Positions 1 to 64,000 of a stretch of DNA of 64,000 nt are shown here, in pieces (position 1 is the stretch's first letter; each line of letters begins with the position of its first letter). Source of the DNA: Eunapius fragilis (taxonomy: Eukaryota > Porifera > Demospongiae > Spongillida > Spongillidae); assembly GCA_963681505.1 (NCBI GenBank), contig OY811980.1, forward strand, positions 6,829,572-6,893,571, read 5' to 3'. The notes beneath the pieces are model-generated. The model worked only from the letters and a program-made list of their open reading frames with translations, had not been told where the DNA came from and searched no databases. A program made the position numbers and the translations under genes.

Positions 1-2312
1 ACAGTCTTGGTGGAGCAGCTAGGACTCTATGTTGCCTGTGTACTTGTTGGACTGCTCATCCACTCGTGTGTTGTCCTGCCTGCAATCTACCTGGTCCTCA
101 CCAGGAGGAACCCTCTGTTGCTTGTTAGGAGTGTCCTTCAAGCACTTTTGATGGCCTTCGGCACAGCATCTAGGTACTAAGTTGTGTGTGTGTGTGTGTG
201 TGGTGTGTGTGTGTGTGTGCACATGTGTGTGCATGTGTGAAAAGCGTACGTGCTAATTACCTTATAAATGAGCCGCTACATGTAAGGAGGTGAGATCTGT
301 AGCTTCAACACGTCTTTGTGTACCCTCCCCCCCCCCCCCCCCCCCCCCCCCCCCTGGGTATACTGGTTTACAGTGCGGTGTCTAACTGAACCCAATTACT
401 ATAGACTTGTGAGACACATAATTATTTCAGTGTGTGATGCAATATAATTAGATAAATAAGGATATGTAACGTTGAACTTCCAACTACTACAACTACAACA
501 TCTAGTTCCTCCTCACCTCAACCCTGCACACGTGCACATGGAACTGATCTCTAGGGGGTGTGAATTTCATTAGGGGCCGTCCATAAAGTACGTCACGCAC
601 AAGGGGAGGGGGTCTCAGTCAGCGTGACGATGCATACATTAAGTATACCATCAGTATGGGATAATGCGTACGAGGGGGGAGGGGGGGGGGGGGGGGGTCC
701 ATAATGGTCAAAAAAAGCATGACGTACTTTATGGACAGCCCCTTAGGTCATAAGCAGAGCACAGATGGATCCTGGCATGAGGCCATGTGTGTGCGCGCAT
801 GGTATAAGTATGATGATGTGTTGGTTCAGTATTATAGCACACACTCACACCCCTCCCACACACACCCCCTTCCCAATAGTGCTGCCACACTCCCTGTCAC
901 AATGCGTAACTTGGAGAACAACTTTGGAGTAAGCAGTCGGGTGACCAGCTTCATACTGCCTCTAGGCACCACTGTTAACATGAACGGTACAGCACTGTAC
1001 GAGGCGGTGGCAGCCGTCTTCATCGCACAGCTGAGACAACGAGCCGCCAGCTTCTCTGACATCATCGTGATAGCGTGAGTGTGTTAGATATAACCACGTA
1101 ACTAACCACTCCCCCTTTGATAAACCATGTAACTAACCATTCTCCCTTTGATAAACCACGTAACTAACCACTCCCCCTTTGATAAACCATGTAACTAACC
1201 ATTCTCCCTTTGATAAACCATGTAACTAACCACTCCCCCATTGATAAACCATGTAACTAACCACTCCCCTTTGATAAACCATGTAACTAACCACTCCCCC
1301 TTGATAAACCATGTGACTAACCACTCCCCCTTGATAAACCATGTGACTAACCACTCCCCTTTGATAAACTAACCACTCCCCCTTTGATAAACTAACTACT
1401 CCCCTTTGATGCAACAATGTATACCCCTCCCCTTTAAACTATTATGTAACCACTCCCCCTTTGTACAATTATGTAACTAACCACTCCCCCTTTTGTACAA
1501 TTATGTAACTAACCACTCCCCCTTTTGTACAATTATGTAACTAACCACTCCCCCTTTGTATGTAGCAAGGTTTTGGGGAATGGAATGAGACAAAAAACCT
1601 ATTGAGCACGTGTAAATGTAATAGAACCAAAAAAATGGTTTTTGTCTCGTTTTCCTTTCCCCCAAAACATTGTGCCATTCCTTTGTACACCACTTCAATT
1701 CCTACTTTCTAATTGGAGAATGCTTTTCTTTACTTATGTCATTCAGGATATCTGGTGTACAATATTTCACCAAAATTCAACGAAAATCAGAATATGCATT
1801 TATTAGTCTGGGGACCAGACTATATGATTTATATTGCCTACATGTAATATCATTATACGATCTTGTGTGTATGATTATTATTTTTAGTTACTGGGCTCAC
1901 ACTACCGTCACTTCTCTGTGTCAACCCCTCTCCTTCCCTCCACCTCCCTCCCCCCCTCTCCCTCCTTCAGGATCACAGCTATAGCAGCCAGTGTTGGTGC
2001 AGCAGGTGTTCCCTCTGCCGGGCTCTTCACCTTGGTGATAGTGCTGACAGCTGTGGGTCTACCTCCAGAGGATGTGGCCATCATTTTAACTGTAGACTGG
2101 TTCCTGTAAGCAACTTAATCATTTCGCTATGGGTGGGTAGAAGGGGAGGGGAGGGGAGGGAAGGCACTCTCTATTAGACCCCACCTCCTAAAAATAACCC
2201 TAAGTGATGTCATCATTGCAAATTCATTTGATTGCATCTGGATAAAATGCTATAAGTGTTGGTGGCAAGCATCAAATAAAATTCAAGTAGGGACAAATAT
2301 GCTGGACTAAAT

Positions 2313-2361
<49 letters not shown>

Positions 2362-2670
2362 AGTGATCGTTTCCGTACTGTGGTCAATGTTTTGGGGGAC
2401 ATCTTTGGTGTGGGTATTGTACACCACTACTCACAGAGAACTCTGAACCAGGTGACCTCAGAGGAAAACACAGATAGAGAAGCATTGATCTCTGGCGAGG
2501 AGGAGGCTCCACCCCCTGGGAGTGGTGATGGTGAGGCCTCAGTGGGAAGGGACACCCATTGGTCAGATTCTGACAGAAAGGGAGAAGTGCCGACCATGGA
2601 CTCGACACATTTGTCAGTGTCAGACAAACAGGATGTTGCAGTTGGTGGCAAAGAAGTGTCTCATTTGTGA
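1..2670 (+). CDS. SLC1-family excitatory amino acid transporter, 3' part (5' exons outside window)
   Basis: Four exons join in phase: 1-173, 880-1074, 1971-2105 and 2364-2670 (stop TGA). They encode the C-terminal half of an SLC1 (EAAT/ASCT) Na+-coupled transporter of the plasma membrane. Visible landmarks are the serine-rich hairpin 1 junction (GTASSAATLP), the TM7 motif NMNGT, hairpin 2 ([12 protein letters not shown]) and TM8 [18 protein letters not shown]8 keeps the aspartates, Arg, Thr and Asn that bind substrate in the family, and the Arg favours an acidic amino acid such as glutamate. The usual NMDGT motif reads NMNGT (codon 983-985). The tail after TM8 is acidic and about 80 residues long. 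Exact subfamily cannot be set without the N-terminal half. Introns hold a MITE, poly(C)/(G) tracts, a minisatellite and a (TC)n tract that abuts the last acceptor. Confidence 0.93.
327..354. repeat. Poly(C) tract, 28 C
   Basis: Uninterrupted run of 28 C in the first visible SLC1 intron. A shorter G run of 17 lies at 681-697 inside the nearby MITE. Runs of this length are repeated across the window (see findings). Confidence 0.95.
573..742. mobile_element. MITE with 26-bp terminal inverted repeats, TTA target duplication
   Basis: The ends 573-598 and 717-742 are inverted repeats matching at 24 of 26 positions (GGGGCCGTCCATAAAGTACG at the left). The trinucleotide TTA flanks both sides (570-572 and 743-745), as expected for a 3-bp target-site duplication of PIF/Harbinger type. 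The 170-bp element has no coding capacity, so it is non-autonomous. It sits in an SLC1 intron. Confidence 0.8.
1085..1560. repeat. Degenerate ~30-bp minisatellite in SLC1 intron
   Basis: About fifteen units built around 'aactaaccactccccctt' with variable 'tgataaaccatgt' or 'tgtacaattatgt' halves, starting about ten bases after the splice donor at 1075. Later units (from about 1440) are a second variant. Open frames across it on the minus strand are repeat artefacts. Confidence 0.9.
1562..1738. mobile_element. Fold-back element, family shared with 13188 and 39112
   Basis: Two inverted arms (about 1567-1600 and 1632-1672, e.g. 'gagacaaaaaacc' against 'ggtttttgtctc') flank a short core reading 'gagcacgtgtaaatgtaata'. 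A right tail ends in 'gagaatgcttttctttactt'. The core and tail recur almost word for word in the element near 39,100, and the tail recurs near 13,400, so this is a dispersed family rather than a chance hairpin. Confidence 0.65.
2315..2358 (+). repeat. (TC)n microsatellite next to splice acceptor
   Basis: Twenty-two TC units end six bases before the acceptor of the last SLC1 exon (2364) and serve as its polypyrimidine tract. Confidence 0.95.
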
Positions 2671-2890
2671 CTCAAAGCGCCCCAGATTTGAATATATTGA
2701 CCTTTTGTACAAATGTGTGTGTGTTGTGTTGTTTCCATGTACACATAAGAACATTGATCATTGACAAGTACAACATCACACAATCTTAAAAGAGCCAACA
2801 ACTGGTTCAACAAAAAGCAGGAAAAGATAGTGTACTGAAAGATGCTGAAGTTGAAAATGACCCAAAGCAGATTATGTATAGATGTTATCA

Positions 2891-4459
2891 TCACTGGCTG
2901 GTGCCATAGATTTCATACAAAGCAGTCATGACGGCCTGAATGCGTTTACAGCACAGTTCTTCCTGGTTGCAAACATCAACTATTGGCTCAGGGTAGTCCA
3001 CACCAATGATGCAGCCTGCCTCCTGCTGGAGGTACAGAGGAGCATTCCACGGCTGGTGGATGTATTCAGCAGGAAAGCTCTGGAGCTCTGGTACATAGGT
3101 CTTGATGTACTTGCCATCCATGTCCACCTGCTTACCTATCACACATGGATTGTAGCCCTCCACCTGGTTACAAAAGAACCCACTGCAAGAGCTCTGCATC
3201 CAGGACACAGCGGCCAGAGGTTGCTCATAGTCTAACGTAAACTCCTGGAAAAACTCCTTCCCCAACACCCAGGACAGCCACAAGTAGCCTCGTGTCAAGA
3301 AGACGGCAATGCTCTGACGGCCCAAGAAGTGTGCCCAACCTTCTTGGCGACACTGGCGAATGACTGCATCAATCCAAGGGAAGCCAGTCCGACCTTGGCG
3401 CCATGCTTCAAGGTATTGTGAATTATCATCCCAGGGAAGCTGGATACATAGTGGATTGCCACTCATCTGGTCAAAGTTTGGAGTGAAGTATCCCATAAGG
3501 AAGGCAAACTCTCTAAGAAGAAGGTTTTTGGCCACATCCTTGAATAAGGTCTGACTTGCATTGGAGACAGATGAAAATTGCTTGATATGGCTGAACTGCT
3601 GACGCACAGAGAGACATCCAAACCGTATGTAAGGACTGAGAGAGTCTTTGTTCATTAGCCACTCAATGGGATCACCTGACAGAGAGGTACGGTGAGAGCA
3701 GAACTTGGACAGCCTGCTCAGAGCTTCAGTTTCCCCGCCCACCCAGTGATTGGTGTACAACTTTTCATTTGGTCCAAACCCAAGACTCTGCAGGGTTGGT
3801 ATCTCACCTTCGGCTTCATCCACGGTACCATTGTTCTCGTTCGATATCAATATCATAAGGGGGGTTGGTTCCGGAACGGGTTCTTGCGGGCATCCCATCT
3901 GGGGTAGCAATCGACGAAATTCCTTGTACGAAAGCGGCACGTGACCGCCGTTGCAAGCAATGACTTGGTTAGGGTTGTAAAGCGTTTGGGAATAGAAGGG
4001 AACAGCCTCTATGCCGTGTTCTGTCGCGATACGTTGGATAACCTCGTCTAGTTTCTTCGACTCGTAGCTTATTTGTGAAGCCTGAAAAGTGAGTCTTTGC
4101 ACGTTCCATTTACGGTAAATTTCTGGCAAGATGGCTGTTGGTTGACCAACGAACACGTTGAGACGAGTCTGATACGGTTTCTTCTGGAGTTTGTTATCCA
4201 GGTCGTGGAGAGATTCGATGAGGAAACGCCACACGTTGACGGACGGCCCGTTTTTATAACTTGCGTTGAACCATGGGTCTACGATAAAAATGGCCTTGAA
4301 TCTTAGTCCGCTGGTGACCGCGCAGTTGAAAGCTGGGTTGTCGTGTAGGCGGAGAGAGTCCATACGGAACCAATGTACTACAGTAGGCGGATCAGCACAC
4401 TTCTGATGCTCGTGTTGGAGTAACCGCTGAGGCACCTCGGACGGCACAGCGAACGACAT
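2891..4459 (-). CDS. Cryptochrome/photolyase-family flavoprotein, copy 1 (intronless)
   Basis: Single open frame of 522 residues with no intron. The N-terminal alpha/beta (antenna-type) domain opens with VVHWFRMDSLRLHDNP, and the FAD-binding helical domain contains TGFPWIDAVIRQCRQEGW. The electron-transfer Trp triad of the family is present: W in LPWDDN, W in LSWVLG, and W420 in SWMQSS. Two histidines needed for repair in (6-4) photolyases are replaced (F378 and Q382 in the HFLGRQ motif). The residue that faces flavin N5, Asn in photolyases, is Ala416. These features favour a blue-light receptor over a repair enzyme; this is inference from family knowledge. It resembles the animal cryptochrome/(6-4) photolyase clade. 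There is no long C-terminal tail. It is transcribed away from the second copy at 9999. I chose the first ATG, since its 5' flank is also conserved in the fragment at 7609. Confidence 0.93.
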   Translation of the reverse strand: MSFAVPSEVPQRLLQHEHQKCADPPTVVHWFRMDSLRLHDNPAFNCAVTSGLRFKAIFIVDPWFNASYKNGPSVNVWRFLIESLHDLDNKLQKKPYQTRLNVFVGQPTAILPEIYRKWNVQRLTFQASQISYESKKLDEVIQRIATEHGIEAVPFYSQTLYNPNQVIACNGGHVPLSYKEFRRLLPQMGCPQEPVPEPTPLMILISNENNGTVDEAEGEIPTLQSLGFGPNEKLYTNHWVGGETEALSRLSKFCSHRTSLSGDPIEWLMNKDSLSPYIRFGCLSVRQQFSHIKQFSSVSNASQTLFKDVAKNLLLREFAFLMGYFTPNFDQMSGNPLCIQLPWDDNSQYLEAWRQGRTGFPWIDAVIRQCRQEGWAHFLGRQSIAVFLTRGYLWLSWVLGKEFFQEFTLDYEQPLAAVSWMQSSCSGFFCNQVEGYNPCVIGKQVDMDGKYIKTYVPELQSFPAEYIHQPWNAPLYLQQEAGCIIGVDYPEPIVDVCNQEELCCKRIQAVMTALYEIYGTSQ

Positions 4460-4500
4460 CTTTGCAGTGCAGGAACTAAAAACTGAAACGGCTATTTTTA
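4460..4500 (-). promoter_or_regulatory. Cryptochrome 5' flank, duplicated at 7609
   Basis: The 40 bases upstream of the cryptochrome ATG (reading 'aatagccgtttcagttttta' on the minus strand) recur nearly unchanged in front of the fragment ATG at 7647, showing that 5' UTR or promoter DNA was copied together with the coding start. No TATA element is obvious. Confidence 0.5.
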
Positions 4501-5059
4501 TTTTAATGAGTGTTTTTCACGCGTAGAGGTGATTCAGGTTATATAAGAAATTGTCATACCTGGGCGGGGCCATAGGTTGAACATTAGACCCCCTTGAAAA
4601 CATTACGTAACCCTTAGCGGTCCATTCAAAAGTGAAACTAGGCCTACGCCTTGAAATGTTGAAATGGTTATCGACCCTATTAGCAATGCAGCCTAACAAC
4701 CACAAGACCTCTGGAATGCAAGGCTGTACGTGAAAACGCTACATTTATACAAGGGGACAAAACGATACCATAGAAGTATTACCACTTTTCGTGTCTGAAG
4801 AAATTTTCGATCACGTGCCTCTGCCGGTGGAGCAGCAGCGCTTCGAAGACACCTACCATTTTTTGACCCTCGTCTGAGCTTTTCACGAAGTGGAACAAAC
4901 AGCAGCCAAAGAGTGAATATGAAGGTAGGGCAGGCTGGGTTTATAGTCCAGGCAATTAGCGCCTTTAAATAAAAAAATTTACTAGCGATAGACCGGGAAA
5001 ATTAATTTCATGAAATTCATTGGTTAATTCAACCACGTAACCTAGAGATAAAATACATA

Positions 5060-5235
<176 letters not shown>

Positions 5236-5414
5236 ATCATATTCAATGCTGTCCGCCATCTTGGTGCTCAAGTTGTATGGGCAATTTATATTTATGCCTG
5301 TTTTGGGTCTCGTAATACTTTTATATTCTTACCATGGAATGATGTCAGTGCCCACTGTAAAAAAAAAAAAAACCAAACTCATAATCACTTACTGTGAATG
5401 TAGAGTAATAACCG

Positions 5415-5535
5415 ACATGCGGTAAGAACACGCCCAAACCATATAACATCTCTACGACTCTACCAAAGCAGGTTTGCCTCTGTCCCATCCGGCAATAAGA
5501 ATGTCAGCTGGTCTGGTATGATCAAGGTCTCTAGT
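5415..5535 (+). repeat. 121-bp direct repeat, left copy
   Basis: Practically identical to 6056-6176, 641 bp downstream ('acatgcggtaagaacacgcc' at the left end). The right copy continues as an open reading stretch ending at a possible donor (CAG|gtgggc near 6210), with codons reading NVSWSGMIKVSSEAMASLH. The repeat may therefore carry an exon fragment of an unidentified gene. Confidence 0.85.
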
Positions 5536-6055
5536 ATAATCTTTATCTCTATAATCTTTTCTCATCGCGTCTCGTTCTCACGGTCGTTAAATATCAATTT
5601 CCTACCCCATTTTAAAGCCATACAACTGTAGAAAGTACCATATTTAAGGCCTGCTTATAGGCAACCTCTAGAAGGACGTCTTCACTAAGGCGCGCTGTTT
5701 CTTCCCCCAAAACGACCAGAATGAAAGCGGAAAACTGAAGGAGACAAGTGGTACTTTATACGTCGTTGTTCCCAATTTTTTTTTTTTTTGGGCACTGGTA
5801 CACAAATTATGTACACTTGAATGAAGTCACTCAAGTTGAGTGTAGAATACGCGTACCGCGCGCGTTGGTGGGATACGCTATATGTTAAGGTGTATCTGTA
5901 CCATGGTCCATGCTCAGGAAAATTTAGCAGCCGGCAATCGGCCATTTTCCGAACATTTTAGGAAATTTCCGTGCATTATGCCTGCTCTTTTTAGACTATT
6001 CCTACGGTGCGTTCTGCATAGTTCCATGCAAATCTGTACCGCTGATTCCATTTTA

Positions 6056-6176
6056 ACATGCGGTAAGAACACGCCCAAACCATATAACATCTCTACGACT
6101 CTACCAAAGCAGGTTTGCCTCTGTCCCATCCGGCAATAAGAATGTCAGCTGGTCTGGTATGATCAAGGTCTCTAGT
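6056..6176 (+). repeat. 121-bp direct repeat, right copy
   Basis: Second copy of the repeat at 5415-5535. The pair encloses about 520 bp with no recognised gene; the arrangement could be a duplication or short terminal repeats of a degraded element. Confidence 0.85.
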
Positions 6177-6715
6177 GAGGCCATGGCCTCTCTCCACACT
6201 AACGCTCAGGTGGGCACGAATTATTATTATTATTTTTAAAATATAATTTTCTGGGATGATCAACAGGTGGGTGGTTTACCATCTACTGTAATGGGTTTTG
6301 CACGGCGTGAATTTCATTAGCGGCGATCGATTGGGTCGCGCAAAGAACACTAACCTGACCCAACGTCACAATGAAAAGGCTTATTTCGCAATCGTGAGCC
6401 ATGACCGTAAAGGTCAAGATTGTGACGGATATGATTACGTAGACAAGCCAAGCTATATAGAGTTTCTCGCAGCGCCACGCATGTCGCGTTTTTAGTGCTA
6501 ATATTGTGGTTATTTATTTATTTATTCGTGCTTAAGCCATCGCACAGTGGTTTAGGACCAGGACATCATGCTATATAGGAATTGAATTTGATATAAGTGG
6601 ATAAACTGTTGTGTAACACCCTACAGTATCACAATATGTAATAAAATGAGATATGAGAACCACTAGAAGGCAAAGCTTAGATTATGCCACCTCTAACTCT
6701 AGTAAAGTCCGCGAC

Positions 6716-7353
6716 ACCATCGAGGAAGTAAAAATTATGCACTCTTTTAATAAAAGGTGTCTTTGGGGTCTAAATAATAGGTTAGATATATTATTTTCTG
6801 CAGACAATCTCGTATTATTTTAAAAAAATTCAGTGCGGAGTTGAATACTAATGAGCGAGCTATTATTGACGATAATTAGTAGCGCGTGTGGTCACTAATG
6901 AAATTCACACGAAAACACTTCGAAACGTTTACATATAAACGAATAAAGTACAAGGAGCGGCCCTAACACTAGCAAACTATGGTTCTGAACAGCTATTTTA
7001 GCGAGAACAGTTTGTTTACACAGCCTAAAGGCGGCGCCAGTAATGAGGCTAAAAGGTAAAGAGTGTAAATCAAACAGACAGTGTAAAAGCAGAAGACGAG
7101 ATATTGTATATTTAGAGGTATCAATACATGTAGAATCAAAATATGATTCTTTATTTTGATTCGGTACAAAATAATGGTCGAATTAAATAAATATTTTAAA
7201 AGTACCCCCTGTTAAATTTTTGACTAATTGTTAAGCAGCACAAGGCTCCTGTTTGTAGCCAGCATAGCTGGTAGATTTCTACATATTGTGGTATTGTGGG
7301 CATGAATTCAATAGTTTCATTAAGAAGCCATTAACGTTTACTTCCTCGATGGT
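6716..7353. mobile_element. Possible degraded element bounded by 17-bp inverted repeats
   Basis: 'accatcgaggaagtaaa' at 6716-6732 is repeated in exact inverse at 7337-7353. The 638 bp between are AT-rich and non-coding. No clear target-site duplication was seen, so transposon origin is tentative. Confidence 0.35.
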
Positions 7354-7608
7354 GGTACTAAATCATGACACTGTGTGTTGGATAGAGCATGATGATGTGT
7401 TTGACTTCTGGGTACTGTGCCTCTTGTAAGCCGGGCCTTCTTTATTGATGTATCTGCATCAGATTCTGAAACTGATATCTGCCCTTGTTGTTGCTTGCAT
7501 GCGAATAGCACGCATTGTCAGTTTTTATATCAGGCATGTGTTCAATAGCATGCATTGTCACTTTGTATATCAAGTATGTGTTCAATCGCACTCTTTAATA
7601 AATAAGTA

Positions 7609-7851
7609 AAATAGCCGTTTCAGTTTTTAGTTCCTGCACTGCAAAGATGTCATTTGCTGTGCCATCCGAGGTGCCTCAGCGGTTACTCCAACATGAGCAT
7701 CAGAAGTGTGCTGATCCGCCTACTGTAGTACATTGGTTCCGTATGGACTCTCTCCGCCTACACGACAACCCAGCCTTAACTACGCAGTCACCAGCGGACT
7801 AAGATTCAAGGCCATTTTCATCGTAGACCTGTGGTTCAACGCCAGTTATTA
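7609..7851 (+). pseudogene. Truncated cryptochrome 5' fragment, inverted copy of the 4459 gene start
   Basis: About 38 bp of 5' flank plus roughly the first 68 codons of cryptochrome copy 1 (ATG at 7647), in the opposite orientation to that gene. It shares the N-terminal extension that copy 2 lacks, so it derives from copy 1. One base is missing near 7777 (after the LRLHDNPA segment), which shifts the frame. Homology stops at about 7851, where the sequence passes straight into inverted thiolase-gene DNA. It cannot make a cryptochrome. Confidence 0.9.
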
Positions 7852-8025
7852 CATACTGCCACGCCCCCTCCTTGTAGCAAACAACTTCATGCTTACTACA
7901 ATGCAATGATGTATAATACATTGTACATAATGCCACATACGTACCAGATACGTACACGTACCAGATACGAGGTGGACAACAGCACACAACTACAAACATG
8001 CACACATACGGATTGTTGACAGAAT

Positions 8026-8110
8026 GGCGATGATTCTTCCATGCAATCTTTGCAAAATGCAAAAGAACAAAGCCAGAGCATTTTGCAAAGATTGCGTGGA
8101 ATCGTCACCA
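8026..8110. repeat. Exon-7 palindrome inside the thiolase pseudogene
   Basis: Part of SCP2 exon 7 occurs in minus orientation (to 8060) and again in plus orientation (from 8078), separated by 17 bases, giving inverted arms that include 'gcaatctttgcaaaatgc'. It marks the breakpoint of the flipped block. Confidence 0.85.
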
Positions 8111-8159
8111 TTCTGCTGTGCACGGAAAAACGCACTTCACATATGCAATGCAATGCACA

Positions 8160-8670
8160 AATGCACCGTACCCACCCACATGCACACCATACCCTCACCA
8201 CATGTACACCATACCCATACCACATGACACCATACCCTCCCCACATGTACACCATAACCTCACCACATGTACACCATACCCTCACCACATGACACCATAC
8301 CCTCACCACATGTACACCATACCCACACCACATGTACACCATACCCACACCACATGTACACCATACCCACACCACATGTACACCATACCCTCACCACATG
8401 TACACCATACCCATACCACATGACACCATACCCTCCCCACATGTACACCATAACCTCACCACATGTACACCATACCCTCACCACATGACACCATACCCTC
8501 ACCACATGTACACCATACCCACACCACATGTACACCATACCCACACCACATGTACACCATACCCACACCACATGTACACCATACCCACACCACATGTACA
8601 CCATACCCACACCACATGTACACCATACCCACACCACATGTACACCATACCCACACCACATTTACACCAT
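8160..8670. repeat. 21-bp minisatellite, pseudogene copy
   Basis: About 24 units of 'caccacatgtacaccatacc' type, with some shortened 'caccacatgacaccatac' units. The same array occurs in intron 6 of the intact SCP2 gene (15130-15552); here it is inverted with respect to the flanking pseudogene exons. Confidence 0.95.
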
Positions 8671-9128
8671 AATAGCCATCTTCTCCTGGAAGTGGTGCAA
8701 ACGTGTCCACATGTACACGTGTTGTGGAGATGGCTTTGTGTGCTGTGTGTGCTGTGTCTTAATATGGCTGACCATATTTCTCCATGTGCTCCTCCCCAGC
8801 ACTGGCAAACATTTGAGGAGTGATGGGTGAGGGAGCTATGCCGTACTTTTCTGCCATCACAGCTACATGCTTCTCAACAGGGTTGGCTCTGTCAGTGTAC
8901 TGAAAGGCAGAGGTGCAAAGGGGGAGGGTGGGAGGGGAGGGAGAGCGGGTCATCCTTGTTAGTTTATTAGTTCTGTTAGGGTGTGGCCTTGTAGCGCACC
9001 AAAGCCTTTAGAGAACCTTTGGCCATCTTCTCAAAGCCAAGTGCCAGCACACAGTGAGAGGTTCCTCCCTCAACCATCTGCTTGGCGAGGAGCAGAGCAG
9101 TAGAACCAGTGGAGCAGTTATTGTTTAC

Positions 9129-9226
9129 CTGTTGGAGGAGGAGGAGGGGGAGGGGGAGGAAGAGGAGGAGGAGGAAGAGGAGGAGGAGGAGGGGGAGGGG
9201 GAGGAAGAGGAGGAGGAGGAAGAGGA
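9129..9226. repeat. Purine-only GGA/GAA tract
   Basis: Strand-asymmetric run of G and A (98 bases) in the pseudogene copy of intron 4. It is the inverse of, and longer than, the pyrimidine tract before exon 5 in the intact gene (about 14600-14660). Confidence 0.9.
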
Positions 9227-9729
9227 ATGGGCAAGAAGATGGGAGGGAAGAAGGATGAGGACAGAGGAGAAGGTGGTGATGGTTGGGTGTACATGTAACA
9301 CGTGCTAAATTTAAAATTTAATGAACACTCTCTAAAATTAAAACTTACGTTATAAACAGGTATACTAGTCAGTCCTAGTTCATACACAGCTCTTTAGCCG
9401 CACGTGGAATCACCTGACGACACAAGGCGGATTGCGAGGCTATGTGAACATGCAAAAATCAACTCACCCGACATGCAGCCCACCACGGCTAGAATATGGT
9501 ATCTTCAGAGCTTTAGTGGCTGCAGAAGGATGCTTAGGTGCGGGGATAACAAACCATTACAATATAAATACAGTGTACGTACCGGCTTCCTTGACCATAT
9601 CTGGGTAGTCAAAGTCATCCCTGCTACCGGGCTTTTCGAACTGTGCAAAAATGGCGTCCTCACAAGCATACCACTACCCAATAGTTTGCCACTCTCCTAC
9701 ACGACTCCAACAACATTAACAATATACAC

Positions 9730-9818
9730 TTTTTTGGTGTCTCCAGTTCTGTTACAGGTTGTAAATAATCTGTTACAGACTGGAAACATTCTGTAACAGA
9801 ACTGGAGACACCAAAAAA
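9730..9818. repeat. Perfect 28-bp inverted repeat (hairpin)
   Basis: Arms 9730-9757 and 9791-9818 are exact inverse complements, with a 33-base loop that contains further 'ctgttacag' repeats. It lies exactly where similarity to SCP2 exon 1 ends and about 180 bp before cryptochrome copy 2. Confidence 0.95.
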
Positions 9819-9998
9819 CATGGCTGCCGCTCTTCCCGGGATGACACTGCAACCTCTCCATAGATAAGACTACAGTATTAAAATAATAGTCTCACATTAT
9901 CTGAAGCGTATTATAGAAATCCTTGGATATTCTAGGAGATTTCCCGGCGAACGATGGGTAATGCATCGTGCGTATAACTTTTTTTATTTATTAAAAAG

Positions 9999-11543
9999 AT
10001 GTCGCTTGCTGTACCAACGCAGTGTTTGAAGCCGTCTGAAAACCCGGCAACCGTCGTACATTGGTTCCGTATGGACTCTCTCCGCCTACACGACAACCCA
10101 GCTTTCAACTGCGCGGTCACCAGTGGACTAAGATTCAAGGCCATTTTTATCGTAGACCCATGGTTCAACGCAAGTTATAAAAACGGGCCGTCCGTCAACG
10201 TATGGCGTTTCCTCATCGAATCTCTCCACGACCTGGATAAAAAACTCCAGATGAAACCGTATCAGACTCGTCTCAACGTGTTCGTTGGTCAACCAACAGC
10301 CATCTTGCCCGAAATTTACCGTAAATGGAACGTGCAAAGACTCACTTTTCAGGCTTCACAAATAAGCTACGAGTCGAAGGAACACGACGAGGTTATCCAA
10401 CGTATCGCGACAGAACACGGCATAAAGGCTGTTCCCTTCTATTCTCACACGCTGTACAATCCTAATGACATTTTCATCTCTAACGGTGGGCGGGTACCTG
10501 TCTCGTACAAGGAATTTCGTCGACTCCTGCCAATAATAGGATGCCCCCAAGAACCCATTCCAGAACCAAATGCACTTTCTGTTTTGATGTCCAGTGGGAC
10601 CTTGAATAGCACGGATGAAGCTGAAGGTGAGATACCAACCCTGCAGAGTCTTGGGTTTGGACCAAGTGAAAAGTTGTACACCAATCACTGGGTGGGCGGG
10701 GGAAATGAAGCTCTGAGCAGGCTGTCCAAGTTCTGCTCTCACCGTACTTCTCTGTCAGGTGATCCCATTACGTGGCTAATGAACAAGGACTCTCTCAGTC
10801 CTTACATTCGGTTTGGATGTCTCTCTGTGCGTCAGCTGTTCAGCCATATCAAGCAGTTTGCTTCCATATCCCCGAAGGGACATGCATTGTTCGAGGAGTT
10901 GACCAAAAACCTTCTTCTTAGAGAGTTTGCCTTCCTTATGGGATACTTCACTCCAAACTTTGACCAGATGAGTGGCAATCCACTATGTATCCAGCTTCCC
11001 TGGGATGATAATCCACAATACCTTGAAGCATGGCGCCAAGGTCGGACTGGCTTCCCTTGGATTGATGCAGTCATTCGCCAGTGTCGCCAAGAAGGTTGGG
11101 CACACTTCTTGGGCCGTCAGAGCATTGCCGTCTTCTTGACACGAGGCTACTTGTGGCTGTCCTGGGTGTTGGGGAAGGAGTTTTTCCAGGAGTTTATGTT
11201 AGACTTTGAACAACCTCTCTCCTCTGTGTGCTGGATGCAGAGCTCTTGCAGTGGGTTCTTTTGTAACCAGATGGAGGGCTACAATCCATGTGTGATAGGC
11301 AAGCAGGTGGACATGGATGGCCAGTACATCAAGACCTATGTACCAGAGCTCCAGAGCTTTCCTGCTGAATACATCCACCAGCCGTGGAAGGCTCCTCTGT
11401 ACCTCCAGCAGGAAGCAGGCTGCATCATTGGTGTGGACTACCCTGAGCCAGTAGTTGATGTTTGCAACCAGGAGGAACTGTGCTGTAAACGCATTCAAGC
11501 CATCATGACTGCTTTGTATGAAATCTACGGCACTGGCCAGTGA
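9999..11543 (+). CDS. Cryptochrome/photolyase-family flavoprotein, copy 2 (intronless)
   Basis: Single open frame of 514 residues, paralogue of the gene at 2891-4459 in opposite orientation. It shares the Trp triad, the HFLGRQ motif in place of the (6-4) photolyase histidines, and the same C-terminus. The N-terminus differs (MSLAVPTQCLKPSENPATVV, shorter), as does the stretch of about residues 160-205. The flavin N5-facing position is Ser408 (Ala in copy 1). Long blocks elsewhere are almost identical between the copies, suggesting gene conversion. Likely light sensing rather than repair, by family knowledge; spectral properties cannot be read from sequence. The start is the first ATG, 24 bases after an upstream ATG in another frame. 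Confidence 0.93.
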   Translation: MSLAVPTQCLKPSENPATVVHWFRMDSLRLHDNPAFNCAVTSGLRFKAIFIVDPWFNASYKNGPSVNVWRFLIESLHDLDKKLQMKPYQTRLNVFVGQPTAILPEIYRKWNVQRLTFQASQISYESKEHDEVIQRIATEHGIKAVPFYSHTLYNPNDIFISNGGRVPVSYKEFRRLLPIIGCPQEPIPEPNALSVLMSSGTLNSTDEAEGEIPTLQSLGFGPSEKLYTNHWVGGGNEALSRLSKFCSHRTSLSGDPITWLMNKDSLSPYIRFGCLSVRQLFSHIKQFASISPKGHALFEELTKNLLLREFAFLMGYFTPNFDQMSGNPLCIQLPWDDNPQYLEAWRQGRTGFPWIDAVIRQCRQEGWAHFLGRQSIAVFLTRGYLWLSWVLGKEFFQEFMLDFEQPLSSVCWMQSSCSGFFCNQMEGYNPCVIGKQVDMDGQYIKTYVPELQSFPAEYIHQPWKAPLYLQQEAGCIIGVDYPEPVVDVCNQEELCCKRIQAIMTALYEIYGTGQ

Positions 11544-13187
11544 TGATATCATCATCTCTTTTCAACATTGCAGTAGACAATATATTTAGCATGCCTTCAC
11601 CCATGCTATTATTGCACTTAGTGAAGGTGGAGTTTTGGTAATTTTAGGAGGATGTTAAGCATCTGTGTCTGAAGGATGGACCCAGGATTTTGGGGTGAAG
11701 TGACACGCAAGGTTGCAGTGACATTAGTAAGCCTATTGGAATTAAGGCCATGTCCGTACTGGACTACCCATGTGTAGAAAAGCTTTAAGCTTGGACCACC
11801 CAGTACCAGTGAAGGTCTAAACGTTACTTCCGCATATCATATTCATTATAATATTCATTGATTTCATAGGCATACATTCATGAAGGGAACTCAGTTTTGT
11901 AAGACAGCATGAAATAATTACTAGTAACTAAGTTTTGTGACATAAGTCAATGCCACCGTGATAAAGAGGAGGCTAGACTTGCTTACAAGTTAATTTCATT
12001 ACAGCAACAAAAAAAAAAGCAGATCCATCACACTAAATATATAACACAACATAAATAGCTCCCATCTTAGTTTCGTCCCCATACCCAATATACGCAGCTG
12101 CGGGTGGCGCTACGTTTGTGAGCTAGAAACGGTGTTGGAGAGCGCCAACCAGGGCCGGCCTTAACGATAGGCAGACTAGGCAAATTCCTAGGGCCGCCAA
12201 CCTGTCATATGCTCATTAACACTCGCCGCTATATAATTTTGCGCATACTAACCAGCAAAACATCAACCAGTATGACTGCATGCATTTAACTTAATTCATT
12301 CCTCGCCTGAATCCCGTGTGTCAAAGGTTCTCTGTCACATGCAACCCTTTCACCATGCAGTCTAGCACCATTTCACCATGCAGTCTAGCACCATTTCATC
12401 ATGCAGTCTAGCACCATTTCTCTAGCCTGCTCTCCACGCGGAATTCTGCATTCTCCTCAGCAAGGTCAACCTTGATCCGTGACGTACATATACATTCTAA
12501 AAAAAATAAAAATGTCTGGCTCTAAATACGATTCTGGCACTGAAAAGAAAGAGAACTCGTGATAACTTTATGAAATCCCAGCATAGGATCGACTTTGAAA
12601 CATTTCAAGAGGTCTACTGCATGCTGACGAGGACTTGGAGGAGTTTGTATTGTGGTGCATAGTTTATGGTGTCAAAGTTGCTGACGGCAATGTATTGTGG
12701 CATGGTTTATCTGATAATAGCGTGAGATCAGTGGTACATGTATAATCTTTGTCTGATGTATTATATGGCTTCGCCAGATTTGAATTTTATGTTTTACTAG
12801 AACTAACGGTTGTTTAAATCACCTGTTCCAGGTCCAGGTCCAGGAGTCGCTCCACCTGCTCCACATCCAGGTCCAGCTCCACGTCCAGGTCCAGGAGTCG
12901 TTCCACGTCCACGTCTAGCTGCAGGATTAGCTCCACCTGTTCTACCTGCTGTATGTCCTGGATACAGCAGTATATCCTGGTCCAGAAGATGCATGACACG
13001 CTCCTGGGTTTTATTAGCTATAAATGAAATACTTGTACTTATTGTTAAATAGTAATACTGTGTGTTTTAATGGTACACCCACACCTCAAAAAATTGCATG
13101 GTCACGAGATTCTAGTCATTTGACATTCTTGCTACATGGGTATATAAGTTCAAGAACTAAATACAACACAAAAAAATGTAGAAACAA

Positions 13188-13433
13188 GTGATAAAAACAT
13201 TCTCTATGCGAGAATGTAGGAATCAAAGGCTGTGGTGTAAAAAGCAAGGGAACAAGGCTTGTGATTGAAAAGGAAAAAGGAAAATATTAGCACACACAGT
13301 TAAACATGATGACATGCTGCTAGTATAGGTCTATTTCCTTTTCAATCACAAGCCTTGTTTCCTTGCTTTTTACCCCACCGCCTTTGATTCCTATATACCA
13401 CCTACCTTCTCGCATAGAGAATATTTTTATCAC
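13188..13433. mobile_element. Fold-back element with ~90-bp inverted arms
   Basis: The left arm (13188-13280) and right arm (13332-13433) are imperfect inverse complements over about 90 bp, including 'attctctatgcgagaa' and 'caatcacaagccttg'. The 50-bp centre is unique. The outer parts match the tails of the elements at 1562 and 39112, so all three belong to one family. No coding capacity. Confidence 0.75.
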
Positions 13434-13500
13434 TGGTAGGGATTCAAATGTGATGCATTTTTATAACAAAATTTTATGGTCCCTAGCTTGATCCGAATAT

Positions 13501-13791
13501 CGGACGTTTTATGACAAAACCAGGCTTGTCAATAAAACCAATGTCAATTTCAATCCCACATATCTTCCGAGCTGAGCCACCCACGTCCTTCCCATTATCA
13601 GAACTTATTGCCACATCAGTTGAGTATTTAATCCTGTTTTTACACACTATGAACCCTTTACATCCGTCCATGCCAACTGCTGTGGCTGTAAATATTAAGG
13701 ACGTGGGTCGTTTAGCATGATATGTGGGTTTGAAACTGACAGTGGTTTTATTGAAAAAAGCACAAGCCTGGCTTTGTCATAAAACGTCCCG
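13501..13791. mobile_element. MITE with long terminal inverted repeats
   Basis: The left end (13501, 'cggacgttttatgacaaaac') and right end (to 13791) are inverse repeats extending inward for roughly 60-90 bp with some indels ('caataaaaccaatgtcaatt' against its inverse near 13735). It is unrelated in sequence to the MITE at 573. Target duplication not clear. Confidence 0.7.
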
Positions 13792-14067
13792 TAATTATGA
13801 GGTCGAGGCAGCGAAAAGGGCATATCATAAAAATTTTTCAAGTTGACGCGTGCGATTAAAATGTACGCGTAATTAGAAATTCAGGCCACTGTAACTCCAT
13901 GATTGACAGACTAATTTCCAGTGCGTAAGAAAGAAGTTGTAGAGGACATAAGAATATGAAACCTTGAAAAAATATGCACTAGCGCTGCCTATCCCAAATT
14001 ATTGTACTCAATTTTAAAATTAAAAATAATTATTGCGTTCACATCATTCTATCTATTTAAAGGAAAA

Positions 14068-17000
14068 ATGGCTGCAAGGAAAGTGTATGTTGTCGGAGTC
14101 GGAATGACAAAGGTAGGATAGTGGCAAACTATTGGGTTGTGATATGCTTGTGAGAACGCCATTCTTGCACAGTTCGAAAAGCCCGGTAGCAGGGATGACT
14201 TTGACTACCCAGATATGGCCAAGGAAGCCAGTACGTACACTATATATTTTTACTGTAATGGTTTGTTATCCCCACACCTAACGCATCCTTCTGCAGCCAC
14301 TAAGGCTCTGAAGGATGCAGGAATACCATATTCTGATGTAGAGCAAGCCGTGGTGGGCTACGTATACGGTGAGTTGATTTTTGCGTGTTCTCTTAGCCTC
14401 GCAAGCCGTCTTACATGTCCTCAGGTGATTCCACGTGCGGCCAAAGAGCTGTTTATGAACTAGGACTGACTGGTATACCTGTTTATAACGTAAGTTTTTA
14501 AAAATTACTAATTTGTATTTTAGAGATACAGAGATGTCCAATATTAGCACGTGTTACATGTACACCGTGCTCACCCTCCCCTACCCTTTTCATCACCTTC
14601 TCCTTGCCCATTCCTCTTCCTCCCTCCTCCCCCTCTTCCCCCCCTCCCCTCCTCCTCCTCCAACAGGTAAACAATAACTGCTCCACTGGTTCTACTGCTC
14701 TGCTTCTCGCCAAGCAGATGGTTGAGGGAGGAACCTCCCACTGTGTGCTGGCACTTGGCTTTGAGAAGATGGCCAAAGGTTCTCTAAAGGCTTCGGTGCG
14801 CTACAAGGCCACACCCTAACAGAATTAATAAACTAACAAGGATTACCCCCTCTCCCTCCCCTCCCACCCTCCCCCTTTGCACCTCTGCCTTTCAGTACAC
14901 TGACAGAGCCAACCCTGTTGAGAAGCATGTAGCTGTGATGGCAGAAAAGTACGGCATAGCTCCCTCACCCATCACTCCTCAAATGTTTGCCAGTGCTGGA
15001 AAGGAGCACATGGAGAAATATGGTCAGCCATATTAAGACACAGCACACACACAGCACACAAAGCCATCTCCACAACACGTGTACATGTGGACATGTTTGC
15101 ACCACACTTCTGTGCACGGAAAAACACACCACACAAATGCACCATACCCAACCATACCCTCACCACATGACACCATACCCTCACCACATGTACACCATAC
15201 CCACACCACATGTACACCATACCCTCACCACATGTACACCATACCCACACCACATGTGCACCATACCCTCAACACATGTACACTGTACCCACACCACATG
15301 TACACCATACCCTCACCACATGTACACCATACCCTCACCACATGTACACCATACCCTCACCACATGTACACCATACCCTCACCACATGTACACCATACCC
15401 TCACCACATGTACACTGTATCCACACCACATGTACACCATACCCTCACCACATGTACACCATACCCTCACCACATGTACACCATACCCTCACCACATGTA
15501 CACCATACCCTCACCACATGTACACCATACCCTCACCACATGTACATCATAATAGCCATCTTCTCCTCACAGGAACCAAGCCAGAGCATTTTGCAAAGAT
15601 TGCATGGAAGAATCATCGCCATTCTGTCAACAATCCGTATGTGTGCATGTTTGTAGTTGTGTGCTGTTGTCCACCTCATATCTGGTACGTGTACGTATCT
15701 GGTACATGTGTGGCATTATGTACAATGTATTATACATCATTGCATTGTAGTAAGCATGAAGTTGTTTGCTGCAAGGAGCATTTACTGAGGAGTATGTCCT
15801 GAGCGGGGGTGGGGCAGTATGTACAGAGAGGGGGTGTGGCAGTATGTCCTGAGCGGGGGTATGGCAGTATGTACAGAGAGGGGTGGGGCAGTATGTACAG
15901 AGAGGGGTGGGGCAGTATGTACAGAGAGGGGTGGGGCAGTATGTACAGAGTGGGGGTGTGGCAGTTGTGTAGAGAGGGGTGGGGCAGTATGTACTGAGAG
16001 GTGGTACTGTATTGAAATAAATACAGTCCCGTGTTTCGTGCCTTTGTATGTATGAGGACCTCAAACCTGTTACGCAGGAACTCTCAGTTCAGAGATGAGT
16101 ACTCCTTGGAGCAGATACTGAAGTCACGAATGGTCCATGAACCTATGACCATGCTCCAGTGTTGGTAAAGCCATCTCTCCTTGTGCACTTGTGGTGTGGT
16201 TGTGTGCGTGTGTGTCTGTGTATGTGTCTCTGTGTGTGCATGTGTGTGATGTACTAGAGAGAACATGTACTTACAGCGCTGTGATTTCATTTCATGGAGG
16301 ACCACACGTGCTTTTCCCCATGATCTATTTAATCCAACCCTCCCTCCCCATCACCAATCCTCCACATTGCACTCTGATATTGCACACATGCACGCATGCA
16401 CACATATGCACATGCACACATACACACATGCACACATACGCACATGCACACGCACAAACACACGTGTGCACATGCTGTCGATGTACTGCTCGTGCCTTGT
16501 GTTTGCGTGTCCAGCCCAACGTCAGATGGTAGCGCAGCCGCTGTTGTGTGCAGTGAAGAGTTTGTTAAGAGACATGGGCTGGAGGGACAGGCAGTGGAGA
16601 TTGTTGCCATGGAGATGGTCACTGATCTGCCCAGTACATTCAATGGGGAGAGCTGTATGAAAATGGTGGGTGGTGTGTGATGGTGAGGTGGGTGATGTGT
16701 GATGGATGGTGAGGTGGGTGGTGTGTGGAGGTGGGTGGTGTGTGATAGTGAGGTGGGTGGTGTGTGATGGTGAGGTGGGTGGTGTGTGATGATGAGGGGG
16801 TGGTGGGTGGTGAGGTGTGTGGTGTGTGGGTGGTGATTGATGGTGTTTGTGTGCTGGTGAGCTAATGTGTGTGACTCATATGGAGCGGAGTGGTGTAGCC
16901 TTGTGTGATATTACTATGTCATGGCACCAAGCTGAGTACCCCCATCTTTAGCAAGGTTTGCATCCACCCACCCACCCACCCATGTGGCACTGTACAGGGT

Positions 17001-17580
17001 CGTAGCTATAGGTCCTGTGCACGGTTTTAACCAGACTACTTTTTAAATTAATAATAATGGAAGCATATGCGCATCAAAAACATTAGCAATGTACATATGT
17101 AGCCGTAGCGATATGCATGAAAATAAATGCATTGTGATTGCATGACCCCCCCCACCCCGCTCATTGAAGTCATAACTGGACCGCCTATTATAGTACGCAG
17201 CTATGACTCTGCTGTACATTTGTACATGTAGTGTTTCAATATTATCAGTACGATACAAAGGTAGGGATAGATTTTATGCATGTTTGTGTATGTGTGTGTG
17301 TATATGTATGTGTGCATACTTGTATATATTTGTGTCTGGTGTCCATTCTTTTTGATGGGTGTCTTTTTATTTTAGGTTGGTTATGATGTCACAAAGACAG
17401 CTGCTGAACGTGTGTTCAAGAAGTCTGGCTACAAGCCACAGGATGTCCAGGTCATTGAGCTCCACGACTGCTTCTCTGCCAACGAGCTCATCACGTACGA
17501 GGCGCTAGGCCTTTGTGCTCCAGGTACATCGGCAACCGTGGGCATTAAGGGACAGATACCTTTAGAGTGTTCATTATATC

Positions 17581-17618
<38 letters not shown>

Positions 17619-18679
17619 GGTAAGGCTGGCGAGATGATAGATCGCGGAGACAACACCTACGGAGGAAAATACGTTGTGAACCCGAGTGGCGGACTTATAT
17701 CCAAAGGTCACCCTTTGGGAGCGACCGGCCTTGCTCAGTGCGCTGAACTCTGCTGGCAGCTGAGAGGTGTGGCTGAAAAGAGGCAGGTTCCTGGCGCGAA
17801 GCTCGCCCTGCAGCACAACTTGGGGCTTGGCGGGGCGGCGGTCGTTGGTCTTTACAGGCTCGGATTTCCAGACCGCGCGCGCAGGTGGGTGTGGCTTGTG
17901 GGGAGATTTCGTGCGTGGACTGTTTGGGATATGAGTACCGGGCGAGCGAGCAATGGGTGAGTGGATGGGGTGGGTGGGAGTTAGTTACACAAACAGACAA
18001 CGAAAGGGGATAATAGTTGTGCTTGTTGAACGCTATGAGTCAGTGGAGATAAAATGGCATCTTTAGGGTAGGCATACGAGAACTCATTGTATTTATCTGC
18101 CACCTGTTTCGCCCATAAAGGGTCGGGTTGTCGATGGCTGCAACAGCCGGAGGAGCAAAGCTTAAAAGCGAAGCTATCCTCTCGCTGATTGAGGATAGGG
18201 TGAAGAAGGTATGGCAGCCATCATTTCAAGGCGATGTTTATCCATATCCCCCGCGGTACGCGCCGTATCGTAGGAGGGAGCCGAATTGGTCAAAAAAGTT
18301 AAGGCAAGTTTCGTTCTGAAGATCACGGGCTCTGACGGTGTGGTCAATGAGTATGTGGTGGACCTTAAAGAAGGTGGCGGCTCATTTACGAAGGGTCCAG
18401 GTATGTGCGACAACGCTTTTTAGCGGTCAATAACGTTTGTGTTTGCATCATCTCAGGGAAGGGAGACGTTACCATCTCCATGAGCGACGATGACTTTACT
18501 GACTTGGCCACGGGGAAGTTGAATGCGCAGAAGGTATAGGTTGTGTTGCTCTCTTTGCTGCGTTGTGACGGGTACGTGGCTAGGCCTTCTTTGCAGGGAA
18601 ATTGAAGTTGGCAGGAAATACGGCTGCAGCCATGAAGCTGCAAACGATTATGCCGTCGCCAGTTAAAGCCAAGTTGTAG
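14068..18679 (+). CDS. SCP2: SCPx: peroxisomal 3-ketoacyl-CoA thiolase fused to SCP2 domain
   Basis: Fifteen exons join in phase to 532 codons (human SCPx is 547): 14068-14112, 14173-14230, 14297-14368, 14425-14489, 14667-14795, 14896-15022, 15573-15636, 16078-16164, 16515-16665, 17376-17523, 17620-17884, 18121-18208, 18274-18400, 18457-18533, 18584-18679. The thiolase part carries the active-site Cys in [11 protein letters not shown], the ELHDCFS motif and the [17 protein letters not shown] signature. From exon 12 the C-terminal SCP2 lipid-binding domain follows ([14 protein letters not shown]). The enzyme cleaves branched 3-oxoacyl-CoA in peroxisomal beta-oxidation of branched fatty acids and sterol side chains. 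It ends in AKL, a peroxisomal targeting (PTS1) tripeptide. Several introns are minisatellites. A dead inverted copy lies upstream at 7855-9728. DNAI3 starts only 114 bp downstream. Confidence 0.97.
15130..15552. repeat. 21-bp minisatellite in SCP2 intron 6
   Basis: About 20 units of 'ctcaccacatgtacaccata' type fill the intron up to 20 bases before exon 7. Homologous to the array at 8160-8670. Confidence 0.95.
15798..16000. repeat. ~23-bp minisatellite in SCP2 intron 7
   Basis: About nine units of 'ggtggggcagtatgtacaga' type with variants. The inverted pseudogene joins the cryptochrome fragment inside this repeat family (about 7855). Confidence 0.9.
16666..16850 (+). repeat. GTGGGT-bearing minisatellite starting at the exon 9 donor
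   Basis: Units of about 22 bp ('gtgggtggtgtgtgatggtgag') begin exactly at the splice donor of SCP2 exon 9, so the donor hexamer GTGGGT, usually after GAG, recurs about six times in tandem. Confidence 0.85.
17586..17617 (+). repeat. (CA)n directly before SCP2 exon 11 acceptor
   Basis: The CA array runs into the acceptor 'acacaaag|GT' at 17619, so the exon is spliced without a normal pyrimidine tract. Confidence 0.9.
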
Positions 18680-18793
18680 GGACACGAAAGAGAAAGATGC
18701 TGCTTTATATTTATAATGGATGTGTGTATTTTTTATTATTAAAATTCGACACTCGTTACCATTGACAACAAAAGGGCGGTAAACCCCCCCAAA

Positions 18794-19710
18794 ATGCCTG
18801 AATCAAATGGTGAAGTAGGAAAAGTTACAGTCCCGGATGGCATCGTTCCTTTGTTCTTCTCAACATCCAGCCAACAGATATTCGAGTGTGTTGTAGATGT
18901 TCATATAACAAAAGAAAATCGACACAAATTGATTCCGAAAGCAAAGATTCTAGACGACCTAAAGAACAGGGCTGCTGTATCGGACTTTTCTCCCATTAAG
19001 CAAAAACTTTCGGTGAGGGCATGACTCCAAATGCAATTTATTTAGTGCGACACCTAGCGAATATCGATGCACTTATATACTCCAGGACTACTCGGGGGAT
19101 GAAATACTGTTAGTATATGATTATGACTTCTTATACGGAGAGAATTTCTATGTATGCGTCACAGAGGAAGCCAAGGCGCTGATTCTAAATGTCGGTGCAT
19201 TGGGTAACAACATTTTTTGGCACACATGTACAATACTGATATCGTCACCAGCCTCCAGTGAAGGCAGAAGAGGCTGCCCAAAAGAAGGAGGAGGAAGAGG
19301 AGGACACACCTGAACAGATACCCGTGACCCCTGTACCAAGGGAGTGGCAGTCTCATGGCTCAGATCTGGAGGTGCAGGAAGGTTACATACAGAGAACAAG
19401 GCCACTGGTACGTGATTGAAGACTATTTGCATGGAGACATGTAATGAAATGGTTTGCCACATATATGCATGTATGTTCTCATGCAGCATGGTGTTAGCAG
19501 CGTGATCATGTCATCTCTGTCCTTAACTGCTACCTATTTAATTTCCCATTCAGTTCCACTATGTGTTGTCCAAGAAGAGGCGGCTATTCTGTTTGCCCTG
19601 TGCACTGTCAGATAGCAATGCAGTGGACCGTGTTGAGGGACATGTTGATATTTTGTCCCACGAGGAGGAAGCCTTTAACGTGAAGAGAATGGAGGCAGAT
19701 TTTGGTGTGC

Positions 19711-19762
<52 letters not shown>

Positions 19763-22700
19763 ACAATATGCATTTAATGTGTGCGTGTGCCTCTTTTTAG
19801 ACATTTGTAGAGACAACAGATGCTGAATGTCAACCAGAATGGTGGGTACATTCCAACTTGTCGCATCCCTACCCTCACACCCACCCTCATCACCTACCCT
19901 CATCACCTACTCTCACCACCTACCCTCCTCATCTACCCTCACACCTACCCTCATCACCTACTTTCACCACCTACTCTCACACCTACCCTCACCACCTACC
20001 CTCACCACCTACTCTCACCACCTACTCTCACACCTACCCTCACCACCTCACCTCCTACACTTACCCTCACCACCTACCCTCACCACCTACTCTCACCACC
20101 TACCCTCACACCTACCCTCATCACCTACCTTCACCACCTACCCTCACCACCTACCCTCACACCTACCCTCACACCCACCCTCATCACCTACCCTCATCAC
20201 CTACCCTCATCACCTCACCTCCTACACCTCTTAAGGATGAGTCACCACAACGTTGCTGTGCAGTACACTCCGCAAAGCTTGTCTGGGGAGGAGGCAGCGA
20301 GGCTTCAGGAGGGAGAGGGAATGGCGACATTTCTAAAGAAATTTTGTCCCAGGTGCAGTGTGTGGTAGGATAGGAGCTTTATCTGTGTGTATGTGATATG
20401 TGTGTGTGTGTGTGTGTGTGTGAGTGTGTGGGTATGTGGGTGTTGCATGGTGTGTGTTTACATGTGTGTGTGTGCATTGCAGGGTTGAGCTCAGCCTGCA
20501 ACAGAATGAGATCATGAACCTGTTTGTTGATGACTACAAGAACCTGCCTGACACTAACTGGATCACAGGGAACAAGTCAGACAGCAGCCTGAATGTGAGT
20601 GTCCCTTTGCCCCACACCAGCGGCAGCTGTTGGAGCACTTTGTGGCCTGTCCCCTTTCATAGGAGTACCAGTCATTTACCGACTGGCAGTTCTGTGAGAA
20701 CAAGATGATAACCTATATTGACTGGCACCCCACCCACAAAGGTTGGTGGTGATTTGGATATGTGGGACTTTTACCACTACTAGTACTTCATCTCTGCTGG
20801 CACGTGTATTTACATACCTTTATATAACCACTTACATCATGCCCATAACCTCATCCTCTCTCATCACTCCGTTGTTATCACACCACCTCCATCACCATCG
20901 CCTCCTCACCTCGTCATCCCTCTCTCACCTCACCACCCTCACTTCACCACCCTCACCTCACCACCCTCACCTCACCACCCTCACCTCGCCACTCTCACCT
21001 CACCATCACGGCATCACCTACCTCACTTTACCGTCCTCATTCCATCACTTTCCTCACTTCACCATCACCTCCCTCCATCTTTACTCTCCCTCCCCACCAT
21101 TACCTTAACCCTCCCACCCTCACAGGTATAATAGCAGTGTCTTGTGGACACAAGCATTCCTTTGATGAAGGGGTGGAGCTACACGCAAAGACCAATGTCT
21201 CCCTACACCTGATCCTTCTGTGGAGTTTTGCAGACCCCATACATCCTCAGGTATAGCAGACCCCATACATCCTCAGGTATAGCAGACCCCCATACATCCT
21301 CAGGTATAGCAGACCCCCATACATCCTCAGGTATAGCAGACCCCCATACATCCTCAGGTATAGCAGACCCCATACATCCTCAGGTATAGCAGACCCCATA
21401 CATCCTCAGGTATAGCAGACCCCATACATCCTCAGGTATAGCAGACCCCATACATCCTCAGGTATAGCAGACCCCCATACATCCTCAGGTATAGCAGACC
21501 CCATACATCCTCAGGTATAGCAGACCCCATACATCCTCAGGTATAGCAGACCCCCATACATCCTCAGGTATAGCAGACCCCCATACATCCTCAGGTATAG
21601 CAGACCCCATACATCCTCAGGTATAGCAGACCCCATACATCCTCAGGTATAGCAGACCCCATACATCCTCAGGTATAGCAGACCCCATACATCCTCAGGT
21701 ATAGCAGACCCCCATACATCCTCAGGTATAGCAGACCCCCATACATCCTCAGGTATAGCAGACCCCATACATCCTCAGGTATAGCAGGCCCCATACATCC
21801 TCAGGTATAGCAGACCCCATACATCCTCAGGTATAGCAGACCCCATACATCCTCAGGTATAGCAGACCCCATACATCCTCAGGTATAGCAGACCCCCATA
21901 CATCCTCAGGTATAGCAGACCCCCATACATCCTCAGGTATAGCAGACCCCATACATCCTCAGGTATAGCAGACCCCCATACATCCTCAGGTATAAGTTGT
22001 ATTGGAGCACATGAGCGCAATGCAGGCTTTATCAATGTTTAGCTCTGTCTCACCTGATATAGTGGTCTGTGCCACTGTTGGTTAAGGCTATGAAAATGGA
22101 TGTGACAGCTTTGGCATAGAGTTGCGTACATAACCATACAACTAGTATACCCACCTGATCAATAAAATAAACTACGGCTGATCCTTGGACTTATCTCTAT
22201 ATTTCATACTGACCACACCCCTACCTCCACACCACTTAGCGGGTTGCAAATGTGTACTTAATCAACGTTATCTGTATGTACAGCAACAACTTTGCTTCTC
22301 TGAAGTAATGAAGTCTGCATATACATGCATGTGTGCACCTGCCTTCCCTCTCTCCTTTCCCTTCCCCCCCCCCCCTCCCACCTACCCTCCCTCTCACCCA
22401 CCTCTCATTACTCTTCATTTTCAGCTCTTTCTGGAAGCCCCTGATGATGTCATGTGTTTCAAGTTCAATCCTTCAAACCCAAATCAGATTGTTGGTGGAT
22501 GTGTTAATGGGCAGGTGAGGGTATGGGGGGAAATCCCTAGGTTTCCGATTTAATCTGTTGGCATGGGGTTTCCCCCTCTCCATGCCCCCCCCCCCCCCCC
22601 CTTCTAGATTGTTCTGTGGGACATTGATGAGTACGAGGACAGGATACAGGTCAACAAGGGACAGGAGGGGGAGAGAACAGTGCCTGCCCATTTGGTGACC

Positions 22701-24024
22701 CTCCCACACATCAATGCGCACAGACGTCATTTGCACATATGCGCACACGTACACATACACATGTACACATACACACGTACACATACACATGTGCACATGC
22801 ACATGTACACATACACACGTACACATGCACATGTGCACATGCACATGTACACGTGCACACGTACACATACACATATACACACACATGTACACGTGCACAC
22901 ATACACATACACATATACACATGTACACGTGCACACATACACATACACATATACACACACATGTACACGTACACATACGTATGACACATTTACATAACAC
23001 ACACCTCGCATGTATAACCAGGCCATCTTTAACATGGAGCCTAAGCCTGACCATGCACCAATAGTACGTCACTTTGCCCTGTCCTCCATCGAGCAAGGCC
23101 ACAAGATGGCTGTGGTAGACCTCCTCTGGGTCCCAGACCACATAGAGGTAGTGCCCAGGCCATCAACCATGGTCTCCCTCCATTCCTTCTTACCGTATTT
23201 TACTTGAACAGATCTGTTCGAAGACTGCAAGTGTCCTGGACAATGCAAGAGCCAGGTGCAACCAGCTGATCACGGGCAGCATTGATGGGTATGTACCATA
23301 GTCTGGGTGTGCAGCATTGATGGGTATGTACGTGAGGTGCTGTAGTCTGGGTGTGCAGCATTGATGGGTATGTACGTGAGGTGCCATAGTCTGGGTGTGC
23401 AGCATTGATGGGTATGTACGTGAGGTGCCGTAGTCTGGGTGTGCAGCATTGATGGGTATGTACGTGAGGTGCCGTAGTCTGGGTGTGCAGCATTGATGGC
23501 TATGTACGTGAGGTGCCATAGTCTGGGTGTGCAGCATTGATGGGTATGTACGTGAGGTGCCGTAGTCTGGGTGTGCAGCATTGATGGGTATGTACGTGAG
23601 GTGCCATAGTCTGGGTGTGCAGCATTGATGGGTATGTACGTGAGGTGCCATAGTCTGGGTGTGCAGCATTGATGGGTATGTACGTGAGGTGCCGTAGTCT
23701 GGGTGTGCAGCATTGATGGGTATGTACGTGAGGTGCCGTAGTCTGGGTGTGCAGCATTGATGGGTATGTACGTGAGGTGCCATAGTCTGGGTGTGCAGCA
23801 TTGATGGGTATGTACGTGAGGTGCCGTAGTCTGGGTGTCGCAACTTTGCCTGGCTATGGATTTACGTTGATGCATGCATGACATGGTGGCAGAGTTTAAC
23901 CTCAAGTGGAGGGCTGGGTATTTCCTAACTGATGATGATGTGGACTGAAAGGGGTACCATTTTTGTTGTGATCTCGTGTGGATGCTGTGGCATACTGCAC
24001 CATTGCCAGGAAGTCAACGTGTGT

Positions 24025-24106
<82 letters not shown>

Positions 24107-24337
24107 AGCACCATCATGTTCTGGGACATAAGGCAGCCTTCCCAGCGACGTCCCACTAATGCCAGCAAGGCTATTATTGACACAGGCAACCCTTATGGCT
24201 ACTTGGACCTTCAGTGGAAACCATTTCTGAAGGTCCGTACAGTACACATACACACACCTATGCACATGTACACACACTTATGCATGCTTGCAAAATGCAT
24301 TTATACATATGTACTGCACACACATAACGTACATACA

Positions 24338-24381
<44 letters not shown>

Positions 24382-27300
24382 ACAACACACATGTATGTGC
24401 TGGTGATGTCCCATAACTACTAGGTTCAGCTCCCTCGTCCTGATAACCCTGGTCCCTTCTCTGTCACCCGACTCAGCATCAGAGAGAAGCAGCAAGTTCG
24501 AGGTAATGGGAAGTGGTGACCTTGGGGATAGTGGGAAGTGGTGACCTTGGGGATAGTGGGAAGTGGTGACCTTGGGGATAGTGGGAAGTGGTGACCTTGA
24601 GGATAGTGGGAAGTGGTGACCTTGGGGATAGTGGGAAGTGGAGGTGACCTGGGGATAGTAGGAAGTGGAGGTGACCTGGGGATAGTGGGAAGTGGAGGTG
24701 ACCTGGGGATAGTGGGAAGTGGAGATGACCTTGGGGATAGTGGGAAGTGGAGGTGACCTGGGGATAGTAGGAAGTGGAGGTGACCTGGGGATAGTGGGAA
24801 GTGGAGGTGACCTTGGGGATAGTGGGAAGGTGATGCATCTTGTCATGATCTGATGTCAACATGGCCATCGCTGTGCTGGCTTATGCTAACAGTTAGGACC
24901 CAGGAGGCAGCCATCACAGAGGACCTTGAAGGAAAGCCAATTGAAGGTGCATCAACCAAGTACTATGTTGGGACTGAGGTATATTCCTTGTCTGATGAGA
25001 GGGGGAGGAAGGGGATGAGAGGGGGTGGGAAGGGGTGGGAAGGGTGAGGGAGGGGGTGAGAGGGGGGTGAGGGGGCAGAGAGGGAGCGGAGGGGGTGAGA
25101 GGGGGCAGGAAGAGGGTGAGAGAGGGTGGGAGAGTGCATAATTCAGAAGAGAGTATCATGAACTAGCGATTCTTTATTTCAGGATGGTGAGATTGTCTGT
25201 GGGGACTGGGTACCAGTAAAGGATTCAGAGAGTGGAAAGCTAGTGTGTAAGTGTGACTGGGGACTAGATCTGGTCACTTGTACACTCACACGCTCACACA
25301 GCATCAAAGCCGGAGTTCTATTCCAGGGCCCACTGTGGCTGTGTGTGCTGTGTTGAAAGGTCACCTTTCTTCAGGGACATCATCCTTTCTGTTGGAGGGT
25401 GGAACTTTGCTATATGGAAAGAGGGTGCCAATGTGTGTACACCTGCACTCCCCCTCCACACCTACACTCCCCTCCACACCTACACTCCCCCTCCACACCT
25501 ACACTCCCCTCCACACTTACACCCCCTCCACACCTACACTCCCCTCCACACCTACACTCCCCTCCACACCTACACTCCCCTCCACACCTACACTCCCCTC
25601 CACACCTACACTCCCTCCACACCTACACTCCTCCTCCACACCTACACCCCCTCCACACCTACACCCCCTCCACACCTACACTCCCCTCCACACCTACACC
25701 CCCTCCACACCTACACTCCCCTCCACACCTACACTCCCCTCCACACCTACACTCCCCTCCACACCTACACTCCTCCTCCACACCTACACCCCCTCCACAC
25801 CTACACTTCCCTCCACACCTACACTCCCCTCCACACCTACACTCCCCTCCACACCTACACTCCCCCTCCACACCTACACTCCCCTCCACACCTACACTCC
25901 CCTCCACACCTACACTCCCCTCCACACCTACACTCCTCCTCCACACCTACACCCCCTCCACACCTACACTTCCCTCCACACCTACACTCCCCTCCACACC
26001 TACACTCCCCTCCACACCTACACTCCCCCTCCACACCTACACTCCCCCTCCACACCTACACTCCACCTCCATACCTACACTCCCCCCACACCTACACCCC
26101 TCCACACCTACACTCCCCCTCAACACCTACACTCCCCTACCTCATCCCAATAGATGTGTTTTAATTCCTCCCTGACTAGAGCAATGCTCTCATGAAGTCC
26201 TACAACTTTCCCATTGTCCTGACTGCAGGGACGTGGTCAAAAACAAGGCCAGGTGACCCCCCTTATGAATAGCCGAGCAATCAGCAATGTTTTTATATGA
26301 ACCACACACACAACCCATACATTTGACATGCACACAACCATTACATAACTGACACAACAGGTGTGTTCTTTATTGCAAAGGAGAATGGAACCCTTGACGT
26401 ATGGGACCTCCTTGACAAGTAAGGGGACTAGTTTAGTGCGTATCGTCTAAACTGACATGGACATTGGCGCAGATCCCATGAGCCTTTCCTGACCCAAAAT
26501 ATCTGCTCTGTTTCAATAACATCAATTGCTCCTTACTCACTTTCTAGTAAGCCTTCCCTCCTGCTGCCCTATCCCCCATCTCCTCCTCCTCCCCATCCAC
26601 CTTCTCCACCTTACAGGTCAGCAGGTGATGTTGGCTCTTGGAGACGCAGCTGGTACCTTGCACATATTCCAGCTGCCGTGGAGCCTTAGCAACCCCTCCA
26701 GCAAGGAGGTAAGCAAGGGGAAGGAAAGGGATACAGGGGAAGAGAGGGGAAGGAAAGGGATACAGGGGAAGAGAGGGGAAGGAAAGGGATACAGGGGAAG
26801 AGAGGGGAAGGAAAGGGATACAGGGGAAGAGAGGGGAAGGAAAAGGATACAGGGGAAGAGAGGGGAAGGAAAGGGATACAGGGGAAGAGAGGGGAAGGAA
26901 AGGGATACAGGGGAAGAGAGGGGAAGGAAAGGGATACAGGTGAAGAGATGGGAAGGAAAGGGATACAGGGGAAGAGAGGGGAAGGAAAGGGATACAGGGG
27001 AAGAGAGGGGAAGGAAAGGGATACAGGGGAAGAGAGGGGAAGGAAAGGGATACAGGGGAAGGAAAGGGATACAGGGGAAGAGAGGGGAAGGAAAGGGATA
27101 CAGGGGAAGAGAGGGGAAGGAAAGGGATACAGGGGAAGGAAAGGGATACAGGGGAAGAGAGGGGAAGGAAAGGGATACAGGGGAAGGAAAGGGATACAGG
27201 GGAAGAGAGGGGAAGGAAAGGGATACAGGGGAAGAGAGGGGAAGGAAAGGGATACAGGGGAAGAGAGGGGAAGGAAAGGGATACAGGGGAAGAGAGGGGA

Positions 27301-28440
27301 AGGAAAGGGATACAGGGGAAGAGAGGGGAAGGAAAGGGATACAGGGGAAGAGAGGGGAAGGAAAGGGATACAGGGGAAGGAAAGGGATACAGGGGAAGGA
27401 AAGGGATACAGGGAAATGTAAGAGAAACAAGAGGGGGGACCTTAGGGATCGCCCCCCAAGAGGGACCTAACATATGACTTTGATCATCAGATTCCTTTGC
27501 ACTACGTGAACTATGATTTCGATTAACTGATATTCTACGAAATTTGGCCTTTCTTTGCACTGGACTTAGTCTGTACATCATGAATGGCCCTATAATTGCA
27601 CATGTCAAGTTTGATGCTCGTTCCTGGAAACATTTTATTATCGCATGCATGAGGGCGAATATGAAGTATTGTCTACAAACTAGGTTATGTGTACTATCCC
27701 TGTACTGGGTGTAATACAGTGTGTCACAGGTCTGCATGTTAAATGTGTGGTGTGCGTGAGGTTAGGGTGTCGTGCGGAGGGTGTGTGGTGTTGGGAGGGT
27801 GCGAGGTTAGGGTGTCATGTTGGGAGGTGCAAGGTTAGGGTGTCGTGTTGGGAGGGTGCAAGGTCAGGTGTCGTGCAGAGGGTGTGTGGTGTTGGGAGGG
27901 TGCAAGGTTAGGGTGTCGTGCAGAGGGTGTGTGGTGTTGGGAGGGTGAAAGGTTAGGGTGTCGTTTTGGGAGGGTGCAAGGTTAGGGTGTCATGCAGAGG
28001 GTGTGTGGTATAACTACTGAACATACACCGTATGTCTGTTAAAGGTAGCACACTTGGAGGCTTTCTTTGATCGTGAAGTTAAGAAGCTGGAGTTTGTCAC
28101 AGAGAGAGCTGAAATGAGAGCCAGACTGAAGCGTGAGAAGGACAGCACCACTCAGAATGTAGTGAAGGAGGAGGTATGTTTGCACTGTGGTAAGGTGGGG
28201 CTTTGCCAAACCATTGTGGTCTCTCCAGTCCAAAGATGCAGTTGTCACCTCAGAGGCAAAGGCTAAGAAGGTGACCCTCCCCTCCCCCACCCCCCCCCAC
28301 CACCACCACCCTATAGTCCAAATGAGTGCTTTTAAAACGTGCTTTGGTACTGCCGTCATTTCTAGATGTATGAAGACTACGTTGCCATGGAGAGGGCACT
28401 GCTGATACAGCTTGGTGTAGTGGAGGCACCTAAGGACTGA
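18794..28440 (+). CDS. DNAI3: Axonemal dynein intermediate chain 3 (WDR63)
   Basis: Twenty-five exons join in phase to 840 codons (human about 890). First exon 18794-19012, last 28366-28440; others include 19086-19190, 19252-19407, 19554-19712, 20236-20352, 20483-20594, 21126-21250, 22425-22514, 23022-23147, 23212-23288, 24109-24232, 25302-25432, 26617-26708, 28045-28173. Family landmarks: NRAAVSDFSPIKQKL near the N-terminus, LQQNEIMN, and WD-repeat segments such as VGGCVNGQIVLWDI, TIMFWDIRQP, SVGGWNFAIWKEG and LGDAAGTLHIFQLPW. A basic, charged helical tail precedes the end. The protein is an inner-arm dynein (f/I1 type) intermediate chain in motile cilia, so this organism builds motile cilia. 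Most introns consist of minisatellites, several of which copy the splice junction itself. Confidence 0.96.
19713..19761 (+). repeat. (GT)n starting at a DNAI3 splice donor
   Basis: The donor of exon 4 (CAG|gtgtgt) is the first unit of a GT array of about 49 bp, so a GT dinucleotide follows the exon end repeatedly. Confidence 0.9.
19865..20228. repeat. Pyrimidine-rich minisatellite filling DNAI3 intron 5
   Basis: Variants of 'taccctcaccacc' and 'taccctcatcacc' occupy almost the whole intron up to the acceptor at 20235. Intron 8 (about 20860-21120) is a looser array of similar 'ctcaccaccctcac' type. Confidence 0.9.
21231..21995 (+). repeat. 26/27-bp minisatellite made of an exon end plus its splice donor
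   Basis: About 29 units of 'cagacccc(c)atacatcctcag|gtatag'. The first unit is the real 3' end of DNAI3 exon 9 (to 21250, codons ADPIHPQ) with its donor GTATAG; all later units repeat both. Reading through any donor gives CAG GTA TAG, an immediate in-frame stop. Confidence 0.97.
22739..22990. repeat. CA-rich complex repeat in DNAI3 intron 11
   Basis: Alternating purine-pyrimidine array of 'acacatgcacatgtacacat' type, with many CG and TG steps (Z-DNA-prone composition). Confidence 0.9.
23276..23838 (+). repeat. 44-bp minisatellite made of an exon end plus its splice donor
   Basis: About twelve intronic units each contain 'gcagcattgatgg|gtatgta', a copy of the last bases of DNAI3 exon 13 (codons GSIDG, exon end 23288) and its donor. 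Reading through the first donor leads to GAT GGG TAT GTA CCA TAG, an in-frame stop. Confidence 0.96.
24021..24104 (+). repeat. (GT)n directly before DNAI3 exon 14 acceptor
   Basis: About 84 bp of GT with one 'gtat' step end in 'gtgtgtccag', the acceptor at 24108. A GT array replaces the usual pyrimidine tract. Confidence 0.92.
24336..24385 (+). repeat. (CA)n in DNAI3 intron 14
   Basis: CA array of about 50 bp, with related 'cacacatgta' sequence on both sides, in the 190-bp intron. Confidence 0.9.
24497..24832 (+). repeat. 25/27-bp minisatellite beginning at the DNAI3 exon 15 donor
   Basis: Units 'ggatagtgggaagtggtgac' match the junction sequence at 24497-24520 (GAG|gtaatgggaagtgg), so the array appears to have grown from the exon-intron boundary, though later units carry GGATAG instead of GGTAAT and have lost the donor. 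Confidence 0.85.
25440..26145. repeat. 18-bp minisatellite in DNAI3 intron 18
   Basis: About 38 units of 'cctccacacctacactcc' with C-run length variants, starting less than ten bases after the exon 18 donor (25433). Thr-Pro-rich frames over it are artefacts. Confidence 0.95.
26709..27416. repeat. ~30-bp purine minisatellite in DNAI3 intron 22
   Basis: Units of 'ggaaagggatacaggggaag' with an optional 'agaggggaa' half, starting at the exon 22 donor (gtaagc at 26709). One strand is nearly pure purine over 700 bp. Confidence 0.95.
27750..28010. repeat. G-rich tandem repeat in DNAI3 intron 22
   Basis: Irregular units of 'gggtgtcgtgttgggagggtgc' type ending about 35 bp before exon 23 (28045). Confidence 0.85.
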
Positions 28441-28576
28441 TCACCCTGCTGCACACCCCTTGTCGCCATTCCAAAAGCCCTCTATCATACATACCCCCAC
28501 AGTCTGGTCACATACATTTCATTTACAGTGCTGGATGAAGGAAGGGGGTGGGGCACATACTATGACACATATGTTG

Positions 28577-29054
28577 TCACTTTTTGCGGATCAGGTCTCT
28601 GTATCCTGATTGGTCCCAGTTGTCCTCTTCTTCATCCAGCTTGTCCTCAACGTAGACCCTCGCCTGCACCTGCAGCTTCTTGCGTGCCCTAGCTGCCTTC
28701 TGTTCTTCTGTCAGCTTGGAGAGGTCCAGAGGGAGGGTCAGGACTCTATATGGATCCCTGTGCAGTTAGTGGCAAGTTTAACAGACAGGACACAAAGACC
28801 ATGAGTTGCCCCCTCGCCTGTGCCTCGTAGTATACGTCGAACCATCTTGGTTAATAACCAGCACTTTGTACATTCGAGGGAAGATCTTCTTGGTGTTGCC
28901 CATAGGAAGCGGCTTACCATCAGGGCCTATTCCGAGCCTGTCAAAAGACGTAATGGGCGCGTAGGCATGTGCACTGACAGGCGCAGGGGTCTGTTGTGCA
29001 ATTTTTAACTGACCTCTCTAGCCTTCTGGCTGTTCTCGAATTCCATCGGACCAT
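28577..29054 (-). CDS. MRPL55: Mitochondrial ribosomal protein L55
   Basis: Three exons on the minus strand, 29014-29054, 28818-28973 and 28577-28757, give 126 codons plus stop (human protein about 128). The short first exon encodes an Arg-rich, acid-free start (MVRWNSRTARRLER) suited to mitochondrial import. The family core is KVLVINQDGSTYTTRHRDPY followed by a Leu/Lys-rich helix (LPLDLSKLTEEQKAARARKK). It is a structural protein of the large mitoribosomal subunit. The second intron uses a GC donor (CACAG|gcgagg at 28817), supported by the phase and by the conserved join. The gene shares a 220-bp spacer with the divergent cystinosin gene. Exon 1 is the least certain part. Confidence 0.88.
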
Positions 29055-29274
29055 CACTGCCTGTCGAAGAGGGATGGCACTAATTGCAGGTAGCTAAAAA
29101 AAAAAAAAAAACGGCCCACTAACGCTTCCATTTGCTACGGAGATTGAAGTGGCGTGAGATGGAGTTGTGAACCTTATCCCAGTTGCTAAAAGCTGTCTGG
29201 TGTGGGCAACCAAAGCCATACGTTTGTTCAGTGGGTGTGACGCACTAATTGGAATAGGTTAAACTAAAAAAAAC
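29055..29274. promoter_or_regulatory. Likely bidirectional promoter between MRPL55 and CTNS copy A
   Basis: Only 220 bp separate the two divergent start codons. The spacer has an A14 run at 29098-29111 and is kept almost unchanged in the right duplication unit (33503-33748). Promoter function is inferred from the head-to-head layout. Confidence 0.5.
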
Positions 29275-29732
29275 ATGACGTTTAAGTGTTTGGCTCTTTG
29301 GTTGTTGACGTTGAGCGTGGCTGAAGTTAGAAGTTGCAGCTATGAAAGTCCTCAAGGCAGGCTTGTACTCCATTTGATTCGTTAGCTCAGTGCATGCATG
29401 GTCCTTTTATTATTCTCCGCAGCGGGACGGTACCTCCTGTGCTTACAGTCGGTGAGTACAATCGAGGTTGGCCAGAACACAAGCCTACTCTTCAATTTCC
29501 AGTAAGCTGCCCCATTTGCACCTCCTTGAGGGCATCGACCCATACATAACTATCCACTATACTGGGGATGGGATTCTCTGTTACATAGGTAGTATACTAG
29601 TAAGTATATCTATTTATAGACACTGTAACGATGTATTGAACGTATCGACTGGCTGAACTGCCTTAATACAGCACCCCCACTTCCCAGCCATTAGGCCTAC
29701 ACGACACATTAGATACAACCTCACACGCACAT

Positions 29733-29770
<38 letters not shown>

Positions 29771-32700
29771 CACACCAATGCACTGAACAGGGGGGGCCAG
29801 ATCAGATAACTTCCAATTAGAGGGGTGACATCATCACGGAAATAAATCTTCTGTGGGATTGAGTATATAGTATATGATATATGGTATATGATATATATGG
29901 TATATGATATATATGGTATATGGTATATGGTATATAAATAATCCTCACAGCAGGAAATATGCTTATCACAACACAACGTCAATCACTGCTCCTCTTCAGA
30001 CCAGCACCTTGCCTCATTCCCCATTGACCTGCTCTCTCCTTATAAGGGAACTGTCCTCTCTCTGGTTAAAGAAAGTCCTATCCTCCCCCCCCCCCCCCCC
30101 CCACACACACACTTAGGCAAGAAGTCAAGGTGCATGTAATGCCCCACCTACTTAACTCACCCACCCCCATGACATGTTGTACCACCAATCACAATAGGAG
30201 GAGTAATGTCTGTCTAATTATGTGTGCAAATGACAGAAATGTGCATGTATGCTTATGCACACATGTACATGTAACACGTAAGCATGCACACGTACACGTA
30301 ACATATGAGCATGCACACGTACATGTAACATGTGAGCATGCACACGTACATGTAACATGTGAGCATGCACATGTACATGTAACATATGAGCATGCACACG
30401 TACATGTAACATATGAGCATGCACACGTACATGTAACATATGAGCATGCACATGTACATGTAACACGTGAGCATGCACACGTACATGTAACATATGAGCA
30501 TGCACGCATACACGTAACATGTGAGCATGCACACGTACACGTAACATGTGAGCATGCATACGTACATGTATGCTATACACACACATGTATGTATGCTAAT
30601 ACATGTATACAATACTGGAACCAGACAAGAGGTCATTTTATTCTCCCTGTTTTAGACCAGTGTTTCGTAATGACACGCTCATCCTGGCAGTCACCACTGA
30701 CAGCAGTATAATACAAGTCCCTTCGGAGGTACATGCACCTTCTGCATGGTATCATATGCTGTGTACTGTTGTAATATTATAAGTACTGTTATATGTGTTT
30801 GCCCCTATATTCTAAGTACTGTTGTATGTGTTTGCCCCTATATTATAAGTACTCTTGTATGTGTTTGCCCCTATATTCTAAGTACTGTTGTATGTGTTTG
30901 CCCCTATATTATAAGTACTGTTGTATGTGTTTGCCTCTATATTCTAAGTACTGTTGTATGTGTTTGCCATAATATATTATAAGTACTCTTGTATGTGTTT
31001 CTCCTCACACATGATGTGTAGCAGTCTCATACGGCACTCTCCTTGTGCACCTTTTTAGATTGAAATTGTTAATGGTACTGAAAATGGAAGTGTAGGTATC
31101 CACACTGTGGCCGCTGGTAAGACAAATATACGGTTCAACTACACTTCATTTATGGAAGAAGACCAAGATCTGATAGTCAGGTCAGTCCACCAAGCTACAG
31201 GGATTACTTGTCTTGTGAAAGAAGGACCTACTTGCTTACGTACCCCACCGACATCTCCCCCCCGGTACCCCATGTATATGACCACACCTTCTCCTTATAA
31301 GGCTGGATCTTGTGATTGGTGAAGTTGAAGTGGTCCACTCCAAGGTCATTGTCATCATTACTGCTGTCATTGGATGGCTCTATTTTTTTGCCTGGTCCAT
31401 CTCGTTCTACCCTCAGGTAGTGTTGCTCCACTAACACACGCACATGCTCTCACTTTACATCTGTCCATTGTCTTTCTCAATATGTAGATTATTCTCAACT
31501 GCTATCGTCGTAGTGTGGTGGGCCTTAGCTTTGACTTCATAGCTCTCAACATCACTGGCTTCACCGCATATTCTGTCTTCAACTGTGCCCTCTTCTGGTC
31601 CCCAGCCATTCAGGTATGTATATGTGTGTACATGTTGTACCATGTGTGTGTGTACATGTGTGTGTATATGGGACAGTGTCTAGCAAAATCACCCTTCTGG
31701 GTAGTTTTTCAAGTTTTCAAATTTTTTGATTTTCCATGAACTCCAAAGCGCTTCTATCAAATGGTCCTTACGCATCCTATACCATCATAAAATTATTAGG
31801 CACTGAATTTATAATTAGCCATTCATTTTGAGCAAGCGTTACTTTTCTTTTGCTTGTCCTGGAAAATTTGGAATTGAAGTATCACAAGGGTGATTTTGCT
31901 GGACACTGTCCCATATATGTATACCTGTGTCTGTATGTATATGTATACATGTGTACGTATGTGTGTGTGGTGTAGTATGTTGATGATTGTGCCCGTGCTT
32001 CCTTTCGTGCAGGGTCAATACCTCAATAAGCACCCTGGTGGGGTGATCCCTGTTCAGGCCAATGATGTGGCCTTCTCTCTTCATGCAGCTGCTGCCACAC
32101 TTGTGGTGATTGGGCAGTGTCTGGTGCTCAAGGTACATGCTACACTTGGTGCTCGGTGTACACCCACATGCTACACTTGGTGCTCTGGGTACACCTACAC
32201 ATCACACTTGGTGCTGTTACACTTCGTTCATCTTTTGCACCCTGTGATGCCTATGTGTAAGCATGGGATCGTGCATAGGACAGGCATATTTTCAGATATT
32301 TGCAACTGCTTGGTTGTGAAATCTTTTGTGCAATCAGGATCCAGATCTTTGGTGATCACGTGTGACACTTTTTATGTAGCATCTCTTTGTTATTTTCCCT
32401 CATCACAGCGTGAGAAGCAAAGGGTGTCCATAGTTGCCATAATCATCCTTGTGGTCCTATGGCTCTTTGTCTTCGTATCTCTGTTCGTGGCTGTTGGTAA
32501 GAAGCTCCAATGGCTGGAGTTCCTCTATTTCTTCTCCTACGTGAAGTTGGCAGTGACCCTCATCAAGTATATTCCACAGGTGAGGGTGTTACAGCATCAT
32601 GTCCTATTTTGGTATGAGGGGGGATATGGTGGATGAGGCTACTATTTTGTGGGTGTAACCTCTCTCCTCCCACTCCCTCAGGCATACCTTAACTTCAGGC

Positions 32701-33229
32701 GCAAGAGCACAGAAGGCTGGAGCATTGGGAGCATCCTGCTGGACTTCACGGGAGGAGCCCTCAGCATACTTCAGATGTTCCTCCTGTCCTACAACTATGG
32801 TATGTGTGGCCTGTGTGCTACCATTGTGGGTGAGGGAGGGAGAGGGAGGGGAAGGGGGAGGGGGAGAGATTGAGAGAGGGGGAGTGATTGAGAGAAAGAT
32901 ATACAGAGAGAGATAGAGATATACAGATAGAGATAGAGAGAGATAGATAGAGATATGTACCCATATCCTGGTCATGCATGATTTGTTTGTATATATGCCA
33001 CATTCTCTTAGATGACTGGAGGTCGACCTTTGGTGACCCCACTAAGTTTGGACTAGGGCTATTCTCCATCCTCTTCGACATACTCTTTATCTTCCAGCAC
33101 TATGTCTGTTACCGTAAGTCTGACAAGAGCACCAAAGAGGAGGAGGAGAAGCAACTGTTGTCTGACTCTTTAGACCAACATACAAGCAGGACAATGAAAG
33201 TGTTGCAGTTTTTGGGTCTTGTCAATTAA
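29275..33229 (+). CDS. CTNS: Cystinosin, copy A
   Basis: Exons 30656-30728, 31059-31180, 31302-31416, 31488-31613, 32013-32132, 32409-32579, 32682-32799 and 33012-33229 join in phase. Upstream, a signal-peptide exon starts at 29275 ([18 protein letters not shown]) and a luminal exon ends at 29501 ([12 protein letters not shown]); the exact end of exon 1 is unsettled. Total about 400 residues (human 367). It is the lysosomal cystine/H+ exporter: a glycosylated luminal domain, seven membrane segments and two PQ-loop motifs (WSISFYPQ and KYIPQAYLNF). The STEGWSIG and [10 protein letters not shown] segments are typical. The C-terminal tail lacks the GYDQL sorting signal of the human protein but has EEKQLL, an acidic dileucine motif. 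It differs from copy B at only a few residues. Confidence 0.93.
30235..30590. repeat. 26/27-bp CA/TG-rich minisatellite, CTNS copy A intron
   Basis: About eleven units of 'catgcacacgtacatgtaac' plus 'atgtgag'. The same array, slightly shorter, is in copy B at 34345-34640. Confidence 0.92.
30767..31005. repeat. 33-bp minisatellite, CTNS copy A intron
   Basis: About seven units of 'gtatgtgtttgcccctatat' plus '(t)ctaagtactgtt'. Copy B has about two more units at 34835-35130, so the array has changed length since the duplication. Confidence 0.93.
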
Positions 33230-33461
33230 GTAGTTTTGTATTAAGTGTTTTTACTTATGAGTGCGCAGTATTCTTATCAGGGGGTGGGGACATTACAACT
33301 GTGCAATGTCTAGTATTGTCATTCCCGGAAGTACGGCACCAGAAGTGAATCAATTTATAGATCTATCTAGCGAGCATGCTGATCACCCTGCTGCACACCC
33401 CTTGTCGCCATTCCAAAAGCCCTCTATCATACATACCCCCACAGTCTGGTCACATACTTAC

Positions 33462-33502
33462 CTCTCTAGCCTTCTGGCTGTTCTCGAATTCCATCGGACC
33501 AT
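33462..33502 (-). pseudogene. Orphan MRPL55 exon 1
   Basis: A perfect match to exon 1 of MRPL55 (14 codons with ATG) sits in front of the second cystinosin gene, but exons 2 and 3 are deleted. The deletion join changes the donor from GTCAGT to GTAAGT. Without the remaining exons it cannot encode the ribosomal protein; it may persist as part of the copied promoter. Confidence 0.85.
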
Positions 33503-33748
33503 CACTGCCTGTCGAAGAGGGATGGCACTAATTGCAGGTAGCTAAAAAAAAAAAAAAACGGCCCACTAACGCTTCCATTTGCTACGGAGATTGAAGTGGC
33601 GGGAGATGGAGTTGTAAACCTTATCCCAGTTGCTAAAAGCTGTCTGGTGTGGGCAACCAAAGCCATACGTTTGTTCAGTGGGTGTGACGCACTAATTGGA
33701 ATAGGTTAAACTAAAGTTTACATTGCAAAAAAACAAACAAAAAAAAAC

Positions 33749-36700
33749 ATGACATTTAAGTGTTTGGCTCTTTGGTTGTTGACGTTGAGCGTGGCTGAAG
33801 TTAGAAGTTGCAGCTATGAAAGTCCTCAAGGCAGGCTTGTACTCCATTTGATTCGTTAGCTCAGTGCATGCATGGTCCTTTTATTGTTCTCCGCAGCGGG
33901 ACGGTACCTCCTGTGCTTACAGCCGGTGAGTACAATCGAGGTTGGCCAGAACGCAAGCCTACTCTTCAATCTCCAGTAGGCTGCCCCATTTGCACCTCCT
34001 CGAGGGCATCGACCCATGCATATAACTATCCACTATACTGGGGATGGGATTCTCTGTTACATAGGTAGTATACTAGTAAGTATAGTAATCACTGCTTCTC
34101 TTCAGACCAGCACCTTGCCTCATTCCCCATTGACCTGCTCTCTCCTTATAAGGGAACTGTCCTCTCTCTGGTTAAAGAAAGTCCTATCCTCCCCCCCCCC
34201 TCCCCTCCACACACTTAGGCAAGAAGTCAAGGTGCATGTAATGCCCCACATACTTAACTCACCCACCCCCGTGACGTGTTGTACCATCAATCACAATAGG
34301 AGGAGCTTAATGTCTGTCTAATTATGTGTGCAAATGACAGAAATGTGCATGTATGCTTATGCACACATGTACATGTAACACGTAAGCATGCACATGTACA
34401 CGTAACATGTGAGCATGCACACATACATGTAACACGTGAGCATGCACACGTACATGTAACACGTGAGCATGCACACGTACATGTAACACGTGAGCATGCA
34501 CACGTACATGTAACATGTGAGCATGCACACGTACATGTAACGTGAGCATGCACACGTACATGTAACATGTGAGCATGCACACGTACACGTAACATGTGAG
34601 CATGCATACGTACATGTATGCTATACACACACATGTATGTATGCTAATACATGTATACAATACTGGAACCAGACAAGAGGCTTGCATCGTCATTTTATTC
34701 TCCCTGTTTTAGACCAGTGTTTTGTAATGACACGCTCATCCTGGCAGTCACCACTGACAGCAGTATAATACAAGTCCCTTCGGAGGTACATGCACCTTCT
34801 GCATGGTATCATATGCTGTGTACTGTTGTAATATTATAAGTACTGTTATATGTGTTTGCCCCTATATTCTAAGTACTGTTGTATGTGTTTGCCCCTATAT
34901 TATAAGTACTGTTGTATGTGTTTGCCCCTATATTCTAAGTACTGTTGTATGTGTTTGCCCCTATATTATAAGTACTCTTGTATGTGTTTGCCCCTATATT
35001 CTAAGTACTGTTGTATGTGTTTGCCCCTATATTATAAGTACTGTTGTATGTGTTTGCCTCTATATTCTAAGTACTGTTGTATGTGTTTGCCATTATATAT
35101 TATAAGTACTGTTGTATGTGTTTCTCCTCACACATGATGTGTAGCAGTCTCATACGGCACTCTCCTTGTGCACCTTTTTAGATTGAAATTGTTAATGGTA
35201 CTGAAAATGGAAGTGTAGGTATCCACACTGTGGCCGCTGGTAAGACAAATATACGGTTCAACTACACTTCATTTATGGAAGAAGACCAAGATCTGATAGT
35301 CAGGTCAGTCCACCAAGCTACAGGGATTACTTGTCTTGTGAAAGAAGGACCTACTTGCTTACGTACCCCACCGACATCTCCCCCTCGGTACCCCATGTAT
35401 ATGACCACACCTTCTCCTTATAAGGCTGGATCTTGTGATTGGTGAAGTTGAAGTGGTCCACTCCAAGGTCATTGTCATCATTACTGCTGTCATTGGATGG
35501 CTCTATTTTTTTGCCTGGTCCATCTCGTTCTACCCTCAGGTAGCGTTGCTCCACTAACACACGCACATGCTCTCACTTTACATATGTCCATTGTCTTTCT
35601 CAATATGTAGATTATTCTCAACTGCTATCGTCGTAGTGTGGTGGGCCTTAGCTTTGACTACATAGCTCTCAACATCACTGGCTTCACTGCATATTCTGTC
35701 TTCAACTGTGCCCTCTTCTGGTCCCCAGCCATTCAGGTATGTATATGTGTGTACATGTTGTACCATGTGTGTGTGTACATGTGTGTGTATATGGGACAGT
35801 GTCTAGCAAAATCACCCTTCTGGGTAGTTTTTCAAGTTTTCAATTTTTTTGATTTTCCATGAACTCCAAAGTGCTTCTATCAAATGGTCCTTACGCATCC
35901 TAAATCGGACTATCCATCATAAAATTATTAGGCACTGAATTTATAATTAGCCATACATAGCAAGCATTACCTTTCTTTTGCTTGTACTGGAAAATTTGGA
36001 ATTGAAGTATCACAAGGGTGATTTTGCTGGACACTGTCCCATATACGTATACCTGTGTCTGTATGTATATGTATACATGTGTACGTATGTGTGTGTGGTG
36101 TAGTATGTTGATGATTGTGCCTGTGCTTCCTTTCGTGCAGGGTCAATACCTCAATAAGCACCCTGGTGGGGTGATCCCTGTTCAGGCCAATGATGTGGCC
36201 TTCTCTCTTCATGCAGCTGCTGCCACACTTGTGGTGATTGGGCAGTGTCTGGTGCTCAAGGTACATGCTACACTTGGTGCTCGGTGTACACCCACATGCT
36301 ACACTTGGTGCTCTGGGTACACCTGCACATCGCACTTGGTGCTGTTACACTTTGTTCATCTTTTGCACCCTGTGATGCCTATGCAAGCATGGAATCGTGC
36401 ATAGGACCAGGCATATTTTCAGATATTTGATATTTTGCAACTGCTTGGTTGTGAAATCTTTTGTGCAATCAGGATCCAGATCTTTGGTGATCACGTGTGA
36501 CACTTTTTATGTAGCATCTCTTTGTTATTTTCCCTCATCACAGCGTGAGAAGCAAAGGGTGTCCATAGTTGCCATAATCATCCTTGTGGTCCTATGGCTC
36601 TTTGTCTTCGTATCTCTGTTCGTGGCTGTTGGTAAGAAGCTCCAATGGCTGGAGTTCCTCTATTTCTTCTCCTACGTGAAGTTGGCAGTGACCCTCATCA

Positions 36701-37384
36701 AGTATATTCCACAGGTGAGGGTATTACAGCATCATGTCCTATTTTGGTATGAGGGGGATATGGCTGATGAGGCTACTATTTTGTGGGTGTAACCTCTCTC
36801 CTCCCACTCCCTCAGGCATACCTTAACTTCAGGCGCAAGAGCACAGAAGGCTGGAGCATTGGGAATGTCCTGCTGGACTTCACGGGAGGAGCCCTCAGCA
36901 TACTTCAGATGTTCCTCCTGTCCTACAACTATGGTATGTGTGGCTTGTGTGCTACCATTGTGGGTTAGGGAGAGAGAGGGAGGGGAAGGGGGAGAGGGAG
37001 GGGAAGGGGGAGGGGGAGAGGGAGGGGAAGGGGAGGGGGAGAGATTGAGAGAGGGGGAGTGATTGAGAGAGAGATATACAGATAGAGATAGAGAGAGATA
37101 GATAGAGATATGTACCCATATCCTGGTCATGCATGATTTGTTTGTATATATGTCACATTCTCTTAGATGACTGGAGGTCGACCTTTGGTGACCCCACTAA
37201 GTTTGGACTAGGGTTATTCTCCATCCTCTTCGACATACTCTTTATCTTCCAGCACTATGTCTGTTACCGTAAGTCTGACAAGAGCACCAAAGAGGAGGAG
37301 GAGAAGCAACTGTTGTCTGACTCTTTAGACCAACATACAAGCAGGACAATGAAAGTGTTGCAGTTTTTGGGTCTTGTCAATTAA
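33749..37384 (+). CDS. CTNS: Cystinosin, copy B
   Basis: All exons of copy A are present with intact splice sites and frame: 34713-34785, 35182-35303, 35425-35539, 35611-35736, 36141-36260, 36544-36714, 36816-36933, 37167-37384, plus the signal-peptide exon from 33749 and the luminal exon ending at 33975. Seen differences from copy A include GLSFDY for GLSFDF in the PQ-loop region and IGNV for IGSI in the STEGWSIG segment. The luminal exon reads GQNAS for GQNTS. Both copies therefore look functional as lysosomal cystine exporters. The luminal exon donor is GTAGGC here against GTAAGC in copy A. A truncated MRPL55 exon lies head-to-head upstream. Confidence 0.93.
34345..34640. repeat. 26/27-bp CA/TG-rich minisatellite, CTNS copy B intron
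   Basis: Counterpart of 30235-30590 in the duplicated cystinosin gene, about two units shorter and with different unit variants. Confidence 0.92.
34835..35130. repeat. 33-bp minisatellite, CTNS copy B intron
   Basis: Counterpart of 30767-31005; about nine units instead of seven. Confidence 0.92.
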
Positions 37385-37688
37385 GTAGTTTTGTATTAAG
37401 TGTTTTTACTTATGAGTGCGCAGTATTCTTATCAGGGGGGTGGGGACATTACAACTGTGCAATGTTACAACTGTGCAATGTCTAATATTGTCATTCCCGG
37501 AAGTACGGCACCAGAAGTGAATCAATTTATAGATCTATCTAGCGAGCATGCGCATGCGTGATTGCGCTGCGCGCGCGGCGATGGCGTGAATCGTTGCGCG
37601 GAAAAAAAATCGATTCCCCGAATGTGGCGCGGCTATTAACTATTATATATAGCCTTTCACTATGCAATTCTTGCACTTCCAACTCGAT
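37385..37688. other. 304-bp spacer between CTNS copy B and the sacsin-like gene
   Basis: Contains the end of the duplication unit (to 37551), a GC-rich stretch of alternating CG/GC (37551-37580) and the presumed promoter and 5' UTR of the sacsin-like gene. No coding sequence seen. Confidence 0.6.
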
Positions 37689-40600
37689 ATGGAGACTGCA
37701 GCAGTAGGTCATGACTTCGGACAGAGGCGGCCTCCTCTCTCCGTCACCATTAAGAGCATCCTTAGCCGCTACCCAGATGGACAGATCTTCAAGGTAAGCT
37801 GCGCCATATATAAGTGCTGCTAGAGTTATTCTTTCGCTGTGCAGGAGATCATTCAGAATGCGGACGATGCGGGTGCCCGAGTGGTTCGCTTCTACCTGGA
37901 CCACCGCCAGCACGGACGGAGCACCTTGGTGCATCCCGAGATTGCCAGGTTTCAGGGACCTGCCTTGCTGTCTTACAACGACGCTCAGTTCAGGGAAGAG
38001 GACTGGGAGGGAATCCAGAACCTGCAGCTGAGCAACAAGGCCGAAAATCCGTTTAAAGTCGGGAAGTTCGGCATCGGTTTCAACTCGGTCTACCACATCA
38101 CAGGTACACATTGATACAGCATGATGTACGCCGGGGCTGAGTGCTGTATGCACACGGTGGTGAGCAATGTTTTTCACATCAAATATAGGCCTAATGCGCT
38201 CAACCCCGTTAGACTAGTGTATGGAAGGGAATGATTATTTGATAACATGGTAGCTGTCTGAGGGAGTGTCTCCTTTTCATGCGAAGTATTTATCGCAAAC
38301 AAAGTTTATTTGCATGTCTAACTAATCCTGTCGATGGTAAGTGCGAACCCCCCCCCCCCCCCCCCCCCCCCCCCCTCGGGAATTTGACATGCAGCCGTTT
38401 GCGGCCAAGCATTAGGTTTACAATTAAAATGGCTTAGAAATATACATATACGTACAAGCCTTACTGCATCTCGAGCGAGCCATACCAGAGATAATTATCT
38501 CTGGCCATACCTGACCACGGCTCATTTTAAGTCCAACGTACGATAAAATTACTTCCCTCGCTAGCCCTGCGCATGCAGTTACCAATATTCCACATACGCA
38601 AGCGGTCTATAACATCTCCTATAAACGCGCAGCAGATTTTTAGACCTACGATCGTGCCACAGAGGAGGGGCTACTTCAGGTTGATGCCACGGACGCTCAA
38701 CATAAACGTCTGTATATATAACTATAGAGAGAAGAATCATGTCTGTGTTCAAAAACAGCCATTCAGGCCGGTTTTTCACAACACAGTACTACTCAGGGGC
38801 GGACGTACGAAGAGGGCGTGGCAATTAAATTTTATTCACAACTATTGCCTAATCAGGAACTACGATAGTAGTTCCTATATAGGAATTGACCCGGGTCGTG
38901 AATTACATTAAAAAACGCGACCCGCGTATAACTCGCGTACCTAGAAACGGATAGTTTAGCTCTTTGTTCCTATCGAACCAGAAGGCAAAGACGGTCCTTT
39001 TAATGTTTTGTTCCAGTCTTCAAACTGTTTCCTTCAAGAGAACAAAAAAGCATGTTTTTCTTCGTCCCCAGGCCAATTCTTCTCCGTCGTCATCGTCGTC
39101 GTTGAGAAAAGGGTAATGAGACAAAATCCTATATTTAGCACGTGTAGATGTAACAGAACTAAAAGAAGTGCTAAATATAGGATTTTTGCCTCATTACCAA
39201 AAAACCTTGTTCCCTTCCTTTTTACACCACCATTGCCTCCAATTCCTATATCCCACCAACTTTCTCGTTAGAGAATGTTTTTCTTTACTTGTACATGTAA
39301 TTTCCTGTTATGAATATAATATTATCGAAGGGTCCCCCCTTAGATCCGCTACTGAGTACATGTACGATCTTATATCTTATGAATAATCGGTGCCGCTCGT
39401 TCGTATTCGACCACTAGGTAGAACGGATCACCACATAGAGATTACTCAAAAGCGCTGCAGGGAACCCGTTGGGAGATACAGGGAAAAGCATTTTTTTTTC
39501 AATGCTCTGAGTTTGCAGCACTGCTCCTTTCTGTATACTATTAGTATTGACATAAGTAATGATGTCCCAGGCACCACCCCCCCCCTTTCATAATCTTTGT
39601 ATATTCATGCAGACAAGAAATAGACAAATATCTGTAAGCTCAAGAGGGATACATGGTCATACCTGAAATAGTGTCATGATGTAAACCCATAGATCTGCCA
39701 TCCAAAAAAGGAAGAGGGTGAAAAAAGCAGCATCCCAGGCTGCCTCCACATACACAACTGCTAGCTGTAATTTAAGTATTGCCTGGATAAAGGAATTGCA
39801 CCCACCTCACCATGCACTCACCACAAAATGTTCCACTTGCAACAATAAATAACTCATGCAGCCACCTTGGGCCAGCTGCCATGTCCAATCCGCTTGGTGA
39901 TCCTCTGCCAACCCATGCACTTGCTTGCACAGTGAAATGGTTCATGAAGTTCACTGAAGTGTACAGAGGTGAAGTGTCCATGTTGTACAGAGGTGAAGTG
40001 TCCATGTTGTACAGAGGTGAAGTGTCCATGTTGTACAGAGGTGAAGTGTCCATGTTGTACAGAGGTGAAGTGTCCATGCTGTACAGAGGTGAAGTGTTCA
40101 TGTTGTACAGAGGTGAAGTGTCCATGTTGTACAGAGGTGAAGTGTCCATGTTGTACAGAGGTGAAGTGTCCATGTTGTACAGAGGTGAAGTGTCCATGTT
40201 GTACAGAGGTGAAGTGTCCATGTTGTACAGAGGTGAAGTGTCCATGCTGTACAGAGGTGAAGTGTCCATGTTGTACAGAGGTGAAGTGTCCATGTTGTAC
40301 AGAGGTGAAGTGTCCATGTTGTACAGAGGTGAAGTGTCCATGTTGTACAGAGGTGAAGTGTCCATGTTGTTACACACGGCTAGAGCCAGCGAACTTAAGC
40401 CAGCACCTCATATGATCACAACACTGCTGGCATAATGGTCCACAGCTAGCCTGCAAACAGGATGTATAAAAGCTGAAGATTACCACATACTACAAGGGGA
40501 TGTTTTCCTTGAGAAAAGCTTGTAAACAACCTAGCAAACTATAGATTCTTTCTAGCTGGTGATGAATACACAAAGTGCTATGCAACACTCAAACTGCATT

Positions 40601-43600
40601 TCAGAACCAGTTTTTAGTACTCTATAAATAAGCATTCACATAAGCACAGAAATACACATTACGCCTTATAATTTATAGGTATGCCTATCCTGGACTGGAC
40701 ATCTTCGGCTTGCCACATGCAATTGGTATTCATAAGTTATCCAACCATTACCATTAGTGCCTCAAGCTTCTCAGCTTATACAGAGCTGCAAAAGCTATAG
40801 ACACAGAAGGTGAAGTACACAGAGCCCCCAGGATGAACCCCTCACATTAGAGGAAAAAGAAAAGGCAGTCTGCGATGACAATGGTAAGAAAAGAAACAAG
40901 TTAGACAAACAACTAACCACTGTGACACATTTAGGAGAGAGAAATACCTCATGAAAAAGAAGTGGAATTATGAAGGAATGTTTGTTCAAGTACTGGACAG
41001 AGTAAACAGATGCAATTCATTGAAGTAGCACAAGAGAAGTGTGCAGCTATCATCGGTACTGTAAACTGAGACAACGTTGAAATTTAGTACAGCATTCTCT
41101 CTACTACAACATATACAGGGGCGGATATAGGTGGGGGAAGGCCACTTCATATAAGGTTCCTCCCCCCCCCCCCCCCCCCCCCCCCCCTTTTTTGTATTGG
41201 GCCATAAGTGGATAGCACCCCCTTCTCCCCACTTTTCACATCGGGCCTTAAGCAGACAGCACCCAACTTTTCGTATTGGGCCCAACTTTCTCACTGAAAT
41301 CCCCCTTTTCAAAAATCCTGTATCTGCCCCTTACATGACCAACTAACTGTTCATTGATGAGAGAGAGGCCAGTGAATTATGTGGGCATTAATTTAAAAAA
41401 TAACCAACACTTGACTTAGTCTACCACAGAACATACTACAACACAATAAAAATGCACCAAGCAGTCCTATTGGGGCAGGGTTTGGCCTCCTTGGGGACCA
41501 AGGAGCGGAATCTATCCATGCAAGGTTAAAGAACGTACCATTAATGCTTGACAAATGAAAGACCATTATCTCTCAATTACACCTCAGAATGGCAGCTCTT
41601 CCTTCCCAGGCCAAGCCAACAAAAAATGTAATCGTACCTTGGTCAGACTCGGTTTAATGCCTGTCTCCATTTCATGACGTTTGTTGGTGCACACATGCAT
41701 ATATATCTATGTTGTTTTGTTCTCTTTTAGGAATGACTTACTTAGCTACCACATTTAGTGTAGTTTGTATGCCTAAGTACTAGCTATAGGACTGTGTAAG
41801 CTCACTGTTTATATGCATTGGTGAGGAGTCGTATTTGTGTGTGTGTGTGTGTGTGTGATATTCCATCTGCGGTAGTGCCACCCTCCACCCCCTACCCCAT
41901 TCACTGATTTGAGCACATGACACCCTATCCATATGATGCTGACATTACCGTGTTTATCAGAGTTTGTTCATTGTGTAAAGGGATATAGGTCATCCTTGAG
42001 GGGTCAGAAAGCTTCCATCAACCATTGAAAAAGTGGCGCTCATAGTATCGGTACCGGTGGTCCCACTTGTAGCCAGCGTACCACCTGAACCTGTTCAGGT
42101 GGTACGCTGGCTACGTGTGCATGGTTCAGCTAGTGGTACGCTTACGCCGTCGTCTAAGGGTTCAAGTTTGCCAGGGACCACCAGTATGCTAGTTTCTTGA
42201 GCTGGTGCCTGTATAAGTTCCTGAGCAGAGGCCGCTGGTGATTCATTGATGGCTGGTTGGGCTGGTTGTTGCTTTTTACTTCCAATGAAAAGAAATGTTG
42301 AGCTTTAACCACTTATAACAGTATAAACAAGCACGCTTACCTAAGCCTTGATCTCATAAATACGCAATTTCAATTAACTAAAAATCATTTTTTATTACCA
42401 ACACCTGTTGTGATAGCTGAGGACAGTATTATGTAATATCCTTAGATGTATCTAAACAACACTTACTTCTAAAATCAACCATGAAGAAATTTAAAATGGC
42501 ATCTTGCCATTTAACCATTTAACCTTCTGTGGTTCCCAGAACTAGCCGATACTCAAACTTTTTTTTTTGTAAAAATGTAATGACAATGAACAGTTTCCGT
42601 TTATGAAAAAAAAAAAAAACTTGGAGTTTCATTCTGCAAGTGACCTAAATATTGAAAACCGTGCTGTATAAACGTTTATTCTTTAACCCTTTTGCCTCTT
42701 CCATAAAAAATATTATAGTCGGGTAGTGCACTAAGAGAGCATCAATTTGATACCAAATATAGCCATCACGTTCTGTGAGTAGAGAGTTATGACTCTTCAA
42801 AAACAATTAATTATTCATGAAGGTGTTATATCGTAAACCATTCGCGTTATTACAAATTTTATTGCGTTTAATTAGGTCAAAAAAATATGAGCATTTACAC
42901 AAAAATCTAAAGCATAGAGTCCAGTTTGAGTCTCACAGGATATGGAATGACCCTCAATTATCTAGAGGAGCTATTAGTTACCTTTGAGACGTTTCTGAGT
43001 CGAAAGAGGTAGGCAGAAAAAGGTATTCAATTGTCTAATCTATTGCTGAGGCATTGGGCAGTCATACTGAATGCATAAGAAGCAAATTGAAGCTATCAGA
43101 TCATTTGTTCAAGAAAACCTTTTTTCTGGTGTCTAGGGTTTTATGGTATAAAACAGCGGGTTCCCAGTGCCTACCGTAGGTTTACCCAGGTCTTGATGTA
43201 AGCAAATATGTATTGCTTACATGGACGGAATTAGATAGCGATTTCAACCATGTACCAAGCGATGACACAGCCAACCATGGTTCAAGCCTATACAACATTG
43301 CTACTGCTCACACCCCTTTTATGAGAGGAATGGAATAAGTACATAGCAATACCTGTGAATCTGATATTGTACATGTAATATACCGGCATCATAGATAAAT
43401 AATTTATTACATTGATGCCTATTATTTAATGTGCAGTCCATGAAATTTTGTTACCAAAATGAGCTACAATGTGTATACCATTTTATCGTAATATAATATA
43501 AGCTCATGGTGCAGCTGTTTAGCAAAGTAACATTATAAACAGTACTATATTTTTGTTGTCAGATCTTCCTGTGATCGTCAGTGGGAACAGGATGGCCTTT

Positions 43601-46600
43601 CTGGAACCACATGAGAAGATATGGAGGGGAGAGTCTGGTAAGTACTTCACTCTCCCTGAAGTGCGCTCGAAGGCAGATACAGTTGATCCTTTTGATGGAG
43701 TGTGCAGTTTCTCACCAGAATTGGCTGAGTATAGTGGTACAATATTCAGGTTTCCATTGCGCAGTGTTGCTTCAGATCTATCAGATCAGCTGTATGATTT
43801 GGATAAGCTGAAGAAACTGTTTAATGCCTTAAAATGTGAGGGGAAGCACCTGCTCCTATTCCTGCGCTCAGTAGACACCGTGGAGGTGTATGAGATAGAC
43901 TCCCATGGCCAGCAGAGCATGAGATTCAAAACCAGTATTGCCAATAAAGAGCGAGACAACATCTATGCAAGGAGAAAAGAGTTCTTGCAGGCAGTGCAGC
44001 AGGAATATGCAGCCAACAAGTACAGTATCAAGAGGTACATACCTCTCACGTTGGACTTCACTGTCACGGTGGAAGATGAAGTGGTCACAGAGCACCAATG
44101 GATAGTGGTTAGCCAGGTAGGATATAGCAATCAAGGAGTACTCCAGCGTGCGTCTAGTTATCAAATACTGCCGTGGGTGGGAGCAGCTATGGAGACTGGA
44201 GGATCACAGAATGCTGCAGGAAAGGGTCGTGTCTTCTGCTTCCTTCCCATGCCAGCAGAAGCCTTATCACCCCTCCCTATCCATGTGAATGGGACCTTTG
44301 GTCTCAGTGATGACCGCAGGACACTGAAATGGAAGAGCAATGAGAGGCAGAATGACGCAGCTGCAGAGTGGAATAAGGTCCTGGTGAGTGAGATGTTGCC
44401 CCCATGTTATGCCCTGCTCATCAGGTATGCCATTGATAACCTCCATATGCCTTACAGAGAGATTTACAACATGTGGCCTGATGAGGCAATAGTGAGGGGT
44501 ACTGAGTGGGAGCCCCTGATGTCTAGTCTGTTTACAATCCTTAGTAAAAGCGATAAAATTGTTTGGACCAGTCTACCCAATAGCAACAGTAGTCAGTCTC
44601 TAATGCAGGGGGAGTGGATTTCAGTCGATAAAGCAACCTTTGTACAACAGATGGATAACCTTTCACAGCTGGAACAGGTACACACATCTCTATGTGGCTG
44701 TGGTGTGAGGTTAGTGGAAGTTCCTGCTCTCATCCATAAAGCACTTGAGTTAGTACACTGTTCAATGAACTACTTGACCCCTGCATTTGCCAAGCAAAAT
44801 CTAAAATCCAATCATAGCTGCTATGAAAGACTTGTCAGTGCAAATAAAATTGAAGTGCTTAAATATTGTCTTTCAGATAATGAGTACAAAAGTTTGATAG
44901 GTCTAAAACTGCTTCCATTGGAAAATGGTTCCTTCGTGGCCTTTCAGAGCAAAGACATCTCTAACCAACCCATTTACCTTTGCAGTTCTAGCTACCCTAG
45001 AGAGCTGTTTCCTAACAAAGACAATCGTATTGTAAGTTCCCATCATACCAATGTACTTCAGGAGCTCAAAAAGGTAGCAGACTCTAAATGTACCCAGGTC
45101 CAGGAAATGGATCTATCTTCAGCTGTCAAGCTGATCAAGCAGTGCTTTCCCTCCCAATGGCAGCAGCAACAGCAGATCACAGCAAGCAGTACAGGCACTT
45201 CATTTCCAGCTGACTGGTTCACCATATTCTGGAAGTGGGTCCAGCCCCATGACTTGAAACACTTTGCTGAAGAAATGGTAGTTCCTCTTAGCAGAGACCC
45301 TTCATTGCAAGTCACCCGGCTATCATCCAGATCATCAGTTCTTTACCTAACTGATAATGACATGGCTCAAGATACCCACCTGTTGTCAGCTATCCATAAG
45401 CTTCCCCTTGGAGTCACCAACACACTGGTACATCCACACTTCCTTCACGGACAGCTGGACACATATGTGAACAGACTTACTCCAGGAGGCATACTGGATG
45501 CCCTGAGCAATAGCTGCAATGAACAGTTTACCCAGTTGCAAACTGCAACCTTCACTATGGATGAAGCATCTCAGCTCTGTGTGCTACTGTCTCAACTGAC
45601 GCAGACACAGCTTACACCACCCAGGTACAAGGTCCTCCTTAACCTCCCAATATTCAGCACTCTCAACCAACCCTCTGCCCTGTGTAATGTGTTTGCCTCT
45701 GCCCAGGCCTCATGGGGTAAGAAGGCCATGGTGCAGCCACTGGAGCTGCCCCTCAGTGCTAAGCATCTCCCTGACAGCCTTGTTATCTTCCCACCTTTGC
45801 CTCAACAGTTACCTCTCCTGAGGCTCCTGTCTGACCATGTGCAGGTTCCCACGGTGATGCAGTTAATTCTGAACACCTTACTTCCAATGATATCACAGGG
45901 TGCATACAAGCCTATATCCAGTATGGATGCCATCATGTCAGAGATTATTGTACAGCTACCCACATGGAAGTGGCACTATCAGGGTGACATTCCAGCTCTC
46001 CTGAGGTCTTTGTCTGAGCTGCCCTTCCTATCAGTTGGAGATAATATTACATGCTCACAGAGGCAACGTCCAAAGGATCTGTATGATCCTTCAAATGGTG
46101 AACTTGTGGCACTCTTCCAAGGGGAGCAGGTGTTTCCATGTGCCCCTTTTAATGAACAAAGCCACCTCCTTCCCCTCAGGGAGTGTGGACTGATGACTAA
46201 AGTCAGTCCACAGGCTCTGGTAAACACAATTGGTTCAATTAGCCTTCCTTATTCTGAGGTTCCACAGCAGGTGGACCCTGTTAGGTACAGTAGGGCCAAA
46301 GCTGTCCTTGGTTACCTCAATAACCTTACTTTTACGAATGGTTTGCAAGCACAGCTAGAAGAAATGGCAAATTCCCGAAGCTGGCTTCCTATCAAAAGCA
46401 CCCCTCCTAATGGATATCCCTCATGCCTACAGTGGGCAGGAGGTATCTACACGTCTCATTTAGCTGCCTCTTCCAATGTCTTTGTGCCCACCAAAGAGAC
46501 GTGTGAACTTCCATTGATTCTGGGGTCACAAATGTTTGTTGCAATCTGTCTTGTCCCAGACAGCCTCTCCCATGTATTCAACACAGTGTCCCTGGGACCA

Positions 46601-49600
46601 CTGGTGGTGGCACATTTCAAGGAGGTCATAGCTCACCATGCAGAGATAACTGCAGCATGTCTGAAGAAGATGGTCCACCTGATATATCAGTACCTTAGTA
46701 AGCAAGCAGACCCTAAATCCTTGCTTCAGGGCCTTCCAACGTGGGTGTACATAAAGGGCAAGTTTGTGAGTCCCCAAGTGGTAGCAGTTGAAGCAAATGG
46801 TTCTTTCTCTCAGGACCTTACTCCATATGTGCACATACTTCCTGAGGGCCTTGCCTCTTATCAGGACCTGTTCACACAGTGTGGAGTTGAAATGTCCCTA
46901 ACCCACAGGCAGATATGTTCAGTTCTGGAGATGATGCACAGTGGTGGAGGAAGTGAGGTGAGTCCTGAGAGGGCATGGAACATTGTAGTGAGCATCCTGA
47001 ACTGGCTGACCAGCAATGGAGAGCAGATGGTCCAGCTGGGTGATGGGGAGACATTATACGTTCCAATTGAATGTGACTCCAAGGGACCATCACTAGAGGA
47101 CTTTACAAAGGTCACTTATAGTGATAATGAGTTCTTGCGTAACATCTTATCTGCTGCAGGACAAGGTGATGTGCCATTCATCTTCTTGAACCATAGGGTA
47201 ACCTCCTTAGCTCACTGCTTGCACCTCTCCTCTCTGAGTGATCACCTGAGTATAACAGAAGATATTTTTGAGGATGCAGGACAGCATGAGCCACTGACAG
47301 TGAGGCTGAAGAACATCCTCAAGGAGTACAAAGATGGACTCACCATCGTCAAGGAGATGCTCCAGAATGCAGATGATGCTGGGGCCACAGAGCTCAACAT
47401 CTGCTATGATGCCCGTACCCACACTACTGAACGAAGGACCCTCTTCTTCCCTGACATGGAGGACAGTCATGGTCCAGCCTTGGTCATACACAATAACTCT
47501 ACCTTCACTGATGATGATTTCAAAAACATCACAAAGCTAGCTGGTGCCACTAAGGAAGGGTCACCCCTCAAGATTGGCAAGTTTGGTGTTGGGTTCTGCT
47601 CTGTTTACCACATCACAGATATCCCTTCCTTTATCAGTCGTGACTACCTTCAAATACTTGACCCAACACTGAGGTACTTAAAGGGAGCAGTAAAGGACAT
47701 TACAAAACCTGGAAAGAAGTTAAACCTCTCCCATCCCATCCTTCGGTCATCCAAACAGCTACAGCCATACCAAGGACTGTTTGGCTTCAGCTCACAGCAG
47801 TCCTACAGTGGGACAATGTTCAGACTTCCCTTCAGGTCCTCTCCTAGTGAGATCAGTAGTACCATATACAGCAAACACACCATTGATGAAATGGTATCTG
47901 ATCTGAAGGAGTGTAGCAGTGAGCTAGTCCTCTTTCTTAAGCACATCACCAAGATCACATTCAGCTTCATCGAGGCTGACAGCTCTGCACCACGTTATCA
48001 TGTAGAGATACAAAGGACTTCACAGCAATGCAGAGGAAACAGCCTTGTGACAGTAACGACCAGGGAAGATGGAGGCTCCTCTTCATCTAAGGTATGGTTA
48101 GTTAGCAGCTCAGATGAGGATATATCAGGGAAGCGAGGGACAGGATCAGTGGCCTGCTTACTAGAGGCACGTGAGGGAAGGTATGAGGTCCAGAGGTGCA
48201 TTGGAGAGACTTTCTGCTTCTTGCCCTTGACCAAGAGCACAGGTCTGCCAGTACATGTCAGTGCCAACTTTGCTGTGATGACCAACCGCAGAGGCATCTG
48301 GGCAGAGGACAGCCACACACCCCCCAGCACTAAGGAATCACAGTGGAACTTGGCTCTGATGGAGACAGTGGTCCCAAAGGCCTACCATTGCTTGCTGGAG
48401 GCTCTGAAGGGATTGGTGCAGGAGGATAAGCTGACTGGCTATGTCTTCCATTTCCTGTGGCCTCTAGATAACAACCTGGAGCAGCACCATCCATGGACTG
48501 CCCTCATAGCTGCCTGTACAGAAAGATATCGTCAGGGCAGCTCATGTACTCCTGCAATACCTCACGCTGGCTGACTGTTGGAGACAGCAGGTTCATTGCT
48601 CCTTCCATCTTTGCTATCTCATCTGCACATGCAGATACTCCTCCTTGCATTGTGGAGGCTATCAAAGGGCTTGGCACTCCAGTAGTGGACCTTCCATTGG
48701 TATATCATGCTTGCCTAGATCTTGGACAGTCCACCATCACAGAGCAGGTGTTTGCTACAATGTTCTTCCAACACATTGGCCTTCTCAATGACATGAAGGA
48801 ATGCAGAAATGAAGTCTTGGTGACCCTTTTGGAGGTATTTTCAGTGGAGATGGGGAAGGACACAGTGCGTGAGAGGACATTAAAGAGTGCTCTTGAAGGG
48901 AACAAGTGTGTGCCTTGCAGTCCATGTGGAGCCACTCTTAAGAAATGTTGTGAGCTGGTTGATCCGCAGTCTATATTTGCAGCCATGTATGATGATAGTG
49001 ATGGCATGTTTCCATGCATAGCAGTGTGTGAAAGTGATCTTGCAAGACAAGCAATGCTTAAGCTTGGTCTCCATCACAACTCAGTGCCTTGGGAATTTGT
49101 TATTGAAAGAGCTCAAACTATCAGTTCTGTCTATAGCAAGGACCTCAACAAGGCACTAAAAAGTGTTGAATGCATACTGCAAAGTATCCACAGGAACATG
49201 ACCCTTTGTCCTGGAGGGATGGTTCCAAATGAGGCTAGAACCCTTTCATCCATCCCATTCTTACCAGTCAAACAGAAACCTGATGGATATCCATTGCCTT
49301 GGTTTGGGGACAGCTGCTCTCATCTCCTCTGTGGAAGCGACCTGGTCACCTTTGGACCAGAAACAGGAACATCCTGCAATGTTGATTTGATTGCTGGCTC
49401 TAGTGTTGCCATCTTACAGAGGAGCACCGGGGCTAATGGCGTGCCTTCAGATGTCTGTAACCTTCTCCAAATGAAGACCACTCCTTCATGTGCCAATGTT
49501 GTTGCACATTTCAAACAGCTGATAGCTGTAGTACCACAGTTAGAATCAGATGTTAGGTCATCAGTGAATGAAATGTGTGATGCGATGTATAGCTACTTTG

Positions 49601-52600
49601 ATCGTTACTTGAGTGCTAACTCCCAACAAGTACCATCTGAAATGTGTGAATTGAGAACTTTATGTTGTATCTGGACTGGAAAAGAATTCATATACCCCAA
49701 TATGGTAGCCAAGAACTGGGCAATGCATGGTCCATACTTGTTCAAAGTCCCCACCATTATGGTATACAGACAGAGGTTTGTAGAATTTCTCAACATCCAG
49801 TCATCTTTCACAGCCAGTGATGCTTTGAGAGCTCTGAGAGAGATGAGCAATGACTTTGGAGATGAACCTGTCAGTGAAGAATGTCAACAGATAATAACAC
49901 ACATCATTCCCCTACTTCATGTGGTCAAGGTTGACGATGTGAATCAACGAGTGATGCTACCAGATCGGACGTATATAATGTGTGATGCCAGTCAGTTGGC
50001 CTTCAATGACACACCTTGGTGTGATGCTGATGAAGGTACAAGGTTTATCCTTGATACTATTCCAAGACCTTTAGCCTTGAAGCTGGGTGTAAAGACTGTT
50101 CGAAGTCTGATAGTTGAGAAATATGCATCACTGTTTGAATACAATGTGGATGAAGAGGCCTTTGGTCAGAGTGAGCCTCTCACCAGGAGGATCCAGAACA
50201 TCCTGCAGGACTACCCTAATGATGAGACAGTTCTCAAGGAGCTCCTACAGAATGCTGACGATGCCAAAGCTAACAAGATGTACATCATTCTGGACAAAAG
50301 GAGTCATGGCAACAAGGTGTTTAATGACAGCTGGAAGGAGCTCCAGGGACCTGCACTGCTTGTCTGGAATAGTTCTGTTTTTAGTCCAAAGGACCTTGAA
50401 GGAATCCAGAAGTTGGGATTTGGAGGCAAAAGATCTGATGCTGAGACCATAGGACAGTATGGGATTGGGTTTAATGCTGTGTACCATCTAACGGACTGTC
50501 CCAGTTTTGTATCCAATGGAGACACAATGTGCATATTTGACCCCCACTGTAAGTATGCTCCAGGAGCCAATGTTATAAAGCCTGGGAGGAGATTTGATAG
50601 GTTGAAAGATGGGTTCTGGGAGAAGTTTCCTGACTTAAAATCCTCTTACCTTCAAGATGGACTACAGAACTCTCCTCAGGACCTTCAAGATGAACTGAAG
50701 GGTGGATCTCTCTTCAGGCTTCCCCTGAGGCACACTCATAACATGGTTAAAACCTCTAGGATAGTCCCAGAGCAGCCTGATGGATCCAGGCCCTTACCAC
50801 TGGATGCTTATAACATGCAGAAGTTGCTTGACAAATGGTCCCCCTGCATGAAGCAATCCATGTTCTTCCTCAACAATATCACCGAGATCAAATTCCTTGT
50901 CATTGAGGCAGACAGCCATCAACTGACTGTCACCCACCACTTCAGCACACGTGTTGATCAACCTGATATGAGACGACTTGATGAGTTCAAACTAGCTGTG
51001 CACAATTTCATCTCTGTTTCTGGGAGTGAACCCAAAACTGTTATGTATTCACTTTCACTGTGTGAAACACTGTACCAACATGCAGGAATGTATTCACTTA
51101 GGCATACACCAGTAAAGCCAAGAGAAAAAGTGGAGAAATGGTTGATCCAACAGGGGATAGGTGACATAGAAAATGAAACGCAAAGTTGGAGCTTCATAAA
51201 ACAGATGAAGCCAAGGCATGGCATTGCTGCACCCCTTGACATGAAGGAGACTCTTAAAGGTCAGGTGTACTGCTTCCTTCCCCTTCCAATTATGTCTAAC
51301 CTTCCTGTACATATTAATGGCCACTTTGCTCTTAACACTGCACGGAGAGACCTCTGGAAGTCCACTGACCCAATAAGGGCAACCTCTGATGATCCAAGAC
51401 ATACTTGGAACAAGAACCTCATATCTGCTATTACAGTCTCTTACTACAAGTTCTTATCTCTGGCATATCATCATACCTGTCAGTATAAAACCTATGAATC
51501 ATACGATCAGCTCAAAGCTGACGTAGCTACTTACTACAGGCTGTTTCCAGACCTCACTCCAGGTGTACTTGAAGGATTTTGGCATGATCTGGCTGTGAAC
51601 ACTTACACTCAGCTAATACAGCATAAACATAGTGTGCGCATCTTAGTTGCTACAAATAATGAAAAGCAAGGTTTGCTCTTCCTACCTGATGATGATGAAA
51701 ATGGTGACAGCATAGCAGAAGAGACTGCTCATGTGTTATCTGTGAAGTGGTGTCCCTTACAGGCTGGCTCTCCACGTGAACAGGCACATTTCTTTGATCC
51801 TAAAGGTTCACAGATGGCCAGTCATATAGAAAGCTCCCAAGAGAATCCTTCTTCTAACACAGCTATGGCACCATTTCTAAATAGCAATCCCTCTTTTACT
51901 CAACCTCAAATAAGTCAGCAGAGACACATGCTCCAGTCTGCTGTTGGTGCTTCTAATCAAGTGGACAGTCTCCAATCCATTCTGGAGATGACAGGTATGG
52001 TTATCACATATGCCCCACTTTCCATCAGGGATAAATTCAGTAGTCGTGGCCTACGACTGCCCACCATTTCACCCAGCACTGTGTATGACTATTACAAAGA
52101 GTTCCACAATAGCAGGGTTAGAACATATCCTTGTGACGTAGAGGAGTCAGTGTTCAAAACTGTAAGCAATTTCAAATATTTCTTAAAATACCTTCTCACT
52201 GAACAGAGGTGTTTTGTCCAGCCATCATTCCCAGAAGGTGTAGCTCTAGTCATTACAGCAGACGGAAAAATCAGGACATTTCAGAACAGAAACCTCATCT
52301 TGTCATCCAAATTTTCTCACCTTTATCCAAGCAGTTACCACAGGTTCCTTCATCCAGACCTTCTTCCTCTGAACATGGCAGCCTGCTACTTCCTCACAGC
52401 TTGTGCACATCAAAACATAAGGGATTGCTACTATGACCAACACTTGCATGGCATACTAGCTGACACATTACCAGAAGAGTTACTGGATGTTGAGTCTGCT
52501 AGTAATCTCTTGCGTGAGGATGTACTGTTATCCTTTTGGAAATGTTTTACAGAAGACAATGTGTTTGCATCATGCTTGGATACCATTGTCAAGAGATGGG

Positions 52601-55600
52601 CATTGCTGCCATCCTTGTCCCATCAGCTGTTCTCTACCCAATCCCCATTACTTCCTATTATCCGATCTGGAGAGAACCGTTACAATGATGTTTTGGGGGT
52701 TCTTGAAGCACTTGGGATGCCCTTCCTGGAACAGTGGGTGCCATATGTTGCCCACAGATTTTGTCCCACTATGGACCAGTACAGCAAGGTGCTTCAAAAC
52801 CTTGTAACCCTTCACAGAAGTACTGCAATCAGTACTATTTCAGATATGATTGTCAAAGTTTTACTGAAGTATTTCAACGGTATTGATTTTTGGTCAGAAC
52901 CACATTGTTTGGAGCTGATAATGAGTCTGCCGTATTTCCTGGATGTGAAAGGTAACTGGATTAGGATTAAAAGGGGACATGCATATATATTTCCACACAA
53001 CATTAAGCTTGCACTTGATGGCATTGATGTATGTTTAGAAGATAGCAATGCAGTGTTGCTAGACAACAGTGGTGTTTGGAGGGAGTTCTTTCAGCCTGCT
53101 GCTATAGGGGTCCATGAAATACAGCCAGAGGAGTTATACATCAAACATATATTCAGTAACTTTAACAAACTTTCTGAAGTACAGCGATACAGCCACCTGA
53201 AGTACTTCAGAGATGTTCTTTGCTGTCATAAAATACAGCACAATGGTTCCTCAAAATCTCAAGACTTCGTTAATGCACTGAAGAAACTCCCATGCTTGGG
53301 CCCAGACCATTCTCCACTCAGACCCATCAGTTACTTCTATGACCACACCCAAAATATTTTTCGCTTCTCAGCAGACCTATTTACCTTCCTTCCAGAGTAC
53401 TTCAGAAGTGGGGATGCAGAGGAAAAGAAGTGGCTTGAATTCTTTCGTGAGCTGGGTCTGAAGGTGTGCATGACTGAAGGTCAGTTTGAGCAGCTGGTCC
53501 AAAGCATTGTCAGTGGTCAACACTCTGATATCAGAAGTTATTCAAATACATTGGTGCAATTTCTTTTCAAAAATCATCAACAATTTACAGCTACATTTTT
53601 GAACAAAGTTTCTGGCATGCCATTTGTTCCCACGAGGGAGCTAAAGGACCTCACCTGGATAGCTCCGGCATTTAATGCACCTCATCGAGTTCAGAGGGGT
53701 CAGGAGACCATCAACATGGCACCTCTGAGGGGAGCGTACTGTGGAGAGGAACCTTGCCTTATTTGGACAGTGATGCCTGTCATCACACTACCATCAAGGT
53801 GCACATCAGAAAAGGTTTTGGCCATCTTAGGCATCATCACTGAACCAAGTGTTCAAGATGTGGTAAAGAATGTCTCTACCATTTCTTACAGTCCATTGTC
53901 CAATGGAGACCTATTTGAAACAGAATCCCAAGACAACATGACTCCACAGGGTGGAAGTGACCTCATTACAGTGATGTCAGCAGTCTTTAGATTTCTTAAA
54001 ATGAAAAGCATGTCCAATAGAGATTTCACGTACCCTCACATCAACTCCCTCTGTAATCTGGCCTGCATACCAGTACACTCTCAGGAGCAGAAGGACACTG
54101 TCCTGGTTAAGCCTTCACAGGTGGTGATCATAGGTGACATCCACTGCTACTACCCCTTCCTGCACCGCCTACCTGATAGGTTGCATAGTGCAGACTTTGA
54201 CGATATCTTCAAGAATATTGGTTTGGAAAGAACAGTTGGTCCTGGACATATGAGAACCATCTTAGAAGTGGCATACAACCAATCAGACCAGCTTTCCCTT
54301 GACATCAACACACTGAGAGCTGTGCACCATTCGCTGAAGACCTTGTGCACGATGCTGAAGAAGAGCAGGAAAGGTAGCACCCATAATCTGTCTCCTCTCT
54401 ACCTCCCAGACCAGAGTGGTAAGCTGTGTCCATCCACATCCCTGGTCTACTGTGACAATGTGCAGTACTCACACAAGGTTCTGGAGTTTTCCAGAGCAGG
54501 GCTGTCCATGTTCCTCCTGCCACCTCAGCTGGGTGTCCAGGAGGAGGAGTTCTGCAGTCTCCTTCCAGAGGCAGTGAGGCCACAGTGCATATCAAGCTGC
54601 ATCACTAAGGTAAGACACATGGAGCTCCTCCCAGTGGCCACACCCCTTGTGGACCAGCTACAGCGCACACTCCAAATGCCTGAGCTGATTGAGGCTATCA
54701 TAAAGGTCATAGAAAACTTAACAGGAAACAGTGACTTGACCGAGGACCTCAGCAAATGTCTCAGTGATGTCCTGTCTAACATCCGAGTGATAACTGTTCA
54801 AAACCTAAGTCATTCCATCTCTCTAATACGACCTCCACAGTCCATTGGAAGAATAGATATGTTGTATGAGCTGACTGAGGAGTCAGAACAGTGCCAGCTG
54901 TATATCGATTCAAATAGAGGTTCCATGGTTACCTGTAAATTGGTCTGTGATGCTCTTAGTGATCTGGTTATGAAGCATCTTAATAAGCCATTAAAAGACC
55001 AAATATATAATGTTTTGCACAAGCTGAAGGAATACATATCCACTCTTCTGATGGTCCAACGGCTGGAGGACATTCATGAAATCCTAAGGACACTCAATAT
55101 CAGACTGGGCACAGGTGAAGCATCCTTCCATGACCTGGAACCAAAGCTGGGTGACCTAATCCCCCCAACGTGGCACTGCAGGCTTGCCCAAAATCCAAGC
55201 TACATCTTTAGGTCTGAGGAGTGGGTTGGATTTAAGACTGAAGATGGAAATATTATATTTGCTCAAGTTGTGGAGTCCATTGAAAGAACCAGATGTAGCA
55301 TTCGTATAGCCGAGGATAGTTTAACAAGGAAAAGAATGGTTAGTTCTCTGGTGCTGTACAAGTTCCTAAGAGGGACGACCCATCCAGATGTCACTCCCAT
55401 GACAACAGAACTAGTGCTGACCCAACAACAAACCCTAACAATCCAGGAAGCCATGCAGCAGGTCCGCTTGGAATTGCAGAGAACTCTACAGCTACCAGTG
55501 AGCGGTCGTAAAAGGTCCTTTAAAAAATTACGTCGCCAGTGGCATCCTGATAAACACAGCAACAAACCTCTTGCAGAAGAAGTGTACAAGTACCTTGACC

Positions 55601-55698
55601 AGCAGATCAGCAGACTGGAACGAGGGCTGACCCTGGAGGACCCACCCTCAGCAGAACAGCAAAGGGCGGGACAAAGCACCTCTCACAGCCGCTCCTAG
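37689..55698 (+). CDS. Sacsin-like giant protein with three GHKL ATPase modules and J domain (apparent frameshift)
   Basis: Exons 37689-37793 and 37845-38103, a 5.5-kb intron, then one huge exon 43563-55698. Together they encode about 4,165 residues (human sacsin 4,579). Three Hsp90-type ATPase modules are clear: residues ~10-125, ~1365 and ~2320. Each has an N-box (EIIQNADDAGA, EMLQNADDAGA, ELLQNADDAKA) and a glycine motif (GKFGIGFNSVYHIT, GKFGVGFCSVYHIT, GQYGIGFNAVYHLT). A J domain with HPD (RRQWHPDKHSNK, ~residue 4110) lies at the end. No N-terminal ubiquitin-like domain and no HEPN domain follow, unlike vertebrate sacsin. Such proteins are proposed co-chaperones of Hsp70. The large exon changes frame (-1) at about 48505-48520: the first frame stops at 48574 while the protein clearly continues in another frame. 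This may be a one-base assembly error or a real break. Confidence 0.9.
38347..38375. repeat. Poly(C) tract, sacsin intron 2
   Basis: A run of about 28 C between 'gcgaa' and 'tcggg', close to the start of the large intron. Confidence 0.93.
39112..39293. mobile_element. Fold-back element in sacsin intron
   Basis: Inner arms 39112-39141 and 39168-39198 are inverse repeats over 30 bp with one mismatch and one indel. The loop reads 'gtgtagatgtaacagaacta', matching the loop of the element at 1562. The right tail ('ctttctcgttagagaatgtt') matches both other family members. Confidence 0.75.
39957..40371. repeat. 24-bp minisatellite in sacsin intron
   Basis: About 17 nearly perfect units of 'tgtacagaggtgaagtgtcc' plus 'atgt'. 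Because 24 is divisible by three, long open frames run through it in several frames on both strands; no gene is implied. Confidence 0.97.
41116..41331. mobile_element. Short element with ~16-bp inverted ends
   Basis: The left end 'caggggcggatatagg' and right end 'cctgtatctgcccctt' are imperfect inverse repeats. Inside are three related 'gtattgggcc' segments and a poly(C) run of about 27 (41161-41187). Non-coding; resembles a MITE but the family is not identified. Confidence 0.5.
42069..42114. repeat. Perfect 22-bp palindrome with 2-bp spacer
   Basis: Arms 42069-42090 ('gtagccagcgtaccacctga' plus 'ac') and 42093-42114 are exact inverse complements with only CT between. Outer arms 'accggtggtccc' (near 42052) and 'gggaccaccagt' (near 42173) suggest it sits inside a larger hairpin element of about 140 bp. 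Confidence 0.93.
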
Positions 55699-56483
55699 GA
55701 CAGGCCTTATATAGCGTAATGATTTTATTGGTAGTTGACATTTTAGTTCAGTTATGTCTATTTGAACAGGAGTGATAGTGGACTGTAAAAAATATTTTTA
55801 ATTTAAAAAAGCAATTAGTTATTGCTAACTCTGAATTGTATCTACATGTATTTCCATCATGCACTATAGATCACACATAGATCACACGGCCTTCACATGA
55901 CCTATATGTTACTGCAGTACTAAGTAATTAAAATTAAATTTGTGTGCATAAGCCAAAGCTGTGATATGTGGTACATTTCTCTTGTACTGACTCACATTCA
56001 ACACTGCACAGGTACGAGATAATTTACCTGCAGGGCGCAATTGAAGTTTTAGCATCTTCAGACCATTAGTTTACAAAGACTTCGTCTAGATTAGATTGTT
56101 CTGAACAAAACATCCCCACTGAGTGCCACAATGGTCATAGATGCTAGCAATTAATTACACATCAATAAAAAACTGTGCTGCTGAATAAAATGTGATATGC
56201 TAAAGGACACAGTGTGCCCTGTATGACACTTCAATATTACATTTGAATATGGTACACATTACAAAACTTTGCCGGAGGACATGAGCACAAACATTGCACG
56301 GAAACATATCCAAGACAACCAATCAGAAGCATGCAGCAACAAGAAAAAAAAAAACTGCCAACCAGTACAACAGTATGTAAACACATGTGTATGTGAGAGT
56401 GTGTGTGTACCACCAATACACACAGTGGAAGAGACAGAAGAACAAAAAGTATGACGAACATGAACAAGATCCATCATAATTGT
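55699..56483. other. Convergent 3' intergenic region (sacsin-like / ASF1)
   Basis: AT-rich, no coding sequence recognised. It must hold the 3' ends of both convergent genes. AATAAA occurs on the plus strand at about 56164 and 56184, rather far from the sacsin stop. Confidence 0.6.
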
Positions 56484-57784
56484 CTAATCCCAGTTCACTT
56501 TGAATTTCGTAACTCGTGGGTTACTGGCTAGGATGTTTCTTTGTAACTGAGGAGAGGGTACACAAAAGCACACCTCCATAAGCCACGATCACAATTCTGC
56601 TTCCCCTCTATCCATCCCTCCTATTTATCCCACCAAACATTCCTCAGGGGTGCATTTCATTGGGGGGAGGGGTACATGTACCCCCTCTGCCTACCTTCCC
56701 ATCAGGCTGATACCCATGCACATGCTTTAGTTCACAGAAGTGTTGGAATCAGTTGAATTGTAGGTCTTGTGTGTAAATATGGTGTTTTGCTTGTACTTAT
56801 ATGCCAAATTATATACCTCCCCCCCCCCCCCCCCACCCTCCTTGTAAGTCCTTCTCTTTCTCCTTCTCCCCACGGACTAACCTTATCAAACAGTGGTTTT
56901 GGTGGAGGATTCTCCACCAACTCTGGTTCCACATACTCGTTGTTGACATAGTAACCCACCCTCACAAACTCAGCCATCTTGTATGAGCATGTGAGGAGCA
57001 CAACAGTGACCCCAATAGCATCCTCTGGGGGGATCTTGGCTTGGTCAGGGGGGTCCACCTATGGGATGGAGGGTTAGGGGTTAGGGGACAAGGGTGGGTT
57101 TGTGGGGTGTTAAGAGATAAGGTAGTTGCCTCACCTGGAAAACAAAACGATGTCTACCAGCAGGCACTGGTCCCACTAGGACAGAGTCTAGTGTTTGATC
57201 GTAAGATTCAGTCGAAGCAGAGCCAACATATATGACTTTCCATTCCAGGTCTGCGTGACATTACGTATAAAATGGCCGAAAGCATTAACTTGTGAGCCCA
57301 TGTGAAAAAGCTAGTCTAGTTCCAGTTTTGGCTTATATAATTATAAGGTAATAAATGTGGTGCGTACAAGAGCAACGCGTCAGCGCTACACGGACCATCG
57401 GAACGTGTTAAGTTCGATTAGGCAATACAAGACAAGGCAAAACGGGGGCGTATGTATGGAGGTCTTTAATTGGAATCAATTAACCTCTCCCGCCCGCCTC
57501 TAAGACTAAAGTAGCAACACGAACCTGAACTACGTACAATTGCAATTGTGATCAATATTTAAACATGGTAAAGAATAGACTATATAACTATCAATTTGTT
57601 ACAACAACTTCCGTATCTTTCATTACAAAAATGTTGATTTCTTCTCTCTCGACCCCTCCCATATATAAAACATACCTGATGGAAGATCTTCGAAGCATTC
57701 GAACGTAACTTCAAATTGGAAGGGATTGTTGAACGCCGTAGGGTTGTCCAAAACAGTAACATTAGTTACCTCCACCTTGGCCAT
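56484..57784 (-). CDS. ASF1: ASF1 histone H3-H4 chaperone, core-only form
   Basis: Four minus-strand exons join in phase: 57676-57784, 57135-57250, 56882-57058, 56484-56546, giving 154 residues. The protein opens with [15 protein letters not shown] and contains [33 protein letters not shown] and ends [17 protein letters not shown]. This is the whole conserved immunoglobulin-like core that binds H3-H4 and hands histones to CAF-1 or HIRA in the nucleus. Vertebrate ASF1A/B have about 50 more residues with kinase (TLK) sites; here the stop follows the core directly. It lies 216 bp downstream of NUP155 on the same strand. Confidence 0.96.
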
Positions 57785-58000
57785 AGTGTAGTTTATTGCC
57801 GCCACCTGCCCGCGGTATTCGTAATGCGCGCGCACTGCTGATTTCCGCGCACGCGCCAGTAATCGCTACGGTTTTTAACACCCCCAAAGCCAAAGCTGGT
57901 CTTCACATAGCTCATGTATACAGTTGATTAGTGCATGAGTACTTTGATCGCATGGTAAGAGCCATAATAAACTTTCAGATGTAATATATAGATATAATAT

Positions 58001-58155
58001 CTACCTATCCCGGTCCATGTACAACCCCTGGATATGAGTTTGAAGGTCGCGAAACTTCATGTGGAGGTCTCCAGCTGCAGAAGAAGGCGTAGCTGTGTGC
58101 AGCTCCACTATGTACACACTGATGGCGTCAAGTATAGTCTGTTTGAAAGTGGACC

Positions 58156-58215
<60 letters not shown>

Positions 58216-58378
58216 CAGCAGCCCTAGCAGTGAGAACACAATAAGGATGGCTGCGCAATACCTTTCATAGGCAGGAACAAGAGAAGGATTATCCTTGTAG
58301 TGGCAGAGGAGGAAGTAGATGGCACTGAGAGGCTGGTGGACAGTCTGCCAGAAAGGGAGCTGAAAAGCAACCAAGAGA

Positions 58379-58409
<31 letters not shown>

Positions 58410-59739
58410 TGAGAGAGGAAAGAAAGAGAGAGAGGAGAGGTCATCCATGTAGGCTGTGTACCTAGTGTGTACCTTAGACTTAAACAGCCTGTTATATATG
58501 TCAAACAAAGTCTGAATGGACACTCCAACCCGGTGTAGCGTAGTGTGAACAAAATCCACCCTCCAGTGCTGTTGGCAGCTGTACTTCTCTAGCACACTGA
58601 TAATGTGCTCTAAATAGAATAGGTAGTAGCATAATCAAAGAGATAGAGAGAGAGAGAAAGGAGAGGGCAACACACCCAATGGGAAGAACCGTTCACTGTG
58701 TATATACAGCTGTCCCAACTGCATAAGTTTTGCTTGCATACTCTGCATCTGGTTCTCTACCGACTGCTTCTTGGTGAGGCTAACCTCTGTCAGAAGGCAA
58801 AAGGATATAAGACCACATGATATGATTTACAGAACCTCTTATAGTAGCTTCACACACACACATCCACCAGGTCACCATGGCAGCACACATTGTGCAATGT
58901 CATCTTGACATTAGTTAACAGGTGTGTGGGGTGTGCACACTATCTTCTGCTCCTCCCCCTCCCAATATGGACCAACATGACGTAATCTGCCTCCTCCCCC
59001 TCCCATATGGACCAACATGACGTAATCTGCCTCCTCCCCTTCCCATATGGACCAGCATGATGTAATCTGCCTCCTCCCCCTCCCATATGGACCAACATGA
59101 TGTAATCTGCCTCCTCCCCTTCCCATATGGACCAGCATGACGTAATCTGCCTCCTCCCCCTCCCATATGGACCAACATGATGTAATCTGCCTCCTCCCCC
59201 TCCCATATGGACCAGCATGACGTAATCTGCCTCCTCCCCCTCCCATATGGACCAACATGGCAACTGGACAAAGAATAGTCTAATCACCACATTCAAATTA
59301 ATAGTATAATCCCCCTGGCTTGCGTCCTACATCTAGCAATAAATTAAACATTTTGAATACAGAACCCTTGCAGCTAGTAATCATTACATAACATACACTT
59401 GGCTGTAGTAGTGTGCACGTCAGCATCATGTGAGTGTGGGACAACACATATGGCAACTTCCTAGATGCTGTCCCCCACTTTAATGCACCATACATATGCA
59501 AGTGAGATGTGTATATGTATGTGTGCATGTATGTGTATGTATGTATGTATGTATGTATGTATGTATGTATGTATGTATGTATGTATGTATGTATGTGTGT
59601 ATGCATGCCTGTATGTATGTATGTATGTATGTATGTATGTATGTATGTATGTATGTATGTATGTATGTATGTATGTATGTATGTATGTATGTATGTATGT
59701 ATGTATGTATGTATGTATGTATGTATGTATGTATGTATG

Positions 59740-59770
<31 letters not shown>

Positions 59771-62700
59771 GCATGCATGAATGGGTGCACTTATATGAGC
59801 CATGTGTACACACATGCATTCCAACAGCTGTGTACAGTAGATATGTGACCACATTACATAACAGACAGAGATATTGAGCAATGTGGCGACATTGTTCACA
59901 GTCCATGCATGTCTGAGAATGATTCATTATGCAATGTTGTAATCACGAGAAATCACCTAGAATAAACAAACTAACTCCATTTTGTCCATGTGCTGACATC
60001 AAAACAGGAAAAGAAGCCCCATAGAAGAAGCAAGGTATTTTCATGTGTGCAGTTCAGAAATGCTTCACCAAATTATACTATTATGATCGGTCCCCCTCTT
60101 AACCCTAGGACAATTATGAAGGAGAGGGTAGGGAGTGACCAATGGGGAGAGGGTAGGGAGTGACCAATGGGGAGAGGGTAGGGAGTGACCAATGGGGAGA
60201 GGGTAGGGAGTGACCAATGGGGAGAGGGTAGGGAGTGACCAATGGGGAGAGGGGGTAGGGAGTGACCAATGGGGAGAGGGTAGGGAGTGACCAATGGGGA
60301 GAGGGTAGGGAGTGACCAATGGGGAGAGGGTAGGGAGTGACCAATGGGGAGAGGGTAGGGAGTGACCAATGGGGAGAGGGTAGGGAGTGACCAATGGGGA
60401 GAGGGTAGGGAGTGACCAATGGGGAGAGGGTAGGGAGTGACCAATGGGGAGAGGGTAGGGAGTGACCAATGGGGAGAGGGTAGGGAGTGACCAATGGGGA
60501 GAGGGTAGGGAGTGACCAATGGGGAGAGGGTAGGGAGTGACCAATGGGGAGAGGGTAGGGAGTGACCAATGGGGAGAGGGTAGGGAGTGACCAATGGGGA
60601 GAGGGTAGGGAGTGACCAATGGAGAGAGGGTAGGGAGTGACCAGTGGGGAGAGGGTAGGGAGTGACCAATGGGGAGAGGGTAGGGAGTGACCAATGGGGA
60701 GAGGGTAGGGAGTGACCAATGGGGAGAGGGTAGGGAATGAGTAACCAGTAATTCATACCCTTTTCAACAATCTCAGTCCACAATGACTCCACCAAGATTG
60801 GGTCGTAATGCCCTGCACAGTGAATGATGGAAAGCTTGCACTCGGACAGCTGGAAAGGATCAGCAAAGTCTCCATACAGCTGCAGAGTGAGGAAAGGTAG
60901 TACTGACTGCACATGTATCAGGGAAAGGTAGTACTGACTGCACGTGTATCAGGGAAAGGTAGTACTGACTGCATGTGTATCAGGGAAAGGTAGTACTGAC
61001 TGCACGTTTATCAGGGAAAGGTAGTACTGACATCACATGTATCAGGGAAAGGTAGTACTGACTGCACGTGTATCAGGGAAAGGTAGTACTGACTGCATGT
61101 GTATCAGGGAAAGGTAGTACTGACTGCACATGTATCAGGGAAAGGTAGTACTGACTGCATGTGTATCAGGGAAAGGTAGTACTGACTGCATGTGTATCAG
61201 GGAAAGGTAGTACTGACTGCACGTGTATCAGGGAAAGGTAGTACTGACATCACATGTATCAGGGAAAGGTAGTACTGACTGCATGTGTATCAGGGAAAGG
61301 TAGTACTGACTGCATGTGTATCAGGGAAAGGTAGTACTGACTGCACGTTTATCAGGGAAAGGTAGTACTGACTGCATGTGTATCAGGGAAAGGTAGTACT
61401 GACATCACATGTATCAGGGAAAGGTAGTACTGACTGCACGTGTATCAGGGAAAGGTAGTACTGACTGCATGTGTATCAGGGAAAGGTAGTACTGACTGCA
61501 CATGTATCAGGGAAAGGTAGTACTGACTGCATGTGTATCAGGGAAAGGTAGTACTGACTGCATGTGTATCAGGGAAAGGTAGTACTGACTGCACGTGTAT
61601 CAGGGAAAGGTAGTACTGACATCACATGTATCAGGGAAAGGTAGTACTGACTGCATGTGTATCAGGGAAAGGTAGTACTGACTGCATGTGTATCAGGGAA
61701 AGGTAGTACTGACATCACATGTATCAGGGAAAGGTAGTACTGACTGCATGTGTATCAGGGAAAGGTAGTACTGACTGCATGTGTATCAGGGAAAGGTAGT
61801 ACTGACTGCATGTGTATCAGGGAAAGGTAGTACTGACATCACATGTATCAGGGAAAGGTAGTACTGACTGCATGTGTATCAGGGAAAGGTAGTACTGACA
61901 TCACATGTATCAGGGAAAGGTAGTACTGACTGCATGTGTATCAGGGAAAGGTAGTACTGACTGCACGTGTATCAGGGAAAGGTAGTACTGACTGCACGTG
62001 TATCAGGGAAAGGTAGTACTGACTGCACGTGTATCAGGGAAAGGTAGTACTGACTGCACGTGTATCAGGGAAAGGTAGTACTGACTGCACGTGTATCAGG
62101 GAAAGTTAGTACTGACTGCATGTGTATCAGGGAAAGGTAGTACTGACTGCACGTGTATCAGGGAAAGGTAGTACTGACTGCACGTGTATCAGGGAAAGGT
62201 AGTACTGACTGCACATGTATCAGGGAAAGGTAGTACTGACTGCATGTGTATCAGGTATAGGTGTAATGTAAGCAACAGTGTATGCAAGCGTACTTACTGG
62301 GAATCATAAATGTGAGAGTACATTTATAGGGTGCCATACAGGTGTGGCTATATGCATACAGTAAGAGGTTTTCAGATTTTGTTCAGCAGAATAACCAAAT
62401 CAATCTGACACATGTGTACAGAGAGGTCCCTCCCCATCCTAATGTGTACAGAGAGGTCCCTCCCCATCCTAATGCAGGGGGAAACACTGAACTCTTAGGG
62501 TAGGAATAAGGGAACAACTGTCTTCCAAACAATAAGACCAGACTGGTGGTTTACCACACTGGTGTTTAGGATACAAGCTGCACAAATGGATGATTGTAAA
62601 CAACACCACACAAACACAAACCTCAATGTGATCACTCATAACATGCATCACATGAACTATAGAACGTTACATGGAAGCTAAACATGGTAAACTACACATT

Positions 62701-63899
62701 CAACAACATGGTAAGATACACATTCAACAACAAACATTCAGCTTCAACAACATGGTAAGCTGCACATTCAATAATATGGTAAGCTATACATTCAGGTTCA
62801 ATGTTATGTCAATAATTCTTTTGAGCTATTATGATACACCACAAATCAAATACAAAGGAGACAGGACAGCCTGCCAATGTATGTGTGGACATAAGCAAGG
62901 CCGGAAGGTCAGGGAGGGTAAGGTGTGATGGTGTGATGTGTGAACATCTGGGCATGATGGTGTGATGTGTGAACATCTGGGCATGAGGGTGTGATGTGTG
63001 AACATCTGGGCATGATGGTGCGATGTGTGAACATCTGGGCATGATTGTGTGAAGTGTGAACATCTAGGCATGATGGTTTGATGTGAGGATGGTGGCATTA
63101 CTAGTACACACAACAAAGCAGTGGCATGCAGCCATGTGTCACCTTGGAGATATCCATCAGCTCTTTCGTGAGCATGTCAACAGCTGCCCGTGCATTGGCT
63201 GTTTGAGGTCGAAGGGCCCTGAGAGTCTCCACTATGTTCAGCTGTATGCGTGCCACCTTCATAGCAAAGAGACACATATATCACACCACAAACTCCACAC
63301 CTCCATCTTAGCACTACCCACCTCCATCTTAGCACTACCTCACCTCCATCTTGTCTTCCAGCTCATGCAGGAACTCTCCTATGGTGCTACTGCTGGTTGC
63401 TAGGTTACAGCTTTTGGCACACATGACTGCCCTGGATATGTACTCTACCCTCTGATCAAGCGTCAGGTCAGAACTGTGGAGGAGGGAGATAGAGGTGACA
63501 GTGTACATGTGTATACATGTGTACATGCTATGCATGTGTGGACATGTGTGGACATGTGTGGACATTGTGTACATGTGTACATGCTATGCATGTGTGGACA
63601 TTGTGTACATGTGTGGACATGTGTACAAGTGTGTGTACATGTGTGGACATGTGTGTGTACATGATGTGTGTGTGGTGCAACACATGTACCTCTGTATATT
63701 TGCCAGCTGGTCCAGTATCCTGGCAGCTGCTGAGTAGTTCTTGTTCTTCTCGTAGTATCTCCACAGAAGGTTGAGGAACAGAAGATTATCCTGCTGCATT
63801 GGCATATTGCCTCACCACAAGGCCAACATTTCCAACCAATCAGCTAACCTGTGACGTCGCCATGTGTTTGAGGAACGGCTCAATGTAGGGAGTTCTGAC
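58001..63899 (-). CDS. NUP155: Nucleoporin Nup155, C-terminal part (5' exons beyond window)
   Basis: Nine minus-strand exons join in phase to 339 residues plus stop: 63849-63899, 63690-63793, 63344-63473, 63143-63256, 60759-60879, 58676-58786, 58473-58609, 58262-58359, 58001-58154. Family landmarks are [61 protein letters not shown] and [17 protein letters not shown]. This is the C-terminal alpha-solenoid of an inner-ring scaffold nucleoporin of the nuclear pore (whole protein about 1,390 residues in human). The intron at 58360-58472 has a 29-base G run, and the two introns flanking the 60759-60879 exon consist largely of satellite arrays. Confidence 0.96.
58158..58214. repeat. (GT)n at NUP155 last acceptor
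   Basis: On the gene (minus) strand a CA array of about 57 bp runs into the acceptor 'cacacaag' of the last exon (58154). The intron is only 107 bp and is more than half microsatellite. Confidence 0.95.
58381..58409. repeat. Poly(G) tract, 29 G
   Basis: Uninterrupted G run (C run on the gene strand) filling the middle of a 113-bp NUP155 intron, 22 bp from the acceptor. Confidence 0.95.
58940..59262. repeat. ~40-bp minisatellite in NUP155 intron
   Basis: Eight units of 'ccatatggaccaacatgacg' plus 'taatctgcctcctccccctc'. Confidence 0.95.
59517..59770. repeat. (ATGT)n microsatellite, ~250 bp
   Basis: Tetranucleotide array with a short interruption near 59597-59612. Long open frames across it on both strands are artefacts. 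Confidence 0.97.
60117..60740. repeat. 25-bp minisatellite in NUP155 intron
   Basis: About 25 units of 'gagggtagggagtgaccaat' plus 'gggga'. On the gene strand it starts within about 20 bases of the donor of exon 60759-60879. Confidence 0.97.
60884..62258 (-). repeat. 30-bp satellite carrying acceptor-like units in NUP155 intron
   Basis: About 45 units of 'gggaaaggtagtactgactg' plus 'catgtgtatca'. On the gene strand every unit reads 'agtactacctttccctgata' then 'cacatgcag'. This closely resembles the real acceptor of the adjoining exon (agtactacctttcctcactctgcag, ending at 60880), as if the array grew from the 3' splice site. Confidence 0.95.
62930..63082. repeat. 29-bp minisatellite, five units, NUP155 intron
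   Basis: Units of 'gatggtgtgatgtgtgaaca' plus 'tctgggcat' between about 62930 and 63082. Confidence 0.92.
63500..63665. repeat. TG-rich 'acatgtgtggac' repeat in NUP155 intron
   Basis: Irregular array of 'gtgtggacatgtgtacatgc' type between exons 63344-63473 and 63690-63793, ending about 25 bp from the donor of the latter. Confidence 0.9.
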
Positions 63900-64000
63900 C
63901 TGTAACAGATCAGTTAGGGTGGAGGGTTGAGAGGATGAAGGGAGGGAGGGTAATGTGGTGTAAGTACGTCAGGTGTTCGGGTGAGTGAGGACATGACATA

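Follow-up and report, generated by a model that had tools for sequence, protein, structure and literature searches.

Donor-copying minisatellites at exon ends of DNAI3 and other conserved genes of the sponge Eunapius fragilis and the probable use of the exon-proximal 5' splice site

Tandem duplication of a segment containing AGGT can create pairs of donor and acceptor sites, and the human gene IFI6 (6-16, G1P3) is said, in work reportedly by Turri, Cuin and Porter from 1995 (NAR 23:1854), to carry a minisatellite that provides multiple splice donors. In IFI6, splicing reportedly also starts from donors in downstream repeat units, so that three mRNA species arise (PMC4526556). A 2024 study by Duan et al. 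describes tandem dual-specific sites in human UBC and VCX3A (PMC10809524); an AGGT site of the UBC tandem reportedly can serve as donor or as acceptor or stay unused, and expansion of such repeats is argued there to be probably less damaging, as the surplus can be removed by splicing. In potato RdRp, an intron is reported to have been gained by tandem duplication around AGGT (PMC4974935), and the ratchet points of recursive splicing are described as a juxtaposed acceptor and donor (PMC8605326).

In the present study, we analyzed a stretch of 64,000 nucleotides of chromosome 10 of the freshwater sponge Eunapius fragilis (odEunFrag1.1, C10:6829572-6893571; hereafter the window), in which two introns of DNAI3 and one of NUP155 begin with tandem copies of their own 5' splice site (Table 1). 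The joined DNAI3 exon translations matched the DNAI3 chain of PDB 8j07 (k1), which we take to be the human protein, at an E-value of 1.2e-108. Introns were placed by reading the sequence under the guidance of protein alignments, 17 in DNAI3 and 7 in NUP155, and the shortest of these 24 is 55 bp. The DNAI3 set is partial, with stretches near 22720-23020 and 25240-26630 lying outside the placed introns, and its exon and intron numbers are those of our own model, exon 9 being the ninth there. Codon usage proved too weak a guide for finding exons de novo.

Table 1. Positions in the window of the donor-copying arrays and of the exons and introns that carry them (a slash marks a splice junction)
Feature	Position	Strand	Details
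DNAI3 exon 9	21126..21250	+	Open reading frame aligned with its neighbours to 8j07; starts after CCCTCACAG, ends ...GCAGACCCCATACATCCTCAG
DNAI3 intron 9	21251..22424	+	Acceptor TTTTCAG at 22424
Array 1, minisatellite with 26/27-bp unit, 29 copies of exon end and donor	21230..21994	+	Tandem Repeats Finder
First donor of array 1, GTATAG	21251..21256	+	Keeps the conserved reading frame
28 later donors of array 1	21277..21995	+	GTATAGCAG in 27 of them, GTATAAGTT in the last (21990)
DNAI3 exon 10	22425..22514	+	LFLEAPDD...; alignment to 8j07
Array 2, second donor-copying DNAI3 array	23276..23838	+	13 bp of exon end GCAGCATTGATGG with GTATGTAC, 13 copies
DNAI3 intron with array 2	23289..24108	+	12th of 17 placed introns
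Short NUP155 donor-copying array	63298..63352	-	AAGATGGAG/GTGAGG, /GTGGGT, /GTGTGG; intron 63343-63257

The earlier note on this DNA had placed the end of exon 9 at 21250, and this is borne out by the alignment to 8j07, which runs without a gap through the junction WSFADPIHPQ/LFLEAPDD (sponge ...LLWSFADPIHPQ/LFLEAPDD..., DNAI3 of 8j07 ...LFWSFSDPIHPQLMLESPDD...) at phase 0. The exact join of exons 9 and 10 would read TCAG followed by CTCTTTCTGG. Extension past the first donor yields ...HPQV and then a stop. The same note had described the repeat unit as 20 bases of exon end with GTATAG, present in about 29 near-identical copies in a row; this is the same 26-bp unit as the one delimited here, in which the exon suffix exactly common to the unit is 21 bp, GCAGACCCCATACATCCTCAG, followed by GTATA, and TCAG/GTATA was counted 29 times. 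These donors lie from 21251 to 21990, and the first 28 read GTATAGCAG; the last, GTATAAGTT, runs on into unique intron sequence, and the first 21 bp of array 1 are coding exon. The spacing between donors is 26 bp in 17 cases and 27 bp in 11, and since no doubled spacing occurs, there is no intervening copy that lacks a donor. The 28 units between donors comprise 16 identical 26-mers, 11 27-mers with an extra C and one single-base variant. Every GT and every TCAG is intact, giving a donor decay of 0/29. The start of exon 9 (21126-21137) reads GTATAATAGCAG after CACAG and resembles the CAG/GTATAGCAG of the array; the likeness of this donor-like site to the array is probably a coincidence of coding sequence.

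A 25-mer core of the unit, allowing up to three mismatches, had at least 28 matches in the 219-Mb genome, all of those listed lying inside array 1, and its reversed control had none among the matches listed for the same genome, which excludes chance as the source of array 1. As the unit was reported nowhere else in the genome, array 1 was probably born in place. The TCAG/GTATA motif also occurs at 62251, in a different array.

We propose that a tandem duplication across the junction of exon 9 and intron 9 of sponge DNAI3 seeded a minisatellite, which would then have expanded into the intron, so that the exon end and 5' splice site now stand 29 times in a row at the start of the intron. The functional mRNA would be made by joining the exon-proximal donor at 21251 to the acceptor at 22424, and the 28 downstream donors would act mostly as neutral intron sequence, as would their counterparts on other genes. 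We give this combination of an origin by duplication, use of the first donor and near-neutrality of the later donors, each part being deduced from sequence, a probability of roughly 0.7. The conserved DNAI3 frame requires that nothing stand between exons 9 and 10 in the mRNA, and at each array in the window it is the conserved protein that calls for the first donor (DPIHPQ/LFLEAP and GSIDG/TIMFWDIR in DNAI3, KME/VARIQL in NUP155). The low level of donor decay (0/29 in array 1 and 1/13 in array 2) favours this combined reading. Against use of the first donor stands what is known of competing 5' splice sites in mammals, among which the site nearest to the acceptor is often favoured; such a preference would select the last copy and kill the message.

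Each later donor is preceded by TCAG and is thus also a potential 3' splice site, which raises a different account of how the frame could be kept. Donor choice may be loose, with the leftover GT...AG units removed by a second splice within the array that restores the same junction; because each copy is AG/GT, surplus copies could in principle be spliced out afterwards. The earlier note mentions neither this AG/GT form nor the IFI6 precedent. Each unit ends in TCAG and the next starts with GTATAG (GTATAA after the last), and those array copies that were scored as 3' splice sites reached 4.2 and 5.7, within the range of the 24 placed acceptors (-1.7 to 10.3), while tandem use of dual-specific AGGT sites is documented in human UBC (PMC10809524). 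As donors, a first and a middle copy scored 7.3 with the 9-mer position weight matrix, and the last copy 5.9. A branch-point motif was sought by eye in the unit and no obvious one was found, and the other two arrays of the window speak against this account. The donors of array 2 are GG/GT rather than AG/GT, which makes exact removal impossible, and as exact re-splicing is unavailable there, first-donor use must suffice or the product is lost. In the NUP155 array of three donors, the surplus of about 44 bp is smaller than the shortest placed intron of 55 bp. We regard the removal of surplus units by a second splice as rather unlikely. If it did occur, splicing would be invariant to copy number and repeats could expand without limit on essential genes; that introns of exons ending in AG form such a class, with many natural examples in the sponge genome, appears doubtful on this analysis.

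The alignment to 8j07 crosses the junction of array 2 at GSIDG/TIMFWDIR, and one of its 13 donors, at 23500, is altered from GT to CT. As judged by eye, splicing from the first donor of array 2 to a TGCAG internal to the unit would lengthen the protein in frame by IDG (9 nt). At the NUP155 array, Nup155 of PDB 7eyf aligns across KME/VARIQL, and the three donors in an intron of 87 bp apparently represent an early stage of the same process. The NUP155 region also holds a 44-copy array of a 31-bp unit (60891-62262, minus strand), which ends 11 bp before an acceptor and the unit of which includes part of the polypyrimidine stretch.

The same anatomy was found outside the window. A search of the genome of 218.9 Mb (24 contigs) was made for arrays in which three perfect donor octamers recur at intervals of 14 to 44 bp. 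The 5' flanks of 22 donor-motif arrays were fetched; these 22 are not a random sample of the genome and comprise 8 of the 13 places among the matches listed for AGGTANGT, all on C1, and 14 of the 15 arrays among those listed for AGGTGAGT. In two of the 22, the exon at the first copy was identified by homology. The QARS1 exon ...VKEAVERE/ matched Pfam PF04558 at 9.5e-7 and chain A of PDB 4ye8 at 4.2e-6 over residues 4-44 of 46, the alignment ending 2 residues short of the donor, and the GEN1 exon ...DMNLRE/ matched 5t9j at 1.3e-16 over residues 1-87 of 97, ending 10 residues short (L030 and L049, respectively). Donor-copying arrays thus follow five homology-identified exons, two of DNAI3 and one each of NUP155, QARS1 and GEN1, and in these the exact exon suffix common to the unit is 21, 13, 9, 6 and 7 bp.

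Six more of the 22 (L033, L037, L038, L042 and L034/L035; the first donor of L038, GTAAGT, was picked by hand) were judged by eye to be likely exon ends, as the frame is open and the acceptor plausible. The suffix common to the unit is 7 bp in L033 and 3 bp in L042 and L037, in both of which it is GAG only. No Pfam match above the cut-off was obtained for L033, L034, L037 or L042. For the 14 other flanks, neither homology nor inspection by eye supported an exon, L029 being ambiguous; these 14 include L050, the flank of which falls short of the array start, and L039 and L047 are perhaps short likewise. L034 and L035 (C1, 14.107 and 14.167 Mb) are very similar sibling copies of a gene, possibly derived from a transposon, and in both copies an array that carries donors lies at a candidate exon end. 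The unit GTATGTTGTCAAACATGTACAGGTAAGC is present at both C1:17146135 and C1:10833222, 6 Mb apart, which indicates that some minisatellites are dispersed and not born in place.

This recurrence bears on the suggestion that the later donors form a leaky or regulated on/off switch, producing transcripts with a premature stop in proportion to array length. The premise of the earlier note, that any donor but the first adds an immediate stop, agrees with our reading-frame check, in which each DNAI3 extension reads GTA TAG, and in human IFI6 downstream repeat units reportedly do serve as donors, with three mRNA species (PMC4526556). Nevertheless, the sequence examined gives no pointer to regulation, and the anatomy recurs on unrelated conserved genes (QARS1, NUP155, GEN1 and a second DNAI3 intron), of which QARS1 and NUP155 are housekeeping genes. 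In QARS1 (C1:10255650-10256250, minus strand), the first unit is 36 bp long and, as read by eye, in frame and free of stops (VCAAIIVCMVRE), so that later donors could encode an insertion instead of a stop. A switch at DNAI3 would thus be quite unlikely. The presence of similar repeats on other conserved genes suggests that splicing probably ignores all but the first donor, and it is most likely that such repeats arise as by-products of a genome rich in minisatellites and are tolerated, the exon-proximal donor being the one normally used.

The recurrence is also relevant to the quality of the assembly. Since the ultra-low-input (ULI) library method includes amplification, the exact copy number of array 1 could be distorted. 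The HiFi libraries of E. fragilis were made by this method, and the primary assembly is reported to have a k-mer completeness of 55.5% and a BUSCO completeness of 60% (PMC12616128). However, the assembly QV is given as 60.4 at approximately 118x coverage (PMC12616128), the anatomy is the same at several loci whose units are unrelated, and unit variants are interspersed in array 1; an assembly or amplification artefact is very improbable. The same source records an RNA run for E. fragilis, ERR11641155 (PMC12616128).

We also considered RNA structure and U1 binding. The one stretch of 201 nt that was folded covers the first units (21220-21420); its shuffles were more stable (z +2.96), and an explanation by hairpins was dropped on this ground. 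Weak folding would leave the sites accessible, and this and the 29 intact donor motifs would suit an array kept for its tandem U1-binding sites, which may mark the exon or suppress premature polyadenylation. The high identity of the units could equally be explained by recent expansion and the support for a role of U1 is drawn from sequence, and we consider retention for this purpose highly unlikely.

The seeding of such arrays may be indifferent to donors, and the genome-wide counts fit this. Triples of AGGTANGT gave 2537 matches versus 7205 for the reversed motif, triples of AGGTGAGT 570 versus 916, and single motifs, counted in 200 kb of random loci, gave 34 versus 52 for AGGTANGT and 7 versus 10 for AGGTGAGT; the donor-motif counts do not exceed their reversed controls. 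Triple counts are of matches and not of arrays, such that long arrays weigh more, and the reversed controls are imperfect, (TGGA)n microsatellites probably inflating that of AGGTANGT. If a reasonable share of strong donor octamers are real donors, as we assume, the presence of some arrays on real exon ends is what indifferent seeding combined with tolerance would predict. The load of minisatellites is high, with, by one and the same definition, 36 arrays in the 64-kb window and 50 in 200 kb of random loci.

Within the window, three arrays straddle an exon end among the 24 placed introns versus 0.35 to 0.72 expected under uniform seeding (P 0.006 to 0.036); these P values are optimistic because the window was picked for this very feature, and the higher expectation (0.72) rests on 18 arrays counted by hand. 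These figures leave room for some preference of arrays for exon ends. In the window, arrays also tended to lie towards the 5' end of introns: the Fisher test gave P 7e-6 for 11 first arrays and 8e-4 once a guard of 40 bp was set at the acceptor. Without the three straddling arrays this tendency faded to P 0.027, or 0.134 with the guard, so that a general bias is not claimed. The inputs to this test were entered by hand, with an offset of -14 for DNAI3 intron 12 (TRF +10; 13 exonic bases counted), and did not include the (TATG)n array at 59514-59769. On the acceptor side, triples of TTTTCAGG gave 8 matches versus 22 for the control and those of CTYYACAG 2738 versus 1798, most of the matches listed for the latter belonging to one family on C1; these counts are seemingly set by the base composition of arrays, and an asymmetry between donors and acceptors is not claimed.

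Two further features of the window were recorded. Repeat arrays at 30260-33000 and 34364-37110 match in series and order, suggesting a segmental duplication, and two long intact open reading frames (2891-4516, minus strand, and 9978-11543, plus strand) encode very similar proteins, presumably of the cryptochrome/photolyase type, with a fragment at 7602-7802.

Experiments on competition between splice sites usually employ two or three artificial donors. On its conserved genes, the sponge genome offers a natural series that runs from 3 to 29 near-equal donors, in AG/GT and GG/GT forms, and the reading frames of those genes tell which donor must win. The series could show directly whether the first donor prevails by its position or whether wrong choices are mended by re-splicing, and it bears on how minisatellites spread through genes without breaking them. 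It is also a warning to gene predictors and RNA mappers, for which such junctions are ambiguous.

Regarding the known systems, DNAI3 resembles IFI6 in that the repeat unit extends across the boundary of exon and intron and includes the donor (21 bp of exon and GTATA). It differs in that IFI6 forms different isoforms from its donors, whereas the later donors of DNAI3, which has 29 copies, add an immediate stop, and in that the same anatomy follows four more homology-identified exons of the sponge genome; no report of recurrent donor-copying minisatellites in one genome was found in titles and abstract starts among the matches listed. As in UBC and VCX3A, AG/GT stands at the unit boundaries, in 29/29 cases in array 1 but not in array 2 (GG/GT). 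The UBC repeats are coding and in frame with a unit that is a multiple of three, whereas the DNAI3 units of 26/27 bp are mostly intronic and contain stops, and dual use of DNAI3 copies as donor and acceptor, with which the matrix score is compatible, is putative. In contrast to intron gain around AGGT, an existing intron appears to have been extended in DNAI3 with no new intron position apparent: the acceptor that matches the protein, at 22424, lies 430 bp past array 1, and no new intron was found between two copies. Array 1 shares a juxtaposed AG/GT with the ratchet points of stepwise intron removal, and its spacing of 26/27 bp is shorter than any intron placed here. The principle is shared with IFI6 and UBC, and what is new is the copy number, the stop-containing extension and the recurrence on conserved genes.
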